This document shows, piece after piece, positions 1 to 64,000 of a stretch of 64,000 bases of DNA. Both the position numbers and the translations under genes were made by a program. This DNA is from a virus. The stretch is taken from the IMG/VR virus record IMGVR_UViG_3300024259_002316, positions 1 to 64,000 of that record; one strand, given 5' to 3'. The notes under the pieces are model-generated. The model had not been told where the DNA came from. It saw only the letters and a list, made by a program, of their open reading frames with translations, and ran no database searches. Positions within the stretch are counted from its first letter, which is position 1. Each line of letters opens with the position of its first letter.

Positions 1-999
1 GTATGCAACAGCAAATATCGCCTTTTTCCCCGCTTGTTTAGCGTCTCTTACCCAATCAATAAACCATTGCACCTCCACAGCATTTTTATCTTCCAAGAAA
101 TTATTTTCACACATTACCCCATCAATATCGCCCAAATTTGTACGAATAGCATTAGTAAATGCTTCTTTATAAGTTCCAGGAGTTCCCCCATAAAACCATC
201 CGTTAGTTATAATTAGAGGTTTTTGTGCAAGCCTACTAACCGCTTCTTCAATAATACTAATATATTGGCTAATATATAATGTAGTTTGTTGAGCAGCGGT
301 GCCCCCCGAAATATAATAAAGATTTTGAGTATTAAATGGGACATCATTATACATTTGCATGATACTTATAAATACATTATCCACAAATACTGCATTATCT
401 TTACACATATCAATAGTGCTTAACATAACTCGAACGCAATACTCTCTAACAGCAGCATTATTAAAATTAAAATGCATTCTCATACGATTATAATCAGGAG
501 AAGACCAATACTGTGCAGGTATAACAATGGTTTTTCCCTGCTGATAATCTTCTAATAAACTATTCGGTACGGGTTTAGTATCCTCTCCAAGGATAGGAAC
601 ATTATCTGCTCCGACATCAATACCAAGCACTATCTCCGCCCCCTTCATCTCTTTATTTATTTTGCTAATCTCAGCTTCTTGAAGGATTCCTAAACGTATT
701 CTACCGTCTACCTCATATTTATCACAAATTGCACTAATTTCTGATTTAGAGAGAGTTGTTATATATTGATCTATTAATACGTGATCTCTATTAACATTAA
801 TATAGTATGCCATAGTTTTAAATGAAACATATTTATAATGAAATAAATTTTCATATGGATAGTGTGCTGATGTAAAATCGACTAGTCCTTCAGGCTGTGG
901 ATGCTCAGTTCCATCAAATGCCCTATGCTCATAAAAGTGTAAGTAATGATTAAAAGCTGAATTTATCTTCATTGCTGCTTCTTCTCTCGTTAATACCAT
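1..999 (-). CDS. Tail fibre / putative glycoside-hydrolase-like protein, 3' truncated by window edge
   Basis: The frame is open from an ATG at 999 (AAGGAAA upstream) to the window edge, 333 codons without a stop, so the C-terminus is missing. The product closely matches the C-terminal half of the protein at 40218-44255. Shared blocks include HYLxFYEHR, EGLVD, YKYxSFK, LIDQYITTL, DYQQGxTIV, REYCVRVML, TNGWFYG, TPGTYKEAF and IDGVM. It begins where the beta-helix part of the relative ends, so this is the enzymatic or receptor-binding module alone. The TNGWF and IDGVMxEN blocks resemble hypothetical TIM-barrel glycoside hydrolases (GHL10/GHL15 type); that fold is inferred from memory. Location next to a long fibre suggests a virion appendage, perhaps one that degrades host surface glycans. 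Confidence 0.7.
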   Translation of the reverse strand, partial: MVLTREEAAMKINSAFNHYLHFYEHRAFDGTEHPQPEGLVDFTSAHYPYENLFHYKYVSFKTMAYYINVNRDHVLIDQYITTLSKSEISAICDKYEVDGRIRLGILQEAEISKINKEMKGAEIVLGIDVGADNVPILGEDTKPVPNSLLEDYQQGKTIVIPAQYWSSPDYNRMRMHFNFNNAAVREYCVRVMLSTIDMCKDNAVFVDNVFISIMQMYNDVPFNTQNLYYISGGTAAQQTTLYISQYISIIEEAVSRLAQKPLIITNGWFYGGTPGTYKEAFTNAIRTNLGDIDGVMCENNFLEDKNAVEVQWFIDWVRDAKQAGKKAIFAVAY

Positions 1000-1032
1000 A
1001 TTTGTTTTCCTTTCATTTTATATATCGACCTT

Positions 1033-4000
1033 TTACTTAACAAGTCTTTGTCTACTTCCTAACATATTTATTTCAAAATGAATATCAAATTCAAGTAGAG
1101 CAGGACTTTCATCAGCAGCCACGCTTGCCCAAGTGTCGTCTCCCCCTGTATCACTTCTATAAATTCTAACCATTATTATATGAGATATTTTTAGACCAGC
1201 ACCGCTCACCAACACATCACTAGTTATTTCGTGTTGATGATTAACACCAGAACAAGCATCTGACAAATCAACGGTAGCTGTCGGCCCATATACTCCATTA
1301 ATATTTGCTGCTGTATAATCAATTTTCCACCCTACCAAAGCCCCACTTTCAGCAGCTCCGTATTCTGCTGGAGTCCAATGAATATGAAAATGCAAATCAG
1401 AACCTTCTTTATATGTATGAGGCATTTGACAAGATGCATGCACCTCATCATTTTTCTTAAATTTATAAACTTTAAGAGTCGCCCCAGATCCTCCTGGTTG
1501 CCAATCTTCAAGTGTAGGATCAGCAACTCCTGGAAAAGAAAAAGCTCCTGGAACAATCCTAACATCATCCCAAGTAGTAGCATCTCCTTCTAATACAAAT
1601 TCTCCAAACACGCTTAGATAACCATCTACTGCAAGATCATCATTAATATTTATTACTTGAGTAAGTGGCCCAATACTTGGACTAGCAAAACCGATATTGA
1701 GATTTGTTCCATTATAAAAAATAAAAGATTCTTGATTATGTCCGAAATATAATCTAGAAGAATTAGAATCTATACTCACGTCTCCATCAACAACAACTGG
1801 CACATTCATTTCTATCTGATCTGCACTGGCATCTACAACAAAGGCAGTAGGGATAGAAACTGTTTCCACTCTAAAATCATCTGTTGAAGCAGACCCTCCT
1901 CCCTCATTGACAACTAGACCAGAATCAATAATTGATTGTCCTGACTGATCTCCTCCGCAAATAATTTCTTCTTGAAATGTGGTAGTTCCAACTACTTCTC
2001 CACCTATTTCTAAATGACCATCTATTAGCAAATCATCATTTATCCTTACTTTTTGAGTAAGCACCCCTATACTTGGATTAGAAAAACCAATATTAAGATC
2101 TTGTCCATTATAGAAAATATATGATTCTTTATTTTCTCCAAAATATAATCTATAAGAATTAGAGTCTATAAGAAGATCACTAGATATAAGGAGATCACCT
2201 TGGGGTTCTAATAATAAATCTCCTCCTACTTTTGCTTCCGTCGTAATTTCAAACCTATCGTCCGTATCATTCCAGAATAAACTTGCATAATCATATTTAC
2301 TATCTGCATTCGCTGCCCCTGCCATCACTATCAATATCGCCCCGCCGATATCACCTGTATCTTTAACATACAATGCCTTATCAATTATACCAAAACCTGC
2401 CAAAGGATTTCCAATCAATTCTGAGGTAGGTCTTAATACGGGATATGTTATAGCAAACGGACTAGTCTGGGCTGTTAGGGTAACTTCTGACAATATCTCC
2501 CATTTAGTATTCGTACCTGTATTAGAAGTCCATAATCCACTTTCAGAAGTTCCTGTAGTAAGTAAATTATCATCACTAAAAGTAATTAATCCTGTAGTCG
2601 TATCTGTTATTTGCAATCCTGTACCTGAAATATATTGAATTTGAGCATCTTGACTTACTCCAAATGTTATAGCTCGACTATCCCCATTAACCTGAATTTC
2701 ATCTCCTATATCTAAAATACCTGTTCCTGTTTTAATTGCTGTCCCTATTGAAGACCCTGCACAATTTGTAATCTGTAATCCATAATTATTTGTTACAGTT
2801 CCAATAGGACACGAAATATTTACTCCTGTAGAATTTGTTATAGTTCCTAAATTAGCTGCTAAATTTACTTGCACTCCAACCTGAGTGCCTATGGTATCCC
2901 AATTTATAATTGTGGTATTAATAGCAGTGATATTAGATGCAATATAATTATCTCCCGCAGCCTCTCCGTTAGTAAAACTAAAATTAATAGCAGATATAGC
3001 ATTAGTATTCATTAATGATGTGGCACTAAAATTCAATCCAAAATATGTACTATTTCCTATATTTTCACTAACAAATATTCTTGATTGACTACTTGGATTT
3101 GCTCCTACTCCAACACCACCATCAAATCTACCTGTTCCAGTAGTTGTTAAATTATCATCTTCCAAACCAATAGTTCCACTCGTAGAAGTAATAGTAGAAT
3201 TATCTCCATCTATCTGCATAGAAGTGGTTCCAATAGTTAATATTCCATCTACTAACAAGTCATCATTAATTCTCACTTTCTGAGTAAGTGGTCCAATACT
3301 TGGATTAGAAAAACCAAGATTAAGATCTTGACCATCATATTGAATGAAAGCATCTCTGTTTTCTCCAAAATACAACATAGAAGAGCCAAAATTTATACCC
3401 CCCTTACCAGATATTATATGAGCAGAAACATTATCATGGTATAATTGTAAATAACCAGCATTTGCTTCTGTATCTCCGCTACAATGAACAAAAAATGTTG
3501 GGTTAGAGTAATTAGTATTTCCTAAATTTGTCCATCTCTGATTTATATCCATAAACCTTAATGCTCGTTGTCCCGTTCCGACAAAAGTTGTCCCATACAT
3601 CATTGCATAATCGCCTACACTAAAATTATGTCCTCTATTAATAGTAAAAGTAGCATTAGAACCTATATTAAGCCCTGAAGACGCTTCCAGTATCTGACTA
3701 AATACGATTCCTGTGACAGTCCCACCAAATACCATTCTCCTATAATCATCAATCCCTATTGTCCCATATTTCTGCCCTAAATTAGTTGCTCCATAAAAAG
3801 CAAGACTAGGATTATGATTATTAGCATCGTTATGAGCGACATAGTTTGTAGCATTTTTGAAAAATTCTAAACCGATACCTGTCAAATAACTACCTAAATC
3901 AGTACCATCCCCAATTCTATTTTTGCCAATACTTATAATACTTTGTCTATTAGATGCAGAATATATCTCTAAATCATCGCCATTTATAGATATGGAACTA

Positions 4001-6510
4001 GTCCCTACAGTTAATATCCCATCAACACCCAGGTCCCCATCCACACTAATATCATCATTTACTCTTACTTTTTGAGTAAGTGGTCCTATACTTGGATTAG
4101 AAAAACCAAGATTAAGATCTTGTCCATCATAGAAAATATAAGATTCTTGATTCTCTCCAAAATATAACCTAGAAGAATTAGAATCTATAGAAACATCATC
4201 TCCGAATACCACTTGTCCTAATCCTGTTTTTATAGCATAATTATTTGTTGCTCCAGTTATGTCCCCGATCTCTATAGCGCTATTATTTGTCCCTGTAAAA
4301 TCTACATCTGGATGATAAAAACCATACCAATTAGTGATATTGATATTAGTTGCATCCATCTTATTATTAACAATTCTAAACATATAGAATTCTGTTATTG
4401 TTCCTGAAAATTCATCTGCCGCTTGATTAAGCCTATTATCCATATTGGACCATTCATCAATAGTCCCAGAAGTAGCAGCAGTAGTAACATTACAAATATT
4501 ATTAAAAACTCTAATATCACCAGTAACATTCTGAGTTCCTTGCCACCCTATAATATTCTGTAAACCATTCTTTGTTACTGTTATCGTCGCTGAAGGCTCT
4601 AGTCTCATATCTAACCATGCATTCATAGTATTATTATTTGATGTATCTTCGCTCCCTTGACCTTCAATATTGAATCTCGCATAATCTCTATCAAATCCAA
4701 TACCTATTCCAGAATCAAAATCCCCATTATCCTCTATTACAACTTGTCCACTTCCTACTTCATTAGGAGAAATAATTAAATCATGATTATCATAATATAT
4801 TGAAGCATCTTTTCCTGTCCCAAAATATGTCTTAATATTATCTCCACCTAAGTAATTATCTCCATGACTTCCGTCCATATAAAGAAGCCAATTAGTGTCG
4901 GCCGAGCCACTTATTATACCATAATAAAGATAATTAATAGAAGTCCCCACAGAGTTGCTGGTTATATCGTTATATACTCCATAATTATAAGTATTTAAAG
5001 TCCCTGACGTTAACGTCGGAGCCGATAATAATCGACTTCTTATCCCATAATTATAAACCGAGACAGAACCTACAGAATTAAGAGTCACAGTATTATTAGT
5101 TTCATTATACACTCCATTATTAAAAATAGTTGTATTCTGACCCGTGATTGTCCCTGTTCTTGCAAAAGTATTATAATTCACATAATTATATTCTTCTAAA
5201 GCTAAAATAGGAGTCGCAGAATGAGCAGAAGTAATATTTGCCTGATTATGTTGACAATAATTAACAACAGTTACCACCCCAGGAGAGCCATTAACGACAT
5301 GAGAATTAGTTAAATAATTATAATGTGCCCAACTAGAAAAGCCAATAGTAGAAGCTGGAGTTGCAATTGTTCTGACATTTTTTATAGAATAGTTCGATGC
5401 ACTTCCAGTATAAGGATTTGTATCCCCATCATTATCAATTCCTATTACATCGGCAGCAGCAAGAGTATTTGCTAATAGTCCCGCCATAGTTATATCATCA
5501 GTAGAGGTAATTTGTTCCCCTGTAATAGTTCCTGTTGTTGTAAAATCCCCAGTTCCTAAATCAACACTATCTCCCCCTTGTTCGGGATATAGAGTAGTTC
5601 CCGACCTTATCCATAAACTACCGCTCATTCCTGCTGGCATACCATCAAAAGTAAGTCCTGAACTATCAACTCCCAATCTACCCACTAAATCATTTTCATC
5701 TTCTGTTAAATGGTAAAATTCATCAATTCCATTTCCTCCCTGCAAACCACTCAAACTATTATGAGTAAAACAAGACGAACTATGAATATGCAAAGAATCC
5801 GCATTACTACCATCTGTCAAAGTATCATGTTGAGATTCAGTAAGATGATAATATTGACTATCTACCCCCCCTTGCAGTCCGCTCAAATCATTATGTGTTA
5901 TAGCTGATGAGCTATGAATGTGTAATCCATCAGCATTACCACCACTTGTAAGAGTTGATAAATTAGCATAGTCTCCAGATGTTAGATGCTGATAATCCCC
6001 TTCATTTAATCCTGATAAACTATTGTGGATATGATCAGTATGAGCCATAGATACAGCACTCTCTATAACTGCTCCTGAAGAAGTAATATCAGAAAGTTGA
6101 TTAATACTCCCAGATTTTTTCACAAAATCAGTTAGATCGATTTCTTCTTCAATATTATCTATGGCTGCCGTAATTAAACTATTAACATCTTCTTCAGTAG
6201 TAAGCTTATCATGAGTGTGTAAACTATCTGCATCTGAACTTGTCCCCCCTGTTAAAACATCTAAACCTTCATGGCTATGATCATACACAGCAGAGATATA
6301 AGTTTGACCTTTATTAACACCTTTTTTAATGATTTGAACAGTATAATTTCTTATAATAGCAGAGTTAGCAAGATTTTCTGGCGTATTATTCCCTACCTTT
6401 AAAAGATCTACTGTTTCCCCTGCTTTAATTATATAAGGAGAAATGATATCTGATAAAGCTAAAGATTCTGAATAATTATTTGTAACAAACCAAGTTTCTA
6501 CTATTGCCAT
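1033..6510 (-). CDS. Very long repeat-containing tail fibre protein (1825 aa)
   Basis: I chose the ATG at 6510 (MAIVETWFV) because the residues before it look like translated leader and a terminator lies just upstream; an in-frame ATG at 6636 would add 42 residues. Residues about 160-290 hold repeats built on HIHSSS, HNxLSGLQGG and YHLTExE, which are common in phage fibre shafts. A second repeat family follows, with core YFGENxESxIFYxG, NPSIGPLTQ and INDDLxVDG, at DNA positions about 1621-1780, 2026-2175, 3253-3385 and 4042-4190, plus two degenerate copies. The last 150 residues form a distinct C-terminal domain (HFHIHWTP block), probably a head or receptor-binding domain. Gly/Asn/Ser/Thr-rich composition fits a trimeric beta-structured fibre. 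The exact receptor role is inferred. Confidence 0.85.
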   Translation of the reverse strand: MAIVETWFVTNNYSESLALSDIISPYIIKAGETVDLLKVGNNTPENLANSAIIRNYTVQIIKKGVNKGQTYISAVYDHSHEGLDVLTGGTSSDADSLHTHDKLTTEEDVNSLITAAIDNIEEEIDLTDFVKKSGSINQLSDITSSGAVIESAVSMAHTDHIHNSLSGLNEGDYQHLTSGDYANLSTLTSGGNADGLHIHSSSAITHNDLSGLQGGVDSQYYHLTESQHDTLTDGSNADSLHIHSSSCFTHNSLSGLQGGNGIDEFYHLTEDENDLVGRLGVDSSGLTFDGMPAGMSGSLWIRSGTTLYPEQGGDSVDLGTGDFTTTGTITGEQITSTDDITMAGLLANTLAAADVIGIDNDGDTNPYTGSASNYSIKNVRTIATPASTIGFSSWAHYNYLTNSHVVNGSPGVVTVVNYCQHNQANITSAHSATPILALEEYNYVNYNTFARTGTITGQNTTIFNNGVYNETNNTVTLNSVGSVSVYNYGIRSRLLSAPTLTSGTLNTYNYGVYNDITSNSVGTSINYLYYGIISGSADTNWLLYMDGSHGDNYLGGDNIKTYFGTGKDASIYYDNHDLIISPNEVGSGQVVIEDNGDFDSGIGIGFDRDYARFNIEGQGSEDTSNNNTMNAWLDMRLEPSATITVTKNGLQNIIGWQGTQNVTGDIRVFNNICNVTTAATSGTIDEWSNMDNRLNQAADEFSGTITEFYMFRIVNNKMDATNINITNWYGFYHPDVDFTGTNNSAIEIGDITGATNNYAIKTGLGQVVFGDDVSIDSNSSRLYFGENQESYIFYDGQDLNLGFSNPSIGPLTQKVRVNDDISVDGDLGVDGILTVGTSSISINGDDLEIYSASNRQSIISIGKNRIGDGTDLGSYLTGIGLEFFKNATNYVAHNDANNHNPSLAFYGATNLGQKYGTIGIDDYRRMVFGGTVTGIVFSQILEASSGLNIGSNATFTINRGHNFSVGDYAMMYGTTFVGTGQRALRFMDINQRWTNLGNTNYSNPTFFVHCSGDTEANAGYLQLYHDNVSAHIISGKGGINFGSSMLYFGENRDAFIQYDGQDLNLGFSNPSIGPLTQKVRINDDLLVDGILTIGTTSMQIDGDNSTITSTSGTIGLEDDNLTTTGTGRFDGGVGVGANPSSQSRIFVSENIGNSTYFGLNFSATSLMNTNAISAINFSFTNGEAAGDNYIASNITAINTTIINWDTIGTQVGVQVNLAANLGTITNSTGVNISCPIGTVTNNYGLQITNCAGSSIGTAIKTGTGILDIGDEIQVNGDSRAITFGVSQDAQIQYISGTGLQITDTTTGLITFSDDNLLTTGTSESGLWTSNTGTNTKWEILSEVTLTAQTSPFAITYPVLRPTSELIGNPLAGFGIIDKALYVKDTGDIGGAILIVMAGAANADSKYDYASLFWNDTDDRFEITTEAKVGGDLLLEPQGDLLISSDLLIDSNSYRLYFGENKESYIFYNGQDLNIGFSNPSIGVLTQKVRINDDLLIDGHLEIGGEVVGTTTFQEEIICGGDQSGQSIIDSGLVVNEGGGSASTDDFRVETVSIPTAFVVDASADQIEMNVPVVVDGDVSIDSNSSRLYFGHNQESFIFYNGTNLNIGFASPSIGPLTQVININDDLAVDGYLSVFGEFVLEGDATTWDDVRIVPGAFSFPGVADPTLEDWQPGGSGATLKVYKFKKNDEVHASCQMPHTYKEGSDLHFHIHWTPAEYGAAESGALVGWKIDYTAANINGVYGPTATVDLSDACSGVNHQHEITSDVLVSGAGLKISHIIMVRIYRSDTGGDDTWASVAADESPALLEFDIHFEINMLGSRQRLVK

Positions 6511-6611
6511 CTTCTGTTCTTTCAAATATAAAAGGACATATTTATATACCTTTATATTTAAACTTAATTTAGTTAAAACCTTGTTTTTTATGATAGAGAT
6601 ATGAACTAATA

Positions 6612-6643
6612 AAAAACCGTGGCCCATCAAAACCACGGTTTTT
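6612..6643. terminator. Bidirectional rho-independent terminator
   Basis: The 11-bp perfect stem AAAAACCGTGG/CCACGGTTTTT encloses a 10-nt loop. The A-run on one side and T-run on the other let it act in both directions. On the minus strand it would end transcripts from the 2H phosphoesterase side before the long fibre gene. The space from 6644 to 6777 holds no other convincing feature. Confidence 0.85.
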
Positions 6644-6777
6644 AGTTAAATATAGGCTTAACCAAACCTTTAACAAAGACTCTTTATTGCTCTTTTGAAT
6701 TTATATCCTCATTCTCACAAAAATATTCTAGTCTTTGTTTTATACTTCTTTATTCTACATATTAGATTAAAATTCCT

Positions 6778-7302
6778 CTATAATTTTATCTCTGTCTCTT
6801 CATCTTTATTGTTAATAAAAACAATCTTATCAAAGGCAATCTCTTCTCCCTCCATAAAATCATTTCCTCCAAACTGATAAGATTCTCCCTTCTCAACATA
6901 AGCAATAGTACAATGTGGCTTATAAACATCATGAGTCTCTTCTACATCTAAAGTTCTCTTTATATCCTCATGTATTTTTCTAAGATCCTCACTAATAATT
7001 TCAATCTTGACTACATCAAAATCCTCATTATTCTTAAAATAACCTACTTTTCCAAGTTTTACCTTTATATTTTGGTATTTTTGAGCAATATCTCTGACTG
7101 CTTCAACACTATTATCACATACTCCATAGATAACTGTCACATGTATGTCTGATTCTCTCCCTTTGCCCTCCTCTTTACATAAAATAGAATTAGGTATATT
7201 ATCCTTCCCCCACGATTTTATCTCATTAGAGAGCCTCTCAGGCAGTCTGACGGCAATCCATCCCTTACACTCTTCTTTTTTTGCTTTTTTATACCAATTC
7301 AT
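6778..7302 (-). CDS. 2H phosphoesterase family protein (CPDase/LigT-like)
   Basis: This 174-residue protein carries two H-x-T motifs, HVT at residues 54-56 and HCT at 130-132, each in a beta-strand context (HVTVIY and HCTIAY). That pair defines the 2H phosphoesterase superfamily, whose members hydrolyse 2',3'-cyclic phosphates on RNA, ADP-ribose 1'',2''-cyclic phosphate or 2'-5' bonds. It starts with the tag MNWYKKAKK seen on several unrelated proteins here. The preceding sequence GAGGAGATATAAGC supplies a good ribosome binding site. Its position inside the virion block is odd for an enzyme. The substrate cannot be told from sequence; RNA-end or ADP-ribose chemistry would fit the RNA ligase, kinase and macro-domain genes elsewhere in the window. 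Confidence 0.8.
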   Translation of the reverse strand: MNWYKKAKKEECKGWIAVRLPERLSNEIKSWGKDNIPNSILCKEEGKGRESDIHVTVIYGVCDNSVEAVRDIAQKYQNIKVKLGKVGYFKNNEDFDVVKIEIISEDLRKIHEDIKRTLDVEETHDVYKPHCTIAYVEKGESYQFGGNDFMEGEEIAFDKIVFINNKDEETEIKL

Positions 7303-7332
7303 GCTTATATCTCCTCAATATCCCTTTTTTTA

Positions 7333-8544
7333 TCATATTGTAAATGGAGTACCTCCTATTTGCCATTTAGTTGTAGTTCCATTAATATTAGCATTAGTAT
7401 TATGATTATACCAATTCCCACCACTTATTTTTCTACCTGTAGCATAATTACCTGAACCATCATCAATATTAGAATACCATCCACTTGAGGCAATAGAAGC
7501 AAATTCATCCTCACCAACTTTACTTCCAACCCCAGAATTGTATATAGCTGCAACTTGAGCATCAGTTAATAGAGTATTATTATAAAATCTAATATCATCT
7601 ATATCACCTCTATGATGAAAATCGTACGATCCAACATCTTTGGTTGCACCTATTGTTAAATCATTAGTATTAGCAACAGTATCAATAGAAACAGAATCAT
7701 TATCAGAACTATACAATTCTCCATTAAAATAGAATTTAGCCCTATAAGAAGTTGCTGGATCTCCCGTCTGAAACTTCTGATAAACAACAGCCAGATGATA
7801 CCATATCCCTGTAGCCAAACTTATAGTATCACTGGCATAATCACTATTGTTACCTCCATCGCTATATATAATCAATGCCAACTGCTTAGCTGTACTCCCA
7901 TAACTAAATTCAAACCCACCATCTGCTACCGCTCCAGCGTCTAGAGTTGACACGAGTGTAGGAATATCAAATGAATCAAATTGCGCCCAAAGAGAAATAC
8001 TAAAACTATAATCTCCAGGATGGAATACTACATCATAAGGAACACTTAAAGGTGGGCTGCCTGATCCACTAAATTTCAAAAAGTACCTAACTACCTCATT
8101 CCAATCGTCAACATCATAACCAGCTTTTTCACACAGATTAACCCAACCGACAAGAGGAACGCCAAACCCATACGACCAATAATCAACCATCTCAACATTA
8201 ATCCAATGATCCAATTTTTCTTTAGAAGTTCCAACAAAACTACTATTTCTAATTACAAAATTATTTACTGACTGAACTGCGGAGATAAGGTCTCCGATAG
8301 TACCATCTATTTTAAGAGAAGAAATATAAGAAATATTAAAAGGAGCTAACAAGGCATTTTCTATTTCTAGTGCTGCATCTTCATCGGCAACAGATGGAAC
8401 TTCATCAGGATAATTAAACGTAGTAACATCTACAATAGCATCTACCGCTGTTCTACTATCATCTTCTATTGTTTCTAAAGAAGATTCTATAGAAGCATAT
8501 GCTTTTGCTATTGTATCATACAATATTTTATCTATTTGCGCCAT
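7333..8544 (-). CDS. LamG/concanavalin-A-like domain virion protein
   Basis: The protein has 403 residues. Residues about 155-345 show the LamG_3 pattern: a strand-rich SISLWAQF block, WYHLAVVY, KFYFNGEL, LTIGA, and the closing DIDDIRFYNxTLLTDAQVAAIYN signature. Such domains bind carbohydrate or act as adhesion modules in phage tail fibres and host-contact proteins. The N-terminal 100 residues are helical and may anchor it to another fibre or baseplate protein. The C-terminus contains a short Asn/Gly-rich strand segment. It lies between the long fibre and the capsid cluster on the same strand, which supports a virion role. Confidence 0.75.
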   Translation of the reverse strand: MAQIDKILYDTIAKAYASIESSLETIEDDSRTAVDAIVDVTTFNYPDEVPSVADEDAALEIENALLAPFNISYISSLKIDGTIGDLISAVQSVNNFVIRNSSFVGTSKEKLDHWINVEMVDYWSYGFGVPLVGWVNLCEKAGYDVDDWNEVVRYFLKFSGSGSPPLSVPYDVVFHPGDYSFSISLWAQFDSFDIPTLVSTLDAGAVADGGFEFSYGSTAKQLALIIYSDGGNNSDYASDTISLATGIWYHLAVVYQKFQTGDPATSYRAKFYFNGELYSSDNDSVSIDTVANTNDLTIGATKDVGSYDFHHRGDIDDIRFYNNTLLTDAQVAAIYNSGVGSKVGEDEFASIASSGWYSNIDDGSGNYATGRKISGGNWYNHNTNANINGTTTKWQIGGTPFTI

Positions 8545-8588
8545 AATTTAACTCTATCAATACTCACTAATAATTCTCCAATTCATAT

Positions 8589-9113
8589 TTATTTAAATAT
8601 ACCTCTTAGTAACTCTTCCGTTCTTCTTTGGATGTTAAGAAAATTCTCATAATAAGCACTAAAAACATCACCAGATCCGATAGATTGAGGCTCATATCCA
8701 GAAATAGATTTTCTTTTTAAATTCTTTAGATAAGATAATTCTTTTTTTAAAGCAGATATATAACCTTTTAAATGCTCTTTTGTCTTCTCTCTGTCTTTAC
8801 TAAGTCCTATATCTAATTTTTTAGACCGTGTAGAAAGGTTTGGATTTTTTAATATACCTTGTATCTCTTCAAGAGTTTCTTCTATTTCAAAAATAAGACT
8901 ATTTAAGTCCATTTCTAATAACTTTCCTATGTCATCTATAGGGACATTATATCCTTCTCTCCCACGGTATCTTTTTAATGGTGATGAAGCTTCTGGAACC
9001 CAATCTTGCTCATTAGGATCTTTCCCTGTTAAAAATGTATATTCCTCTTCATCAGGAATATAAGGGTCTCCTAATCTCCTATCTATTATTCGTGATTTTT
9101 TATACCAATTCAT
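8589..9113 (-). CDS. Hypothetical helical protein with MNWYKK N-terminal tag
   Basis: No family is recognised. I chose the ATG at 9113 (MNWYKKSRI) because it sits one base after the upstream gene's stop (TAATATG), whereas the longer frame would start inside that gene. The 174-residue product has an acidic N-terminal third followed by long Lys/Glu/Leu-rich helices (about residues 65-150) that look like a coiled coil. Its main interest is the N-terminal tag shared with the 2H phosphoesterase, the HTH-repeat protein and the P-loop kinase. Close coupling suggests co-translation with the upstream gene. Confidence 0.7.
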   Translation of the reverse strand: MNWYKKSRIIDRRLGDPYIPDEEEYTFLTGKDPNEQDWVPEASSPLKRYRGREGYNVPIDDIGKLLEMDLNSLIFEIEETLEEIQGILKNPNLSTRSKKLDIGLSKDREKTKEHLKGYISALKKELSYLKNLKRKSISGYEPQSIGSGDVFSAYYENFLNIQRRTEELLRGIFK

Positions 9114-9114
9114 A

Positions 9115-10065
9115 TTAAACAGATGCTTCCTGCTGAACTTCATCAGGATAGGTGTGATTGTTGATGATATCCATGTATTTGTTATAAGTATTATAAGTCT
9201 TTGCTGAATCTTGACTAGGATCATTTTTAAGTATTAAAATAAATTGATTTAAACGATTTATTGCCTGTTGCCTATTATTATACGTTAATAATAAACCCTT
9301 TAAACCACCTATATTTTCCCAATACTTTAATTGTCTTTCCGATTGCATCTTACGTTCTTCTATGTCTTCAAAACGCCTTTTTTGAGCTTCTGATGCTTGC
9401 TCCCTAAGAGCTTGATCTTCCCATCTCTTCTTTAACTTTTCAGAATGATGTTTTTTGTGTTTTGGATCTTTAAAACGCTCCCTTTGTATTTTTGATCTTT
9501 CCTTTATCATATTTGGATCTATTGCTAACTCCCTCATTCTTTCAGCATTCTGTTCTCTTAATTCTGGATTATCTATATATACCTGTTTTATCTTTTCTGA
9601 CAACTGCTCTCTTTCTTTTGGGTCTTCAAAACGCTTTTTGACCCTTTCTGATTGTTGATCCCTAAGATCTTGATCTTCCCACATTTTTTTAAATTTTTCT
9701 GATAAAGAAGGAACATTCCATTTATTTTTATTGCTAATGTTAGATATCATTCTTATAGATGTATTAAACATCTTAGATATTTTTGAAAACGATACTCCAG
9801 ATTCTACTAACTCTTTTATTTTTTCTAATTGTTGGGGAGAAAAAACTTTTGTGTTTGTTTCTCTAGTTTTTTCTAATCGAGTAGGAACTTTCCATTTATT
9901 CTCTCTAACTATATTTCTAAGAGTAACAACCGAAATTCCAAACATCTTAGATATTTTTGAAAACGTCATACCCTCTTCTGCAAGCTGCTGAATCTGTTTT
10001 AATTGTTCAGGAGAAAATTTTATCTTACGATAAGATATCTTTATTTGTCTCTTATACCAATTCAT
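9115..10065 (-). CDS. Protein with two HTH motifs and about 23-residue charged repeats (homing-endonuclease-associated type)
   Basis: The start is set at 10065 (MNWYKRQIK) by the recurring tag; an in-frame ATG at 10083 adds six residues. Residues about 12-50 and 62-100 are near-duplicate helix-turn-helix units, each reading FSxxQLxxIxxL, then FSKISKMF and a W-K/N-VP ending. Residues about 105-245 are tandem copies of a unit built on SExxKKRxEDxxxRxQ. That organisation resembles the DNA-binding NUMOD-type modules attached to homing endonucleases, but I see no HNH, GIY-YIG or LAGLIDADG catalytic motif. It may be a DNA-binding remnant of a homing protein or a regulator. It is 3' coupled to the helical tagged protein. 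Confidence 0.65.
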   Translation of the reverse strand: MNWYKRQIKISYRKIKFSPEQLKQIQQLAEEGMTFSKISKMFGISVVTLRNIVRENKWKVPTRLEKTRETNTKVFSPQQLEKIKELVESGVSFSKISKMFNTSIRMISNISNKNKWNVPSLSEKFKKMWEDQDLRDQQSERVKKRFEDPKEREQLSEKIKQVYIDNPELREQNAERMRELAIDPNMIKERSKIQRERFKDPKHKKHHSEKLKKRWEDQALREQASEAQKRRFEDIEERKMQSERQLKYWENIGGLKGLLLTYNNRQQAINRLNQFILILKNDPSQDSAKTYNTYNKYMDIINNHTYPDEVQQEASV

Positions 10066-10110
10066 ATTAGTATAATTCTCCAATCTCTATTAAATCCCTT
10101 CTTTTTGGAC

Positions 10111-10140
10111 AAAAAAAAGCCACCTATAAAAGTGGCTCTC
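10111..10140 (-). terminator. Rho-independent terminator
   Basis: An AGCCAC...GTGGCT stem with a short A/T loop is preceded by eight A's on the plus strand, a U-tract on the minus transcript. It ends the transcript of the small basic protein at 10151-10393. Confidence 0.85.
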
Positions 10141-10150
10141 TAAAAAATAA

Positions 10151-10393
10151 TTAATTCCATTCCCATACATCATTATGTTTATGTCTAGGGATATTATCAT
10201 AATCTCCATTTCTTAATGCTTCTCGTATCTGTGCTCTTCTTCTTCTTTTGCTTAATGTTTTGAATTCTTTGTTTGGTTTGTGAAAACTTTTTTTATCTCT
10301 ATTTTTATGGGGAATATATGATGTATATCCCGCATACCATATCCCACTTAGATGTGGAACCCAAATAGGATACTTGCGATAGGTGTGAGACAT
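10151..10393 (-). CDS. Small basic protein (80 aa), unknown function
   Basis: I do not recognise a named family, although short phage proteins with the same layout (an RDKK, KPNK, KTxSKRxxRAxxREALRxGDYDxxP core and a Trp-rich end) are familiar. It is strongly basic in the middle (SKRRRRAQIR) and ends in VWEWN. It is a stand-alone transcription unit: a consensus sigma-70 promoter upstream (10457-10484), AAGGAG eight bases before the ATG, and a terminator immediately after the stop. High, constitutive or early expression in infection seems likely. A nucleic-acid-binding role is possible from charge alone. Confidence 0.75.
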   Translation of the reverse strand: MSHTYRKYPIWVPHLSGIWYAGYTSYIPHKNRDKKSFHKPNKEFKTLSKRRRRAQIREALRNGDYDNIPRHKHNDVWEWN

Positions 10394-10456
10394 AAAAGAT
10401 CTCCTTAAATTAACTTTATATTAAACATTTCTATTGAAAACTATCTACTTTCCCAT

Positions 10457-10484
10457 ATTATATCACTTTTCAACCTTTTGTCAA
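10457..10484 (-). promoter_or_regulatory. Consensus sigma-70-like promoter
   Basis: On the minus strand TTGACA (10484-10479) is separated by 16 bp from TATAAT (10462-10457), matching both consensus hexamers exactly. The spacer contains GGTTGAAAAGTGA, a string also found at other promoters in this window. The -35 overlaps the stop codon of the upstream endonuclease gene. It serves the small basic protein at 10151-10393. Confidence 0.85.
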
Positions 10485-11491
10485 TACAATTCTCCACTAT
10501 TTATTAAATTTTTACATTCTACTATATGCTCCTGTAAAAATCTAGGACGACCCTTGGGAGATAGTCTGTAAGTGCTTATCTTACCTATCTTTACCAAATG
10601 ACTCAAACGGTGATAATCGACCTCTAACTCATCTGCTACCTCTCTCATTCTCTTACTCTCAAATCTCCAACTAGGTAAATCAAATTTATATCGATAACAC
10701 TCGATAGGACTCTCTTTGCCTATGAAATCGAAAAAGGCAGGGATGCCGCGAGCTTTGACTACTATCCTATTGTCATTATTTCTATGACATTCTATCCCTA
10801 CTTCCTTTAATTTAATGACTAAATACTCGACTTCATCGATAGTAAAACCATCTGTTGATAATCTCAATACGATGGTAGAATTGTCCTTAGGCTGAACAAC
10901 AGAACCATCACCACAATACCACATTACGACTGATAAAGGAGTAATGCGAACGTCAGTAGGAACAGCTTTGATAAATTTACCTTCCCTATACTTATACCAA
11001 CGTTGATATTGTTGGTAAAGATCTGGATGGTATTTGGAATACCCTTGCCATCTAAACCCCTGTTTCATAGACTTATCTTTATATCTTTTTACCACAAACT
11101 GATATGAATTAAAAAGTCTCATAAAATAGTTACAAAATTCCTCATACTCTAACCCACATGCAAGCCTTCCCGTCTGTATAGTAGGACCATTCTCAATTCT
11201 TAGAGAACCATCACCCAAAAGAAAGCCATCAATTTTTTCTAATATTAATTCTGACAAATACGAAACATTATAATTAAGAGGATCTTCTTCCCATTCTCTT
11301 CTTGCCTCAGAATGGTCCCTTGTCTGAAATCCCAATTTTAGACAATACTTATGTATCGTACCTATCGCTATCTTATGTCCCTGCTCTACTAACAACTCTT
11401 TCAATTTGGGAAAAGATAATCTCTTCTCCAGATAATTAGTTCTAAAAAACTCTTCTGTTAATACATCATCATAATACGGTTTAGTCTTCAT
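10481..11491 (-). CDS. Free-standing LAGLIDADG-type homing endonuclease
   Basis: This 336-residue protein has two LAGLIDADG-like motifs: EKIDGFLLGDGSL near residue 85 and SVVMWYCGDGSV near residue 188. Each ends in the metal-binding acidic residue (GDGS) and together they form a two-domain catalytic core. An N-terminal helix-turn-helix segment (residues about 10-55) and a C-terminal helix-turn-helix of MerR/excisionase style (about 280-325) probably contribute to DNA recognition. It sits directly downstream of the major capsid gene, a common place for intron-less homing genes that cut the same locus in rival phages. It has its own consensus promoter, and AAAGG lies before the ATG. Confidence 0.85.
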   Translation of the reverse strand: MKTKPYYDDVLTEEFFRTNYLEKRLSFPKLKELLVEQGHKIAIGTIHKYCLKLGFQTRDHSEARREWEEDPLNYNVSYLSELILEKIDGFLLGDGSLRIENGPTIQTGRLACGLEYEEFCNYFMRLFNSYQFVVKRYKDKSMKQGFRWQGYSKYHPDLYQQYQRWYKYREGKFIKAVPTDVRITPLSVVMWYCGDGSVVQPKDNSTIVLRLSTDGFTIDEVEYLVIKLKEVGIECHRNNDNRIVVKARGIPAFFDFIGKESPIECYRYKFDLPSWRFESKRMREVADELEVDYHRLSHLVKIGKISTYRLSPKGRPRFLQEHIVECKNLINSGELY

Positions 11492-11534
11492 TCTTATACC
11501 TTTCGTAAAAATAGGTTTTAACTTTCACTCTCCT

Positions 11535-11563
11535 ATTATACATATTATCGGTATAAATGTCAA
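11535..11563 (-). promoter_or_regulatory. Consensus sigma-70-like promoter for the homing endonuclease
   Basis: On the minus strand TTGACA (11563-11558) and TATAAT (11540-11535) are 17 bp apart, a perfect match to consensus. It lies between the capsid gene terminator and the endonuclease ATG at 11491, so the endonuclease is transcribed independently of the late capsid transcript. Confidence 0.85.
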
Positions 11564-11623
11564 TATCCTTTATATATTTTTTAGAAATATCTCCACTTTT
11601 CATTTATTTATAGGTACGAAAAA

Positions 11624-11647
11624 AGGGGAGCCATTTCTGACTCCCCT
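11624..11647 (-). terminator. Rho-independent terminator after the capsid gene
   Basis: The stem AGGGGAG/CTCCCCT with a 10-nt loop follows an A-run on the plus strand (U-tract in the minus transcript). It lies 34 bp past the capsid stop and separates the capsid transcript from the endonuclease unit. Confidence 0.85.
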
Positions 11648-11680
11648 CGAATTACTTTTCTAATTAACGTAAGTCGTTAA

Positions 11681-12553
11681 TTAAGAAGCATTTGCATCAG
11701 TCATTGTTATACGAGAGATAGCATAGTCGTTAATAACTACAATACCAACTTCTTCGTATATAACCCAGCCAAGGCGTAATTTCTTTGGATCATCTGCTGG
11801 AAGCACTGTAATATCCTGACGGATAGGAAATGCGCCAACTGTTTCAGGACTAGCAACTACAAGCACTGTATTGCTATCCATCCTACTAGAAACGTGAATA
11901 TCAGCAGTCCACAAATGACCATAAAGACCAGTTGTGATGATCTCACGTTGAGTTGCTTCATCATAGAAGTCCTTCCCGAACGTTCTGATTGACGCATACT
12001 GGAAAGCATGAGTAACAATCTTAGCCGCTACCAAATCATGTTGTTCGATCTGTTTGAAGGCCTCATTAAGAGCAGGAATTGTCAAAGTTCCATAGTTAGT
12101 AATTGTTTGAGCTGCTAGACAAGCAGTCAATAGAGCATTGAAGATATTACTATCTTCCTCTTTTTGGATTGCTTCTTTCGCCTTGATCTGAGCACGGTCT
12201 ACGATGTAGAACCTACGTGCCTTAATCTCAGAAAGACGAACTGTTGGGTTTGCTGCGATCTCAAATGTAGGAACGAGAACTTCTTCACCTTCCTGAATTT
12301 GATCAGGCACAGCACCTCTACGTGATACGACCCAAGCGATTGCAGCAACGTCACGTTCGTAACGTGCCAAAGCGCCTTGTGGTAGCTCATCGACCATAAG
12401 AAGTTTTCTTCCTACGGCTTGATACTCAAGGGCCCTTCTGATAGGTTCTACCATAGCCTGAGCCAGGGCAGTTCTACCTTCATCAGTTTCCAGAGCTTGA
12501 GCAATTACCATTTCTTTATCTTGGTCTGTTAAACCATTTTTATCAAAAGCCAT
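11681..12553 (-). CDS. Major capsid protein (HK97-like fold)
   Basis: This 290-residue protein has the layout of HK97-fold capsid subunits. A helical N-arm (residues 1-35) is followed by RRALEYQAVGRKLL and LPQGALARYERD, an E-loop-like strand region with VLVPTFEIAANP, a spine-helix region (about 125-175), and a C-terminal beta domain. That domain contains REIITTGLYGHLWT, VVASPETVG and the closing IYEEVGIVVINDY. Pore-like residues and strands are arranged as in capsid proteins of large phages. AAAGGAG lies six bases upstream of the ATG, and codon use is richer in G and C than in neighbours, both signs of high expression. Position after the protease-scaffold and decoration genes is typical of a head module. 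It self-assembles into the prohead shell. Confidence 0.85.
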   Translation of the reverse strand: MAFDKNGLTDQDKEMVIAQALETDEGRTALAQAMVEPIRRALEYQAVGRKLLMVDELPQGALARYERDVAAIAWVVSRRGAVPDQIQEGEEVLVPTFEIAANPTVRLSEIKARRFYIVDRAQIKAKEAIQKEEDSNIFNALLTACLAAQTITNYGTLTIPALNEAFKQIEQHDLVAAKIVTHAFQYASIRTFGKDFYDEATQREIITTGLYGHLWTADIHVSSRMDSNTVLVVASPETVGAFPIRQDITVLPADDPKKLRLGWVIYEEVGIVVINDYAISRITMTDANAS

Positions 12554-12638
12554 TTTTATTCTCCTTTGTTTCTATTTTTAGGTATTAATCAAAATCCTAA
12601 AATATAGTTTAAAATTAACACTGTTTCTTACTTACTTA

Positions 12639-13199
12639 TTAGATTCTAAGAACAACTGGGAAGTAATCTCCCAATGACATACTTCCATTAGTAGTAGCAG
12701 TTCCAGGAACGCCACTATCATATGCTTGACTTGCACCAACACCAACCGCAACTTCTTGACCAGCAGTAGCACCAGTATTCCATTCCCCAATAGTCGTTCC
12801 GCTTCTTTGCATAATAGTACCAACTGCAGCAGTAGCTGCATCGTCTAGCAAATCATCGCTAATCCAGAATTTTCCACCACCATTATAGACAGTGATTTTC
12901 TGAGAAGCAGTTGTTTCGTCATAGAAATCAGAAACTCTATTCTCTGTCCAACGGGCCCCAGCGGTTCCGATCGCAGGTGACGCACCAAGGGTAACCGACG
13001 CAGAATAAGCTGTTGTCGATCCTTCTGCAGCGAGTGCTGAATCTCCAGCAACTCCAATTAAAGTGCCAACGGCCTGGGCAAGTGGACAAGGCACAGCCAA
13101 AGCTGCCGCATTTAAAGCAATCAACATACCTGCTGTAATGGCAGTATCGCCAACTCTATACATATCTGCATTTACATGATATTCAACTATAAGAGCCAT
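12639..13199 (-). CDS. Probable head decoration / capsid-accessory protein
   Basis: This 186-residue protein is rich in Ala, Gly, Thr and Val, with few charged residues, as in small beta-rich decoration proteins. It contains VGDTAITAGMLIALN, a GVAGDSALAAEG segment that resembles the beta-tulip decoration pattern, and a SLGDYFPVVLRI terminus. It lies directly between the scaffold-protease gene and the major capsid gene and has a strong AAGGAG ribosome site. Function is inferred from composition and position, as no family is recognised with certainty. Confidence 0.65.
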   Translation of the reverse strand: MALIVEYHVNADMYRVGDTAITAGMLIALNAAALAVPCPLAQAVGTLIGVAGDSALAAEGSTTAYSASVTLGASPAIGTAGARWTENRVSDFYDETTASQKITVYNGGGKFWISDDLLDDAATAAVGTIMQRSGTTIGEWNTGATAGQEVAVGVGASQAYDSGVPGTATTNGSMSLGDYFPVVLRI

Positions 13200-13231
13200 A
13201 ATACTCTCTCCTTTTCTTTAAAAATTACCTT

Positions 13232-16200
13232 TTACTTATTGTAAGTTTTTCTCAATTGAGCTAAGTCATAATTATCAGCATCTTGATTTTGCTTACCGAG
13301 GGTGAACATATCTGATAACTTTTTACTTAGATCATCTTGAGCATTTCTTACGCTGCTTGCCTCATTAATTTGTACGGTTTGAGACATACCGTCAGAAACA
13401 GTGTCTAGTCCTTTTTTAGCAAATATGGCTTTCTCGATATCTTTAATTTGCTCAGGCTTATAGGCTCTCAACTCATTAATTTTAGTTGGGAGATCAGTAG
13501 CTTCAATTTGTTCTGCTTGAAGCATTCTTCCAGCCACCCTAATAGCCTCGGACTCCGAATCGCTTTCAGCGATTACTGTACCTTTATCTTTTGTAGTTTT
13601 CTCACTATCTAATTCTTCCTGACCCATTTGAGCATCTCCTGTATTCACATCAGGATGATCTTTTGGAGAGTCAGGTTTTGAACCTAACGTTTCGCTTTCA
13701 TGACCAATCATTCCGCTTTCGCTTTTAACCTCTGATTCATTTATTTTTTCGGCATCGAATTTTTCTTCTTGACCAATTGTTCCGCCATCAGAGACAGGTT
13801 GAATATCAGGATCATCAGCTACAGGCTCTTTTGGAGCAAGTTTCTTAGCAATTCTATCTGCAAGGCTTGAAATTCCATCTTTTGCATTTCCAAAGCCCTT
13901 CATATGCATTAGATCTTCATCTATAGAAGCTAATTCTGTTTTTCCTTGACCCTTATCGCCACCTGTATAACTATTATCTCCACCGCTCAATCCTGCCTCA
14001 TCTTCATGACCCATAGTAGCATTCTCTGATGGAATAACAGGTTGAGGTTTATCTTGTGGATTTAGTTCTGTAGGTTCTTGTCCCATTGTGGCATTATCTC
14101 TTGGAACTGATGGTTTTCCTGCTGAAGGGATAGTTTCATTCTCATGCCCCATTTCGCTTCCACCTTCGCCTGCTGTATAGGTTCCGATTTCTGCTGTATC
14201 TTGAGCTTTTTGTTGAGCAATTTCTTTTTCCCCTGCATTTTTATTCATAGCTGCAATAACGCCTGACAGATCCATCTGTGTCTTGCCTACTTTACCGACA
14301 TTCTTTTCCATTACATAAGCTTCCTTAGTTTCTGTTTCGGTCTCTGCTATCATTGGATTATTAATGGGCTCTCCATTGACAGTAACATTAACTTTCGAAC
14401 CTTGCTCTGGAATTCCTCTATTTTTTTCTACAATATCTGATCCATTATTTTGTTCTGCCTCAAAACCTACTTCCATAGGTTTCATTTCCCCGCCTGTTTC
14501 AGGAGCCGCTTCTCCGCCCATTCCTGGCTCTTCAGCAGGTTTCATTGCCATATCTTTAGTTTCATCTAGTTCTCCTGGACCAATTTCTTCTACAGGAGCA
14601 TCGATATCATCAAGAGGAGATTCTTCAATAGGAGCTTCATCACCTATAATTTCTCCTTCTCCCATTTCTTCTTCTATTCCCTCTTGACCTTCTCCTTCTG
14701 CCACTTCGATAGCTTGTTCTAGTTGCTCAACTATATCGATAGGTAGTTCAAGAGTAACTGTTGCTCCATGCTCTTCTTCCATTTCTCCTCCTTCAAACGG
14801 ATCAACTTCTTCAACTACAGGAACATCAGGATCCATATCAGGAGTATCATCAAATGTATCCTCTCCTGCTAACTCATCTGTTAAAAAGTCTTCTCCCTCT
14901 GCGACTGCTATTTTAAGAGCAGAACAAACTTCTGCTGCTTGTCTAATTGTATATCCTGAACGAACTTGATGAGTAATGCATTCTTCATCTCCATCGCAGT
15001 CCGACCAGTTATCTGCTAATTTAATTGCAATCTTCGATGTATAAACGTCTGCTTTTTTCAATCTATTACATACTGATTCAGCCAAAGGTTTGCCTTCGTC
15101 TGGGCCACTTAGACATACAGCATTTGTTCCAAACCTTCTTGCCAACTTCTCTATGCAAGATTCAATTGGGAACTTATCTCCATATCCGCCATATGCCAAC
15201 TTATAATCCTCAAGCACTGAACCTTCTTTACTTGCTGTTTTAATAGTTTTCAACGATCCTGCTTTTTTCAGACCAATAATAGTTTCAACTTGATCTTTCA
15301 ATTCTAGTTGATCAAAATCTGCTTCTGTCATTTTTATAGTTGAAAGAGCCTTCACAAATCTTTGTTTTGCTCTATCGCAAGATGGGCAAAGTGCGCTCGC
15401 CGTTCTAGGCTGCCACTCCCATTGACCATATACTTGTTTAGCGTCTTTAGAAACCATATAAGAAACTTTATATTTCGTACCTGTATCCAAACAAACATGT
15501 TCTCCATTTTCCAATTCTACGGTATTAGCTTTTCCTGTTGCTGGGCTAATAGAACCAATTTTAATATCTGCTTCTGCTGCCTTTTTAACAGCATCTGGAA
15601 GCAACCTTATAGTAGTTGCAAATTTTCTAACTTTAAAATTATCAACTGAAGCTGCTGCTGGAATTTCTCCCATTTCAGTTTCCATTGCACCTGGCCCCGC
15701 TCCGATTTCCTCTTCAGTTGGCATTTCAAATCCTTCTCCTTCAAATCCTTCTTCCACCTCTTCTTCTTCTCCACCCTCTGAAGGAGTTACACCTTGCCAC
15801 TTAGTCACATTCACTTCTACTTTATATGTCATCTCCGAAGAACAATTCCCACATTTTCCTTTACCATCAAGAACATCAACATCATCACTACCGCAAACAG
15901 GGCAAATAGACCCTGGTGGCAATGGTTCAAGATTATCTGTCAACTCTCCCTCTTCCTCTCCAAATGCTCCTGGTTCATCTGTAAATGTCTCCATTGGAGG
16001 AGCACCTACGCCAGGAGTTCCTGGCAATGTTGCTCCAGCACCAGGGGCTTGAGCTGCTCCAGCTTGGCCTCCCATTTCCCCGCCCATCATTTGAGCAGTT
16101 TTCTTGATTTCAGTTTTAGCCTCAGCCATTGTGCATTCATCTGTCTCTTCTGCTGGGCATTCCTCAGCAGGGCATTCTTCCCCATTAATATCAGCATCTA

Positions 16201-18739
16201 TCTCTTCTATAGGTCCTTCTATAATATCTCCGATATCATCTGGAATTATTTCTTCCTCAGCACCATCTTGAATATCTATAATTAATTCTCCATTATTCCC
16301 TACTTCCACCTTAATAACTGCCGCTGCAACGGAGTCATCATCTATCATTTCTTGTGCAAATTTCTTTACACCATCAACAAAAGCAACCTTATCCGTAATA
16401 GGAACTCCAATATCTTCCATTGTGGCTCTGATTTGATATTTACCATCTTCTGGTTTATCTAATTCTTTCATAGCCGACTCAAGAGCATCTGCCTTAGTAA
16501 TAATCTTTGTATCTGCTATCTTATTCATTCTACTTTGCACTTTAGCTTCAACTTTTTCCATTTGTGATTTATTGTTAACTATAAGGCCAACAGTATCAAA
16601 AACGTCCTCTGCCTTCATCCCGAACTGAGCATTAGAAGCTGCTGCCAGAATCAAAGCATCGATTGTAGAAAGTTTATTTTGAGAAGCTATTTTAGCAAAA
16701 TATGAAGCATTAGAAGCAATAAGATCTACATTCTCTTTTTTATGAGGAAGAGAATTAAGAACAGCCAAAAAAGCTACCTTTGATTTCATTTCCGTATCAT
16801 CATTAATAACAGAAGCAACTTTCATAATCTCTTCTGGAGACTTACGATAAGTAGAAATTAAATCAGTAAGAATATTAATAGCAGTTTTTACAAGAGAAAC
16901 AGAATAATCTTTATTAGCCCATCTCTTCAAACCATCAGTCATTGAAATATTTTTCAATTGATCTTCTGTGATAGTTTCGTAATTACCCACAAACTTATGA
17001 CTACTCAATAGATCTCGTATTTGAGCTTGAGTAATTGATTCTGTATAATCTTCTGGAAGATTACCAGCAATATCTCTACTAAAATCATTCCATTGCTTCT
17101 CAGTAATAACATCAGGAACATCCTCAAAATGGATTACAGCATCGCCTAAAGCACTTTGAGTCTTCAATTGATCCTCTGTAATAGTTTCATATGTTCCAGT
17201 TCTCACTTGAGGACTATCAGAAGTTGTATCATTACTTTGCTCAGAACCACCTATTTGTTCTTTACTTTCAGTAATACCCTCATAAACTTCTCCCTCTCTT
17301 GAGTCATCTTTTGTAAGCTGCTTTTCAGTAATCACTTCTTGATTTTCTGCTCCAGCGGCGACTTTTGTAGTTGTATTTTCGGTAGCCATGTTTGCTCCTA
17401 TACTTAATTTAGAATTAATATTTTCATTTAAATTATGTAGATTCTCTTCCAAAGAGATTACCTTATTAATTAGATTTTGACTTAATGCCGAAAAATCCTC
17501 TATTTTTCTTGAAGAATTTTTAGGCATAGTCACATTCCCAAGCCCTCCCATATCAGAAGTTTGACTTCCAGCAGGTTGTGAAGCTTGCTGAGCTGCCATT
17601 TGTTCTGGAGGCAGAGGAGAAGGGAATTGATCAGTCACTATTGGTGCATCTCCATCTGCAGCCGTCACTGGTGGAGAAGGCAATGCTCCATATCCCATTT
17701 CTGTCAATTCATCAAAAATACCTTGAAGATCAGACATCGCCTTTACGAGGTCGCTGACATACTCCATGGATATATTTTCTTTTTGCTTTAACATACTTTT
17801 AACAACAGCTTCCATCTCTGTCATGCTGTTTTTAAGAGATTCGAGTTCTTTCACTCCTCCCATTTTTTTAACAACTTCGCTATCTTCTTCTTGCAAATGT
17901 GCCTCTTTTATAAGTTTTCCAATAGTTTCATTAAAAGATGCTACCTTACTTTCTAGAGCAGGAGCATGAAGAACACATTTTACTCCGCAATCGTGACAAG
18001 CAGGATTAACCACAAAACTATTTTCAATAAATTTTAAGCCATAATTATGTTCAAAAATAGATTGTTCTGAGTGTTTAAGAGTTTTAATATCATCTTTAAT
18101 GCTACCACAAACAGGACATTTATCTTTTTTATCTGTGGGGCTATTATGATAAGAACATTTTAGATCCCCCGTATATTTCCTATTCTTTCTATTGGCAACA
18201 TGAGAACAATAGTCTTCAGAAGTATTGGCATTATTATGACAAATAGAACAAACAGAATTCTCTACTGAGCATCCCATAGAAGTTCCTGTGATATATCCTT
18301 CCTCTATGCCTCTAGCAAGACGAGGATAAGCAATTTTATCTATTCTTCCAATAATATAAATGCCTCCTTCTTTTTGATCGTACCAAGAATGAACACATTC
18401 TCCTCTAGCTTTTTCTACATCATCATTTTGATGATTAGTAAAGAGAGGAACACCTACAAAACTAGAAGTTGCTGTTTTAAGTTCTTTTTCATCAAAAGCA
18501 TCTCCATTATCATTCGGCTCATCTTTTTTGATTGCAAAAACTTTAATATAAAGATGATCTGGATGTTCTTTTGTCGCTTCTTTAAGGTTAAATCCTCCCA
18601 AATCCTCCCCTTCTACTGTAGTAGAGGCGGTTTTTATTTGATTAGGAAGATCGTAAATATCCCAACCATTCCCTGTAGGATTATTAAGCGCTGTAACTTT
18701 ACATTTATGTGAAAAAGTTGCTTTTTTATACATTGCCAT
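13232..18739 (-). CDS. Giant prohead protease fused to acidic scaffold-like region (1835 aa)
   Basis: Residues about 25-270 look like a prohead maturation protease: His103 in LFTNHQND and the Ser-containing GTSMGCSVE at 152-160 are candidate catalytic residues of the T4 gp21-like type. Zinc-binding cysteines are inserted (CSICHN, YCSH, CPVCGS, CHDCGVKC). From about residue 300 the protein becomes long, acidic and low in complexity. It has repeated ITEDQLK/ITEKQ segments (about 470-620), zinc ribbons (CPVCGSDD...CGNC), long Glu-rich tracts and repeated ATMGQE/ATMGHE units near the C-terminus. That part resembles internal scaffold or core material. KTA and KIA sites at domain junctions may be cleavage points. 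The size far exceeds ordinary prohead proteases. A strong internal start at 17389 could make a scaffold-only product. Confidence 0.75.
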   Translation of the reverse strand: MAMYKKATFSHKCKVTALNNPTGNGWDIYDLPNQIKTASTTVEGEDLGGFNLKEATKEHPDHLYIKVFAIKKDEPNDNGDAFDEKELKTATSSFVGVPLFTNHQNDDVEKARGECVHSWYDQKEGGIYIIGRIDKIAYPRLARGIEEGYITGTSMGCSVENSVCSICHNNANTSEDYCSHVANRKNRKYTGDLKCSYHNSPTDKKDKCPVCGSIKDDIKTLKHSEQSIFEHNYGLKFIENSFVVNPACHDCGVKCVLHAPALESKVASFNETIGKLIKEAHLQEEDSEVVKKMGGVKELESLKNSMTEMEAVVKSMLKQKENISMEYVSDLVKAMSDLQGIFDELTEMGYGALPSPPVTAADGDAPIVTDQFPSPLPPEQMAAQQASQPAGSQTSDMGGLGNVTMPKNSSRKIEDFSALSQNLINKVISLEENLHNLNENINSKLSIGANMATENTTTKVAAGAENQEVITEKQLTKDDSREGEVYEGITESKEQIGGSEQSNDTTSDSPQVRTGTYETITEDQLKTQSALGDAVIHFEDVPDVITEKQWNDFSRDIAGNLPEDYTESITQAQIRDLLSSHKFVGNYETITEDQLKNISMTDGLKRWANKDYSVSLVKTAINILTDLISTYRKSPEEIMKVASVINDDTEMKSKVAFLAVLNSLPHKKENVDLIASNASYFAKIASQNKLSTIDALILAAASNAQFGMKAEDVFDTVGLIVNNKSQMEKVEAKVQSRMNKIADTKIITKADALESAMKELDKPEDGKYQIRATMEDIGVPITDKVAFVDGVKKFAQEMIDDDSVAAAVIKVEVGNNGELIIDIQDGAEEEIIPDDIGDIIEGPIEEIDADINGEECPAEECPAEETDECTMAEAKTEIKKTAQMMGGEMGGQAGAAQAPGAGATLPGTPGVGAPPMETFTDEPGAFGEEEGELTDNLEPLPPGSICPVCGSDDVDVLDGKGKCGNCSSEMTYKVEVNVTKWQGVTPSEGGEEEEVEEGFEGEGFEMPTEEEIGAGPGAMETEMGEIPAAASVDNFKVRKFATTIRLLPDAVKKAAEADIKIGSISPATGKANTVELENGEHVCLDTGTKYKVSYMVSKDAKQVYGQWEWQPRTASALCPSCDRAKQRFVKALSTIKMTEADFDQLELKDQVETIIGLKKAGSLKTIKTASKEGSVLEDYKLAYGGYGDKFPIESCIEKLARRFGTNAVCLSGPDEGKPLAESVCNRLKKADVYTSKIAIKLADNWSDCDGDEECITHQVRSGYTIRQAAEVCSALKIAVAEGEDFLTDELAGEDTFDDTPDMDPDVPVVEEVDPFEGGEMEEEHGATVTLELPIDIVEQLEQAIEVAEGEGQEGIEEEMGEGEIIGDEAPIEESPLDDIDAPVEEIGPGELDETKDMAMKPAEEPGMGGEAAPETGGEMKPMEVGFEAEQNNGSDIVEKNRGIPEQGSKVNVTVNGEPINNPMIAETETETKEAYVMEKNVGKVGKTQMDLSGVIAAMNKNAGEKEIAQQKAQDTAEIGTYTAGEGGSEMGHENETIPSAGKPSVPRDNATMGQEPTELNPQDKPQPVIPSENATMGHEDEAGLSGGDNSYTGGDKGQGKTELASIDEDLMHMKGFGNAKDGISSLADRIAKKLAPKEPVADDPDIQPVSDGGTIGQEEKFDAEKINESEVKSESGMIGHESETLGSKPDSPKDHPDVNTGDAQMGQEELDSEKTTKDKGTVIAESDSESEAIRVAGRMLQAEQIEATDLPTKINELRAYKPEQIKDIEKAIFAKKGLDTVSDGMSQTVQINEASSVRNAQDDLSKKLSDMFTLGKQNQDADNYDLAQLRKTYNK
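17387..17401 (-). promoter_or_regulatory. Internal ribosome binding site and in-frame ATG (candidate scaffold start)
   Basis: On the minus strand TAGGAGCAAACATGG places AGGAG five bases before an in-frame ATG (codon 451) of the protease-scaffold gene. Translation from 17389 would give a 1385-residue protein lacking the protease domain, as lambda Nu3 is made inside gene C. The start falls right at the boundary between the protease part and the ITEDQ-repeat region. Confidence 0.5.
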
Positions 18740-18755
18740 TTTTATAATTTCCTAT

Positions 18756-19004
18756 TTAATAATATGTAAGTATTTCTTCTAATCTAGTATTAACTGAATT
18801 TATAAATTCATCATTATCTTTTGTAGTGATTATCTTTTCAAAAGCATCTGCCTTACTAATCTTTTGATCTCTCATTAAATCAAAAATCATCATAGCACTA
18901 CTATTAACTTTTTGTGGAACTGGATTATTATCTTTATCAAAACATATAGTTGACAACTTCTTTTGTTCCATATTTTCATAATTTGATGTTTTTAGTATTT
19001 TCAT
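18756..19004 (-). CDS. Small protein with MKILKTSNY N-terminal tag
   Basis: This 82-residue protein has no recognised family. Its start, MKILKTSNYENMEQKK, is a variant of the tag found at 19373, 31897 and 32297. The remainder is a compact charged helical segment (residues 35-80, with MRDQKISKADAFEKII). It is packed between the protease-scaffold gene and the next tagged gene, with 6-16 bp gaps, so it is part of the same late operon. Confidence 0.65.
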   Translation of the reverse strand: MKILKTSNYENMEQKKLSTICFDKDNNPVPQKVNSSAMMIFDLMRDQKISKADAFEKIITTKDNDEFINSVNTRLEEILTYY

Positions 19005-19010
19005 TTTTTC

Positions 19011-19373
19011 CTATGATAGATATGCCAATATCTCAAAATTATCTGGTTCTCTTTCGTACCAAGTATAAGCCACTGCACTATTATCTATATCTTCTCCTGG
19101 AGTAAATGGATCTTGAGGATTAGCTCCTTTTCTCTGTATGCCTAAACTTCTTCTGCCATTACTTCCCATAAATGAATTCTTAGATACCACTTCTCCAATG
19201 ACCAATCCGTATCCATCTAAAACTTCCCATATAACAGAAACCCCACTATCTGATTCTGGAAATCTTCCATTACCATCTAATCCTCTAGCAGATAAATCAG
19301 CATTAATTTTTTGGCGTAAATTATTATCTATTCTTTCTGCCATTTTATAATTTGATGTTTTTATAATTTTCAT
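19011..19373 (-). CDS. Small protein with MKIIKTSNY N-terminal tag
   Basis: The start is placed at 19373 because the ATG overlaps the stop of the upstream small zinc-ribbon gene (TAATG), GGAGA lies nine bases before it, and it restores the MKIIKTSNY tag. The product has 120 residues with an SARGLDGNGRFPES loop, a VIWEVLDGYG strand and an AYTWYEREPDNFEIL end. It has no recognised family. Co-translation with the zinc ribbon and the 18756 gene is likely. Confidence 0.65.
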   Translation of the reverse strand: MKIIKTSNYKMAERIDNNLRQKINADLSARGLDGNGRFPESDSGVSVIWEVLDGYGLVIGEVVSKNSFMGSNGRRSLGIQRKGANPQDPFTPGEDIDNSAVAYTWYEREPDNFEILAYLS

Positions 19374-19543
19374 TATAATTTTTCTCCACAGGATGGACAA
19401 TATTTCATTCGAGAAGTGAGGCAAGTCCCACAAGAAGAGCAACAAATTCTAGCAGCTTCTTTTTCCTGCTCTTCCATCTGCTCTTTCCTTACTCCAAACG
19501 TATATTTTTTATTATCTTTTTGACCACATTTAAGCATCATCAT
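19373..19543 (-). CDS. Small zinc-ribbon protein (56 aa)
   Basis: This short gene fills the gap between 19373 and 19543. AAGGAG precedes three consecutive ATGs, the first at 19543; the frame stays open for 56 codons and ends in TAATG, overlapping the next gene by one base. The product has a helical charged middle and two cysteine pairs near the C-terminus (CCSSCGTC and YCPSCGEK), the form of a rubredoxin-like zinc ribbon. The function is unknown; similar knuckles occur in other virion-block proteins here. The ribosome site, coupling and motif make it a likely real gene. Confidence 0.7.
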   Translation of the reverse strand: MMMLKCGQKDNKKYTFGVRKEQMEEQEKEAARICCSSCGTCLTSRMKYCPSCGEKL

Positions 19544-19598
19544 AATCTCCTTGATCTAATATTTTTTATTCTATATAAGTTAAAAAAATCCTTTATTT

Positions 19599-20075
19599 TT
19601 ATACTAATGGCTCTTTTGCCTGCTGAATTGTTTGTGCTGTTTTGATAATTTTCACATCTCCTCCTTTTACGTGTCTTGGAATATTCATAGGCGCTAATTG
19701 TTCCACCGTATAATTAGGAGCGCCTTTAGGAAATGGAATCCCCCATTTATCAGAAGCATGACTAAGAGCAGCTACTGAGCTAGTAAAATACTCCCCACTT
19801 GGAGCATATACTTTTGCCTTAGGATCATCAGGTAATTTTTTAATCCCCGAAAAGAATCTTTTCTTACCTTCTTTTGTTAAAGAAGGACCCATAATTACAA
19901 AATAATCAGAATTTGTAGTATAATCATGACCTTCCCATCTTATGTAGGAGAGTTGTCCAAGCTCTTTATCAAATCTCTTTTTTAATTTCTGAGATCTTTC
20001 ATGATATCTTGGTTCCCACTTTATCCCTCTATCTTTTATTCTTTTTCTGCCCGAAAATTTAAGTAGTGTCTCCAT
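19599..20075 (-). CDS. Hypothetical head-module protein next to portal
   Basis: This 158-residue basic protein overlaps the portal gene by 17 bp, so the two are translationally linked. It contains IRWEGHDYTTNSDYFVIMG, FFSGIKKLPDD and SGEYFTSSVAALSHA, suggesting a compact alpha/beta fold. Its C-terminus carries the KIIKTAQ motif that recurs at junctions in this genome. It has no recognised family. Its place after the portal suggests a connector or head-completion role, which is only an inference. Confidence 0.65.
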   Translation of the reverse strand: METLLKFSGRKRIKDRGIKWEPRYHERSQKLKKRFDKELGQLSYIRWEGHDYTTNSDYFVIMGPSLTKEGKKRFFSGIKKLPDDPKAKVYAPSGEYFTSSVAALSHASDKWGIPFPKGAPNYTVEQLAPMNIPRHVKGGDVKIIKTAQTIQQAKEPLV

Positions 20076-23000
20076 TCTCCAAATTCCCTATGTATAAAAT
20101 TTGTCCGTGTGGGATAGATGCTCTACTACAACCTATCTTTCCCTTGGAAAGACAATATTCGTACAAAGGGTTCAACCAGTCTTCTACTGAAGCTGTTTTA
20201 ATTAAAGCTTCATCTTCGGCTTTCTTTTTACTTTTACTTGCATCTGCTACGTGTTTAGCAATAGTATCTCTTACTGCATCAATATTTTCATTTACTGAAT
20301 CTTCATTAAATCTAAGCACTCTCCATCCAACATTTGCTAATTTTTGATCTCTATTGAGATCTCTTTGTTGAAAATCTTCTCTCTCATGCCATATTGCTCC
20401 ATCAACCTCTATACCAACTCCGATTTTAGGATAAGCAAAATCAATAGCATAAGGTCTTGCTTCTCCTGGTACCTTCACTTGATATTGAGCAAATAGATCA
20501 TGATTAGTATCCATGGCAGAAAGAGTTCTAAACATTTTTTGTTCTAGCTTTGTAAGCTTAATCATTTTTGGAGGTGGAGCCTGTTGTTCTTCTTGCTGTT
20601 TCTGAGAGCCTCTTTTACCTATTACAGGTAAAGCTCCACTAGCTGCTGCCCCCATAGGAGGTCCCCCCCCTGCACCTCCTGCTGGGGCTCCGCCCATATC
20701 TCCACCCATTCCTCCTTGGAGACTAGGCATCATTTCTCCTCCCGCTTCTGGCGGCATTCCCCCTCCCATATCGCCACCCATTGGGGCTCCTCCCATCCCC
20801 ATCGTTCCTAGATTTCCTGCTTGGTCAGCCCCTCCCACCATACCAGTAGCAGAAGCCATCACCTGCTCTTCTCTTATTTTCTCTACTTCGGAATCATAAT
20901 CAAGATCCATTTCTTCCAAAACTGTTTGGGCTGAAACCATCCCCTTATCATACATTTGCATTAATGTTTGTATCCTATTTGTCTTATCTCTTAATTGTAA
21001 ATCATTCCATGTAAGTTTAGGATATAAGTAAACTGTTTCTCCTACCTCTTTAGACTCTTCTTCGTCTATAAATCCTTGCATCATGGCAACAGGTTTGAAT
21101 AGATTTGTTTCTACCCACGCTTGTAACTTGTTTCTCCAATTATCTAATCTCCTAATAAGAACTTCAATACCAACCTGAGCAGAGGTGTTGCCCTGAATAG
21201 TGACTATTCCATTCCTCATAGTCACAAATAATTCATGAGGAACTGAAAAACAATATATTTTTCCACTATAAGGAACTCTTGTTATTTCTTTTCCTGCATA
21301 TTTTTTAGACTTAGAGCAAAGAGTTGGATTCCTACCTTTAAAACCCTTAGAAATATAAACAACATATTGTTGATGATTAGTTTTATATTGATGTCCCGTC
21401 TTATTGAAATATTTTTTACTATTTTTCTTTTTATTATGCTCTCTAATCTTTACCACATATCCACATTTAAATGCTATTTCTGCAAAATCTTCTGCCAATT
21501 GTTTACTAGAAGTATAATAAGATTCTCCTTTAACTTTTCTATTTTCACCAATATGATTATGAATACAACCATCTCCATTGATCATAGCTTCTATAATAAT
21601 TTCCAAACATTCAGAAGTTAAATTTTTAACAAAAGGAGAAAGCTTTTTATTAATTGCCCCTGAGCCAAAATTATCATTTAAATAAAAAGCCAAATCTTTA
21701 TTCAAAATATCCATATAATCATTTCTATTTCTAATACTCTCTTCATCGAAAGAAGAATAAAATAAATTTTCTATGTCCTCTCTTGCTTTTCCGTTCCTGT
21801 TTTGACCGATCCTAACGGAAGTATAAGTTTTTTCTCCGCTATATTTATGCCAGCTTAACCATCCCTCAGAGACATAATATCCTACTAATTTACAAAAATC
21901 ATAGATAGAATATTCTTCTTCTCCTATCTGGACAGTTTTTTGATATTCTCCTACAAATCCATCCGCCGCTCCTATAAACTTGGCTCTTGGTCTAATATCT
22001 TCTGCTCTTGTAAATTTATACTCATTAGAATCTCTCTTAGCACTCCACATTCTATGATTAGGAGTTACTAAAATGTCTATCTTATCAGTATTAAAATGGA
22101 CCATCTCTCCTTCATAATCATAAACTACTTTCTCATAAGGAAGATGATATTCTATTTCTCTTGTTTCTGGATTATAGCAAGCGATCTTGTCTTTCTTAGG
22201 GTCTATCTCCCAATAATACTTGAAACCAGAGTCACAAAGTGTTGTAGTATCAGCACTTACGCAATATCCCGCCATTTCTCCATTAAGAATTGCCTGATTA
22301 AGCATAAGTCCATCCAAAATCTCTTTACCTACTTGCTCAATTTCAGCCGTTATATTATGTATCTTACCCGTTGCTCCATACCACTCATAATCAAAAGAGT
22401 GATGAGTAACAATAGTCATATTAGGATCATTAGCAACTGCTGACAACTGATTTTGAACATCTTGCAAATCACTACTTGTTGCTGGTCTGTCCTTATCTCC
22501 TACTTTAACAACTCTAACAGGAAGAATTAACCTCTCAGCCACTATCCAGTTAGCTGTCATAATCTTTGTTTTATATGCCAATACTGTGAATAGTCTTTGG
22601 AGCATAGATGTGCCATAAGTCCCATAATCACTTGCATTATGTTTTAAATGACTAATACATCTATCAGATAGTCTCATTGGCTGACCAGATGAAACCGCTC
22701 TAATTAATCCTGCTGGCAAACTGTCGTATATGCTTTTAGGTTCTTTTCTAGCGACAACAAGTTTTAATTCTTCATCAGGAACCAAATAAAATTCAGGATT
22801 ACTTGCAAGAGGATTATCTCTAACATCGATATAATCAGGATTCATTAATTTTATACTTTTAAACGTTCCATCAGCATGGTTACACATTTGTCCATCAAGC
22901 TTCCTGCCCTTACCTTTACAATGAGGACATTCTATTTCCGCAAATGGAAAAACATCTCCCAAAAGGAAATATTCGTGACTAATAGCATTTAATTTCTCTG

Positions 23001-23418
23001 CAAGATCTATTTTTTCTACTAATCTTTCATAAAACTTTAAAATCTTTTTAGACTTACATTCTAATTTAAAACCATTCATAGAGAAATTCGAATAAAAATC
23101 TACTCCCGCTGCCACCTTTGGCTCGTTCATATAGTAGAATCTAGACCATTGCATAATCTCCCTACGTCTACTAGCAATTTGCCAGTTTTGAGGAGTATGC
23201 AATGGGCTAAAGAACATAGGTTGTGTCATTGCGACATTAGCACCAGAGCCTGCAAATTGTGCATTTTTAGTAATTGGTAAATTAACTACCTGAGATTGAG
23301 GGTATCCATTTTTCTGCATAGAAGAACTTGGTGGAGCAGGTGATGGATACGCTCCTGATGCTGCTGCCATTCTTTGTTTATTTTGTGGCGAATTATCTGG
23401 TAAAATGAATTTTGCCAT
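20059..23418 (-). CDS. Portal protein interrupted by an intein and ending in a DUF559/Vsr-like nuclease domain
   Basis: Residues 1-385 and 745-about 880 together form a phage portal: RRREIMQWSRFYYMNEPKVAAGVDFYSNF, a zinc-knuckle-like CPHCKGKG insert, MLQRLFTVLAYKTKIMTANWIVAERL, then after the intein TSAQVGIEVLIRRL and LYPKLTW. The intein occupies residues 386-744. A Gly/Met/Pro-rich linker (about 880-945) leads to residues 955-1062. These read YAIDFAYPKIGVGIEVDGAIWHE and RDxxLANVGWRVLRF, the DUF559/very-short-patch-repair form of the PD-(D/E)XK nuclease fold. The portal forms the dodecameric DNA channel at the capsid vertex. A nuclease tail on it is unusual. AAAGGA precedes the ATG. The C-terminus overlaps the next gene by 17 bp. 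Confidence 0.9.
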   Translation of the reverse strand: MAKFILPDNSPQNKQRMAAASGAYPSPAPPSSSMQKNGYPQSQVVNLPITKNAQFAGSGANVAMTQPMFFSPLHTPQNWQIASRRREIMQWSRFYYMNEPKVAAGVDFYSNFSMNGFKLECKSKKILKFYERLVEKIDLAEKLNAISHEYFLLGDVFPFAEIECPHCKGKGRKLDGQMCNHADGTFKSIKLMNPDYIDVRDNPLASNPEFYLVPDEELKLVVARKEPKSIYDSLPAGLIRAVSSGQPMRLSDRCISHLKHNASDYGTYGTSMLQRLFTVLAYKTKIMTANWIVAERLILPVRVVKVGDKDRPATSSDLQDVQNQLSAVANDPNMTIVTHHSFDYEWYGATGKIHNITAEIEQVGKEILDGLMLNQAILNGEMAGYCVSADTTTLCDSGFKYYWEIDPKKDKIACYNPETREIEYHLPYEKVVYDYEGEMVHFNTDKIDILVTPNHRMWSAKRDSNEYKFTRAEDIRPRAKFIGAADGFVGEYQKTVQIGEEEYSIYDFCKLVGYYVSEGWLSWHKYSGEKTYTSVRIGQNRNGKAREDIENLFYSSFDEESIRNRNDYMDILNKDLAFYLNDNFGSGAINKKLSPFVKNLTSECLEIIIEAMINGDGCIHNHIGENRKVKGESYYTSSKQLAEDFAEIAFKCGYVVKIREHNKKKNSKKYFNKTGHQYKTNHQQYVVYISKGFKGRNPTLCSKSKKYAGKEITRVPYSGKIYCFSVPHELFVTMRNGIVTIQGNTSAQVGIEVLIRRLDNWRNKLQAWVETNLFKPVAMMQGFIDEEESKEVGETVYLYPKLTWNDLQLRDKTNRIQTLMQMYDKGMVSAQTVLEEMDLDYDSEVEKIREEQVMASATGMVGGADQAGNLGTMGMGGAPMGGDMGGGMPPEAGGEMMPSLQGGMGGDMGGAPAGGAGGGPPMGAAASGALPVIGKRGSQKQQEEQQAPPPKMIKLTKLEQKMFRTLSAMDTNHDLFAQYQVKVPGEARPYAIDFAYPKIGVGIEVDGAIWHEREDFQQRDLNRDQKLANVGWRVLRFNEDSVNENIDAVRDTIAKHVADASKSKKKAEDEALIKTASVEDWLNPLYEYCLSKGKIGCSRASIPHGQILYIGNLENGDTT
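21187..22263 (-). mobile_element. Intein with LAGLIDADG endonuclease domain in the portal gene (359 aa)
   Basis: The intein starts at Cys (CVSADTTTL after GEMAGY) and ends with Gly-Asn followed by extein Thr (TIQGN/TSAQ). The block B motif TPNHRM is near residue 80 of the intein. Two dodecapeptide motifs, LVGYYVSEGWL and IIIEAMINGDGCI, mark the homing endonuclease. The C-terminal splice region is IYCFSVPHELFVTMRNG. The penultimate residue is Gly rather than the usual His, and the +1 nucleophile is Thr, as in some phage inteins. The insertion sits in the conserved middle of the portal. Confidence 0.9.
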
Positions 23419-23435
23419 TTCTTATCCTTTATTTC

Positions 23436-23849
23436 TTAGCCGTCTATTGCTAAATCCGTACATGATCTCATAATTTCCTCTTTTCTTTCATCGACATTTA
23501 TAACATTTTTTCTTTTAGGGTCTATTCTAGGGTCTGCACACATGCTAAATTCTTCCGAAAAATACTCATCTTTCACAGTCTCTTTATCATGTTCAGCATG
23601 ATCTTCATCTTTCTTTCTTCTCGCTACTTTTGAAGCAGCAATAGGAGCAGACTGATTTATAAAATCAAGTTTTGGACCATAATCTTTATACCTCTCTCCT
23701 TTTTGAGGAACTTTACGAGGATGAGGCTTACCTTGATGAGGAGTTATAACCTGTTTACAATTAGGACATTGCTGTTCATTTTGGTTTACAGAAGAATTGC
23801 AATACGGACATGTAGAAATTGCCTGAGTAGGATCTTTCTCCCCAGGCAA
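23436..23849 (-). CDS. Zinc-ribbon protein, probably expressed as a -1 frameshift extension of the upstream gene
   Basis: The shown start is a TTG at 23849 with no visible ribosome site. The frame is actually open from the A-run at 23900-23911 onward, directly after an in-frame TAA, and has no ATG or GTG before the zinc ribbon. Residues include CPYCNSS and CPNCKQ, a double-knuckle zinc ribbon, then a charged tail ending in a Cys/Asp segment. The Leu/Lys-rich stretch before the TTG (LADLKPLKDIKELKPLKL) would be translated only after frameshifting. It lies just before the portal gene. I think the main product is a fusion to the protein at 23897-25135; independent TTG initiation is the alternative. 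Confidence 0.6.
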   Translation of the reverse strand: MPGEKDPTQAISTCPYCNSSVNQNEQQCPNCKQVITPHQGKPHPRKVPQKGERYKDYGPKLDFINQSAPIAASKVARRKKDEDHAEHDKETVKDEYFSEEFSMCADPRIDPKRKNVINVDERKEEIMRSCTDLAIDG

Positions 23850-23896
23850 TTTTAATGGTTTTAATTCTTTGATGTCTTTTAAAGGCTTAAGGTCTG

Positions 23897-23911
23897 CTAA
23901 TTTTTTTTTTT
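23897..23911 (-). other. Candidate programmed -1 frameshift / transcriptional slippage site
   Basis: A run of 11 A's on the minus strand (plus-strand T's at 23901-23911) directly precedes the TAG stop of the upstream gene. The 0 frame reads three Lys codons, AAT, TAG. A one-base slip gives four Lys codons and continues into the open frame of the zinc-ribbon gene. The two frames overlap only across this run. Confidence 0.55.
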
Positions 23912-25135
23912 ACTTGCTTCTTTCCAATTAAAAGGTTTTGAAGTGTCGTTAGCCCCTGCTATATCTCCTTTAGATCTAGCACTTTGCAGCCTAGCCTCAG
24001 CAATACCATGTTCAGGAACTACGGGCCTTCTTGTTTGACCTGGCTTTAGTTGCAAATTGCTTGTTTCTGGAATATTCCTGTCAATTTCAAAACGCTTATT
24101 AAGATATCCTCCAACCCAATTCCCATCTTTATCTTTATAGGGTCTTGAGTATTTGTCCATGATGTTCTCACGCCAAATTGTCTCGTAGTCAATATTCCAG
24201 ATATCATCAACGACAAGACCAAACCCTTTATTTCTCTCAACTATATGCCAATCAGAAACTGGCTGATGTAAGAAAGGGTCTATTCTCGATTGTCCTGGTC
24301 CCCATAAAATAGCATTGTCTAAAGATTTATGCTGTGCTGTTTTTGTGATATTGTAGGCAATTTTTTTGTTCTCCCCCACAACGTCTTGAGCTACCTTCTG
24401 AATAGTTTCAGAAACAACCTGAACCGATGCCCCTAGTTCTTTATAAGGAGCTTCAACTGCAACTGGCTCTTCATTACCATAAATAAGATTATAAATAACA
24501 GAAGCATCTGCCAAGCGTTGCTCTTCTCCTTTGGTATCAAAATCATCAAAATAGCTTTTTAAAGCTGCCTGAGCAGAATCTGGTTCTTGTGGATTTTCAC
24601 CTTGTATTTCATTCCATGCAATCTGAAAAGAGTTTCCAGTAGCAGCCATATTTATTAAAGCATCATTCAACTCAGCATGAGTTTTATATTTCTGAGGAGT
24701 TCCCATATCTTCTTGCTGCAAGTATTGCTCCTCTCCTAGCTCGGCAGTATCATTAAAGCTATCATGGCCAAAAGGAGCAGGTATTTGAGCTTTTTTAAGG
24801 TTAAAAGGTTTAGTCATTTTATTTTTTCCTTTAGCGGTAGGAGTCAATACAACAGGAGCACCTTGCTCTTGAGGAGGGGCTACCATATTATTTTGCATAG
24901 TTTCTTGTTGCTCCATCACTTCCATTTGTTGCCTTATCATATCTTGCAATTGTTCAAAACTTTGCACACCATATTGTGACAAACTATCCATATTGGCAAT
25001 ACTAGCTAAAGCATCTTCTGTTGGCAGAGCATTAGATGCATTTAATTGTGTAATAAGCATCTGAAGATAAGAATCCAAAGAGCTTTGGTCATTAATATTT
25101 AGCTGTGCTTTTTTATTTTTCAAATTAAAAGACAC
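23897..25135 (-). CDS. Virion-module protein with repeated FNLKKAQ motifs (412 aa)
   Basis: It starts at GTG (25135) with GGAG six to nine bases upstream inside the end of the previous gene (TAAGTG junction). The N-terminal MSFNLKNKKAQ recurs at about residue 105 (KPFNLKKAQ) and in weaker form at the C-terminus (KPFNWKEAS). Residues 20-100 are Gln/Met-rich and helical; residues 260-370 are more globular (HKSLDNAILWGPGQS, GFGLVVDDIWNIDYE, WVGGYLNKRFE). No family is recognised. The gene ends in the A-run described above. Its position before the portal suggests a head or injected protein. Confidence 0.7.
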   Translation of the reverse strand: MSFNLKNKKAQLNINDQSSLDSYLQMLITQLNASNALPTEDALASIANMDSLSQYGVQSFEQLQDMIRQQMEVMEQQETMQNNMVAPPQEQGAPVVLTPTAKGKNKMTKPFNLKKAQIPAPFGHDSFNDTAELGEEQYLQQEDMGTPQKYKTHAELNDALINMAATGNSFQIAWNEIQGENPQEPDSAQAALKSYFDDFDTKGEEQRLADASVIYNLIYGNEEPVAVEAPYKELGASVQVVSETIQKVAQDVVGENKKIAYNITKTAQHKSLDNAILWGPGQSRIDPFLHQPVSDWHIVERNKGFGLVVDDIWNIDYETIWRENIMDKYSRPYKDKDGNWVGGYLNKRFEIDRNIPETSNLQLKPGQTRRPVVPEHGIAEARLQSARSKGDIAGANDTSKPFNWKEASKKKN

Positions 25136-25798
25136 TTATTGCTCCGATCCCATAAAAAATCCATCAAACATATTTTTTGTTACTTCTTTAGAAGTTAGAG
25201 ATTTTCCTCCGCCCCTCCAAGAATTATCTGTTTGATTTTTTCTACTTTTCACATCTTCAGATACCTTTTCTCCACCTGTTTTCTCTTGAATTCTCATAAA
25301 ATCTGCATTATCAAATATACTCATATTATTTTCTGAAACTTTAAAGTTTGTTCCGCTTAAAGTCCCAGCAGGAGAAACTGATGAAGCTTTGTCTTGAATT
25401 GTAGATTTTAGAGTTTCTGCCATATCTTCCATTCTTTTTTGTTCTGCTCCTCTCTTATTAGAGGCAATATCAGCTTTTTCTTGAATAGTTTTAGTTTTAC
25501 TATCCATTGCTTCAGGTATTTTAGCATTTCTACTAGGATCCCATATAGTATTAGAACTATCACTCTTTATATACTTTGCTGGACCACCTTCATCGGATAT
25601 ATCACCAGTTCTTGCTGATGAAATATGTCGTGAAGTCATTAGTCCATCGTCCTTGTTGGACAACTTTTTAGATTTTTGTTCTTCTGCCAATTGATTCAAA
25701 GTCTTTTCAGGAGTAGTCTCTGATTTTACAACTTTTTCAGAAGATTTTTCATTATCCAAAAATTTGATTTGATGTTGATCTGACATTCTTTGGATCAT
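25136..25798 (-). CDS. Hypothetical disordered virion-module protein
   Basis: The ATG at 25798 overlaps the stop of the preceding gene (TAATG) with GGAGA upstream, indicating translational coupling. An alternative start is the fifth codon (MSDQHQ). The 220-residue product is rich in Lys, Glu, Ser and Asp, without a hydrophobic core, and contains ARTGDISDEGGPAKYIKSD and SWRGGGKSLTSKE. It has no recognised family. It is likely a flexible virion component or an ejected protein, judged only by company. Confidence 0.65.
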   Translation of the reverse strand: MIQRMSDQHQIKFLDNEKSSEKVVKSETTPEKTLNQLAEEQKSKKLSNKDDGLMTSRHISSARTGDISDEGGPAKYIKSDSSNTIWDPSRNAKIPEAMDSKTKTIQEKADIASNKRGAEQKRMEDMAETLKSTIQDKASSVSPAGTLSGTNFKVSENNMSIFDNADFMRIQEKTGGEKVSEDVKSRKNQTDNSWRGGGKSLTSKEVTKNMFDGFFMGSEQ

Positions 25799-26514
25799 TA
25801 TTTATCTCCAATCATTTTTTTTAAATTATTAACTATCTTATGTTTCTGCTCTTTTATCATCTCCGTCAGAGTAGATGCTGCTTTAACAGGTCTTTGTTGC
25901 TCAGTTTTGCTTTTATCTGGTTTTCCATAGACCTGATCAAGATTGTCATGCGAAATTTCCTCTTCTGGAGAAGCTAAATCAGCAGACGTAAATTTGATAG
26001 TCCATTTTCCATCAGAACGCTCAGCCCCATTGAAATTTAATCCAAATAACTGATTAACCTCATGAGAGATTTCTTTTAGTTCTTCATTCTCAATAGTATC
26101 TGTAAACCCCTTTTCATCCTGGTATTTTTTATCAGGTATTACAACTTGTATATCTTTAACTCCCTCAGGAGATATAGATTCTTTTACAAATTCTGCTTTA
26201 AAATCTTGCAGTCTTCTTCCAGGATACCCATAGCTTTGAAGTTTTTCATAAACATATGTAGTAAGAGTTTTTCTACCATTTTCTTTAGGAGCAAGGTCTT
26301 GTTCTTCTCCTGGCTGGATAGAAACATCATCATTCACGCCATTAGTAGCATTAACATCTTCTTCCATAGCGTCCTCCGTCTCAAATGGGCGAGAAATTCC
26401 CTCATCCTCAATAGGAGATTCATCGATAGATGATCCATCGAAACCTTCTGATAAAGGATTAGCGAAATTCTGAGCGACCATTACTCGGGTCTTACCTGTT
26501 GGCACAATATCCAT
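25798..26514 (-). CDS. Hypothetical acidic virion-module protein
   Basis: This is a 238-residue protein. The first 80 residues are acidic and disordered. Residues about 85-185 look folded, with LTTYVYEKLQSYGYPGRR, VKDIQVVIPDK and GKWTIKFTS. The C-terminus is a basic helix (EMIKEQKHKIVNNLKKMIGDK). It also contains MVAQNFANP and VKAAS segments of the kind repeated in neighbours. It has no recognised family and is co-transcribed with the portal group. Confidence 0.65.
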   Translation of the reverse strand: MDIVPTGKTRVMVAQNFANPLSEGFDGSSIDESPIEDEGISRPFETEDAMEEDVNATNGVNDDVSIQPGEEQDLAPKENGRKTLTTYVYEKLQSYGYPGRRLQDFKAEFVKESISPEGVKDIQVVIPDKKYQDEKGFTDTIENEELKEISHEVNQLFGLNFNGAERSDGKWTIKFTSADLASPEEEISHDNLDQVYGKPDKSKTEQQRPVKAASTLTEMIKEQKHKIVNNLKKMIGDK

Positions 26515-26544
26515 ATCACTAACTCCATAATTAAAGATTATCTA

Positions 26545-27378
26545 TTACTTGTCAGCGATAAGGGCGTTTGCATATTCGTCCCCAAAAAGTTGTCTCCAGT
26601 ATTCTTTCAAGAAACCTTTATTCTTATCATCAAGATTAGCAATCTTCACAAATTCTGTCTTCTGGGTAGCTTTCTTGTCTTCATCTTTTTTCTTTTTCTT
26701 ATTAAATGGGCATTCTTCACTATCTTTGCCAGGACCAGTTCCATCAGGAACTCCTGGGCCCTTTATTTTACCAGCTTCTTTGGTTTCTCCTTCATCATCA
26801 TCTTCCTCTTTGTTATTTCCATCAGCACCTTCAATTTTTGCTTTTAAAGCATCAGGCAATTTCTCTTGTGCAGGAGTTAATTCAGCTTCTTTAGTCTCTG
26901 CTGTCTTAACTTCTACTTCCCTTGAGGCTGTGCAAGGCTTGCAATCACATTTACCTTCACATTTGCATTCTCCACATGGGCTTTTGCATTTTTCACAAAT
27001 GGCTTCTGCTACCTTAACTTCTTCTTCTGTCTCTCCGCCTTTTTCCTCTTTTGAAGGAACTTCTGGATCATTAGTAAACTTCTCTGAGCCTTCTGCTTTT
27101 GGTTGTCCAGAATCACAGCCTTCTTCGTCTGGGCTCTTAGTGGCTGCAGCGGACTTGTCATCTGACTCTTTCTTAGCATTAGGACCATTCTTAGGCATTG
27201 TTGTTGATTCACCTTCTTGGTGTAGAGGCTCAACATCTAACTGACCACTTGAATCTGCCTCATCTTGTTCGGCAGTTTTGACAGAAGCTGTTTTGATATG
27301 CTCGCTCTTATATTCAGCAACGAAATCTTCAAAACGCTTTGCTTTGCCTGTGCTAATTCTATTAGTAATAAGCTTCAT
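26545..27378 (-). CDS. Acidic disordered protein with cysteine-rich metal-binding cluster
   Basis: This 277-residue protein starts MKLITNRIS, with AAGGAG upstream. Residues about 30-125 are Glu/Lys/Ser/Asp-rich and disordered. A compact cluster near residues 128-150 has nine cysteines in C-x2-C spacing (CEKCKSPCGECKCEGKCDC), suggesting zinc or another metal. A poly-Lys stretch (NKKKKKDEDKK) and a folded C-terminal helix (GFLKEYWRQLFGDEYANALI) follow. KTAS, KTAE and KIAN motifs flank the segments. The function is unknown. Confidence 0.65.
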   Translation of the reverse strand: MKLITNRISTGKAKRFEDFVAEYKSEHIKTASVKTAEQDEADSSGQLDVEPLHQEGESTTMPKNGPNAKKESDDKSAAATKSPDEEGCDSGQPKAEGSEKFTNDPEVPSKEEKGGETEEEVKVAEAICEKCKSPCGECKCEGKCDCKPCTASREVEVKTAETKEAELTPAQEKLPDALKAKIEGADGNNKEEDDDEGETKEAGKIKGPGVPDGTGPGKDSEECPFNKKKKKDEDKKATQKTEFVKIANLDDKNKGFLKEYWRQLFGDEYANALIADK

Positions 27379-27467
27379 AGTTTTATTCTCCTTAATAATT
27401 TATAAAATCTATGCATAGTATATATTTTGTATTATTTACAATAATTTATAAAAAACCTTTTTTTAAT

Positions 27468-29930
27468 TTACTTTTTTTCCAAATTAGATAGAAACGCTGC
27501 CGCCTTATTTCCTCGTTGTTGCTGTTCTAAAAGATTTGTGATTCTATCATCTATCTTCTTTTTGACTGGTTTTAAATCAGCAAGACTATAACTATCTAAA
27601 TTATCTAAGTTCAGAACATTAGGTTGAGCAGCTTGAGGAGTCCCTCCAAATGGAGCAGATGGTTGGGCTTGAGGCACTCCAGGAGCAACCTGACCTGCAT
27701 TTTCCGCTCCTAGTCCTGGATCAAATGATTGAGCATCTGAAGATAAAATTCCCTGCAAACCCGAAACCAGGTCTCCTAAAGATCCCCTTAAAAATTCTAT
27801 CCTGGCAGATGGATCAGGTAGCTGACGCTGCTGACCACTTTGATTGATAAACTTTTGTAATAAAGGCATTGCTCGAGTAGTATAATTTTTTACATCTTGA
27901 TCTCCTTTGGAAGCATAGCCAAATAGGTCCTTAGTCAATTTAGAAACATCTGTAATAAAGCTAGTATATTCCCTGCCAATATCTCCATATGCAGACCTTG
28001 GTTGAGCAGGCTGTGGAGCAATTTGTTGCTGAACATTTTGTAATTCACCAACAGGTTGCTGAACATTTTGTAATTCAGCAGCAGCTTGTTGCTGTTCTGC
28101 TGCTTGAGCTGCTCCTTGCTCTGCTAAATCTGCCCTACCTTCATTCGTTTTTGCCTCTCCCCTCTCTCTTCTCTGTTGAGACACTTCACTTCTAGGATCA
28201 CCAACAAGATCACGAGATCTTCTAAGAGACTTACTGGGAGCAGCCGCGACTGGAGGAGCCCCAAGAGGTGAAGCAGGTGCAGCAACTTTCATTTTTTTAC
28301 CAGCTTCTATAATTATAGTAGAACTTTGTTCTAACTCTGCCTGTATATCTCCTGCTGCCGCAGCAGTTGGCATATTAAGCTTCATAAGAAATGAATTAGC
28401 CCTATTAATTACATCTTGTAACTTTTTAACTACATCTGATTTTCCACCAGTCCCTGTCCATTTATCCTTCATCCAATCCCTAGCTCTACTTAATGGATTC
28501 CATCTTGCCTTACCACCTTCAGGAACATTACCATAAAAATCTGCTTCTTTTTCTACGTCACTTGATACAAAAAAATCGGCGTCCTTTAACATCTCTGCTG
28601 AGATGCTCGCCAACTTATCCCCAATGTCCTGCATACCACTACTATGTAAAGTATCTGCTAGTTCCATTAATTGAGAAGAACCATCCAATACTTGATCTTT
28701 TTGTTTTTGAGATTCTTCTTCTATAGTGGCATAAACTGCTTCGGGAGTGGAACATCCTTCTTTAACCTTTTGAGACACCTTAGAAACAAACAATTTATTC
28801 CATTCTTTTTCTGTTGAAGCTGACCTTTGAACTCCAGGTCTGTCTAAATAACATTCGTGACAGCTTCCACTATTAGTAGCTAATTCTGCTTCGCTTGTCT
28901 CTGCCCCGCACTCCATGCATCTTTTATCTCTTTCTTTAGGATCATTGATATCCCATTCTGCCTTTTTTACAAAAGCATATTTTTCCCATCCGCTTTTATC
29001 ATCATTAATAGCTTTGTTATATTCCTCCCAACATTCCGTCCAAACTTCTTGAGCAGGAGTTTTTGGTTGGGTAGTCCTTTTCTGCCTATAACAATTGTCC
29101 CAGCACCTTCGGTTTCTAATCCAATAACCCTGAGAACCTACATATTGTGCGGTCTTAAAATCATTGAAAATATCCTGTACATTCTTAACAATAGAAGCAG
29201 ATTTGATTAGCCCTTTATTTTGAAGTGCCACTTGCATCTCTGTTAAATTATCACTTATATTATTTTCCATAGTATCTATCCTTTTATTGGATTTTGGCAT
29301 AACTCTAATTCTTGGTTTAAAATGCTGAGGCTTTTTACTTCTCCTGTTCTTAGTAAAATTATAATCTGTAATATTATCAACTATAAATGCTCTAATATGT
29401 CTTACAGATCTATCATAAGTCACCAAAATCAAATTACCATTCCCAGCTTGATACATATGATGGGGTTCAACAATTCTATAAATGTTTACCCCTCCTCCTG
29501 GAATTTTAGGCAATTCTCTCTCTCTTAATAAATGCTGTTTGCCGCCTCTGCCTCTTTTTTCTCCTTTTGTCGTATAAAAAATCTTAACAACTCTATTATT
29601 CTCAATAGCCCAATCCATAGCGTCTTGAGCACTATCAAAATCAGGAACATCTTCTCCCTCAATCGCTATTTCTTCTTCTGGAATTACTTCTGGCTCTTCT
29701 ATTATGGGCTCTTGCATCTGAGGTTCTTGTAAATTATCTACAAGAATTTCCTCTACTCCCTCATCATCTACTTCTACAACAGGAACTTCTCCTCTCTCCA
29801 GGGCATCATAATCTATTGTATCAACATCATTTACTTCATATTCATTTAGAGTATCAACTGTATCATCATCGATCCAGTCATATAGGTCTCCAAACTGTTG
29901 TGCAAATTTTGAGCTATTAATGATTAACAT
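27468..29930 (-). CDS. Large multidomain virion-module protein with WYL-like domain (820 aa)
   Basis: After an acidic N-terminal segment (residues 15-95), residues about 100-195 read AMDWAIENNRVVKIFYTTKGE, YRIVEPHHMYQAGNGNLILVTYD and HIRAFIVDNI. That resembles a WYL-type ligand-binding domain, normally found in regulators of defence and CRISPR systems. Residues about 265-390 carry Trp and Cys pairs (CMECGA, CHECYLD; zinc ribbon). The second half is helical and then Ala/Gln/Pro-rich (ELQNVQQ repeats near residues 640-655), ending in a helical segment. No Shine-Dalgarno is obvious before the ATG. The role in the virion is unknown; it is too large and modular to be a simple regulator. Confidence 0.65.
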   Translation of the reverse strand: MLIINSSKFAQQFGDLYDWIDDDTVDTLNEYEVNDVDTIDYDALERGEVPVVEVDDEGVEEILVDNLQEPQMQEPIIEEPEVIPEEEIAIEGEDVPDFDSAQDAMDWAIENNRVVKIFYTTKGEKRGRGGKQHLLRERELPKIPGGGVNIYRIVEPHHMYQAGNGNLILVTYDRSVRHIRAFIVDNITDYNFTKNRRSKKPQHFKPRIRVMPKSNKRIDTMENNISDNLTEMQVALQNKGLIKSASIVKNVQDIFNDFKTAQYVGSQGYWIRNRRCWDNCYRQKRTTQPKTPAQEVWTECWEEYNKAINDDKSGWEKYAFVKKAEWDINDPKERDKRCMECGAETSEAELATNSGSCHECYLDRPGVQRSASTEKEWNKLFVSKVSQKVKEGCSTPEAVYATIEEESQKQKDQVLDGSSQLMELADTLHSSGMQDIGDKLASISAEMLKDADFFVSSDVEKEADFYGNVPEGGKARWNPLSRARDWMKDKWTGTGGKSDVVKKLQDVINRANSFLMKLNMPTAAAAGDIQAELEQSSTIIIEAGKKMKVAAPASPLGAPPVAAAPSKSLRRSRDLVGDPRSEVSQQRRERGEAKTNEGRADLAEQGAAQAAEQQQAAAELQNVQQPVGELQNVQQQIAPQPAQPRSAYGDIGREYTSFITDVSKLTKDLFGYASKGDQDVKNYTTRAMPLLQKFINQSGQQRQLPDPSARIEFLRGSLGDLVSGLQGILSSDAQSFDPGLGAENAGQVAPGVPQAQPSAPFGGTPQAAQPNVLNLDNLDSYSLADLKPVKKKIDDRITNLLEQQQRGNKAAAFLSNLEKK

Positions 29931-29967
29931 TATGTTATATTAAAGAAAAATAATAAAATTCCTTGAT

Positions 29968-30342
29968 TTATTTTTCTCTAATAATTTTTTGCATAGGAAT
30001 TAGATCATTAGTGGACATAGAAATATTCCCTAGATCCCCTATAGAAATAGGCTCAAAATCAATCTCCACTTCTTCTGCCAATAAATTAGTAAATTCTTCT
30101 TGAAATTTGTCCCTATGCTCTTCTGCTACTTGAAGATCTTTTACTTCCTCTGCTCCTTCCTCTTTTTTCTCAGCATATTTTTCTACCAACTTAATTCTTG
30201 TTTTTTCGAGAGTCTCCATTTCTCCTGAACAATCTCTCAAAAACTTCAAAAGACGATAAGAAATACTGATAGGTAATTCTTTATCCGTCAATTTCTGCAT
30301 ATTTCGTGTTATTCCAAAAATTTCACCTAAAGTAAACTGCAT
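29968..30342 (-). CDS. Conserved phage protein, DUF1617-like
   Basis: This 124-residue protein begins MQFTLGEIFGI with AAGGAG upstream. Its central helices (ISYRLLKFLRDCSGEMETLEKTRIKLVEKYAEK) match the pattern of the small phage family DUF1617: a conserved kinase-less helical hairpin with an RxKLVEKYxE motif, followed by an acidic beta segment (VEIDFEPISI). The family name is from memory and moderately certain. Members are usually found in phage structural regions. The role is unknown. Confidence 0.55.
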   Translation of the reverse strand: MQFTLGEIFGITRNMQKLTDKELPISISYRLLKFLRDCSGEMETLEKTRIKLVEKYAEKKEEGAEEVKDLQVAEEHRDKFQEEFTNLLAEEVEIDFEPISIGDLGNISMSTNDLIPMQKIIREK

Positions 30343-30355
30343 ACTATTTGTCTCC

Positions 30356-30724
30356 TTAATCTAAAAACTTCACAAGAGTAGAGTAATCTTCATTAATGAC
30401 TTCAATCTTGCTTCCAATATTAATATTATTTTTTTTGAAAAAATCATAATTAGCCTCAATAGCCATATTACAATCTTTTTCACTATCGACACATTTATCT
30501 GAACAAGGACTAATATTCGATATTTTAACTATTTCTTTTTCTGGCGAAATAAAAGCAATAGCCAAAGGAATATAAGTATTTACTCCCCAAAACTTCAAAT
30601 TTTGAGGTCTTTGAAACTTAAAAAGCATACCATCGTCTTCCCCTAACTTCTTTCTAAACATCAAACCCTGCTGATGTTGAGAAGGAGTTTCAGCAATATC
30701 GACTTTTAAATAGTGTTTAATCAT
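30356..30724 (-). CDS. DUF192 family protein
   Basis: This 122-residue protein shows the DUF192 signature almost complete: VDIAETPSQHQQGLMFRKKL, DGMLFKF, then FWGVNTYIPLAIAFI and a late NIGSKIEV. The family is a small beta-barrel of unknown function in bacteria and archaea, usually with a signal peptide; none is present here. It overlaps the upstream gene by eight bases. Its role in a phage is unknown. Confidence 0.85.
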   Translation of the reverse strand: MIKHYLKVDIAETPSQHQQGLMFRKKLGEDDGMLFKFQRPQNLKFWGVNTYIPLAIAFISPEKEIVKISNISPCSDKCVDSEKDCNMAIEANYDFFKKNNINIGSKIEVINEDYSTLVKFLD

Positions 30725-31142
30725 TAAATTTAAATCCTTGCCATTCTAAATCTTCACAAAATTCCTTTTTTTCATCATCTGGAACATCAAAAATCATTTC
30801 GTCATTAGTTGTCATTATTACAGAAATATTGTCATAATCGGATATAGTAAACCACTCTTCTACAACTTGTCTATTTGTATTTTTTGTCATATTAAAATGA
30901 TTATTAACAATCAAATCTTCAACTTCTGGAAGCATTCTATAAGTGCTATTAATCCCTCTACGCTGTCTTTCTGCTTCCCCCATTTTGACTAAATATTCAT
31001 CTTCTTTATATCTAAATGTTAATTTTCCACCTTGAAAAACTAACATTTCTTGTTTAATCGTATCATACCAATTTAATTTTTCATCTACTTTCTCTTTGCT
31101 TGGTTCTTCTTTAGTATCAAATAAAACTGTTATTTCTGACAT
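30717..31142 (-). CDS. Hypothetical protein (141 aa)
   Basis: No family is recognised. The acidic N-terminus is followed by KLNWYDTIKQE, an internal echo of the NWYKK tag. A beta-rich middle follows (KLTFRYKEDEYLVKMG), then a YRMLPEVEDLIVNNHFN helix and a WFTISDYDNISVIMTTND strand pair. It abuts the preceding gene (TAAATG) and overlaps the DUF192 gene, so it is translated as part of the operon. Confidence 0.65.
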   Translation of the reverse strand: MSEITVLFDTKEEPSKEKVDEKLNWYDTIKQEMLVFQGGKLTFRYKEDEYLVKMGEAERQRRGINSTYRMLPEVEDLIVNNHFNMTKNTNRQVVEEWFTISDYDNISVIMTTNDEMIFDVPDDEKKEFCEDLEWQGFKFND

Positions 31143-31580
31143 TTATTCTTTCTCTTTAAACCTACCCCACCAAGAAGAGGCAACTTTTAACTGTTTAGCT
31201 GTCTTAACTCCCTTGGTATTATTTAATGCCTTACTATAATCGACATTAGACCCATCATCCTCAAATATAGATCTTTCATCTCCGAGGATCATGACGTTAA
31301 TCACTTTTGAACCTTTTTCTGTAATTTCTATATTTTCCCCTATAACTTTGATCAAACCTGCATCACTCATTCTCCTAGTCTCTTCATGTCCTACTGTGAT
31401 AGGTTTTTTAAATATCTTCTCTGCCTGCTTCTTTTCTCCTGATCTCCATATATTATATAAAGATCTAGCAGCAACAGGATCTACATAGTTAGGACTTTTT
31501 TGTATCTTATCTGCAAATTCTGGCATAATCTCCATTAAATTATCCCATATAGATGATTGATTTTGACCTTGCTTTTTCAT
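31143..31580 (-). CDS. Hypothetical protein with winged-helix-like segment
   Basis: This 145-residue protein has GGAGGAG upstream of the ATG and a four-base overlap with the previous gene. Residues about 68-105 (GHEETRRMSDAGLIKVIGENIEITEKGSKVI) look like a winged-helix wing and recognition region, as in MarR-like marR/HTH folds. The C-terminus carries VKTAKQLKVASSWW, similar to the junction motifs elsewhere. A DNA-binding role is possible but unproved. Confidence 0.6.
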   Translation of the reverse strand: MKKQGQNQSSIWDNLMEIMPEFADKIQKSPNYVDPVAARSLYNIWRSGEKKQAEKIFKKPITVGHEETRRMSDAGLIKVIGENIEITEKGSKVINVMILGDERSIFEDDGSNVDYSKALNNTKGVKTAKQLKVASSWWGRFKEKE

Positions 31581-31897
31581 TTCTCCTCCATATATTTTTT
31601 AACTATCTTCAGAACCTTCTCTGCCCATTCTCTATCCATATCTTTTTGTTCTTCTGTTAATTCTGAATAAGGTTTAAAACTATCCTCTTCCCACCTGTCA
31701 GATCTCTCTTTAGTTATATCTTCCGATTTTAAAATATCTTTTGCCCAACCCATCCATTGCTCATGTTCTAAATCTGACAACTCTTCGATTAGGTCTTTAG
31801 GTCCATCATTTTCTGCTTTTTTCTCTGATTTACCTAACAAAATAAGTTCATCTTCTGTTAAAAATCTTCCATATTTTTCTGTTTTTATTATTTTCAT
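31577..31897 (-). CDS. Hypothetical protein with MKIIKTEKYGRFLTE tag, copy 2
   Basis: The start at 31897 is chosen because the upstream gene stops five bases earlier and the tag MKIIKTEKYGRFLTE begins there. The longer frame would cover the preceding gene. The 106-residue product is highly acidic with helices (DLIEELSDLEHEQWMGWAKDIL and ERSDRWEEDSFKPY). That part resembles the small RyR-type domain pattern WxxWAxE, but too weakly to name. Its first 15 residues are identical to those of the next gene upstream. Confidence 0.6.
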   Translation of the reverse strand: MKIIKTEKYGRFLTEDELILLGKSEKKAENDGPKDLIEELSDLEHEQWMGWAKDILKSEDITKERSDRWEEDSFKPYSELTEEQKDMDREWAEKVLKIVKKYMEEK

Positions 31898-31905
31898 TTT
31901 ATTAA
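31862..31905 (-). repeat. 44-bp exact direct repeat, copy A (tag-encoding)
   Basis: This copy is identical to 32262-32305. It covers the end of the preceding gene, the ATG and the codons for the MKIIKTEKYGRF tag. The flanking bases diverge at once upstream of the start, and after a few codons within the gene. Confidence 0.95.
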
Positions 31906-32297
31906 GTTGGCTCGAGAAGCATTGGACTCCCAACCTCTCCTTCAAAATCATCATATAATGAAAAATAAAAAACTGGCTTATCTCCATCATAAACTATATA
32001 AGTATTTCCGTCATCAAATTCACTATTAAATTTAAAATTATATACCTTTCCATTATACCTAATAGTCCCATCATTCGGCTCATGCGGAAACTCACCACCT
32101 CTAGGATTTGATTGTATTATTTGAAATCCAGTAATTCTCTCTATATTTTCAAAAACATCTTTTATTTCTTCTTTAGGTTTATTTTGCGCCCACCATTTAT
32201 CTATGGGTCCAATTTTTTTAAAAAAATCTTCCATATCCTTTTCTATATTATTTTCTGTCAGAAATCTTCCATATTTTTCTGTTTTTATTATTTTCAT
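31902..32297 (-). CDS. Hypothetical protein with MKIIKTEKYGRFLTE tag, copy 1
   Basis: The start at 32297 overlaps the upstream stop (ATGA) and gives a 131-residue product. After the tag, residues 16-60 are helical and charged; residues 60-130 are beta-rich (GFQIIQSNPRGG, GTIRYNGKVYNFKFNSEFDDGNTYIVYDGDKPVFYFSLYDD). No family is recognised. The tag and 44 bp of underlying DNA are repeated exactly in the next gene, while the bodies of the two proteins are unrelated. Confidence 0.65.
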   Translation of the reverse strand: MKIIKTEKYGRFLTENNIEKDMEDFFKKIGPIDKWWAQNKPKEEIKDVFENIERITGFQIIQSNPRGGEFPHEPNDGTIRYNGKVYNFKFNSEFDDGNTYIVYDGDKPVFYFSLYDDFEGEVGSPMLLEPT

Positions 32298-32305
32298 TTT
32301 ATTAA
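32262..32305 (-). repeat. 44-bp exact direct repeat, copy B (tag-encoding)
   Basis: This is the partner of 31862-31905, 400 bp away, at the 5' end of the neighbouring gene. The pair shows that the N-terminal tag has been copied at DNA level between otherwise unrelated genes. Confidence 0.95.
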
Positions 32306-32530
32306 TTTTCTCCAACTTCCTCCCATTAAAACTTTTCCAGCATTTACAGTATGCCCGATTGAAACTGTCATACCTTCACTTTCAGCTTCTAACTGTTTTT
32401 TCTCAAGTTCTAATATTTCTCTAATTGCTTCTCTTACTTCTCTAATAGTCATTCCTAGACCATCTGCAAATGCCTTTTCATAACTTTTTTTCTTTTCTTT
32501 ATCTGTTCTATCTATTATTTTTACTTCCAT
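32294..32530 (-). CDS. Small helical protein (78 aa)
   Basis: The likely start is the ATG at 32530 (MEVKIIDRT); an in-frame ATG at 32545 adds five residues. The product is a charged helical hairpin (KSYEKAFADGLGMTIREVREAIREILELEKKQLE) with a Gly-rich end, GKVLMGGSWRKLIK. Its stop overlaps the next ATG (ATGA). It has no recognised family. Confidence 0.55.
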   Translation of the reverse strand: MEVKIIDRTDKEKKKSYEKAFADGLGMTIREVREAIREILELEKKQLEAESEGMTVSIGHTVNAGKVLMGGSWRKLIK

Positions 32531-32579
32531 TTTATTTATAAACATCCTTATTGTTTAACCACTCCTCTGATGGTTGCCA

Positions 32580-33482
32580 TTACTTAATATTTTTAGAATA
32601 GCGTATTGGCTTTAACTCTTTATATATTTTAGTAATTGAGCTTTCTCCTGTTCTGGCTCTCTCTTTCTGCTCTTCTGTCCCTCTCTTATAAACTTGAAGT
32701 ATTCTACAAATACTTTTCTCTCCTATCCCTATCTTTTTAGATAATACTTTTTTAATATCTATTTTTTCCGACATTCCTCCATCAATTCTAATAAATTGAT
32801 TTCCTCCGAATCTACTTAAATTATATTTTGCTTTATCTTGTAATCTCTTAACCCATTCTTTTCCTAATTCTTTTTCAACAATATTGTAATATATTATTTT
32901 TGGACTATTAATTATTTTTAAATATTCTTCTCTTTGCCTTTTTACTTTTTCTTGTTCTTCTTCATAATGCAGCTCTCTATGACAAATAGCACAAAGAACT
33001 GTGCATTTTTTTATTTCTTTTAATATCCTTTCTTTTGAATATCTTAAACCTACGGCTTTAGCTATGTGAAAATCTTTTCCTTCAGGATCTTTATGATGAA
33101 AATCCAAAGCTCCCACACATCGATTATATCCACATATTTCACATTTCAACGTCTTCTTATATTCATCAAACCATAATCTATTTTTTTCTCTTGTCTTCCT
33201 TCTATATTCTGCGTTTTTTACCTTATTAAGAGTATTCCATTTTGTGCCATATTCTTTTTTTCGCTTCTCTTTTTCTTCTTGTTCTTTTTTATACTTTTTT
33301 GTTAATACGTGTTTTGTTTTCAAATAATATTTTTTATTAGCTTCCTTTCTTCTTTCTCCTTCCCTCTTATCATTTCTTCTTTTTCTCTTAGCTGTATTTT
33401 TACAATCATTACTACAATACATTGTTCCTTTTCTACCGCAGAAATTCTTTTTACATATATTACAACTTAATTCTGTTACCAT
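32580..33482 (-). CDS. HNH homing endonuclease with zinc knuckle
   Basis: In this 300-residue protein, residues about 115-170 form an HNH nuclease core: CEICGYNRCVGALDFHHKDP, then KCTVLCAICHRELH, with both CxxC pairs and the DFHHKDP catalytic histidines. The N-terminus holds another zinc finger (CNICKK...YCSNDCKN) of the kind seen in MRNIP/AN1-like knuckles. A very basic Lys/Arg/Glu helix follows (40-110). The C-terminus carries a ParB-like AREGE-style string (RARTGESSITKIYKEL). AGGAG lies nine bases before the ATG. It stands alone between virion genes, as expected for a mobile homing gene. Confidence 0.85.
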   Translation of the reverse strand: MVTELSCNICKKNFCGRKGTMYCSNDCKNTAKRKRRNDKREGERRKEANKKYYLKTKHVLTKKYKKEQEEKEKRKKEYGTKWNTLNKVKNAEYRRKTREKNRLWFDEYKKTLKCEICGYNRCVGALDFHHKDPEGKDFHIAKAVGLRYSKERILKEIKKCTVLCAICHRELHYEEEQEKVKRQREEYLKIINSPKIIYYNIVEKELGKEWVKRLQDKAKYNLSRFGGNQFIRIDGGMSEKIDIKKVLSKKIGIGEKSICRILQVYKRGTEEQKERARTGESSITKIYKELKPIRYSKNIK

Positions 33483-33622
33483 AATATTAACTCCTATTTA
33501 ATTACATTTCTGAGTTAATATTCTATCAAATATATAAAAATCCTTTAATTATCTTACTTTTTGTTATATTTTTTTGTGTTTTCTCAAAAAAACACTTAAT
33601 TTTAATGCTTTTTGTAAGACTT

Positions 33623-34393
33623 TTACCTACTTAACTGATATCTACTTGGGTATGGATCTTCAAAGTTACGGTCCATCCAATCAAACGGTTCATTACGTAA
33701 TTCCCTCCAATAATGCCCTTCGCCGACTCGTCCATCCCCGTTATAATTCTCTAACCCTTTAGTATACCTTTTTTGCTTCTGTTTTCCTTTCTCTCTTGAT
33801 CTTAACCCAAAACCAAAAGGAAATTTTCTTTCAAGCATTGGAAGATCTAGACGGGACCATGGTCCAGCAACACCTGCTGCCGTTGTAAGGTCATATTGAG
33901 AAACTCTCTTCTTACCCATAGACGCAAAAGACAATAAATTAGAAATATATAACAACCTACTAATATTCCTCGTAATCCAATCAATAGAAATTTTATAGTC
34001 AGGAATAGAATATATTTGATGTTTATTAAAAGTCTTGATATCTTGAGATAGAGCATAAGAGACGGCTGTATAATATTTAGATTTATCAGCACCTTCAAAG
34101 CACAAAAGATATTGAGAAAGATCTTTCAGAGAAAAAACAAATAAACTAACCATATTATCATCAACAATTTCAGAAGAAAAAGATTGATCTTGCAAAATAT
34201 CAACCATTTCGTTCCATAGTGTTAACAATAATTTTTTTTGCTTATTTATGTGTTGATTTAGCAAACGAACAGTTTTTATTACTCCTTGAGTTTTAACATC
34301 TCCATCATCGTCACTCATTTGGCATGTCTTATTATCTATCAGTTCAATACCATAATAATGAAGTTCTTTTGCTAATAATTCCCATGTACCCAT
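33623..34393 (-). CDS. Hypothetical conserved-looking virion-module protein (256 aa)
   Basis: It has a helical N-terminal half (residues 40-150, with VRLLNQHINKQKKLLLTLWNEMVDIL and FSLKDLSQYLLCFEGADKSKYYTAVSYAL). A basic segment, GFGLRSREKGKQKQKRY, follows, then a tail rich in Trp, Arg and Tyr (WRELRNEPFDWMDRNFEDPYPSRYQ). It has no recognised family. It is separated by only five bases from the upstream H1-like protein and probably co-expressed. The 33483-33622 interval downstream holds AT-rich sequence without a clear gene. Confidence 0.6.
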   Translation of the reverse strand: MGTWELLAKELHYYGIELIDNKTCQMSDDDGDVKTQGVIKTVRLLNQHINKQKKLLLTLWNEMVDILQDQSFSSEIVDDNMVSLFVFSLKDLSQYLLCFEGADKSKYYTAVSYALSQDIKTFNKHQIYSIPDYKISIDWITRNISRLLYISNLLSFASMGKKRVSQYDLTTAAGVAGPWSRLDLPMLERKFPFGFGLRSREKGKQKQKRYTKGLENYNGDGRVGEGHYWRELRNEPFDWMDRNFEDPYPSRYQLSR

Positions 34394-34398
34394 GAATA

Positions 34399-35397
34399 CT
34401 AATCCATATCGGTTCTTTGTTTATACCTGTTTAGAGACTGCTCATCATCAACAAAATCAACATCTGGAGAATCTGCCAAGCTATCAATCAAATGTTTCAA
34501 CGTATCGCTTGCCTTCTCTATGGGATTTCCTCTACTATCTAATTCTATAGCAGCATCCGCTTCAGTTTTGGGAAGTTTTTTATCTCCCACAGGTTCTAGT
34601 GTCTTTACTTTCTTACTTTTAGCCTTTGTTTCCTTTTTTTTAGTTTTTGTCTTTACTGATGTTTTCTTTTTAGAAGCTTTCTTTTTAGCATTTTTTTTAT
34701 TTGTCTTTTTCTTTGCTGCTTTTTTAAGAACAACTTTCTTCTTTTGATCTTTTTCTTCTTTGTCAATAAACTCTATATCTCCTTCGTCCTCATCAGCATC
34801 GACTTCCACAAAACCTTCTGACTTAGGAACTTTTTGAGCTTCTTCCATTTCTTTTGACTGGAAATTCCATGCAACTGGAGTGACTTCTCTATCTTCTCCC
34901 GTTTCAGGAACAATATAAGGAATTTCTTCCTCTTCTTCTATAAGTTCTTCTTCAATCTCTTCTTTAACAACTTCTTTTTTCTTCTTTTTCTTAGTTTTCA
35001 TTTGAGGCTTAACTTTTTTCTTTATAATATATGGTGCTTCATCCTCATCCGATATTATGGTAATTATCTCATCCTCTGCTGCTGTAATTATAGAAGCATT
35101 TTGAGCAGATTCTTTACTAATAACCACTGATCCAAGTGGTCTGAAAGTAATTCCCCCTAACACCAAAACCTGATTTGTGTTATTCATAATAATTACATCT
35201 TTATCTTTTTGAAGATTACTAAGATCACAATCTTCATCTACTGGAGCTAATATACCCCTTCTAACAGCATCTTTGATATCATCTGCTCTTAAATCATCTT
35301 CACTAATAGATAAAGTCATCTTTGCCCAAATAGCTTTTTTCAACGTAGGCAGCACACAACTGCCCTTAAATTTTTCAGATACTTTAAAAATCATCAA
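34399..35397 (-). CDS. Virion-module protein with histone-H1-like Lys/Ala tail (332 aa)
   Basis: Residues 1-110 look folded, with ILAPVDEDCDLSNL, VIIMNNTNQVLVLGGITFRPLGSVV. A poly-Lys patch (MKTKKKKKKEVV) and a Glu-rich tract follow. Residues about 215-265 are an almost pure Lys/Ala/Thr segment (LKKAAKKKTNKKNAKKKAS and KKKTSVKTKTKKKE) typical of histone H1 tails and bacterial H1-like proteins that condense DNA. The C-terminus is again acidic. AAGGAG precedes the ATG. It may bind packaged DNA or RNA; this follows from charge only. Confidence 0.65.
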   Translation of the reverse strand: MMIFKVSEKFKGSCVLPTLKKAIWAKMTLSISEDDLRADDIKDAVRRGILAPVDEDCDLSNLQKDKDVIIMNNTNQVLVLGGITFRPLGSVVISKESAQNASIITAAEDEIITIISDEDEAPYIIKKKVKPQMKTKKKKKKEVVKEEIEEELIEEEEEIPYIVPETGEDREVTPVAWNFQSKEMEEAQKVPKSEGFVEVDADEDEGDIEFIDKEEKDQKKKVVLKKAAKKKTNKKNAKKKASKKKTSVKTKTKKKETKAKSKKVKTLEPVGDKKLPKTEADAAIELDSRGNPIEKASDTLKHLIDSLADSPDVDFVDDEQSLNRYKQRTDMD

Positions 35398-35454
35398 TTT
35401 CTCCTTATTCTAAAATACAAAATACATATATATTTTATCGGTTTTCTAAAAAAA

Positions 35455-35487
35455 AATAGCCACTACACGTATATGATAGTGGCTATT
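35455..35487 (-). terminator. Rho-independent terminator
   Basis: The perfect 11-bp stem AATAGCCACTA/TAGTGGCTATT with an 11-nt loop is flanked by an A-run on the plus strand (U-tract on the minus transcript). It ends the group 35509-37007 before the H1-like gene. Confidence 0.85.
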
Positions 35488-35508
35488 AAAAGAATATATT
35501 GGAAGTAA

Positions 35509-35967
35509 TTATAGTCTCAAATTTTTAATTAATGTGTCTTTTTTAATTCTTTTGAAAACATTTCCTTTATTTCTTTGCATATTATGAGGCCCAGGTGGGC
35601 CATTGTCCAGCCTAACTGACTCATTTTGCATACCTATCGGTAATTTATCATCATCTGTATTAAACTCATCTTGAGCCACAAATCTATCTCCTAGTCCTTC
35701 ATGAGAATCTCCTCCATCATCCATTAAAACCGCTTCTCCTGGAATTTTTCCATGAATTTTCTCATAATCAGAAGTATCTTCATTGTCCATATCTTGACTT
35801 ATCCCTTTAGGATACCCTGGCCTTTTATTACCTCCAAATTCAGGTTTAGCGTTAACTAGACCCCGAGGATCTTTTTGATGATTCGAAGAAGGAGGGCGAT
35901 ACCCATCACTATATTCATCCATTAAAGGAATACCTCGATTATAAGATGTTTTATACCAATTGCTCAT
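35509..35967 (-). CDS. Hypothetical protein with MSNWYKT N-terminal tag
   Basis: This 152-residue protein is rich in Gly, Asp, Pro and Asn with no clear fold (KRPGYPKGISQDMDNED, VLMDDGGDSHEGLGDRF, LDNGPPGPHNMQ). It begins MSNWYKTSYNRG, a variant of the MNWYKK tag, and ends in a basic helix (KRIKKDTLIKNL). It overlaps or abuts the next gene upstream (TAATATG junction). It has no recognised family. Confidence 0.6.
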   Translation of the reverse strand: MSNWYKTSYNRGIPLMDEYSDGYRPPSSNHQKDPRGLVNAKPEFGGNKRPGYPKGISQDMDNEDTSDYEKIHGKIPGEAVLMDDGGDSHEGLGDRFVAQDEFNTDDDKLPIGMQNESVRLDNGPPGPHNMQRNKGNVFKRIKKDTLIKNLRL

Positions 35968-35968
35968 A

Positions 35969-36202
35969 TTATCTTTTCAAAGGATCATATTGAATATCAA
36001 ATCTAATATCAGCATCAATTGCAGTGTGCAGAGAAGCATCTCCTTCTACCTTATTCAAAACTGTTCTTAAGACCTCTATTGCTACTTCTTTTTCTCTTTC
36101 CTGGTCCAAATCTTCTGGAACCCACACATCGGCCCCAACGGAAAAAGTCCACCTTGATTTAGATTGTTGTTGAGATACTTTCTTATTAAACCAATTAGCC
36201 AT
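35969..36202 (-). CDS. Small protein with MANWFNKK N-terminal tag
   Basis: This 77-residue protein has an N-terminal tag-like segment (MANWFNKKVSQQ) followed by a compact alpha/beta domain (WTFSVGADVWVPEDL, EVAIEVLRTVLNKVEG, ADIRFDIQYDPL). GGAGA lies just before the ATG. It overlaps the upstream gene by eight bases. It has no recognised family. Confidence 0.6.
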   Translation of the reverse strand: MANWFNKKVSQQQSKSRWTFSVGADVWVPEDLDQEREKEVAIEVLRTVLNKVEGDASLHTAIDADIRFDIQYDPLKR

Positions 36203-37007
36203 TGTCTATCTCCCCTTCTGGATAGTTAGTTTTTGCCTCTTCACAACTTTTAAACTCATCTATTTTAGTTCCATCTTGTTCATATACTCCTGATTTCCCC
36301 TTTTCTTTTTTGATAACAGGATCTCCAGAGTATTCTAAAGACCTTCTCACTGGCTGAACCATTTGAGCAATCAATCTAGTTTTACCAGCATTGATATCTA
36401 TTATTTGTTGTTTTTCTTCTTCGTTAAGATTTCTATTTTCTTTTGCGGCTATAGCATAGATATGGAACAGCATAGCATCAGCATCTTTAACAGACGCCAT
36501 CACCAACTTATCAACATTATCTCCTTTAAATCTATCAGGATTATTTTGAATTTGACTAGTAGAATCAGAAATATTATCTTTAACCTTGGTGGGCTGCCCT
36601 TCTCCCTCTAATTGAACTCCCACGTATTTGTCCCAAAAAGTTGTATCTTTTTTATCTTCCGCAGCCTTAAATTCTTCCGTTTTTTTAGCAACATGTTTTT
36701 GTGTTTCAACATTTATGTCAGTTACTTGTTTTTTATCTTTAGAATCAAAATCTACTTCTTTTTTGTCCATATGTGCCTCAGTAATAGAGGGTTCTTTTTC
36801 AGCATTCTTTCTCGCAGCATCGAGCTGAGCATTAAAAGGAATCGTATTATCCTTATCCTTCGTAGGCAAACTAAGATTAATATTTTTTCCTACAACCTGT
36901 TGTTGATCATTAGATAAATTCATTTTTTCTCTATTTTCTTGAACTCCTTTATCGCTAATGATATAATCTCCTGAGCCAGCCTGTTTTGTCAAATCTATTT
37001 TTTTCAT
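36195..37007 (-). CDS. Hypothetical charged virion-module protein (270 aa)
   Basis: It starts MKKIDLTKQAGSGDY, with AGAGGA upstream. It is rich in Lys, Asp, Glu and Gln, largely disordered to residue 160. A more helical part follows (DAMLFHIYAIAAKENRNLNEEEKQQIIDINAGKTRLIAQMVQPVRRSLEYSG), and it ends in an acidic tail. It has no recognised family. It is the first gene after the terminase and heads the 35509-37007 subgroup. A possible -10-like TATAAA lies at 37026-37033, with no convincing -35. Confidence 0.6.
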   Translation of the reverse strand: MKKIDLTKQAGSGDYIISDKGVQENREKMNLSNDQQQVVGKNINLSLPTKDKDNTIPFNAQLDAARKNAEKEPSITEAHMDKKEVDFDSKDKKQVTDINVETQKHVAKKTEEFKAAEDKKDTTFWDKYVGVQLEGEGQPTKVKDNISDSTSQIQNNPDRFKGDNVDKLVMASVKDADAMLFHIYAIAAKENRNLNEEEKQQIIDINAGKTRLIAQMVQPVRRSLEYSGDPVIKKEKGKSGVYEQDGTKIDEFKSCEEAKTNYPEGEIDNG

Positions 37008-37073
37008 TATTGAAATCCTCTTAAATATTTATAGATATTCTTACATTATGCCAAAAATAAATAAATCCTTTTT

Positions 37074-40000
37074 TTATCCTGGTGGTCCACCACGATATCT
37101 TTGTAAATTACCATATAATCTAGACCTATTTTCCAAACTATTAGCCACCTGTTTCCCGCCCCCTACTCCATATATTCCACCCTGCATATTCCTCCATACT
37201 ATTTGATTCCCTCCAGGATTACCCAAATCTACTACTCTAGATTGTGGCAATCTGCTTACTTGTCTTTCAACCGCTATATAGCATGCTCCTGCTATACAGT
37301 CAACCACATCATCACTTTTTACTCCATCTCCCTCTTGCTTTGGAAGAACTTTAAAACCTGTTGGAGTAAATTTTCTCTGAAGCTCGATCATTTCATTATA
37401 CAAAAGATTATCATATGGAATAGACAACCTTCCTGTATTAATAAGATTTTCTAACTCTTTATAAATAGCAAACTTATATGTCGGTAAAAACTTTGTTTCT
37501 TTATTCGGTATTCCTGCTTTTCTCATTTTTAAAATACTTTCCTGAGAAGTAAAAGCGTCATAAGTGATTAAACCTATATGGAATCTTCTCTTCAAATTAA
37601 TAACATAATGCATTACTTCATTAGGGTTGATAGCCCCATTTATAGGTTGCCAATATTTAATATGATCAACTATAACTTTAAAATCTGCTTTTCTAGTTTG
37701 TTGATTTAAAAAATATTCTTTATGCACTACTGCTAAAGCATAATTATGACTAGAAGTAGCAGGGTCCAAATGAACAAAATAAACTTTTCCAGGAGACCCA
37801 ATAGAAACATTTTTTAAATTATTTCCTACAAAACAGGATTTAACTTGGTCTTCCGTGAAGAAACTTTCCAAACCTGTTCCGCTAAACTCTGCCCCAAACT
37901 CCATATTAAATTCTGTTTCTGACATAGTATTATTATCAGATCTTAAAGATTCTCTTGTGTGATATGGACTAACATCCCATGTTGCCAATCTCATAGAAAG
38001 TCTTGTAGGGAGATTCTTAGCATTATTAAAAAGCTCATAAAATTTTCCCTCCTTAGCTCTTGGAGATGATATACTAATTATTTTACCATCATATATTCTT
38101 TGCTGTATAACTTTTTGACCATGTTCATTCTCTACAAACTCTCCATTCTCATCTCGAGCATAGATTTTTCTCACATAAGTTTGAACTGTTGGAGTCAAAG
38201 CGGCATAAATACGATCACCAGATGAAGAGCCTCCCGTTTGCTTATAGGAAGCAACCTCATCAAGAATAAGAACTATACAACCCATGCCAAGCAATGAGTC
38301 AGAATTACTGTGACCCACAATAATACCTATAGACCCTTTACGTTGAGGCAATCCTTTCTCTTTAAATTCTTTATTATTAATTTTATCTTGGGGAGTCAAA
38401 AGAAATATTGATCCTGCCGATAAACCATCTTTCATATATTTATCTTTAAAATATTCACTATAATATATCTTCTCTCTAATTTCAGAAAAAGCAAGATTTG
38501 CCTGAGGTTTTGAATTAGCCACTGTTAAAATATTAATAGTATTAGCAGATGACAATTCATACACTCTATAGGGGTCTCCTCCCTCACATTCTAATAATTT
38601 CATTGCTTCATACAAAGCTATAATACTTACAATAAAATCTTTTCCACTGTTGTGAGTTATAAATCCTTGTGCCACAAAATTTTGCAACGATTTTTTATGG
38701 GACACACTAAGGTCAAATGTCCTTTTTTTTCCTATATTTTCAATATTTTTTACTTTATAAAATCCGAATGGATGATCATCTAAATGATTTGTTTTTATTT
38801 TTTCATCAATTTTAAAAAGTTTTTTTTCCGCATCATTAATATATTTATCCTTACCTATAAATCCTATTTCATCTAAAAATATCCTTAAATATTTTTTTCT
38901 ACTAAAATATACTATGTAACAAAATGTATTATATTCTCTTAAAATTTTCTTTTCATCAATAATTTTACTAACAACTTTTTTCTTTCTCAAATAAGATATA
39001 ATCCCAAATTTATGTAATAATTGTTGAATTAATTGAGCTTGCTCCTTATTAACTGTTGTAAATTCACAAGTAGACAATTTCTTATTTCTTCTCGTATTTA
39101 AGTTACCATCACAACTAAATAAAGCTTTCAAATATGAAGAAATAACATTTTTAGGACATCTAAACAATTCTAATGGAACCGTTTTGTAATGACAGGTTTT
39201 CCCCATTAATTCCCATTTTTCTAACAACTTCACTAAATCGTTTTTATCTCTTCTTGAGAAATTTCTTTTTCTTTTTTCACAATATTCTGTTTTATTAACA
39301 TATTGTTCTGATGTAATCTTATATTGATGTTTTTTACTCCTCGCCTTTGTCCAAGGATCATTAAATATTTTAAGATTATTGCTAACACTGTTTAATCTAT
39401 TAGTTAAATCTTGTAGAATTTCTTTATTGTCACAAGTAAAAAATGTGGATCTTTGACTACAGTTCCCATCTGCCGTCATGTATCCCAGAAGAGCGGCTTC
39501 GTCTTCGTTTATTTCCTTTGACTTCCCAAAAAATGGAATTTCTTCACATATAGAAACCATATCATTTTCTATCTCTATATCTTTCAACTGAACCCATCCT
39601 CTTTGAGTTAAAAATGGGTGATTTAATGTGCATTCTATTTTATGACCAGAATTAGTTATTAATTCATAACAGTCCCTTTTTCCCTGAAAAATAATTTCTG
39701 CATCTTCTATTTTAACCATTTCGTTTTGATCTTCATCATAAGTCCATGAATCTATTTTCTTAATCTCTTTATCATATAATTCTCCTATTGTATTAAGGGA
39801 CCCATCTTTAGGGTTGATAATAGTAGTATCCTCTGATAGGCACCTTCTGCCCCACACCAAAACTAATTCTCTAAACAACTCTCCATTTTCATATTTTTCT
39901 AAAAAATTTCCTTTATCATCTTCATCAAGCTGAGCCTGTTCTATTAGCTCTTTTTCTGACTCTGTTAGCTCTAAATTCTCATTTCCTAAAGTTCCCCTAT

Positions 40001-40193
40001 AAAAAGTCTTTAGCATAATTTTTTGCATAGGAAATAATTGAAGAGGATTAGTGGGATGGTAAGGCAAACCTAACCACTCTCTACTCTCTACAAATGTAAC
40101 TATATCTGGAATATCTTTTTTTACATTATGATTAACATCGGTTTGTATATCATTAATTAGATCTCCTATAGATTGTTTTTTTGTTTTAGCCAT
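37074..40193 (-). CDS. terL: Terminase large subunit (TerL) with intein in the Walker A loop
   Basis: The exteins total 641 residues. The N-terminal ATPase has its P-loop split: VLVWGRR before the intein and SGKDFIVSI after it, together WGRRSGKD. Walker B is VLILDEVAS near residue 640. The C-terminal nuclease region has FVHLDPATSSHNYALAVVH (about residue 808), LITYDAFTSQESI and a final DDVVDCIAGACYIA. The terminase docks on the portal, pumps DNA into the prohead and cuts the concatemer. The intein spans residues 118-515. GGGAG precedes the ATG. It lies downstream of two appendage proteins, and the portal is separated from it by about 14 kb of small genes, which is unusual. Confidence 0.93.
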   Translation of the reverse strand: MAKTKKQSIGDLINDIQTDVNHNVKKDIPDIVTFVESREWLGLPYHPTNPLQLFPMQKIMLKTFYRGTLGNENLELTESEKELIEQAQLDEDDKGNFLEKYENGELFRELVLVWGRRCLSEDTTIINPKDGSLNTIGELYDKEIKKIDSWTYDEDQNEMVKIEDAEIIFQGKRDCYELITNSGHKIECTLNHPFLTQRGWVQLKDIEIENDMVSICEEIPFFGKSKEINEDEAALLGYMTADGNCSQRSTFFTCDNKEILQDLTNRLNSVSNNLKIFNDPWTKARSKKHQYKITSEQYVNKTEYCEKRKRNFSRRDKNDLVKLLEKWELMGKTCHYKTVPLELFRCPKNVISSYLKALFSCDGNLNTRRNKKLSTCEFTTVNKEQAQLIQQLLHKFGIISYLRKKKVVSKIIDEKKILREYNTFCYIVYFSRKKYLRIFLDEIGFIGKDKYINDAEKKLFKIDEKIKTNHLDDHPFGFYKVKNIENIGKKRTFDLSVSHKKSLQNFVAQGFITHNSGKDFIVSIIALYEAMKLLECEGGDPYRVYELSSANTINILTVANSKPQANLAFSEIREKIYYSEYFKDKYMKDGLSAGSIFLLTPQDKINNKEFKEKGLPQRKGSIGIIVGHSNSDSLLGMGCIVLILDEVASYKQTGGSSSGDRIYAALTPTVQTYVRKIYARDENGEFVENEHGQKVIQQRIYDGKIISISSPRAKEGKFYELFNNAKNLPTRLSMRLATWDVSPYHTRESLRSDNNTMSETEFNMEFGAEFSGTGLESFFTEDQVKSCFVGNNLKNVSIGSPGKVYFVHLDPATSSHNYALAVVHKEYFLNQQTRKADFKVIVDHIKYWQPINGAINPNEVMHYVINLKRRFHIGLITYDAFTSQESILKMRKAGIPNKETKFLPTYKFAIYKELENLINTGRLSIPYDNLLYNEMIELQRKFTPTGFKVLPKQEGDGVKSDDVVDCIAGACYIAVERQVSRLPQSRVVDLGNPGGNQIVWRNMQGGIYGVGGGKQVANSLENRSRLYGNLQRYRGGPPG
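38649..39842 (-). mobile_element. Intein with LAGLIDADG endonuclease domain in terL (398 aa)
   Basis: It begins at Cys (CLSEDTTI after WGRR) and ends ITHN/SGKD, giving the canonical His-Asn end and a Ser +1 nucleophile. Block B is CTLNHPFLT. The two dodecapeptide motifs are LLGYMTADGNC and YLKALFSCDGNL; the C-terminal region is FDLSVSHKKSLQNFVAQGFITHN. Insertion in the ATP-binding loop is a favoured intein site because loss of the intein must be precise to keep the enzyme. Confidence 0.93.
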
Positions 40194-40217
40194 TCTCTAT
40201 TCTCCCTTTGTCTTTAA

Positions 40218-43200
40218 TTATGAGACATTCTCTCCTTCTACAAAACTAATAGCTCCTTCTAACTGGCCACTAGAAATATCAAAATAAATAGTTCCTCTCT
40301 CATACGCTCTATACCAAATATCCCCATCTAGACGTGCTCTCCCTAATGGGGACCCTAAAGGATAATCAAATACCCACAAATCTTTCATAGGTTGATTATA
40401 TGCATCATTGATATAAACATAAACATTATCATCAGCTATTAAATGAAGCCATAACCAAGCTCTGTAAATATAAGGATCATTAAGGCCACTCATTGCCGCA
40501 TACGCAACAGAGAAAATAGCTTTTTTGCCTTCTACTCTAGTATCTGCTACCCAATCAAGCCACCATTGAACTTGTATTACTTGACTGTCCGTCAAGAAAC
40601 CATTTTCGGCCATTACTCCATCAATATCATCCAAATTAGCACGAAGAGTATCTGTAAATGCTTCTTTATAAGTGCCAGGAGTTCCGTAGAACCAGCCATT
40701 AGTTTGAACAAGAGGAGGTCTTTCTGACCTATCAACTGCTTCGTTAATAATATCAACACATTGATTTGTATACAATTCCGTCTGCTGCAACAAAGTTCCT
40801 GGTGAAATATAATTAAGTTCAATAGTATTTAGTGGAGGATCATCATATATTTGCATGATACTTATAGTTATATTATCTACAAATATTGCATGATCTTTGC
40901 ATAAACTCAATGTATTCAACATAACTCTAACGCAATATTCTTGAACAGCAGGAGTATTAAAATTAAAATTAGGTCTCAACCAATAAGCAGCAGTATACCA
41001 ATATTGTGTCGGAGTAACAATAGTTCTACCTTGTTGATAATCTTCCAACGCAATATAAGATGGATCAGATATTAATTTATTATCATCATCTAAAACTGGA
41101 ACCCCATCCGAACCCACTTCAATTCCAAGTAATAAATCATCAAAACTTGGACTAGCTCCAGCACTAATATTCTCATCATATATTTTTTCAATATCTGCTT
41201 TTTGAAGTATTCCCATAACTACTCTCCCAGCAACAGCATATTCGTTGAAAATATCATCGATTTCATCATCAGTTAATGTTGTAATATATTGATCTATCAA
41301 TACGCTAGTTCTTGAAACGCTATAATAATAACTCATATCCTTAAAAGAAGTATATTTGTAATATAATAAACTCTTGTAAGAGTAAAGTCCTGATATATAA
41401 TCTACCAATCCTTCTGGCTTTGGCACATCGTCGCCCGAATGAGATCTGTGTTCATAGAAATTTAAATAATGGAAGAAATCAATATATGAAGATGCACTAA
41501 ATCTTTCTACTCCGGTAACTAAACTTCCTGCTCCAGCGACAGATTTTGGAATTACTCCAAATAAAACATATTGACCCCCATCTTCAACAGTTGTTGTATG
41601 TGTTAAACTAGTCTCTCCAGGAATCTCCACTCTGCCTTCAATATTCCCGTCTGTTGAACGATACCATTGGTAAGTTGACCCTGATTCAGCATTCCCCTCT
41701 TCATGACTATAAGTATATGAAGCGTTATAATTTTCTCCTACAGAAGGATTAGTCGTATCACTAATAATAATAACATTACTAGCTTGAGGCATTCCTTCAT
41801 TGATAGTTCTATAATAAACCTTACCTTCATATAGGGTTAAAGCATCACTTGTAACTACATCTCCGTCTACAGTATAATAGCGATAACCAGTTGGGAAACT
41901 AACACCAACTGTTTCTTTTGTAGGATTAATAGCATACCAAATAAAATCAGCTTCAGCAGCCAATCCAGATATAGAATACAAAAACAAAGTAGAGGTTTCG
42001 TGGATACCCACTACTTCACTTGCTTTCCATTCATCTAATGTTAAAGAGTCAGTATTCTCTATATCATAAAACAAATCCGCTGCTGCCGAAAATGGTTGCA
42101 ACATCTTATTATAATCGATAGAATTACCACTATCAGCATCAAGTTGAGAACCATACATTAACCCCACACGTGCGGAACCCACATAATTAGAAATAAGAGT
42201 ATTATTTGTAACAATATTATTTCGCCATGGAACAGTGCCATCTACTAGATCGCTCCATTTGAATGCTCTGTCGCTTCCATCTCCCGTAACATAATGCCTA
42301 TTTACCGCAATATTTCTTTTAAATTCAGAATATTGAGTAGGATTACACATGAAAGCTATTTGAAATCCAAATGCAAAATTATCATACCAGTTAGTAGCTC
42401 TGATATAACCATCTTTATATAAACCATAACACCCCCAATAGGCTCTGCCTGCTCTATAAGCAATCTGATAATCTAAATTATCATAAGCATTATATACTGC
42501 TATATTATTACTAAGAGTTATTTTGTTAATATTAGATGAAGTTGTATCTACCTCAGAATAAACATAATAAGCACCTCCATCAACGCCTATAAGACAAGGA
42601 TTCTCTACATAATTATACTGTACAAGAGTAGGGTCTGGAAAAGGATTAAAGAAATAAAATCCTTTATAACCTATGTTTGTCATGTTGTTATATTTATATG
42701 TGCCTCCCTTCTCTTCAGCAGCAAACACTCCTACATAAAGATTACTATCCGCAGTATAAGTAATTGAATCATACACCTTTTCCGCTAATACATAAGGTGT
42801 CCTTCCAATTTCTAATCCAATATTAGTCATAATATTATTCGTAACTGTTAAATTAGTAGGACGATATTGAAGAACACATGTGCCCCCCATATCCAAAAAG
42901 ATATTATTATCTATCGTTGAATCAGTAGAAACAATATCTCTTTCATAAACCCCTAGCGCACATCTTTCAAAATCACAATTAGTTATATTTTTATAGTTGC
43001 TGCCTCCTCCGAAAATAGCATAATAATTTGCATAAGTAAATTTTAGATTATCAACAGTTATATATTCTGAATTTTCAATTTCCATTAAAGTATCTATTGA
43101 GCTTACTTCAATGGTTCCTAAATCATAAGGATCAGTTGTTGAATAATAATAAATATAATCACCTTCATTTACCCATTCATCTTGAGTAGCATTTTGTTCA

Positions 43201-44255
43201 AGAATATATAAACAATTCTGGAACAAATAACCACTAACACCTCCTCCTGACCCCTGTGTTAAAGAAGTATATGTGCTTGGAGCATAAGAAATATTTCCTG
43301 AAAATGAATCATAATCAGTAACAATCCTAATACTCCATTGATAAGACGTTATTCTCATTAATACTTCGGCGCCCACATAGATGTCGTCGTAATCACTAGG
43401 ATTATAATCAGGATCAGCACTAGGATTAAAACTAGGATTATTACTTAAATTATAATCCTGAAAACTACTGGTTGTCGAACTGTCAGCATATCCCGCTTCT
43501 GATTGAGCCATAGTCTGATTGACACCATTCAACAATAAATATCTAATACGATCAGTAGATAAAGATGAGACATCATATCTCCAAATATTACCAGAATGAT
43601 GAACCCAATTATCCCCTAAAGCAACCTTACCAGTAATTAATGGTTTATCTCCCGACCCATAAGAAGTAAAAATAATAGGACTTCCAGAACTACCATCAAC
43701 TTCAGAAGTATCTAATGTGCCAACAAAAGTGTCATCTGTACGGAAACCAACAATATCCCCTTCACCAATAGTGCTATCTGCTAAAGCGTCGCCAACTTTA
43801 TCCAGAGTCGCCCATGAAGTTGAAACAGTGCGACCATCATTAGAATCATCACCTATATTAGACACATAAAAATCAGCCCCATAATACCCAATAATGTTTT
43901 CTGGATCAATTGGATACCCAACCGTTGCAGATATATCTGCAAAAATTGCACCCACCTGCATAACATGATCTCGTAAAAAAGTATTTACTGATCCATATTG
44001 ATCCGTTATATATTTTTGTAGTTTTTTTACAAAATTTAATATTTGAGTAGTATAAACATTACATTTTAAAGTGAGAAGTTTAGAGGTGGCATTGATTTGA
44101 CTTTCTAGCTTCTCTTTATTTGTATCATCAACAGGTATCTCAGAATCATTAATATCGGTCATCATTTGATCTATATGAGAAACAATATCTCCCCCTCTAT
44201 CCTGAGAGCTATTGATATTATCTGCTATATTCTGGTATACGTCTTCTATTCTCAT
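40218..44255 (-). CDS. Very long appendage protein: beta-helix plus glycoside-hydrolase-like module (1345 aa)
   Basis: Residues about 125-640 fit a right-handed beta-helix: VSNIGDDSNDGRTVSTSWATLDKV opening, then many short N-N-I and T-N-N strands of the pectate-lyase kind. About 830-905 looks like an Ig-like or carbohydrate module (TYQWYRSTDGNIEGR). From about 925 the protein repeats the sequence of the left-edge gene, with LIDQYITTL, TNGWFYGTPGTYKEAF and IDGVMAENGFL. That is the GHL-type putative glycosidase or receptor module. It ends with a helical segment. The likely role is a tailspike that binds or degrades host surface polysaccharide; the enzymatic claim is inferred. It is preceded by a weak ribosome site. 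Confidence 0.75.
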   Translation of the reverse strand: MRIEDVYQNIADNINSSQDRGGDIVSHIDQMMTDINDSEIPVDDTNKEKLESQINATSKLLTLKCNVYTTQILNFVKKLQKYITDQYGSVNTFLRDHVMQVGAIFADISATVGYPIDPENIIGYYGADFYVSNIGDDSNDGRTVSTSWATLDKVGDALADSTIGEGDIVGFRTDDTFVGTLDTSEVDGSSGSPIIFTSYGSGDKPLITGKVALGDNWVHHSGNIWRYDVSSLSTDRIRYLLLNGVNQTMAQSEAGYADSSTTSSFQDYNLSNNPSFNPSADPDYNPSDYDDIYVGAEVLMRITSYQWSIRIVTDYDSFSGNISYAPSTYTSLTQGSGGGVSGYLFQNCLYILEQNATQDEWVNEGDYIYYYSTTDPYDLGTIEVSSIDTLMEIENSEYITVDNLKFTYANYYAIFGGGSNYKNITNCDFERCALGVYERDIVSTDSTIDNNIFLDMGGTCVLQYRPTNLTVTNNIMTNIGLEIGRTPYVLAEKVYDSITYTADSNLYVGVFAAEEKGGTYKYNNMTNIGYKGFYFFNPFPDPTLVQYNYVENPCLIGVDGGAYYVYSEVDTTSSNINKITLSNNIAVYNAYDNLDYQIAYRAGRAYWGCYGLYKDGYIRATNWYDNFAFGFQIAFMCNPTQYSEFKRNIAVNRHYVTGDGSDRAFKWSDLVDGTVPWRNNIVTNNTLISNYVGSARVGLMYGSQLDADSGNSIDYNKMLQPFSAAADLFYDIENTDSLTLDEWKASEVVGIHETSTLFLYSISGLAAEADFIWYAINPTKETVGVSFPTGYRYYTVDGDVVTSDALTLYEGKVYYRTINEGMPQASNVIIISDTTNPSVGENYNASYTYSHEEGNAESGSTYQWYRSTDGNIEGRVEIPGETSLTHTTTVEDGGQYVLFGVIPKSVAGAGSLVTGVERFSASSYIDFFHYLNFYEHRSHSGDDVPKPEGLVDYISGLYSYKSLLYYKYTSFKDMSYYYSVSRTSVLIDQYITTLTDDEIDDIFNEYAVAGRVVMGILQKADIEKIYDENISAGASPSFDDLLLGIEVGSDGVPVLDDDNKLISDPSYIALEDYQQGRTIVTPTQYWYTAAYWLRPNFNFNTPAVQEYCVRVMLNTLSLCKDHAIFVDNITISIMQIYDDPPLNTIELNYISPGTLLQQTELYTNQCVDIINEAVDRSERPPLVQTNGWFYGTPGTYKEAFTDTLRANLDDIDGVMAENGFLTDSQVIQVQWWLDWVADTRVEGKKAIFSVAYAAMSGLNDPYIYRAWLWLHLIADDNVYVYINDAYNQPMKDLWVFDYPLGSPLGRARLDGDIWYRAYERGTIYFDISSGQLEGAISFVEGENVS

Positions 44256-44265
44256 TATTATATCT

Positions 44266-46164
44266 TTATGTATAAATTATATTAGCAAAAATTCTAGGAT
44301 CATATTCCACAAGAGTCGAAGCATTATATTGTTTAACTCTAAAATAATATGTTTCTCCTCTAGTCAGATACTCATCTAAACCTATTAAACTATCATATCT
44401 ACTTTCATATCTAACTTTCCTGCCAATATAACTAGAAGATACTCCAGAATACGTAAGAGGAACAAACGTTTCTTTTTCTTTTTCATACGTCCAATTTGTA
44501 ATACCTAAACTATTTTTACTTATAAGAATATTACTAAAAAATTCATCGTCAGAAACATCTAAAATAAAATGATAATTTGTAAATTCTGATGGATTATCAT
44601 CGTTTAGCACAAATTCTATTTCCCACCACCCCTCATCATACAAATTATTTTCTTCAATAGGCTTTGCTTCAGAAGTTATATCAGCTAACAACCTGCTAAT
44701 TTTAAAATTATTATCTTCTAAGTATTGATTCACACTAGGAGCAAAAGTCGTGTCATTTGCCGTTCTATATCTCAAAGTTGGAAAATCAAAAAGCTTATCT
44801 ATAAGAGCTTTAATATTTGGTTCCCATACTTGATTATTAAGCAGCAAATTATTTCCAGCATAAACGAGAAGAGCATAATCAAAATTAGAGCTAGTTTGCC
44901 CACCAGAAGGTGACCCGCCTATCACATTTTCTAAAGTAGTCACATCTACTACATCATCAACAACTTCTCTTATTTCTTTTTCTTTTTTATATAAATTAGC
45001 TGCTGATATAGCTATATCTTTAGACATCATTTCCCATACTACATGCTCATTTATTACTTCTTCTTCAACTACTTCAACACCTGAAAAAGAACATGCCGTT
45101 AACGGATCTCCAAATAGAGTGACTGTCCAATCCAAATAAGGAACACTAAAATAAAAAGCTTCTCCTATTGTCGCTCCTCTTAATAGAGAATAAAAGAAAA
45201 AATTAGGGTCTAAAAATCCATCTATTGTAGGATCAGACATGGCTCCTGCCGTCGAAACATACCCAGCATCTAAAGCCAAATATGGCCATCTGTGGCCAGT
45301 GTCACTTCTAACCTCCAAAGCTCCATCATAATCAGCATTATAAAAGAAAACCCTCATAGCATTACTGTTTTGAAAAAATGTAGTCCTAGTTCTATCAGAA
45401 AACCACGACCACACAAAAGAGTCCCCTTCTACAAATGGAATAGACGGATCTATATATGGATCTTGGAAAGTAGTGCTCCATTGTGACAAATTAAGAGTAG
45501 GCAAAAAATTGTCTTTAAAATCTAATAATAAATCAGTATAATCTTCTGATCCAGTTGTTGCCCTATCAGAATAAGGATCAATATAAAAAGTCCCGTTGGC
45601 AAATTTTTGTTTGTTTAAATTTGTGGCTTTATCTACTATCCCCTTAGCAAACAATAGATTTGGACCATCTATTCTCGACACAATCAAAGCGGACAATGCA
45701 TCGGTAGCATCAAACCTGCTAAATATTTGTCTTCCGTATAATTTATTCAAAGTTTTTGGAGAAAATGTATGTTCTATCCTAGAAATACGAGAAGTTGCTG
45801 AATAAATATTTTCATTACTAGGATTATTATCATAATACCCACCAGGAACCCTATATCCCAATACAATTCCCCATATATTTCTATCTTCCAATTCTGGAGC
45901 TTCTAAAGCGGCTTGTAATGGCTCTTCTATATTAATAACAAATTGATTTTCTGTTAAAACTTCTGAAGTAATAGCCGCTTGGATACCTACTTTTTGCCCA
46001 TCTATTTGCCAATATACTCCATTTGCCGTTGTTCCCGTGCTAGCAGAAGCATTTATATTAACTGTGCTCATGCCATGGGCATCAATATAATAGTCAGCAA
46101 AATCCTCACTATCTAAGTTCCCATAGATATATACTACTATAAAATTATCTTTTGTAATGGCCAA
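44266..46164 (-). CDS. Appendage protein with TIGR03790-like/C25-like domain (632 aa)
   Basis: The start is TTG at 46164, with AAGGG eight bases upstream; no ATG is available in frame. Residues about 10-370 include IYGNLDSEDFADYY, WGIVLGYRVPGGY, and the block RGATIGEAFYFSVPYLDWTVTLFGDPLT. That block resembles the TIGR03790 family of large secreted bacterial proteins related to gingipain-like peptidases; the similarity is from memory and the catalytic residues cannot be checked. The C-terminal 220 residues contain fibronectin-like strands (YYFRVKQYNASTLVEYDP). It is the first gene of the virion block, co-transcribed with the beta-helix appendage and terL. Confidence 0.6.
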   Translation of the reverse strand: MAITKDNFIVVYIYGNLDSEDFADYYIDAHGMSTVNINASASTGTTANGVYWQIDGQKVGIQAAITSEVLTENQFVINIEEPLQAALEAPELEDRNIWGIVLGYRVPGGYYDNNPSNENIYSATSRISRIEHTFSPKTLNKLYGRQIFSRFDATDALSALIVSRIDGPNLLFAKGIVDKATNLNKQKFANGTFYIDPYSDRATTGSEDYTDLLLDFKDNFLPTLNLSQWSTTFQDPYIDPSIPFVEGDSFVWSWFSDRTRTTFFQNSNAMRVFFYNADYDGALEVRSDTGHRWPYLALDAGYVSTAGAMSDPTIDGFLDPNFFFYSLLRGATIGEAFYFSVPYLDWTVTLFGDPLTACSFSGVEVVEEEVINEHVVWEMMSKDIAISAANLYKKEKEIREVVDDVVDVTTLENVIGGSPSGGQTSSNFDYALLVYAGNNLLLNNQVWEPNIKALIDKLFDFPTLRYRTANDTTFAPSVNQYLEDNNFKISRLLADITSEAKPIEENNLYDEGWWEIEFVLNDDNPSEFTNYHFILDVSDDEFFSNILISKNSLGITNWTYEKEKETFVPLTYSGVSSSYIGRKVRYESRYDSLIGLDEYLTRGETYYFRVKQYNASTLVEYDPRIFANIIYT

Positions 46165-46236
46165 TTTTAACCCTTATCTATTCTATACGTACCTATAATA
46201 TTTCGTTTTTATATGGGTTTTTCCTTTAATAAATAA

Positions 46237-46266
46237 AAAGCCCAAAGCATTTAACTGCTTCAGGCT
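46237..46266 (-). terminator. Rho-independent terminator after the dUTPase gene
   Basis: A stem AAGCC-CAAAGCA/TGCTT-CA-GGCTT with a six-base loop and small bulges lies about 30 bp past the dUTPase stop, with an A-rich flank on the plus strand. It separates the nucleotide-metabolism transcript from the virion transcript. The rest of 46165-46296 is leader with no visible gene. Confidence 0.7.
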
Positions 46267-46296
46267 TATTAGAGAGACTACAACCAAACGTAATTA

Positions 46297-46740
46297 TTAT
46301 TCTTTAGCATTTCCAACAATACCCCCTGTGGCTCCTCTTTCAGATTCTTCTTGATGAATATCATCTACCTCTTCGACTACAGGACACACAACAGGAACAA
46401 TCACTATTTGTGCTAAACCCTGATGTTTTTCAACCGTTAAATTTTTATCAGAAATATTAGAAACTTTAACAAGAATTTCCCCTTGATACTCACAATCTAT
46501 AACTCCTGCTCCTATCAAAAAATCTGACCTACTTTTTGGCCAAACCAAAGCAACAGTCCCATCGGAAAAATCTGCCGTCACTCCTGTTCTTACTACTTGA
46601 ATAGTATGAGGGGGTATTACCACATCTTCCAAAGCATAAACATCCATTCCTGCATCAGTAGGATGTTTTCTCGTAGGTGCTTTTGCTTCTTTTTCAATTC
46701 TTTTTACTTTCAATACCTGGTTACTACACATACATGTCAT
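46297..46740 (-). CDS. dut: dUTP diphosphatase (trimeric)
   Basis: This 147-residue protein shows the five conserved motifs of trimeric dUTPases: DAGMDVYA (motif 1), WPKSRSDF (motif 2, a variant of PRSG), GVIDCEYQGEILVKVSN (motif 3), HQGLAQIVIVP (motif 4) and ERGATGGIVG (motif 5, with its usual Phe replaced). It hydrolyses dUTP to dUMP and pyrophosphate, preventing uracil incorporation and supplying dUMP for thymidylate synthesis. AGGAG precedes the ATG. It follows the ribonucleotide reductase by 35 bp, an appropriate partnership. The motif 2 and 5 changes may affect activity. Confidence 0.88.
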   Translation of the reverse strand: MTCMCSNQVLKVKRIEKEAKAPTRKHPTDAGMDVYALEDVVIPPHTIQVVRTGVTADFSDGTVALVWPKSRSDFLIGAGVIDCEYQGEILVKVSNISDKNLTVEKHQGLAQIVIVPVVCPVVEEVDDIHQEESERGATGGIVGNAKE

Positions 46741-46775
46741 ACTTTTTTCTCCTATTTAATTTTATATTTACTAAC

Positions 46776-49211
46776 TCAGCATCGTCCCCAACCACAAGAT
46801 TTACATTGTATGCAACCTTCTACCCTTACTAGCTCTGCTCCACACTCTTTGCAACAATCCCCATGAATTTTAGTATCATCTGGGATATACTTTTTAAGAA
46901 CCCTACTAAGAGCTTTAGCAAAACTAAGAAGATCCCCCTTCACCTTCTCTAATTGATGGACTACAAAGCCAACATCACAACCATGTCTCAAATTACTTGA
47001 AATTAATCTTGTAATAGCTTCTTGATCATCGCTAATATTATCTGAGATACTCTCGATAATCATTTCTCCATTATCTTCAAGTAAAGAGTATTGTCCTCTC
47101 TTTTGTTTTTTAATATTCCCCGATTTAAGATTTCTTCTAATATTTCCATCTTTTCCAGCAAAAACCTCATAAGGTTCTCCTTCAGCACCAAAAAGTCCAA
47201 CAAGAACAAAATACTGTTCTCCTTTTGACGTAGTATGATATATATGACATTTTAAAATAGGAGGACGTTTAGGAGCTTGTGTTTTTATAATAGAAGCTGT
47301 TTTCTCTTCTTTTGTATTGTCTACTAAAACACCTGTTCTACAATTTTTTCTATAAACAGTTATCCCTTTGCACCCTTCTTCCCATGCTGTCTCATATATT
47401 TTAGCTACTTCTTCTACAGTGACATCTTCTGGCAAATTAACAGTAGAACTAATAGAATGATCGACATGCTTATTAGCGGTGGCCTGAAGTTTGACTCTAT
47501 TTTTCCAATTAATATCATCTGCACAACACCCAAACCATGGAGATTTCTCAACATCTGTTTCTCCTGTTATCTCCATCCATTTCTTTACAGTAGGATGATA
47601 GATGTCAAATTCTTGCCATTTATCTCCTGTTCCATCTATAAAATCAACCCTTGCTCCTTCGTCGTTTTGATTAATCTTTTTTCTTCTTTTATAACTTATT
47701 TGAAAACATGGTTCAATACCAGACGTAGTTTGAGTTAAAATCGAAACAGATCCAGCAGGTGCCGTTGTTAGTAAGGCAACATTCCTTCTACCATATTTTT
47801 GCATTTCTTTATAAAGCTCTGGATCTTCTTCTTTTATCCGAAGAAGAAATGGGTTGTTTTTCTCTAACTTTGCATTCCACATTTTAAATGGACCAAGTTC
47901 CTTCGCCATTTCAACAGAAGATTCATAACAACTAAGTTTTAAGGTTTTATAAATTTCATCAACAACCTCAATACTTTTCGCAGAACCATATTTAATACCA
48001 AGAGCAGCTAATGCATCTCCTAATGCTGTTATACCAGTTCCTGTTCTTCTCCCCATCTCTGCCTTCTCTATAGTTTTTTCCCATAATTTTAATTCTACTT
48101 CTTTTATCTCATCTTTCTCTGGATCATTTTTAATTTTATCAACTACCCTTTGGAGGGTTTCTATCTCCATGTCAATAATATCATCCTGCATCCTTTGAGC
48201 TATTTTAACATCTCTTCTAAATTCTTCATAATCGAAATAAGCTTTTTTAGTAAATGCCCCTTTAACATATGTTAAAAGATTAAGAAGCAAAAGTCTACAA
48301 GAATCATTAGGACACAGGGGCACCTCTCCACACGGGTTAGTGGAGGATGTCGAGAAGCCTAATTCTGAATAACAATCAGATGGAGATTCCCTTATAATAT
48401 TATCCCAAAATAACAACCCTGGTTCTGCTGTTGCGTGTGCATTTTCTACAATTTGCATCCACACTTCTTTTGCATCTACCTGATTACTGATGGAGGGCTT
48501 TGTAGAATCTACTGGAAATCTTTGTTCGTAAGTAGTCCCTTTTTTAACGGCATCTAAAAACTCGTCCGTTAAACGAATAGAAAGATTAGCCCCAGTAACT
48601 TTTGTAAGATCTCTTTTAGCTTTTGCAAATTCTAAAATTTCGGGATGATGAACAGAAAGAGAGATTAAAAGAGCGCCTCTTCGACCTGATTGACCAACCT
48701 CTCTAATAGTCCTAGAAAATCTCTCCATAAAAGAGATAATCCCAGTAGATGTTTTAGCAGCATTTGTAGTTGCTGAACCACAAGGTCTTAAATGAGATAT
48801 GTCAGTCCCTACTCCTCCTCTACGCTTACTGATTTGAACTATTTCTTGATCTGTTAAGCATATTCCACCATAGCTGTCTACTGGTGATTCTACGACAAAA
48901 CAATTTGAAAGACTTACATATTGATAAATATTACCAATACCATATAGAGGAGAACCCTGAGGGATAATACGTTCAAAACCTTGAATAAACTCTTTAATTT
49001 CTTCTTTTGTCCAAGGTTTTTTAAATTTCTTTTTTTCTATTTCTGCGATTTCTGAGGAAACTCTTTCGAACATGTCCTCTGGAGTCGCTTCTAAAAGGCT
49101 AATATCATTGCCTCGTAATGCATATTTATCTAAAAATACTTTTGCTGGTAAATCTTCCCCTCCGAAATACTCTATACTCTGTTTTAGAGCATCATCGTAA
49201 TTATAAGCCAT
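46776..49211 (-). CDS. nrdJ: Adenosylcobalamin-dependent (class II) ribonucleotide reductase
   Basis: I chose the start at 49211 (MAYNYDDAL, with GGAGAG upstream); an ATG at 49241 would add ten residues. The 811-residue protein contains SLSNCFVVESP (first active-site Cys), GGVGTDISHLRP, NPCGEVPL with the thiyl-radical Cys and Glu, NDSCRLLLLNL, and a C-terminal TSCPD-like region (GEPYEVFAGKDG). A CxxC zinc end (CCKECGAE, CKSCGWGRC) regenerates or binds the thiols. It needs no separate small subunit; vitamin B12 supplies the radical. It works with dUTPase to supply deoxynucleotides during replication. It has its own sigma-70-like promoter upstream. Confidence 0.93.
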   Translation of the reverse strand: MAYNYDDALKQSIEYFGGEDLPAKVFLDKYALRGNDISLLEATPEDMFERVSSEIAEIEKKKFKKPWTKEEIKEFIQGFERIIPQGSPLYGIGNIYQYVSLSNCFVVESPVDSYGGICLTDQEIVQISKRRGGVGTDISHLRPCGSATTNAAKTSTGIISFMERFSRTIREVGQSGRRGALLISLSVHHPEILEFAKAKRDLTKVTGANLSIRLTDEFLDAVKKGTTYEQRFPVDSTKPSISNQVDAKEVWMQIVENAHATAEPGLLFWDNIIRESPSDCYSELGFSTSSTNPCGEVPLCPNDSCRLLLLNLLTYVKGAFTKKAYFDYEEFRRDVKIAQRMQDDIIDMEIETLQRVVDKIKNDPEKDEIKEVELKLWEKTIEKAEMGRRTGTGITALGDALAALGIKYGSAKSIEVVDEIYKTLKLSCYESSVEMAKELGPFKMWNAKLEKNNPFLLRIKEEDPELYKEMQKYGRRNVALLTTAPAGSVSILTQTTSGIEPCFQISYKRRKKINQNDEGARVDFIDGTGDKWQEFDIYHPTVKKWMEITGETDVEKSPWFGCCADDINWKNRVKLQATANKHVDHSISSTVNLPEDVTVEEVAKIYETAWEEGCKGITVYRKNCRTGVLVDNTKEEKTASIIKTQAPKRPPILKCHIYHTTSKGEQYFVLVGLFGAEGEPYEVFAGKDGNIRRNLKSGNIKKQKRGQYSLLEDNGEMIIESISDNISDDQEAITRLISSNLRHGCDVGFVVHQLEKVKGDLLSFAKALSRVLKKYIPDDTKIHGDCCKECGAELVRVEGCIQCKSCGWGRC

Positions 49212-49255
49212 TATTATAAGCTCTCCATTATATTCTAACACAAAATGTTCAAAAT

Positions 49256-49284
49256 ATAATAGAGGTTATATAATCACTTTTCAA
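49256..49284 (-). promoter_or_regulatory. Sigma-70-like promoter for ribonucleotide reductase and dUTPase
   Basis: On the minus strand TTGAAA (49284-49279) and TATTAT (49261-49256) are spaced 17 bp. The -35 and spacer together read TTGAAAAGTGAT, as at 10463-10474 and 52259-52270. The -35 overlaps the stop of the upstream gene. Confidence 0.65.
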
Positions 49285-50021
49285 CCCATTAACATTGCTA
49301 CTAACTGCTCTCTACTATATTTTTGATCTCCCAGAGTGGGAATCACCTCTTCTATCGTCTTTCTTTCAGGAAAAACTTTATTTCGAGAGCAATTGATAAT
49401 TGTTTTCCCCTTACTGTGGTCTCTTATAAATTTCAGCCCTTTAACGCAAGCTGGCAGAGTATGTGCCCTATGCATAGAATTATTACCATAAAAATCAGTC
49501 GTCCCATCCTTAGCATTACGGCAGTCCATACCAACTAATATGATTGGGTCACATCCTAAAGCATAGACAAATTGATATGCTATAGACCCACTACTCCCTC
49601 TTCCATATAGCTTTGTAACATCTGCTGTTAATTTGGGCTCTCTCCCATTTAGAATAAAAGTATAATATCCCCCTTGTGTCTCAGACCCTGCCCTACAATA
49701 TTTTATAGCTTGAGTTTTCACAACTTTTTGTTTTTCTTGTGACCACAATGCCAAATCTTGCCATAATAATATGGTAGGATCATACTTGAAAAAAATTCTA
49801 TTTATTCCAACAGTAAAATAGCTATCTAACAAAGTAAGATCAACTTTATTAAGAGAAGGAGCATTCCCCAATATAAAACAGGGAATGCCCTTCATTTTTT
49901 CTCCCCACGCTCTAGGACTTAAAGAAGCAGTTTTTCTGGGAGGCACTCTCCTAGCTTTTGCAGCAGAGCTTGGTCTCTCTCCTGCTCTTCTTGCTGCTCT
50001 TCTCTCTTCCCTCCTCCCCAT
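49281..50021 (-). CDS. DUF115-like Rossmann-fold protein
   Basis: The start is at 50021 (MGRREERRAARRAGER), one base past the upstream stop (TAGTATG); a longer frame from 50099 would run through the HNH gene. After a basic Arg-rich tail, residues about 45-246 contain CFILGNAPSLNKVDLTLLDSYFTVGINRIFF, LWQDLALW, GSSGSIAYQFVYALGCDPIILVGMDCR, and a C-terminal basic region. The GNAPSL opening and GxDCR block match the DUF115/MptE-like families (glycosyl or pterin-type transferase folds) common in phages. The substrate is unknown; sugar or nucleotide transfer is possible. Confidence 0.6.
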   Translation of the reverse strand: MGRREERRAARRAGERPSSAAKARRVPPRKTASLSPRAWGEKMKGIPCFILGNAPSLNKVDLTLLDSYFTVGINRIFFKYDPTILLWQDLALWSQEKQKVVKTQAIKYCRAGSETQGGYYTFILNGREPKLTADVTKLYGRGSSGSIAYQFVYALGCDPIILVGMDCRNAKDGTTDFYGNNSMHRAHTLPACVKGLKFIRDHSKGKTIINCSRNKVFPERKTIEEVIPTLGDQKYSREQLVAMLMG

Positions 50022-50022
50022 A

Positions 50023-50595
50023 CTATTTGATGCCCTTGTCAAATTTACTCCATGATTCAGGAATATCAATTCTTGGATCAATAAGGATTCTATCCGCATC
50101 AGGTTTAGAAGGGTTTTTAATTAATTTAAGACCAGCTTGCTCAGGAGTTCTGTCTGCCTTCATCCTATTAATATCTTTTGAGCACACAACCATATTCTCC
50201 CATGAATTTTTACCTCCTTGAGCGCGAGGAACAACATGGTCAATATCAGCTTCAGCCTCTTTGATTCTTTTTCCTGTATATTGACATTTATACCCATCTC
50301 GAATATAGATGTTTCTTTTCGTAAGTTTAACTTTTTTCCTATACACTTCATCATAAGTGGATAAAACTATTATCTCTGGAACTTTAACATCATAATTAGT
50401 GCTAACTACTATAGAATCTGTTTCTTTAATGGGTTGTTTAGTCCAGTCTCTCCATCGATAAACATACCATGTGTCAGTATCTACAGCAGAAGCCTTGTCA
50501 GCAAAAATTAGGGTCAATGCTCTATATGCTGGAATTACCCGAACTCGTAACCACATTTTATTCAGAACCAATACTGGCTTGTTTAATGAAGACAT
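50023..50595 (-). CDS. HNH endonuclease
   Basis: Residues about 100-160 of this 190-residue protein form an HNH core: IRDGYKCQYTGKRIKEAEADIDHVVPRAQGGKNSWENMVVCSKDINRMKADRTPEQAG. The DIDHVVP catalytic His, Asn in SWENMV and the second His-equivalent region are present. The first zinc pair is degenerate (CQYTG instead of CQYCG). N-terminal residues 1-95 (LNKMWLRVRVIPAYRAL) are characteristic of a widespread bacterial HNH family. It may be a homing or DNA-processing nuclease. AAAGG is upstream. Confidence 0.8.
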   Translation of the reverse strand: MSSLNKPVLVLNKMWLRVRVIPAYRALTLIFADKASAVDTDTWYVYRWRDWTKQPIKETDSIVVSTNYDVKVPEIIVLSTYDEVYRKKVKLTKRNIYIRDGYKCQYTGKRIKEAEADIDHVVPRAQGGKNSWENMVVCSKDINRMKADRTPEQAGLKLIKNPSKPDADRILIDPRIDIPESWSKFDKGIK

Positions 50596-50596
50596 A

Positions 50597-51100
50597 CTAT
50601 TTTTCCTTTACGAAATTATTAAACTCTCTTACAAACTCTTCATTATCATCAATTATTTTTATTTCTATATTCTCTTTATATCTAATACAAACTTCTAATG
50701 TTATCCTAGCAACTGTTTTAGCATCAAGATTTCCAGCATCTATCCCTACCCCACAAATAGTTAAAGATTGCATCCCGTCACTAATTACTTTCTTCAGAGC
50801 ATTATCCAAAGCTTTATTAATTATATAAATCGAACTAAAATCACTTTGCAATCTTTTTATCACAACATGATACAATCTTTTCAGACCTCTTCTTTTCAAT
50901 CTTCCAGGGCCCGTTGAGAAACAGTCTCCTACTTCTATTGTATTATTCGTAATAAACTGCTTTACTTCTTTAGAAATCCCTGAAAGACCATTTTTCACTA
51001 TTCTTGCAGGGACGCCTCTGCTCATCACTCCCATCGTATTGGAGGGAATAATAAGAGCTTCTGATTTAGGATAACATACATCTCCTAAAATAGCTTGCAT
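50597..51100 (-). CDS. Macro domain protein (ADP-ribose / ADP-ribose-1''-phosphate binding)
   Basis: This 167-residue protein follows the macro-domain pattern through its whole length: GDVCYPKSEALIIPSNTMGVMSRGVPARIV at residues 6-35 (GDI and NAAN...GGGV equivalents), CFSTGPGRLKRRGLKRLYHVVI, and TICGVGIDAGNLDAKTVAR at 113-131. Such domains bind or hydrolyse ADP-ribose, its 1''-phosphate or mono-ADP-ribosylated targets. GAGGT is eight bases before the ATG. The presence of NAD-synthesis genes across the divergent promoter, and of a 2H phosphoesterase, suggests a shared concern with NAD breakdown products. Confidence 0.85.
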   Translation of the reverse strand: MQAILGDVCYPKSEALIIPSNTMGVMSRGVPARIVKNGLSGISKEVKQFITNNTIEVGDCFSTGPGRLKRRGLKRLYHVVIKRLQSDFSSIYIINKALDNALKKVISDGMQSLTICGVGIDAGNLDAKTVARITLEVCIRYKENIEIKIIDDNEEFVREFNNFVKEK

Positions 51101-51240
51101 ATCAATTTACCTCATTTCTCCACAATTGTCTACTCTTTTTTTCACTTTTTCCTACTTTTTGTCAAAAATACCACTTTTTTCTACTTTTTTACTAATTTTT
51201 CCCATTTTTCGCTTGTGATTTACAAAACTTACTGTACAAT

Positions 51241-51318
51241 ATATTGATATCGATATATTGATATCGATAGGACTATGGACTATGGACTATGGACTATATA
51301 CTATATACTATAGGACTA
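51241..51318. repeat. Tandem short-repeat array (candidate replication origin or regulatory iterons)
   Basis: Two copies of ATATTGATATCGAT (51241-51268) are followed by four copies of GGACTAT (51270-51297), then ATACTAT twice and AGGACTA. The adjoining 51117-51210 is an A-rich strand of short AAAAAGTGG/AAAAAGTAG units on the minus strand. The 260-bp interval is the longest non-coding stretch near the divergent gene switch. Such arrays often bind replication or transcription proteins; the role here is unproved. Confidence 0.6.
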
Positions 51319-51360
51319 AATATTATATAAATATAATATGCCCGTAGAGAGCAAAAAAGC

Positions 51361-52206
51361 TTAAAATAGAGGTCCATTGTCATTACATTTCTTTATAAAT
51401 TCTTCTATATTACTTCCAAAGAAGTCGGGGTTACGCTCTATTTTATTTTTTAGTCTATTTATAATATCCATATGAATCTGACTGATTCTAGATTCTGAAG
51501 TATTAATTTTAGCACCTATCTCTCCCATAGTTAAATTCTCATAGTAATAATAATAAATTATTTTTTGTTCTATTAATGAAAAGTTTTTACTAATTAACTT
51601 ACTTATAAATTCTTTTCTAATTAACTTACTATCGGGAGAATTAGACTTAGTATCTGCCAAATCTACTAAAGAATCTTGTTTAAAATCTTCATGCTTACTA
51701 GAATCATTAATATCACTGCCTTCAATACTTATGAGATTTAAAGGACTGTATTTTTTAATATTAGTAGCATATTCTTTCTGATTTATACCTAATTGCTCTA
51801 TAACCTCATATTCTGTAACTTTTCTTCCTTCTAAGTGTTCTAATTCTTGTCTTTTCTTCTCAATAAGGTTCTGATTTAACCTTACAGATCTTGGAACAAA
51901 ATCATTTTTTCTAACATTATCTATCATTGAGCCACTTATTCTACGATTAGCATAAGTAGGAAAATCTACCCCTCGATCCAAAGAAAATCTATCAATCGCT
52001 ATGTATAAACCATCTAAACCATAGCTAGTTAACTCATCTGGCTGTAGATTCCATTGTAAATTCTCAGCTATTTTAAAAGAAATCTTTTGGACTAAAGGGT
52101 AGTAAAGTTCAACTAATTGTTGTTTAAATTTGTCTTTTTTGCTTTTTATGCTCTCTTTTTGAAATTTTTGCCATAGTTCTATATTACTAATTTTTTGTTT
52201 TTCCAT
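51361..52206 (-). CDS. Sigma factor of the FliA/WhiG (sigma-28-like) group
   Basis: This 281-residue protein contains sigma region 2 (LVQKISFKIAENLQWNLQPDELTSYGLDGLYIAIDRFSLDRGVDFPTYANRRISGSMIDNVRK), then FVPRSVR. Region 3 follows (HLEGRKVTEYEVIEQLGI), and a region 4 helix-turn-helix near residues 225-258 (NLTMGEIGAKINTSESRISQIH). That is the architecture of alternative sigma factors for motility, stress and sporulation genes; here it would redirect host RNA polymerase to phage genes, presumably late ones. AAGGG precedes the ATG. It is transcribed away from the NAD operon. Confidence 0.88.
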   Translation of the reverse strand: MEKQKISNIELWQKFQKESIKSKKDKFKQQLVELYYPLVQKISFKIAENLQWNLQPDELTSYGLDGLYIAIDRFSLDRGVDFPTYANRRISGSMIDNVRKNDFVPRSVRLNQNLIEKKRQELEHLEGRKVTEYEVIEQLGINQKEYATNIKKYSPLNLISIEGSDINDSSKHEDFKQDSLVDLADTKSNSPDSKLIRKEFISKLISKNFSLIEQKIIYYYYYENLTMGEIGAKINTSESRISQIHMDIINRLKNKIERNPDFFGSNIEEFIKKCNDNGPLF

Positions 52207-52241
52207 GCCAAACCCTTAAATATAAACTGTTACGTAGTATA

Positions 52242-52270
52242 ATGTTAAAGAAAAAACTATCACTTTTCAA
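52242..52270 (-). promoter_or_regulatory. Candidate promoter for the sigma-factor gene
   Basis: On the minus strand TTGAAA (52270-52265) is followed by 17 bp and TAACAT (52247-52242). The -35 and the start of the spacer read TTGAAAAGTGAT, the shared element. The -10 is imperfect, so it may need activation. Confidence 0.45.
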
Positions 52271-52279
52271 ATATTTTTC

Positions 52280-52308
52280 TTGATATGTAAAAGTGAATCT
52301 GATATAAT
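52280..52308 (+). promoter_or_regulatory. Sigma-70-like promoter for the NAD/RNA-ligase operon
   Basis: TTGATA (52280-52285), 17 bp, TATAAT (52303-52308), about 97 bp upstream of the PncB ATG. The spacer contains TAAAAGTGAA, close to the AAAAGTGA string of the neighbouring divergent promoter. Confidence 0.7.
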
Positions 52309-52404
52309 CTCCGAAAATATAGAAAATTTATTTTTTCCAGACAATGAGTTTTTCATAATTGTTGTAATGAATGATGTAAATAATCCTTTAATAATGGAGC
52401 AGAA

Positions 52405-53610
52405 ATGGCAAAACAAATAATCACAAGTCTTTTAGACACAGACCTTTATAAACTAACCATGCAACAGGCGGTGCTCCAGTTGTTCCCAAAATCTGCGGTA
52501 ACTTATAGGTTTAAGAACAGGGGGGATCAAAGATTTAATGCCGATTTCCTACAAAAACTCCAAGACCAAATATTTTTAATGTCATCAATTCAACTAACTC
52601 CAGAAGAATATTCGTGGATTAAGAGGGAAATTCCTTTCTTTAAATCTTTATATATTGAATATTTAAAGAATTACCGTTTTAATCCAAACGAGGTTATGGT
52701 TAGTTTGGGTCAAGATGGTGATATTCTTTTAAATATAAAAGGATTATGGGCTTCTACAATACTCTGGGAAGTGCCTCTGATGGCTATAATTAGCGAACTT
52801 TACTTTAGAGAAATAGATACTGAATGGAGACCTAGCGATGTCGAGGTAGAGGTTCGAGCAGGAGATAAGATGAGAGACCTACAAAGTGCTCAATGTCTTT
52901 ATGCCGACTTTGGGACAAGGCGTAGAAGAGGGTTCTGGGTTCAGGATGACGTGGTTGGTGTCATGGCAAGGGCCCAAAAGAATGCTCACTTTCCCTGTTT
53001 TATAGGAACAAGTAATGTCTATTTTGCTATGAAGTATAATATTAAACCTATCGGGACGATGGCACACGAATGGTTTATGGGTATGAGTGTTCTAGAAGGT
53101 TTATATAATGCAAATTATTTTGCTTTGGAAAATTGGGTAAGAGTTTATCATGCAGATCTAGGTATTGCTCTAACTGATACTTATAGTTTTGATGCCTTTC
53201 TTAAAGATTTTAAAATGGAATGGGCCAAGATTTATGACGGTGTTCGTCATGATAGTGGAAATCCTTGTTTCTTCGCGGATAAAATAATTGAAATGTATAA
53301 GGGTTATGGGATAGATCCTCTATCTAAAACCATTGTTTTTAGCGATAGTCTCACCACAGATAAGGCAATTCAGATAAAAGCATATTGTGAAGGTAGAATA
53401 AAAGTTAGCTTCGGCATAGGGACTCACTTTACTAACGATTTTGAAAATAGCAAAGCTCTCAATATGGTTATCAAGATGTGGTCCTGTGCCGCAAGCGAAA
53501 GACATAGACAAATACCTGTAGTTAAACTAAGCGATGAGAATGGTAAGGTTATGGGAGATCCAGATGCTGTAAAAGTCGCTAAATGGATGTTTTTCGGAGA
53601 AAAATTATAA
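52405..53610 (+). CDS. pncB: Nicotinate phosphoribosyltransferase
   Basis: This 401-residue protein has the length and signatures of bacterial PncB: LLDTDLYKLTMQQAVLQLFP at the N-terminus, FKNRGDQRF, FGTRRRRGFW, GTSNVYFAMKY, PIGTMAHEWFMG, VRHDSGNPCFF, SFGIGTHFTND and the C-terminal VKLSDENGK. His221 in the MAHEW motif corresponds to the phosphorylated His of the family. It converts nicotinate, PRPP and ATP into nicotinate mononucleotide, the first step of the Preiss-Handler route to NAD. GGAGC precedes the ATG. It is the lead gene of the plus-strand operon, with the later NadE completing the pathway; the middle enzyme (NadD) is not in the window. Confidence 0.95.
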   Translation: MAKQIITSLLDTDLYKLTMQQAVLQLFPKSAVTYRFKNRGDQRFNADFLQKLQDQIFLMSSIQLTPEEYSWIKREIPFFKSLYIEYLKNYRFNPNEVMVSLGQDGDILLNIKGLWASTILWEVPLMAIISELYFREIDTEWRPSDVEVEVRAGDKMRDLQSAQCLYADFGTRRRRGFWVQDDVVGVMARAQKNAHFPCFIGTSNVYFAMKYNIKPIGTMAHEWFMGMSVLEGLYNANYFALENWVRVYHADLGIALTDTYSFDAFLKDFKMEWAKIYDGVRHDSGNPCFFADKIIEMYKGYGIDPLSKTIVFSDSLTTDKAIQIKAYCEGRIKVSFGIGTHFTNDFENSKALNMVIKMWSCAASERHRQIPVVKLSDENGKVMGDPDAVKVAKWMFFGEKL

Positions 53611-53612
53611 GA

Positions 53613-54293
53613 ATGAAAACAAAAACTACTATACATAAATTTAGTTTAGCAGTTAAATTAAAAAACTGCCAAAATAACTTTCTTCCTTTTAAAGAGGCAA
53701 GAGTATTTGTAAGAAAATTAAAGCTAAAAAATTATAAGGAATGGAGAGAATATTGCATATCAGGCCAAAAACCTAAAAACATTCCATCTACTCCCCACAT
53801 GGTTTATAAAAATAAAGGATGGAAAAATGTTTACAATTGGTTGGGAACGCCTCAAAAAATGCATGTAGGTAAAGATTTTATTCCGTTTGAAGATGCTAGA
53901 GAATTTGCAAAGAGTTTAAAATTAAAAAGTTGTAGAGAATGGAAAAAATATGCAAAGTCAGGAAGAAGACCCAAAAATATTCCATCTAATCCTTATGCAA
54001 TTTATAAAGATAAAGGATGGGTTGGTTGGGGAGATTGGACGGGAGAGAATAACTTATCTAACATAGAAATAAATGAAAACCTTCTTCCTTTTAAAGAGGC
54101 AAGAGCATTTGCAAGAAAATTAAAGTTAAAAAGCCAAAAAGAATGGTTTGCATATTTTAACAAACATGAAAGACCGTTTAATATTCCAATAAGCCCACAC
54201 CAGTCTTATAAAAATAAAGGATGGATTAGTTGGGGAGATTGGTTAGGAATAAGTCATTTACAAATATTTCATAATCGTACAAAAAAATCCTAA
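53613..54293 (+). CDS. Protein with three integrase-type repeat units
   Basis: The start at 53613 (MKTKTTIHKF) follows the upstream stop by two bases. A longer frame from 53583 would overlap PncB. Three tandem units of about 55-58 residues each read LPFKEAR-FARKLKLK-EW, P-NIPS-P and YKNKGW-WGDWLG. This repeat is common in giant viruses and algae under names like phage-integrase repeat unit, but the catalytic core of a tyrosine recombinase is absent. The 226-residue product is very basic and may bind DNA or act as a homing or defence accessory. The function is unknown. Confidence 0.65.
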   Translation: MKTKTTIHKFSLAVKLKNCQNNFLPFKEARVFVRKLKLKNYKEWREYCISGQKPKNIPSTPHMVYKNKGWKNVYNWLGTPQKMHVGKDFIPFEDAREFAKSLKLKSCREWKKYAKSGRRPKNIPSNPYAIYKDKGWVGWGDWTGENNLSNIEINENLLPFKEARAFARKLKLKSQKEWFAYFNKHERPFNIPISPHQSYKNKGWISWGDWLGISHLQIFHNRTKKS

Positions 54294-54310
54294 GAACAAG
54301 GAATAAAAAA

Positions 54311-54697
54311 ATGGATAAAAGAAAAAAAAGATTTAATTGGTACACTTGGTTTATTATTCTATGTATAGCATATGCTACCTATGGAATAACTAGAGCAATA
54401 GCTTCGAAAATAAATACAAATAGAATCATAGAAGATATTAGAATACTAACAATATTCCATCCTGATTTTAACGAAAAAGATCGACCTTACTTAAAAAGAT
54501 TTTTTATAGAAAATAAAGGATGGTGGGGCCAAAAAGTTTGGACAAGAAATCAACATGTTAAAGATGAGAATAGAGAATTATATAATAAACTACTACAATA
54601 TAACGAAAAAAAGCTAAAAGAATTGGACAATGAAACAAATAGACGTGTTGAAGAACATGGAAAAACATATAGAACAAAATTCGAGCAAGGATTGTAA
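54311..54697 (+). CDS. Small membrane protein with one transmembrane segment
   Basis: The product has 128 residues. A basic N-terminus is followed by a hydrophobic segment (WYTWFIILCIAYATYGITRAIA, residues 10-31) and a long charged cytoplasmic or periplasmic helical tail ending in coiled-coil-like Lys/Glu residues. AAGGAA lies seven bases upstream. It has no recognised family. It is part of the plus operon between PncB-side genes and the RNA ligase. Confidence 0.65.
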   Translation: MDKRKKRFNWYTWFIILCIAYATYGITRAIASKINTNRIIEDIRILTIFHPDFNEKDRPYLKRFFIENKGWWGQKVWTRNQHVKDENRELYNKLLQYNEKKLKELDNETNRRVEEHGKTYRTKFEQGL

Positions 54698-54717
54698 AAA
54701 ATAAAGATAAGAAATTA

Positions 54718-55371
54718 GTGAAACAATACCTAGAAATACAAGGACCAAACAAAGCCCCCAGAGAAAATTGTATTGCTTTCTACAAACATGATGGAAGCAA
54801 CATAAGAGCAGAATGGTCTCGCAAAAGAAGTTGGTATAAATTTGGCAGTAGAAAAGTTCTTATAGATAAGACACATGATTTAGGAGAAGCAGTAGATATA
54901 TTTCTTAATACCTATGGGGATGATTTAGAATATATTTTTAAACAAGATAAAAATTTTAGAAGCTGTCAAAATGTGACAGTATTTGGAGAATTCTTTGGTA
55001 AAAATAGTTTCGCAGGACAACATGAAGAAAATGATCCAAAAGAAATAGTTCTTTTCGATGTTAATATTCATAAAAAAGGAATAATGTCTCCTACCGATTT
55101 TATAAAAATATTTGGGCATTTAAAAATTCCCGAAATTATTTATCAAGGCAAATTTAATGAAAGTTTTATCCAAAATGTCAAAGAAGGAAAATATCCTGTG
55201 GAAGAAGGAATAGTGGCAAAAGGACTTCTTCCTCATGGCAAACCTCCGCATAACCTATGGATGGCAAAAGTAAAAACAAAAGCATGGATAGAAAAACTAA
55301 AAAGAGAATATGAGATTTATCCCGAAAAATTTAAGAATGTATTAAAAGATAATTTACAGGAGCAAACGTAA
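54718..55371 (+). CDS. RNA ligase family protein (ATP-dependent nucleotidyltransferase)
   Basis: The start is GTG at 54718. Motif I is FYKHDGSNIRAE, with the nucleotidyl-acceptor Lys23. FGEFFGKNSF is motif III-like; VEEGIVAKGL (motif IV) and MAKVKTKAW (motif V, with catalytic Lys pair) follow. At 217 residues it is a minimal RNA ligase of the type found in many phages, without an obvious C-terminal domain. It would join RNA ends after 5' phosphorylation, for example repairing cleaved tRNA. It overlaps the next gene by a shared A in TAATG. Confidence 0.85.
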   Translation: MKQYLEIQGPNKAPRENCIAFYKHDGSNIRAEWSRKRSWYKFGSRKVLIDKTHDLGEAVDIFLNTYGDDLEYIFKQDKNFRSCQNVTVFGEFFGKNSFAGQHEENDPKEIVLFDVNIHKKGIMSPTDFIKIFGHLKIPEIIYQGKFNESFIQNVKEGKYPVEEGIVAKGLLPHGKPPHNLWMAKVKTKAWIEKLKREYEIYPEKFKNVLKDNLQEQT

Positions 55372-55901
55372 TGGAAGATATGCAGAGAATAAGTGGTTTT
55401 GAATGTCATGGCGCAAATGGAAGCTTTAAAGGTTCTGTTTTTATAGAGTCTAAAAAATATGATGCTCTATTAAAAGAGATAAAAGATAATATATCTTTCG
55501 AAGCTTCTGAGCATTTGCGATCACTCCAAAGTTTGATTGAAATGGAATGGGCTAAAGAGAATGAAACTGATAAACGTAACGATCATGCAGAGGAGTTAGA
55601 GAATCTATTTAAATCAGCAGGATTTGATCCAATTTACGTTAAGACAATAAACAATGAATACTGTGGAAAAGCATGTTGTTATAAATATCCTTGGATTATT
55701 GTTACTACCAGGAAAGGAAATATTAAACTTGGATGGAGAAAGAGCGTAATGAATCTCGACTGGTCAGATTCAGATATTAACGTTGATGGTAATGAAATAT
55801 TTAAATATGAAAAAGGAACGAGAGGAACGAATTATATTCATTGTTGGGGCAAAGATAAAGCTGTTGAATATTTGAAAAAACTTAACTCTGAGAAAGGATA
55901 A
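55371..55901 (+). CDS. Hypothetical protein (176 aa)
   Basis: AGGAG is upstream and the start overlaps the RNA ligase stop, so the two are coupled. The protein begins MEDMQRISGFECHGANGSFKG, has a helical middle (residues 45-80), and a C-terminal alpha/beta part with YCGKACCYKYPWIIVTTRKG, DWSDSDIN and YIHCWGKDKAVEYLKKL. Three close cysteines may bind metal. No family is recognised. Co-expression with RNA ligase suggests RNA or nucleotide work. Confidence 0.65.
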   Translation: MEDMQRISGFECHGANGSFKGSVFIESKKYDALLKEIKDNISFEASEHLRSLQSLIEMEWAKENETDKRNDHAEELENLFKSAGFDPIYVKTINNEYCGKACCYKYPWIIVTTRKGNIKLGWRKSVMNLDWSDSDINVDGNEIFKYEKGTRGTNYIHCWGKDKAVEYLKKLNSEKG

Positions 55902-55904
55902 ACG

Positions 55905-57089
55905 ATGAAGAAAATACTTATTACAGGCGGTCCAGTCCATGCTTATCTTGATGATGTAAAAATCATTACAAATAGATTCAAAGGTGGGCTAATGGCTGAC
56001 CTTGCAGAAAAATTTATTAAAATGAGCCATTATACATCTATTTCTAAAGATAGAATACATGTGACATATCTTTGTTCCAAGGATTCCAAACAACCTAGGA
56101 ATATAGTAAATAGCGATCCTAATAAACCATGTGAAGAAATTACTCCTTATCTCACGGTAGTCTATCATAATGGTATTGATGACTATATAGGCAAAGTGTT
56201 ATGTCTTGCTCCACAAATGGACGCTATAATCCTGGGAGCAGCAGTCGCTAATCTTGTCCCAAAAGACAGAATCACAGGAAAATTTCCCAGTCATGATTAT
56301 AAGATTGGAGATACTATCCCTATTGATTTTACAATAGCACCAAGAGTTATTGATGCAGTAAAAGAGGTTAATCCAAATGTCCATCTATTTGGGTTTAAAC
56401 TTCTTTCTGGTGTTGATTATTATGAGCTTGTAAGAGCCGCTTATGGAGTTTTGTTAGAGTCTAAAGCAGTAACAGTTTTTGCTAACGATGCAAAAGATTT
56501 AATGCAAAAATATGCTGTAACAAAAGAAAGAGGTGTCCACCCTCTTCATAATGATGAATTGCCACAATGGATTTTAGATAGAATGAATGAAAAATATTAT
56601 TCTACTAAAACTGCTGAACTTCCTATGACTGATAAAATGAAAGAGGGAAAACTTGAGTTGATGAAAATTTTAGCAGAGCATAGACATTCTTTTGTCAAAA
56701 CAGATGAAGGATATGTGTTTGGTTCAGGAGCATTACTGTTAGAGAAAGACCCTTTGAGATTTGTAACTACAGCTAGAGGAAAAGAAGAATGGGAAGATTT
56801 TGTTTTTGTAGATGCTGTGAATCATGATAATAGAAAGGTGTTTTGCACACCCCATAAAAAAGCATCTTTAAACGCTCCTCTTTTTCATTATATGTTTAGC
56901 CATTTAGCTGACATAAAATATATTCTTCATTTCCACCATCAAAGAGCAGGACTTATAACTCTAGACTATGCTACTCCTGGAACTGATCAAGATTCAACTA
57001 TGAGGACATTGTTACCATATCGTTCCTTTAATATTAAAGGTCATGGATGCATCCTTTCCTATGGTGAAAATGGAGAATTATTGAAATGA
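55905..57089 (+). CDS. Fusion: CoaB-like flavoprotein/PPCS domain plus class II aldolase-like domain
   Basis: Residues 1-225 resemble the DNA/pantothenate-metabolism (CoaB) fold: MKKILITGGPVHAYLDDVKIITNRFKGG, AIILGAAVANLVP and HLFGFKLLSG, the pattern of phosphopantothenoylcysteine synthetase and its relatives. After a linker (TKTAELPMTDKM), residues about 250-394 look like a class II aldolase/adducin domain: HFHH (HxH near residues 342-344) and GHG (about 379) would be the zinc ligands. Both domains use a phosphorylated small substrate. The fusion is not one I recognise. AAAGGA precedes the ATG, and the stop overlaps the methyltransferase start. The reaction is unknown; cofactor or nucleotide-sugar metabolism is plausible. 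Confidence 0.7.
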   Translation: MKKILITGGPVHAYLDDVKIITNRFKGGLMADLAEKFIKMSHYTSISKDRIHVTYLCSKDSKQPRNIVNSDPNKPCEEITPYLTVVYHNGIDDYIGKVLCLAPQMDAIILGAAVANLVPKDRITGKFPSHDYKIGDTIPIDFTIAPRVIDAVKEVNPNVHLFGFKLLSGVDYYELVRAAYGVLLESKAVTVFANDAKDLMQKYAVTKERGVHPLHNDELPQWILDRMNEKYYSTKTAELPMTDKMKEGKLELMKILAEHRHSFVKTDEGYVFGSGALLLEKDPLRFVTTARGKEEWEDFVFVDAVNHDNRKVFCTPHKKASLNAPLFHYMFSHLADIKYILHFHHQRAGLITLDYATPGTDQDSTMRTLLPYRSFNIKGHGCILSYGENGELLK

Positions 57090-57748
57090 GATATTTATCT
57101 TGCTGTGAATACGAAAAAATATATCAAAGATATATTAATCCTGATAATGTGTATCAAATGATGAGTTTGGCAGGAGATTATCAGGGCAAAAGTTTTTTAG
57201 ATCTTTGTTGCGGAGGTGGAGCCGCTACTCAAGACGCGATAAGAAGAGGAGCTTCTTTTTGTGCAATGGTTGACCAAGAAAAAAGAATGATACCTGACAA
57301 ATTCTTTAAGTCTGACAATATAGAAATTTTTGATTGTTCTATTTTTCAAAGTTTTTATCAGATGGAGCAAAAAATACCATCTAAACAATTTGATATCGTT
57401 TTTTGCCGACAAGGAGTTAATTATTGGTTAAATCCTAAAATGATAGAACTACTAGATTGTTTTATCTCCCCAGGAGGTGTTTTTATATTTAACACGTTTA
57501 ATACAAAACCATCAAAAGAACCAGTAGTTAAAGAATATAAAATTAGGGGAGTAAGTTTTGTCGAAGTTAGTTATATAGCAGGTATCGATGTTGTATATCA
57601 TATACAAATAAGAGAAGGATATGAACCTCATATGACACAATTTGGGTGGATAAGTGAAGAAAAATTTCGACAAAGTTTTGGAGACAAATATGATATAGAA
57701 ATAGTTAAAAGAGGCAAAACAGATATTTATAAATGTGTAAAGAAATAA
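57086..57748 (+). CDS. Class I SAM-dependent methyltransferase
   Basis: The 220-residue protein has a Rossmann methyltransferase core: motif I SFLDLCCGGGAATQ (residues 36-49), an acidic motif II region (DQEKRMIPDKF), and motif IV FDIVFCRQGVNYWL, followed by PGGVFIFNTFNTK. The C-terminal part folds back as expected. It overlaps the CoaB-like gene (ATGA). The substrate is unknown; being in an operon with RNA ligase and NAD genes, RNA or a small molecule is possible. Confidence 0.8.
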   Translation: MRYLSCCEYEKIYQRYINPDNVYQMMSLAGDYQGKSFLDLCCGGGAATQDAIRRGASFCAMVDQEKRMIPDKFFKSDNIEIFDCSIFQSFYQMEQKIPSKQFDIVFCRQGVNYWLNPKMIELLDCFISPGGVFIFNTFNTKPSKEPVVKEYKIRGVSFVEVSYIAGIDVVYHIQIREGYEPHMTQFGWISEEKFRQSFGDKYDIEIVKRGKTDIYKCVKK

Positions 57749-57769
57749 TAGTGTTGTAAGGAATAAATT

Positions 57770-57985
57770 ATGAATTGGACCGAAATTGTTATAATAATAT
57801 ATACTTTTTTATTGTTTTTATATGCCTGTTTTTTGACATGTAGAGTAACTTACATACAAGAATTAGAAGAACAAAATATAAAAGATAAATATGAAAAAAG
57901 AACAAATTTACATGTAAAAATATATTATATAGCAGCAGGCGCTTTGATGACTATGATTGTTGTTTTTGATAAATGTTTTAAATAA
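57770..57985 (+). CDS. Small membrane protein with two transmembrane segments
   Basis: The product has 71 residues, with a hydrophobic segment 6-24 (IVIIIYTFLLFLYACFLTC) and a second near 50-67 (KIYYIAAGALMTMIVVF), joined by a charged loop. AAGGAA is upstream. It could be a holin-like or signalling peptide, but nothing is specific. It begins MNWTEI, which is not the MNWYKK tag. Confidence 0.55.
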   Translation: MNWTEIVIIIYTFLLFLYACFLTCRVTYIQELEEQNIKDKYEKRTNLHVKIYYIAAGALMTMIVVFDKCFK

Positions 57986-57998
57986 GAGAAAGAAAAAA

Positions 57999-58769
57999 AT
58001 GGATTACCAATTAGAAATATATAATGTATCTCAATGGATGAAAAACTACGCTGAAAAAGCAGGTAGCGATGGCTATGTGGTTGGACTAAGTGGGGGCATC
58101 GATTCCGCTGTTGTCGCCTGTCTTGCCGTAAAAGCTCTTGGCAAAGACAATGTTATCGGAGTATCAATTCCATGTCAAACAAAAGACGAAAGCATGCAAG
58201 ATGCTGCATATCTTTCCATGGATCTCGGGATTGCTTTAAGAGTCTTTCCGATTGATGAAGCATACGAAAATTTCTATAGCAGACTTTTACCTGGAAAGAA
58301 GGAAACGCACCAATTGACTCAGGCCAATATGAAAGCAAGACTCAGAATGACTGTTTTGTATATGATGGCCAATCAATTTAATTATCTTGTTGCTGGCACA
58401 GGAAATCTATCAGAGTTGATGGTGGGTTATTGTACCAAATATGGAGATGGGGGAGTTGATATAGAATCATTAGGAAACTACTACAAATCAGAAGTATATA
58501 AGATGGCAGAACTTATGCCAGAGATACCTGATTCTACTAAAACAAAAGCTCCATCCGCCGACCTGTGGGAGGGGCAAACTGACGAAGAAGAACTTGGGAT
58601 GAGTTATGTTGAACTAGATACTATCCTTAGAGACATAAATCGGCAAGGTCTAGTTTTGCCATCGACAATACTTGCTTTAGGAGAAGAAAAAACTGGTAGA
58701 GTTCAATCTATGATCAAAACTGCTGAGCACAAAAACAATACTCCGCCCAGATATAAAAGAAATTCCTAA
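57999..58769 (+). CDS. nadE: NAD synthetase, ammonia-dependent
   Basis: I chose the start at 57999 (MDYQLEIYN); an earlier in-frame ATG lies inside the preceding gene. The 256-residue enzyme has the PP-loop SGGIDS at residues 31-36, VSIPCQTKDESMQDA, a TQANMKARLRMTVLYMMANQ helix, GTGNLSELMVGYCTKYGDGGVD, and PSADLWEGQTDEEELGMSY, all family hallmarks. It amidates nicotinic acid adenine dinucleotide with ammonia and ATP to give NAD. No glutaminase domain is present. It is the last step of the pathway begun by PncB. Confidence 0.95.
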   Translation: MDYQLEIYNVSQWMKNYAEKAGSDGYVVGLSGGIDSAVVACLAVKALGKDNVIGVSIPCQTKDESMQDAAYLSMDLGIALRVFPIDEAYENFYSRLLPGKKETHQLTQANMKARLRMTVLYMMANQFNYLVAGTGNLSELMVGYCTKYGDGGVDIESLGNYYKSEVYKMAELMPEIPDSTKTKAPSADLWEGQTDEEELGMSYVELDTILRDINRQGLVLPSTILALGEEKTGRVQSMIKTAEHKNNTPPRYKRNS

Positions 58770-58773
58770 TATT

Positions 58774-59001
58774 ATGATTGAATCAAAATGTCCAAAATGT
58801 GAAAAACACTTTAGGTCAGAACTTTTTGATAGTTCATCGAGATTTAAAGATAAAGATAAATTTAATTATTGGTATATTACCCATGCTCGCGACTTTTCTC
58901 AAGATAATAAACTACGAGAAGGGTACGTATTAAGATGCCACCACTGTAATCAGATATTTGAAATAAAATTTGATCCTGTGCAAGACGAAAAGGAAAAATG
59001 A
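58774..59001 (+). CDS. Small zinc-binding protein
   Basis: This 75-residue protein has CPKC at residues 7-10 and CHHC near 56-59, a pair of CxxC knuckles that would hold one zinc, with charged helical residues between. It follows NadE by a few bases and overlaps the next gene. No clear ribosome site is visible. The function is unknown. Confidence 0.6.
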   Translation: MIESKCPKCEKHFRSELFDSSSRFKDKDKFNYWYITHARDFSQDNKLREGYVLRCHHCNQIFEIKFDPVQDEKEK

Positions 59002-59315
59002 AAATGGCATTAGATGAAATTAAAAAGAAAATAGCTCTTTTTATTGGAGATCTTAATGAGTATCAAAGTTATTTATATGATAGATGGGTTGATGAAAAAG
59101 AACCTAAAAATTTTACCTTTTATGCTGATAGTACGAAAGCTGAATTTGAAAAAAATAAAAAAGTAAATTGTAAAACCTCTGTATTCGTTAGTTTTAATAA
59201 AGAACCTTTTGGCTTCACTTTTGACTTTGAAGGATTAAGAGTTAATATCTATTATTATTTTGATTCCGAAGCTGGATTGCATTATTGGGGATGGGGAACA
59301 AATCCTACACCTTAA
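58998..59315 (+). CDS. Hypothetical protein (105 aa)
   Basis: It starts in ATGA overlap with the zinc protein (or at MALDEI, six bases later). The first half is helical (LDEIKKKIALFIGDLNEYQSYLYDRW). The second half is beta-rich with many aromatic residues (FVSFNKEPFGFTFDFEGLRVNIYYYFDSEAGLHYWGWG). It has no recognised family. It is the last gene of the operon; a terminator follows. Confidence 0.6.
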   Translation: MKMALDEIKKKIALFIGDLNEYQSYLYDRWVDEKEPKNFTFYADSTKAEFEKNKKVNCKTSVFVSFNKEPFGFTFDFEGLRVNIYYYFDSEAGLHYWGWGTNPTP

Positions 59316-59341
59316 TAAAAACTAGAAATATGAATACAAAA

Positions 59342-59422
59342 ACTAACCATCTAAGAATACTCAAAGATGGTTAGTCTCTATAAAATCAAAATAGATTTTC
59401 CCTGTTAGGGGGATCTATTTTG
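59342..59422. terminator. Pair of hairpins between convergent genes
   Basis: The first stem ACTAACCATCT/AGATGGTTAGT (59342-59375) ends the plus operon. The second, CAAAATAGAT/ATCTATTTTG (59387-59422), overlaps the stop of the minus-strand lipoprotein gene and can act on either strand. Neither has a long U-tract on the plus strand. Confidence 0.65.
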
Positions 59423-60355
59423 TTCTCTATTTACTTTCGCATATCGCCACAGACTAGACATTTTACTCTTTTTCTTTTGAACCATATCTATAGTAGTTTT
59501 GCTTTGGATGCCGTCCATGATTCCTGTTTCTCCTGGCCCTCCAAATAGTTTCTTTCTGTCATCATCGTCAAGTTGTTCTTGAGTTATTTCAACAGTATCA
59601 ACAACTTCATTAAAAGCTCTTTTTTGTATAATTATATTATAAACAAATACTCCTACTAGTGCTGCTAATATAATTCCTCCGCCTATTACCACATAGACAA
59701 AATAAGCTTCTACAAATATGGCGATAGACATAACCACAATACACATAGCAGCAAGAGTGAGGCTTAATTTACTATTATACATAAAGCCAAAAACTCCCAA
59801 TGCTCCTGCTCCAACTATAGATGCAAGAATTAGCCATTTTATAGCTCTATGGATAGCAGCGTCCCTTTCATTCTCTGCTTTTATCTTTGCTTCTATGGCT
59901 TGGTCTCTTTCTTGAGCCATAGTTTCTAAGGCTTTTTCTATAGTTGCTATTTTTTCCTTCGCATTTACTAATAATCTTTCAGCCCCCGTTATTCCTACTG
60001 ATGCTTCATTGATTATTTTAGTGTCTTCAATAATGTTATCAGAGCTTTCTTTAATAGTGTCCAAGTGAGGATCTATATCTTCCCTAGCCTCATCTGGAAC
60101 TTTCTTTTGAACTTTAGTTGTTTCATGATTTATTGTTATGGCTTCCTTTGTTATATCTTTAGTCGCCACTTTAATAGCTTTATTGCTTTCTTTTATAGCC
60201 TTGTGCGCATCTGTTATGTCTTTTTTAGGGTTAAGCTCTGGCTTAATAATAGGTGCTTTTTTGCAAAACAGACCAAAAGATGAGCACAAACGACCACAAC
60301 CCGCTGACCCCATCATAAACATACATAGCAACATGATAATAACTTTATTCTTCAT
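59405..60355 (-). CDS. Lipoprotein/membrane protein with coiled coil (316 aa)
   Basis: The N-terminus is a signal with a lipobox (LLCMFMMGSAGC, Cys20), indicating outer or inner membrane lipid attachment after signal peptidase II cleavage. Residues 45-165 are coiled coil (ERDQAIEAKIKAENERDAAI). Two or three hydrophobic segments lie near residues 172-190 and 197-245, followed by a basic tail (QKKKSKMSSLWRYAKVNRE). A lipoprotein with internal membrane segments is odd. It could be lysis-associated (spanin or holin accessory) or an exclusion protein. It overlaps the upstream membrane gene by 11 bases. Confidence 0.65.
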   Translation of the reverse strand: MKNKVIIMLLCMFMMGSAGCGRLCSSFGLFCKKAPIIKPELNPKKDITDAHKAIKESNKAIKVATKDITKEAITINHETTKVQKKVPDEAREDIDPHLDTIKESSDNIIEDTKIINEASVGITGAERLLVNAKEKIATIEKALETMAQERDQAIEAKIKAENERDAAIHRAIKWLILASIVGAGALGVFGFMYNSKLSLTLAAMCIVVMSIAIFVEAYFVYVVIGGGIILAALVGVFVYNIIIQKRAFNEVVDTVEITQEQLDDDDRKKLFGGPGETGIMDGIQSKTTIDMVQKKKSKMSSLWRYAKVNREQNRSP

Positions 60356-60689
60356 TACAATTTCCTTTATCTATAGTGTTTAAATATTCTATAATTGTCC
60401 ATACAAGTCCAGCCGTAATGAGCCCACTAAAAGGCCAGAAGAAATACAAAGAACCTAAAAAACAAGCAATAGTGCCAATAACGATATCAGCGACCAAGGT
60501 TGTCCAGAATGACGTGCAAGTAGTGCATGATAGCATTTCAGGAAGTTTGGGATGAATTTTGCCCATGATTGTCTGCAATTTATCTCTAAATGGCTTAATT
60601 GGCCAATCATCTCCCTTTTCGACTAATAAGATTGCCATCCCGTATCCAAGTATTACGGATATCATTAAACAAATCAAAAATTCAAGCAT
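60345..60689 (-). CDS. Small membrane protein, DUF1360-like (114 aa)
   Basis: I chose the ATG at 60689, preceded by AGGAG eight bases away; the TTG at 60695 is the alternative. Residues 3-24 form one transmembrane segment, and a second pair lies near 62-105 (WTTLVADIVIGTIACFLGSLYFFWPFSGLITAGLVW). A CTTC motif (LSCTTCTSFWTT) matches the DUF1360 pattern of conserved cysteines. It has its own promoter at 60728-60755. It may partner the downstream lipoprotein. Confidence 0.6.
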   Translation of the reverse strand: MLEFLICLMISVILGYGMAILLVEKGDDWPIKPFRDKLQTIMGKIHPKLPEMLSCTTCTSFWTTLVADIVIGTIACFLGSLYFFWPFSGLITAGLVWTIIEYLNTIDKGNCNEE

Positions 60690-60727
60690 AGACAAATCTC
60701 CTTTGTCAGTTTTTCACAATCTTCAGT

Positions 60728-60755
60728 ATTATAGATATTTTGCTTTCACTTTCAA
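60728..60755 (-). promoter_or_regulatory. Sigma-70-like promoter for the membrane/lipoprotein pair
   Basis: On the minus strand TTGAAA (60755-60750), 16 bp, TATAAT (60733-60728). The spacer begins GTGAAAG. It sits about 39 bp upstream of the ATG at 60689. Confidence 0.7.
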
Positions 60756-60802
60756 ATCTTATTTTTGCAGGATTTTGTGAGGTTTTATCGAAAGTATAAA
60801 AC

Positions 60803-61318
60803 ATGAATTGGTATAAAAAAACATTGACAAGTGATTCTCAAAGTGATATTATTTCTCCAATGAAAAAAGAATTTATCATCATGAGGGGAGCCAGTGGATC
60901 GGGTAAGTCCTTTCTAGCTAAACAATTAGCAGGAGAAAATGGGCAAATTTTCTCTGCTGATGACTACTTTATGGACTATCAAGGGAATTATAATTGGGAG
61001 GGCAGTGAGATATCTACTGCTCATAAGTGGAACCATAATCGTATAAAAGAAGCTATAGAAAATGGAATCTCTCCTGTAGTAATGGATAATACCAATATCA
61101 CGATGTGGGATATGGCTCAATCAAAACCCATAATACAGCATGCCATGGAAAGAGGATATGATGTCAGAATAGAAGAAACTCAAACTCCTTGGGCCTTTGA
61201 TCCTAAAGAACTAGCAAAAAGGAATACTCACGGACTAGATGAGAAAAGAATAGAAAAGCAAATTAGTAGGTGGGCTCCTGACGTTACTGTTGATGATGTG
61301 TTAAATTATGAAAAATAA
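60803..61318 (+). CDS. P-loop kinase, polynucleotide-kinase-like (AAA_33 type)
   Basis: This 171-residue protein has Walker A GASGSGKS at residues 29-36, then SADDYFMDYQGNYNW, AHKWNHNRIKEAI, and VVMDNTNITMWDM, the layout of the N4BP2/Pnk-like kinases of phages. It ends TPWAFDPKELAKRNTHG, with the Arg-containing lid. It is likely to phosphorylate a 5'-OH of RNA or DNA, or an uncommon small molecule. It starts MNWYKKTLT, another tag copy; no clear ribosome site precedes it, and an internal MKKEFII at 60860 is the alternative. Together with RNA ligase and the 2H enzyme it could repair broken RNA. Confidence 0.8.
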   Translation: MNWYKKTLTSDSQSDIISPMKKEFIIMRGASGSGKSFLAKQLAGENGQIFSADDYFMDYQGNYNWEGSEISTAHKWNHNRIKEAIENGISPVVMDNTNITMWDMAQSKPIIQHAMERGYDVRIEETQTPWAFDPKELAKRNTHGLDEKRIEKQISRWAPDVTVDDVLNYEK

Positions 61319-61832
61319 ATTAAAAAAATGGCCCAATAATTGGGTAGAGCACATGACGGAAACATGTTTTTTCTATTTTGAAGATAAAGAAATATCTTTT
61401 ATAGATTCAAAGATTCTTTGTTCGGACAAGACAAAACAAGCTAAAATATATTGTATTTGTTTGACTTTTAAAAAATATAATAAAATATACGATATTTTTA
61501 TCAATTATGAAGGGTCATGTTTTGTAGTAAACTATTATTATAAAAACTATTATAACTTAAAAAGAAAAAAAGAACTAGAACAAGATTTTATTTTTATGAT
61601 GGACACTTTGCTAAGAGGGGCTGATAAGGTTGGCTCATTTCTTTATTCTGATTTGGGAGGAGAAGCTTCAAGAGATAATATCACATCTGCTTATAACATA
61701 ACCCAATCTATAGAAAATACTATTAATTTTCATTCTGACAGAAATGACGATGATGATAATGAAGAAGAGAGAGATCCGATTGAACCTCTCTCTCCGTGCG
61801 ATATGGTGGAGCCAGAACTAATCTGTTCTTAA
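61308..61832 (+). CDS. Hypothetical protein (174 aa)
   Basis: It overlaps the kinase gene by 11 bases. Rich in Lys, Tyr and Phe at the start, with IYCICLTFKKYNKIYDIFINYEG in the middle, it ends in a very acidic tail (SDRNDDDDNEEERD). No family is recognised. The stop overlaps by four bases that of the convergent nucleotidyltransferase-like gene. Confidence 0.6.
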   Translation: MKNKLKKWPNNWVEHMTETCFFYFEDKEISFIDSKILCSDKTKQAKIYCICLTFKKYNKIYDIFINYEGSCFVVNYYYKNYYNLKRKKELEQDFIFMMDTLLRGADKVGSFLYSDLGGEASRDNITSAYNITQSIENTINFHSDRNDDDDNEEERDPIEPLSPCDMVEPELICS

Positions 61833-62440
61833 ATTTTTATAGTTTGAGCAAGAATGTCTTTTACTTTGATATTCTCAGTTTGATACCATCCGGTCGGCAT
61901 GCCCTCAAAACATTGATTCAGATAAAAACAATAATGATTATACCAATTCTTCCGAGCATGTTCTGTTGATTTTATAATAGCTTTTTTCTCTGTGCCAGAC
62001 GTAATATTGGCATATCTTTCTGCTTCTTTATTTATATCTTCTGATTCTTTTTTATTTACGCAAATAGGACCCCAATGAACTAATTTTCTATCACCAGAAA
62101 TAGCCCAACAATCAATATTATATTTGGCAAAAGTTAGAAATTTTTTACTAAATTTTATTGCTAAAGGGTCGTATCCTTGATTTTCTAAATAGTTGTCAGA
62201 GCAGATGTTACTAAGTATTTTATTGTCTATTGCTAAAAGATCTCCTGAATGAAAAATTGTTTTAGCTAAAACATCTATATCTTTAACTCTAATGTTCGGT
62301 TTTGTTATATTTTTAGAATATGAACCCCACAAATGAACAGACTTTACTCCTTCTACATCTTTAAGAGAAGAAACAGTTTTTTCGATGTATGGTTTTGCCT
62401 CTTTGATTTTAGGCATACACTTTTCGTACCAAGAACTCAA
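61829..62440 (-). CDS. Nucleotidyltransferase-like protein (Pol-beta superfamily)
   Basis: The start is TTG at 62440 with GGAGA upstream (an ATG 13 bases further up is out of frame). The 203-residue product has SVHLWGSYSKN (residues 35-44, GS motif) and VKDIDVLAK (52-60), together the GSxx...DxD signature of nucleotidyltransferases such as minimal NTases and Cid1-like enzymes. A later ARKNWYNHYCFYLN helix may be substrate-binding. It opens MSSWYEKCM, a loose tag variant. The substrate is unknown: tRNA, protein AMPylation or antitoxin-like roles are all possible. Confidence 0.6.
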   Translation of the reverse strand: MSSWYEKCMPKIKEAKPYIEKTVSSLKDVEGVKSVHLWGSYSKNITKPNIRVKDIDVLAKTIFHSGDLLAIDNKILSNICSDNYLENQGYDPLAIKFSKKFLTFAKYNIDCWAISGDRKLVHWGPICVNKKESEDINKEAERYANITSGTEKKAIIKSTEHARKNWYNHYCFYLNQCFEGMPTGWYQTENIKVKDILAQTIKI

Positions 62441-62564
62441 TATATGTCTCCATAAGTTATATTATACTTATTATTCGACTAAAATTTTAGTATTCCTTTA
62501 TTGCTAATATGAATTTAGTAATTTTCCGATATAAGGATATTAACTTTTTAGTAGGATAATTATA

Positions 62565-63332
62565 ATGAAAAAAAAGATATATGATTTTATAGATAATGAA
62601 GAAAAATATATTCCTATAATAGCAAAAGAAATTATTGAGACATTTAAACAAGAAGCTAATTCTGAAAATGTAGAATATAGTTTTACTATTGATGGAGAAA
62701 CAAAAGAGATAAAAGAAGATAATGCTAACACATATTTTGTTTTTGATACCATCGGGGAAACATGCCTTGATAGTTTTAAGAAATTACTTTTTGATGAAGA
62801 TTTAGCAGACATAGAAGAAGAAAGCGACGAAGAAAGACAATTAATGGAAGATGTGAGAAACTTTCTTTTAAAAATATGTAAAGAAATAACAGTTGGTTAT
62901 AAAAAAGATGTTCAAAAGACTATTCGTAGAGTAGTTTTGGGAGACAAATACGGAGAAAAACAGGTTCCTCTTTCAGATATAGAAGTGATATCAATAGATG
63001 TGGCAGACTATTCTTCTGTCCCAGAATCCTATAAATATATTTTGAGAATAGGGAAAGTTCCTCACTCAGAGATAAGTACAGATGAAATTATCAAATTTGT
63101 GCAGAATAGACAAGAATTAACAGGAATGGATATAGATAGTGTATTCTCTATCGAGAAACAAGCAGGTAACCCGTTATTTGACAATGTTTTAGTTATTGAG
63201 CCCACAAGAAAGTTCTTAAATGAAATATCTATTTATCTTTTTGTGGATTATACTATACTAGTAAATGACGAAGAAACTGTAATAAAAGAAAAAAAGAAAA
63301 AAGCAAAAAAGAAAAAAATACAATCAAGTTAG
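62565..63332 (+). CDS. Hypothetical acidic protein with basic tail (255 aa)
   Basis: AGGATAATTATA precedes the ATG. The first 110 residues are acidic and helical (IIAKEIIETFKQEANSE, FDEDLADIEEESDEERQ). Residues 120-225 look alpha/beta (RRVVLGDKYG, DIEVISIDVADYSSVP, YKYILRIGKVP, SIYLFVDYTILV). The C-terminus is a Lys-rich tail (KEKKKKAKKKKIQ). No family is recognised. It is divergent from the nucleotidyltransferase-like gene across 124 AT-rich bases. Confidence 0.65.
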   Translation: MKKKIYDFIDNEEKYIPIIAKEIIETFKQEANSENVEYSFTIDGETKEIKEDNANTYFVFDTIGETCLDSFKKLLFDEDLADIEEESDEERQLMEDVRNFLLKICKEITVGYKKDVQKTIRRVVLGDKYGEKQVPLSDIEVISIDVADYSSVPESYKYILRIGKVPHSEISTDEIIKFVQNRQELTGMDIDSVFSIEKQAGNPLFDNVLVIEPTRKFLNEISIYLFVDYTILVNDEETVIKEKKKKAKKKKIQSS

Positions 63333-63340
63333 GAAAAAGA

Positions 63341-63460
63341 CAGCATACAACTGCTGATCTGATAAGATTGTATATTATTGGTAAGTGGAGCGTTGTTAAG
63401 TTCTCGAGATCGGCTATCACGTTTCTATTTATTAGAGAACTGATAATAAACAATCTTATC
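63341..63460 (+). ncRNA. Candidate structured RNA between gene and tRNA
   Basis: A hairpin CAGCA/TGCTG lies at 63341-63356. An outer inverted repeat GATAAGATTGT (63361-63371)/ACAATCTTATC (63450-63460) encloses an inner one, AGTTCTC (63399-63405)/GAGAACT (63435-63441). The nested arrangement would fold into a roughly 100-base multi-stem RNA directly before the tRNA. No protein frame crosses it. Confidence 0.45.
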
Positions 63461-63474
63461 TCCTTTTTCATAAA

Positions 63475-63545
63475 GCCTTGGTAGTTCAGTGGGCGAACAG
63501 CTATTTCCGAAATAGAAAATGAGGGTCCGATTCCCTTCCAGGGCA
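63475..63545 (+). tRNA. tRNA-Arg (anticodon CCG)
   Basis: The acceptor stem is GCCTTGG/CCAGGGC (with one U-G pair), the D stem GTTC/GAAC, and the anticodon loop TTCCGAA with CCG at 63507-63509, reading Arg CGG. The T stem is GAGGG/CCCTT. Discriminator A is at 63545 and no CCA is encoded. Oddities are a G-A mismatch at the top of the anticodon stem, a short D loop, and C at position 55 in place of U. It is a cloverleaf all the same. Confidence 0.7.
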
Positions 63546-63558
63546 GTAGGAAGATAAA

Positions 63559-64000
63559 ATGAATGAAGAAATATCTAAAAATTACATCATAACGGATAGC
63601 CATTTTTCCCATGAAGCTATGCAGCAATATTGTGGTAGACCCTTTGATTTTGAGAAAAAGATAATCAAGCAATGGCAGGCAACCGTTAGCCCTCAAGATA
63701 TAGTGTTTCATCTAGGAGATGTCACATGGGGATCTCAAGGACAGCTACAGCAGATAATGCATGGATTGCCAGGAACTAAAATTCTTATTAGAGGAAATCA
63801 TGACAAAGACCATTCTAATAATTGGTTTATTAAAGCAGGTTTTTCTGTTGTTCTAGAAAAAGCTCAAATAAGTAAAGTTATCTTGTCCCATTTCCCTGCC
63901 ATTTTAAGTCGAGAAGAAATAGATTTTAACATTATTAATATCCATGGGCATTTTCATAATATGCCTCCAAAAAAATGGGAAAAGCAATTAATAGAAAGAA
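63559..64000 (+). CDS. Calcineurin-like metallophosphoesterase, 3' truncated by window edge
   Basis: AGGAAG lies seven bases before the ATG; the frame is open to the window end (147 codons). The motifs of the family are all present: ITDSHFSH (D-x-H), VFHLGDVTW (GD), RGNHDKDH (GNHD), LSHFPAIL (H) and IHGHFHNM (GHxH). It would bind two metal ions and hydrolyse phosphomonoesters or diesters. It directly follows the tRNA. The substrate is unknown; in phages such enzymes may act on nucleotides or RNA ends. Confidence 0.85.
   Translation, partial: MNEEISKNYIITDSHFSHEAMQQYCGRPFDFEKKIIKQWQATVSPQDIVFHLGDVTWGSQGQLQQIMHGLPGTKILIRGNHDKDHSNNWFIKAGFSVVLEKAQISKVILSHFPAILSREEIDFNIINIHGHFHNMPPKKWEKQLIER

What the first reader, a model, noticed from the sequence alone, without database searches (positions are those of the whole stretch)
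23436..25135. Likely programmed -1 frameshift at an 11-A run joining two virion-type genes
The upstream gene ends in AAAAAAAAAAA-TTAG in frame 0. The downstream zinc-ribbon frame opens directly at this run (a TAA sits just before it) and lacks ATG, GTG or a ribosome site. The frames overlap only over the homopolymer, the geometry expected for slippage giving a fused minor product. A TTG start or a missing base in the assembly are the alternatives.
Basis: partly seen in the sequence, partly recalled or inferred. Interest (0 to 1): 0.7.

Follow-up and report, generated by a model that had tools for sequence, protein, structure and literature searches.

The report
Conserved slippery A-run makes two proteins
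In a large group of uncultured giant phages, one assembly-region gene carries a run of 9 to 11 A's that has been kept so that gene expression sometimes slips there, which should give two versions of the same protein, with and without an added zinc-binding tail, from one gene next to the portal gene.

Summary
The - strand gene 25135..23897 ends AGT-AAA-AAA-AAA-AAT-TAG (A11, 23911..23901). The zinc-ribbon frame opens in -1 at the run (23909..23436) with no ATG or GTG.

Of 66 distinct contexts parsed (window included), 64 carry an A9-A11 run at this junction: A10 in 39, A9 in 18, A11 in 7, none shorter. In 55 the encoded frame gives the short protein and the tail lies in -1. In 9 scattered relatives the long protein is in frame 0, yet the run is kept and the other frames stop just after it. 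So the pair short + long is conserved while the encoded frame swaps. Lys-Lys-Lys elsewhere in the same DNA is all-AAA in 4 of 157 cases. dN/dS shows the tail is translated.

This is a programmed slip, not an assembly error. The floor of nine A's, the lack of conserved stimulators and the frame swapping favour RNA polymerase slippage (as in Thermus dnaX) over ribosomal -1 frameshifting; that step is inferred. The family has no match in 50,697 phage records. Its virion role is unknown; a portal-vertex or head-assembly role is my guess.

The parts
23897..25135 (-). Upstream (body) gene, 412 aa, GTG start; the short product
   Evidence: ORF; homologues in 75 viral loci; conserved core at residues 260-407
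23915..23932 (-). Conserved FNWKEA motif just before the run (residues 402-407)
   Evidence: invariant N403 W404 K405 E406 A407 among 18 aligned relatives
23901..23911 (-). A11 slip site
   Evidence: A9-A11 run at the same junction in 64 of 66 contexts
23897..23899 (-). 0-frame stop TAG of the short product
23887..23889 (-). Stop TAA in the third (+1) frame, 11 nt after the run
23436..23909 (-). -1 frame, 157 aa zinc-ribbon tail, reached by slipping
   Evidence: dN/dS; same frame relation in 55 contexts
23757..23810 (-). Zinc ribbon CPYC-x10-CPNC (residues 34-51 of the tail)
   Evidence: the four Cys conserved at 90-100%; Pfam zinc-ribbon models match only below their cut-offs
23439..23456 (-). 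C-terminal DLAIDG motif of the tail
   Evidence: D-L-x-I-D-G-like ends in most relatives
20059..23418 (-). Portal gene directly downstream (interrupted by an intein-like insertion)
   Evidence: phrog_16240 portal, E 2e-40; adjacent in nearly all relatives

Best explanation
The locus is one gene with a programmed slip site that yields two proteins: a short form ending just after the A-run, and a long form with the same body plus a C-terminal zinc-ribbon tail. Shown: the geometry, its conservation, the frame swap between relatives, coding selection on the tail, and the absence of other start codons. Inferred: host RNA polymerase slips on the 9-11 A's and makes mRNAs with extra or missing A's. 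In the window one extra A (A12) joins the frames, and unslipped mRNAs give the short form; in relatives whose DNA encodes the long form, slipped mRNAs give the short form. Role (weak inference, from position only): a head or portal-vertex assembly protein needed in a set ratio of tailed and untailed copies.
For: A9-A11 at the junction in 64 of 66 contexts, never shorter, where a ribosomal heptamer would need only seven bases. Nine A's is the length at which selection against slippage is evident in many bacteria (PMC1088944). Class L keeps the run and has stops right after it in both other frames, on at least six scattered branches. KKK elsewhere is all-AAA in 4 of 157, and a 50% GC genome still has A9. 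No common SD-like element or hairpin. dN/dS 0.15-0.29 in the tail. No start codon before or within the zinc ribbon in L004, L010, L011, L013. No multisubunit phage RNA polymerase found in 14 records, so the host enzyme is likely.
Against: No RNA or protein data. The long frame is never +1, which fits a one-way ribosomal -1 shift at least as well. In class S the third-frame stop is not closer than chance (P=0.08). A9 members show some excess of downstream RNA structure, though not at a fixed place. L093 and L097 lack the run.
Confidence: 0.68

Rival explanations
1. Programmed -1 ribosomal frameshifting on A_AAA_AAA (or A_AAA_AAG where it is in register): the ribosome slips back one base on the run and reads the tail.
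For: The tail is always in -1 or 0, never +1. A slippery A heptamer is available in every phase of a 9-11 A run. A9 members have a mean downstream folding z of about -1.5 at 60 nt against -0.15 background.
Against: The run is never shorter than nine; A_AAA_AAG needs only six A's. No SD-like element upstream and no consistently placed hairpin. In most A10 members the strongest heptamer A_AAA_AAG is not in the 0 register.
Confidence: 0.25
2. Genomic phase variation: the A-run changes length during replication, so phage populations mix short-coding and long-coding genomes.
For: L028 (A11, long) and L033 (A10, short) differ at the run by one A; the encoded frame changes about nine times on the tree.
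Against: Lengths stay at 9-11; the third frame is never seen in 64 contexts; near-identical contigs from different samples have the same length.
Confidence: 0.04
3. Assembly error in the run, or a separate gene with a TTG start or coupled start.
For: In the window alone a TTG exists at 23849, and homopolymers are prone to error.
Against: No start before or within the zinc ribbon in L004, L010, L011, L013; the same geometry in 55 distinct contexts, and single-ORF relatives still keep the run.
Confidence: 0.03

Closest known systems
Thermus thermophilus dnaX (A9 transcriptional slippage giving tau and gamma; PMC5009743, PMC1088944)
   Same: A-run near the end of the shared part, one gene giving short and long proteins, stops close by in both other frames; class L relatives have the same layout.
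   Different: A phage gene, not a polymerase subunit. Most members have the reverse layout (short form encoded, long form by slipping). No RNA evidence yet.
IS elements that fuse orfA and orfB by transcriptional slippage at A-runs (PMC1088944)
   Same: Two frames joined at a conserved run of about nine A's, with the downstream frame lacking its own start.
   Different: No transposase here; the fused part is a zinc-ribbon tail and both products seem to be needed.
Phage tail assembly chaperones gpG/gpGT (-1 ribosomal frameshift; PMC5009743)
   Same: A phage morphogenesis gene making a short protein and a frameshifted extended one.
   Different: Here the gene is next to portal, the body is 230-1558 aa, the site is a 9-11 A run, and no sequence relation was found.
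Bacillus phage G (Donellivirus)
   Same: Capsid protein 54.7% identical, portal about 31%, similar TerL-portal-capsid order.
   Different: No detectable homologue of the slipping gene between TerL and portal.

Membership tests
Programmed transcriptional slippage site | Run of A or T of nine or more | tested here: met
   A9-A11 in 64 of 66 contexts
Programmed transcriptional slippage site | Run and frame organisation conserved among non-identical homologues | tested here: met
   KKK control
Programmed transcriptional slippage site | Stops near the run in the frames that do not give the long product | tested here: inconclusive
   Met in class L (P 0.02 and 0.005) and in the 0 frame of class S; third frame of class S P=0.08
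Programmed transcriptional slippage site | mRNA with mixed run lengths | not testable with these tools
   No RNA reads available
Programmed -1 ribosomal frameshift | Slippery heptamer in the 0 register and product in -1 | tested here: met
   A_AAA_AAA present; long frame in -1 in all 55 class S contexts
Programmed -1 ribosomal frameshift | Conserved stimulators (upstream SD-like element, downstream hairpin or pseudoknot) | tested here: not met
   SD-like pairing no better than shuffled; hairpins not at a common place, pseudoknots not tested
Programmed -1 ribosomal frameshift | Trans-frame protein made from an unaltered mRNA | not testable with these tools
   No protein or RNA data
Phage tail assembly chaperone (gpG/gpGT) | Short gene just upstream of the tape measure gene | tested here: not met
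   The gene is adjacent to portal in nearly all relatives; body 412 aa
Zinc-ribbon protein (tail only) | Two CxxC pairs | tested here: met
   Four Cys conserved at 90-100%, but Pfam models only below cut-offs

The most novel reading that the evidence does not exclude
A deeply conserved programmed transcriptional slippage site in a phage morphogenesis gene of uncultured giant phages distantly related to phage G, in which the two products, not the encoded frame, are under selection, so that the encoded frame has swapped repeatedly while the A-run has stayed.
Probability: 0.65. Interest if true: 0.8.

Novelty: new variant of a known kind. Interest (0 to 1): 0.72.

Why it matters
It would be a conserved case of slippage-made protein pairs in phage assembly, in a protein family with no match among 50,697 phage records. 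It gives a natural series (64 run contexts, two frame layouts) for testing what makes polymerases or ribosomes slip. It also means that gene callers split or fuse this gene according to the assembled run, so that one of the two products is missed each time. And it makes a question testable: why a portal-adjacent protein should be needed in tailed and untailed copies.

Tried and rejected
Assembly error or missing base: rejected by 64 conserved contexts and matching contigs from different samples. TTG start or coupling: rejected by relatives with no start before or within the zinc ribbon. Stop-codon reassignment: TAG, TAA and TGA all occur as the short-form stop, and the frames differ. SD or hairpin stimulators: none in common. 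Rfam: no match. Phage multisubunit RNA polymerase: none in 14 records; the single-subunit search was uninformative because its control rang nowhere. Fold prediction of both parts: pLDDT 48 and 60, too poor for a fold search, which I did not run. Solved structures for the body: no convincing match. Homologue in phage G: none seen between TerL and portal. GTDB genomes: none. A second copy of the window junction in IMG/VR: none.

Full report
Observation. The window lies in a 90,403-base viral record. On the - strand the gene 25135..23897 ends AGT AAA AAA AAA AAT TAG; the A11 run is 23911..23901. The -1 frame is closed by TAA at 23912..23910, then open for 157 codons to 23436, with CPYC-x10-CPNC and no ATG or GTG. 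The portal gene follows after about 21 nt.

Relatives. Two close searches and one profile search of viral contigs gave 75 distinct loci for the upstream protein in the widest search. There were none in the GTDB species genomes with the patterns used and none in 50,697 phage records. The capsid protein is 54.7% identical to that of Bacillus phage G and the portal about 31%, so these are distant relatives of phage G. Some of the records are huge (548 kb, 494 kb). Phage G itself shows no homologue of this gene between TerL and portal.

The junction in relatives. I parsed the junction in 66 distinct contexts, window included. 64 have a run of A at the junction: 39 A10, 18 A9, 7 A11, none shorter or longer. 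In 55 (class S) frame 0 ends right after the run, at a median of 3 nt against 36 expected, and the long tail frame is -1. In 9 (class L) the gene is a single open frame from body to tail, but the run of A10 or A11 is still there and the shifted frames stop soon after it (medians 1 and 6 nt; P=0.02 and 0.005). The long frame is never +1. On a tree of the core domain class L is scattered (9 changes; at least 6 forced by starred branches). L028 (class L, A11) and L033 (class S, A10) differ at the run by one A. What is kept is the pair of products and the run, not the encoded frame. Exceptions: L097 has neither run nor zinc ribbon; L093 has the zinc ribbon without a run, with a frame break inside the core.

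Not an amino-acid effect. Lys-Lys-Lys elsewhere in these loci is encoded AAA-AAA-AAA in 4 of 157 cases; at the junction the run is unbroken in all 64, even in L068 with 50% GC, where AAA is 16% of Lys codons. The base before the run is always a pyrimidine (49 T, 15 C) and the base after it mostly G (57 of 64). When extra segments are inserted between the conserved FNWKEA motif and the end of the body (L003, L010-L013, L016), the run sits at the new end.

The tail is a real protein part. Nine pairs of relatives give dN 0.10-0.38 against dS 0.53-1.84. The four Cys are conserved at 90-100%, and a zinc ribbon is present even in the deep branch L091; L095 keeps run and tail but has lost the ribbon. 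In L004, L010, L011 and L013 the first ATG, GTG or TTG of the tail frame is at residue 118, 73, 132 and 148, beyond the ribbon, so by known rules the ribbon can be expressed only as a fusion.

Level of the slip (inference). For transcription: the floor of nine A's, which is the length at which selection against slippage becomes evident in a large share of bacterial genomes (PMC1088944); no common SD-like element or hairpin; and frame layouts like that of Thermus dnaX, where stops in both other frames end the slipped products (PMC5009743). Fourteen records show no multisubunit RNA polymerase gene, so the host enzyme is the likely agent. For the ribosome: the tail is never in +1, and A9 members have some excess of downstream RNA structure. 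The third-frame stops in class S are not closer than chance (P=0.08). I put transcription at 0.68 and the ribosome at 0.25; both may contribute. No RNA or protein was measured.

Role (weak inference). The portal gene starts within -50 to +80 nt of the end of the tail in 62 of the 63 contexts where this could be measured; L042 has a 1.3 kb gap, and in L091 the portal follows in the extended locus. TerL, portal, a protease-like gene and the capsid gene lie in the same cluster of the window. No family or structure match tells the function of the body, and fold predictions were poor. A head or portal-vertex assembly role with tailed and untailed copies in a set ratio is my best guess from position alone. 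The protein and some neighbours are rich in K-x-A motifs, which might be maturation cleavage sites; this is untested.

Novelty. Slippage on A-runs and phage frameshifts are both known kinds. I found no report of such a site in a phage assembly gene in the papers searched, but most subscription journals are not in that library. I rate it a new variant of a known kind.

Noticed in passing
window 20059..23418 (-): The portal gene holds an intein-like insertion with a LAGLIDADG part, and a DUF559/MTES_1575 nuclease-like domain near its C-terminus.
   Followed up: no
window 13232..18739, 23897..25135, 26545..27378 (-): K-x-A motifs (KTA, KVA, KKA, KEA) are 3 to 5 times more frequent than in shuffled sequence, often within FNLKxA-like repeats; possible maturation-protease cleavage sites.
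   Followed up: partly
window 18756..19445 and 31577..32315 (-): Several small proteins share an MKI[IL]KT(S/E)x(Y) stretch near the N-terminus.
   Followed up: no
L093:3414-4570: A relative with the zinc ribbon but no A-run and an apparent single-base frame break inside the core: a sequence error or a loss of the slip site.
   Followed up: partly
L074, L075, L081, L083, L085, L089 (downstream of the run): Members with A9 have more stable predicted RNA structure downstream than A10 members, but not at a common position.
   Followed up: partly
L091:2592-7268: A 1558 aa body protein in a deep branch that looks to hold an intein or Hint-like insertion (sequence only).
   Followed up: no
window 37074..40193 (-): The 1039 aa TerL has terminase matches in two stretches with an unrelated N-terminal helicase-like match; it may be interrupted or fused.
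   Followed up: no
loci L023-L095, other coding parts: Eight further A9+ runs lie in sense coding sequence elsewhere in these loci; not checked for a similar use.
   Followed up: no
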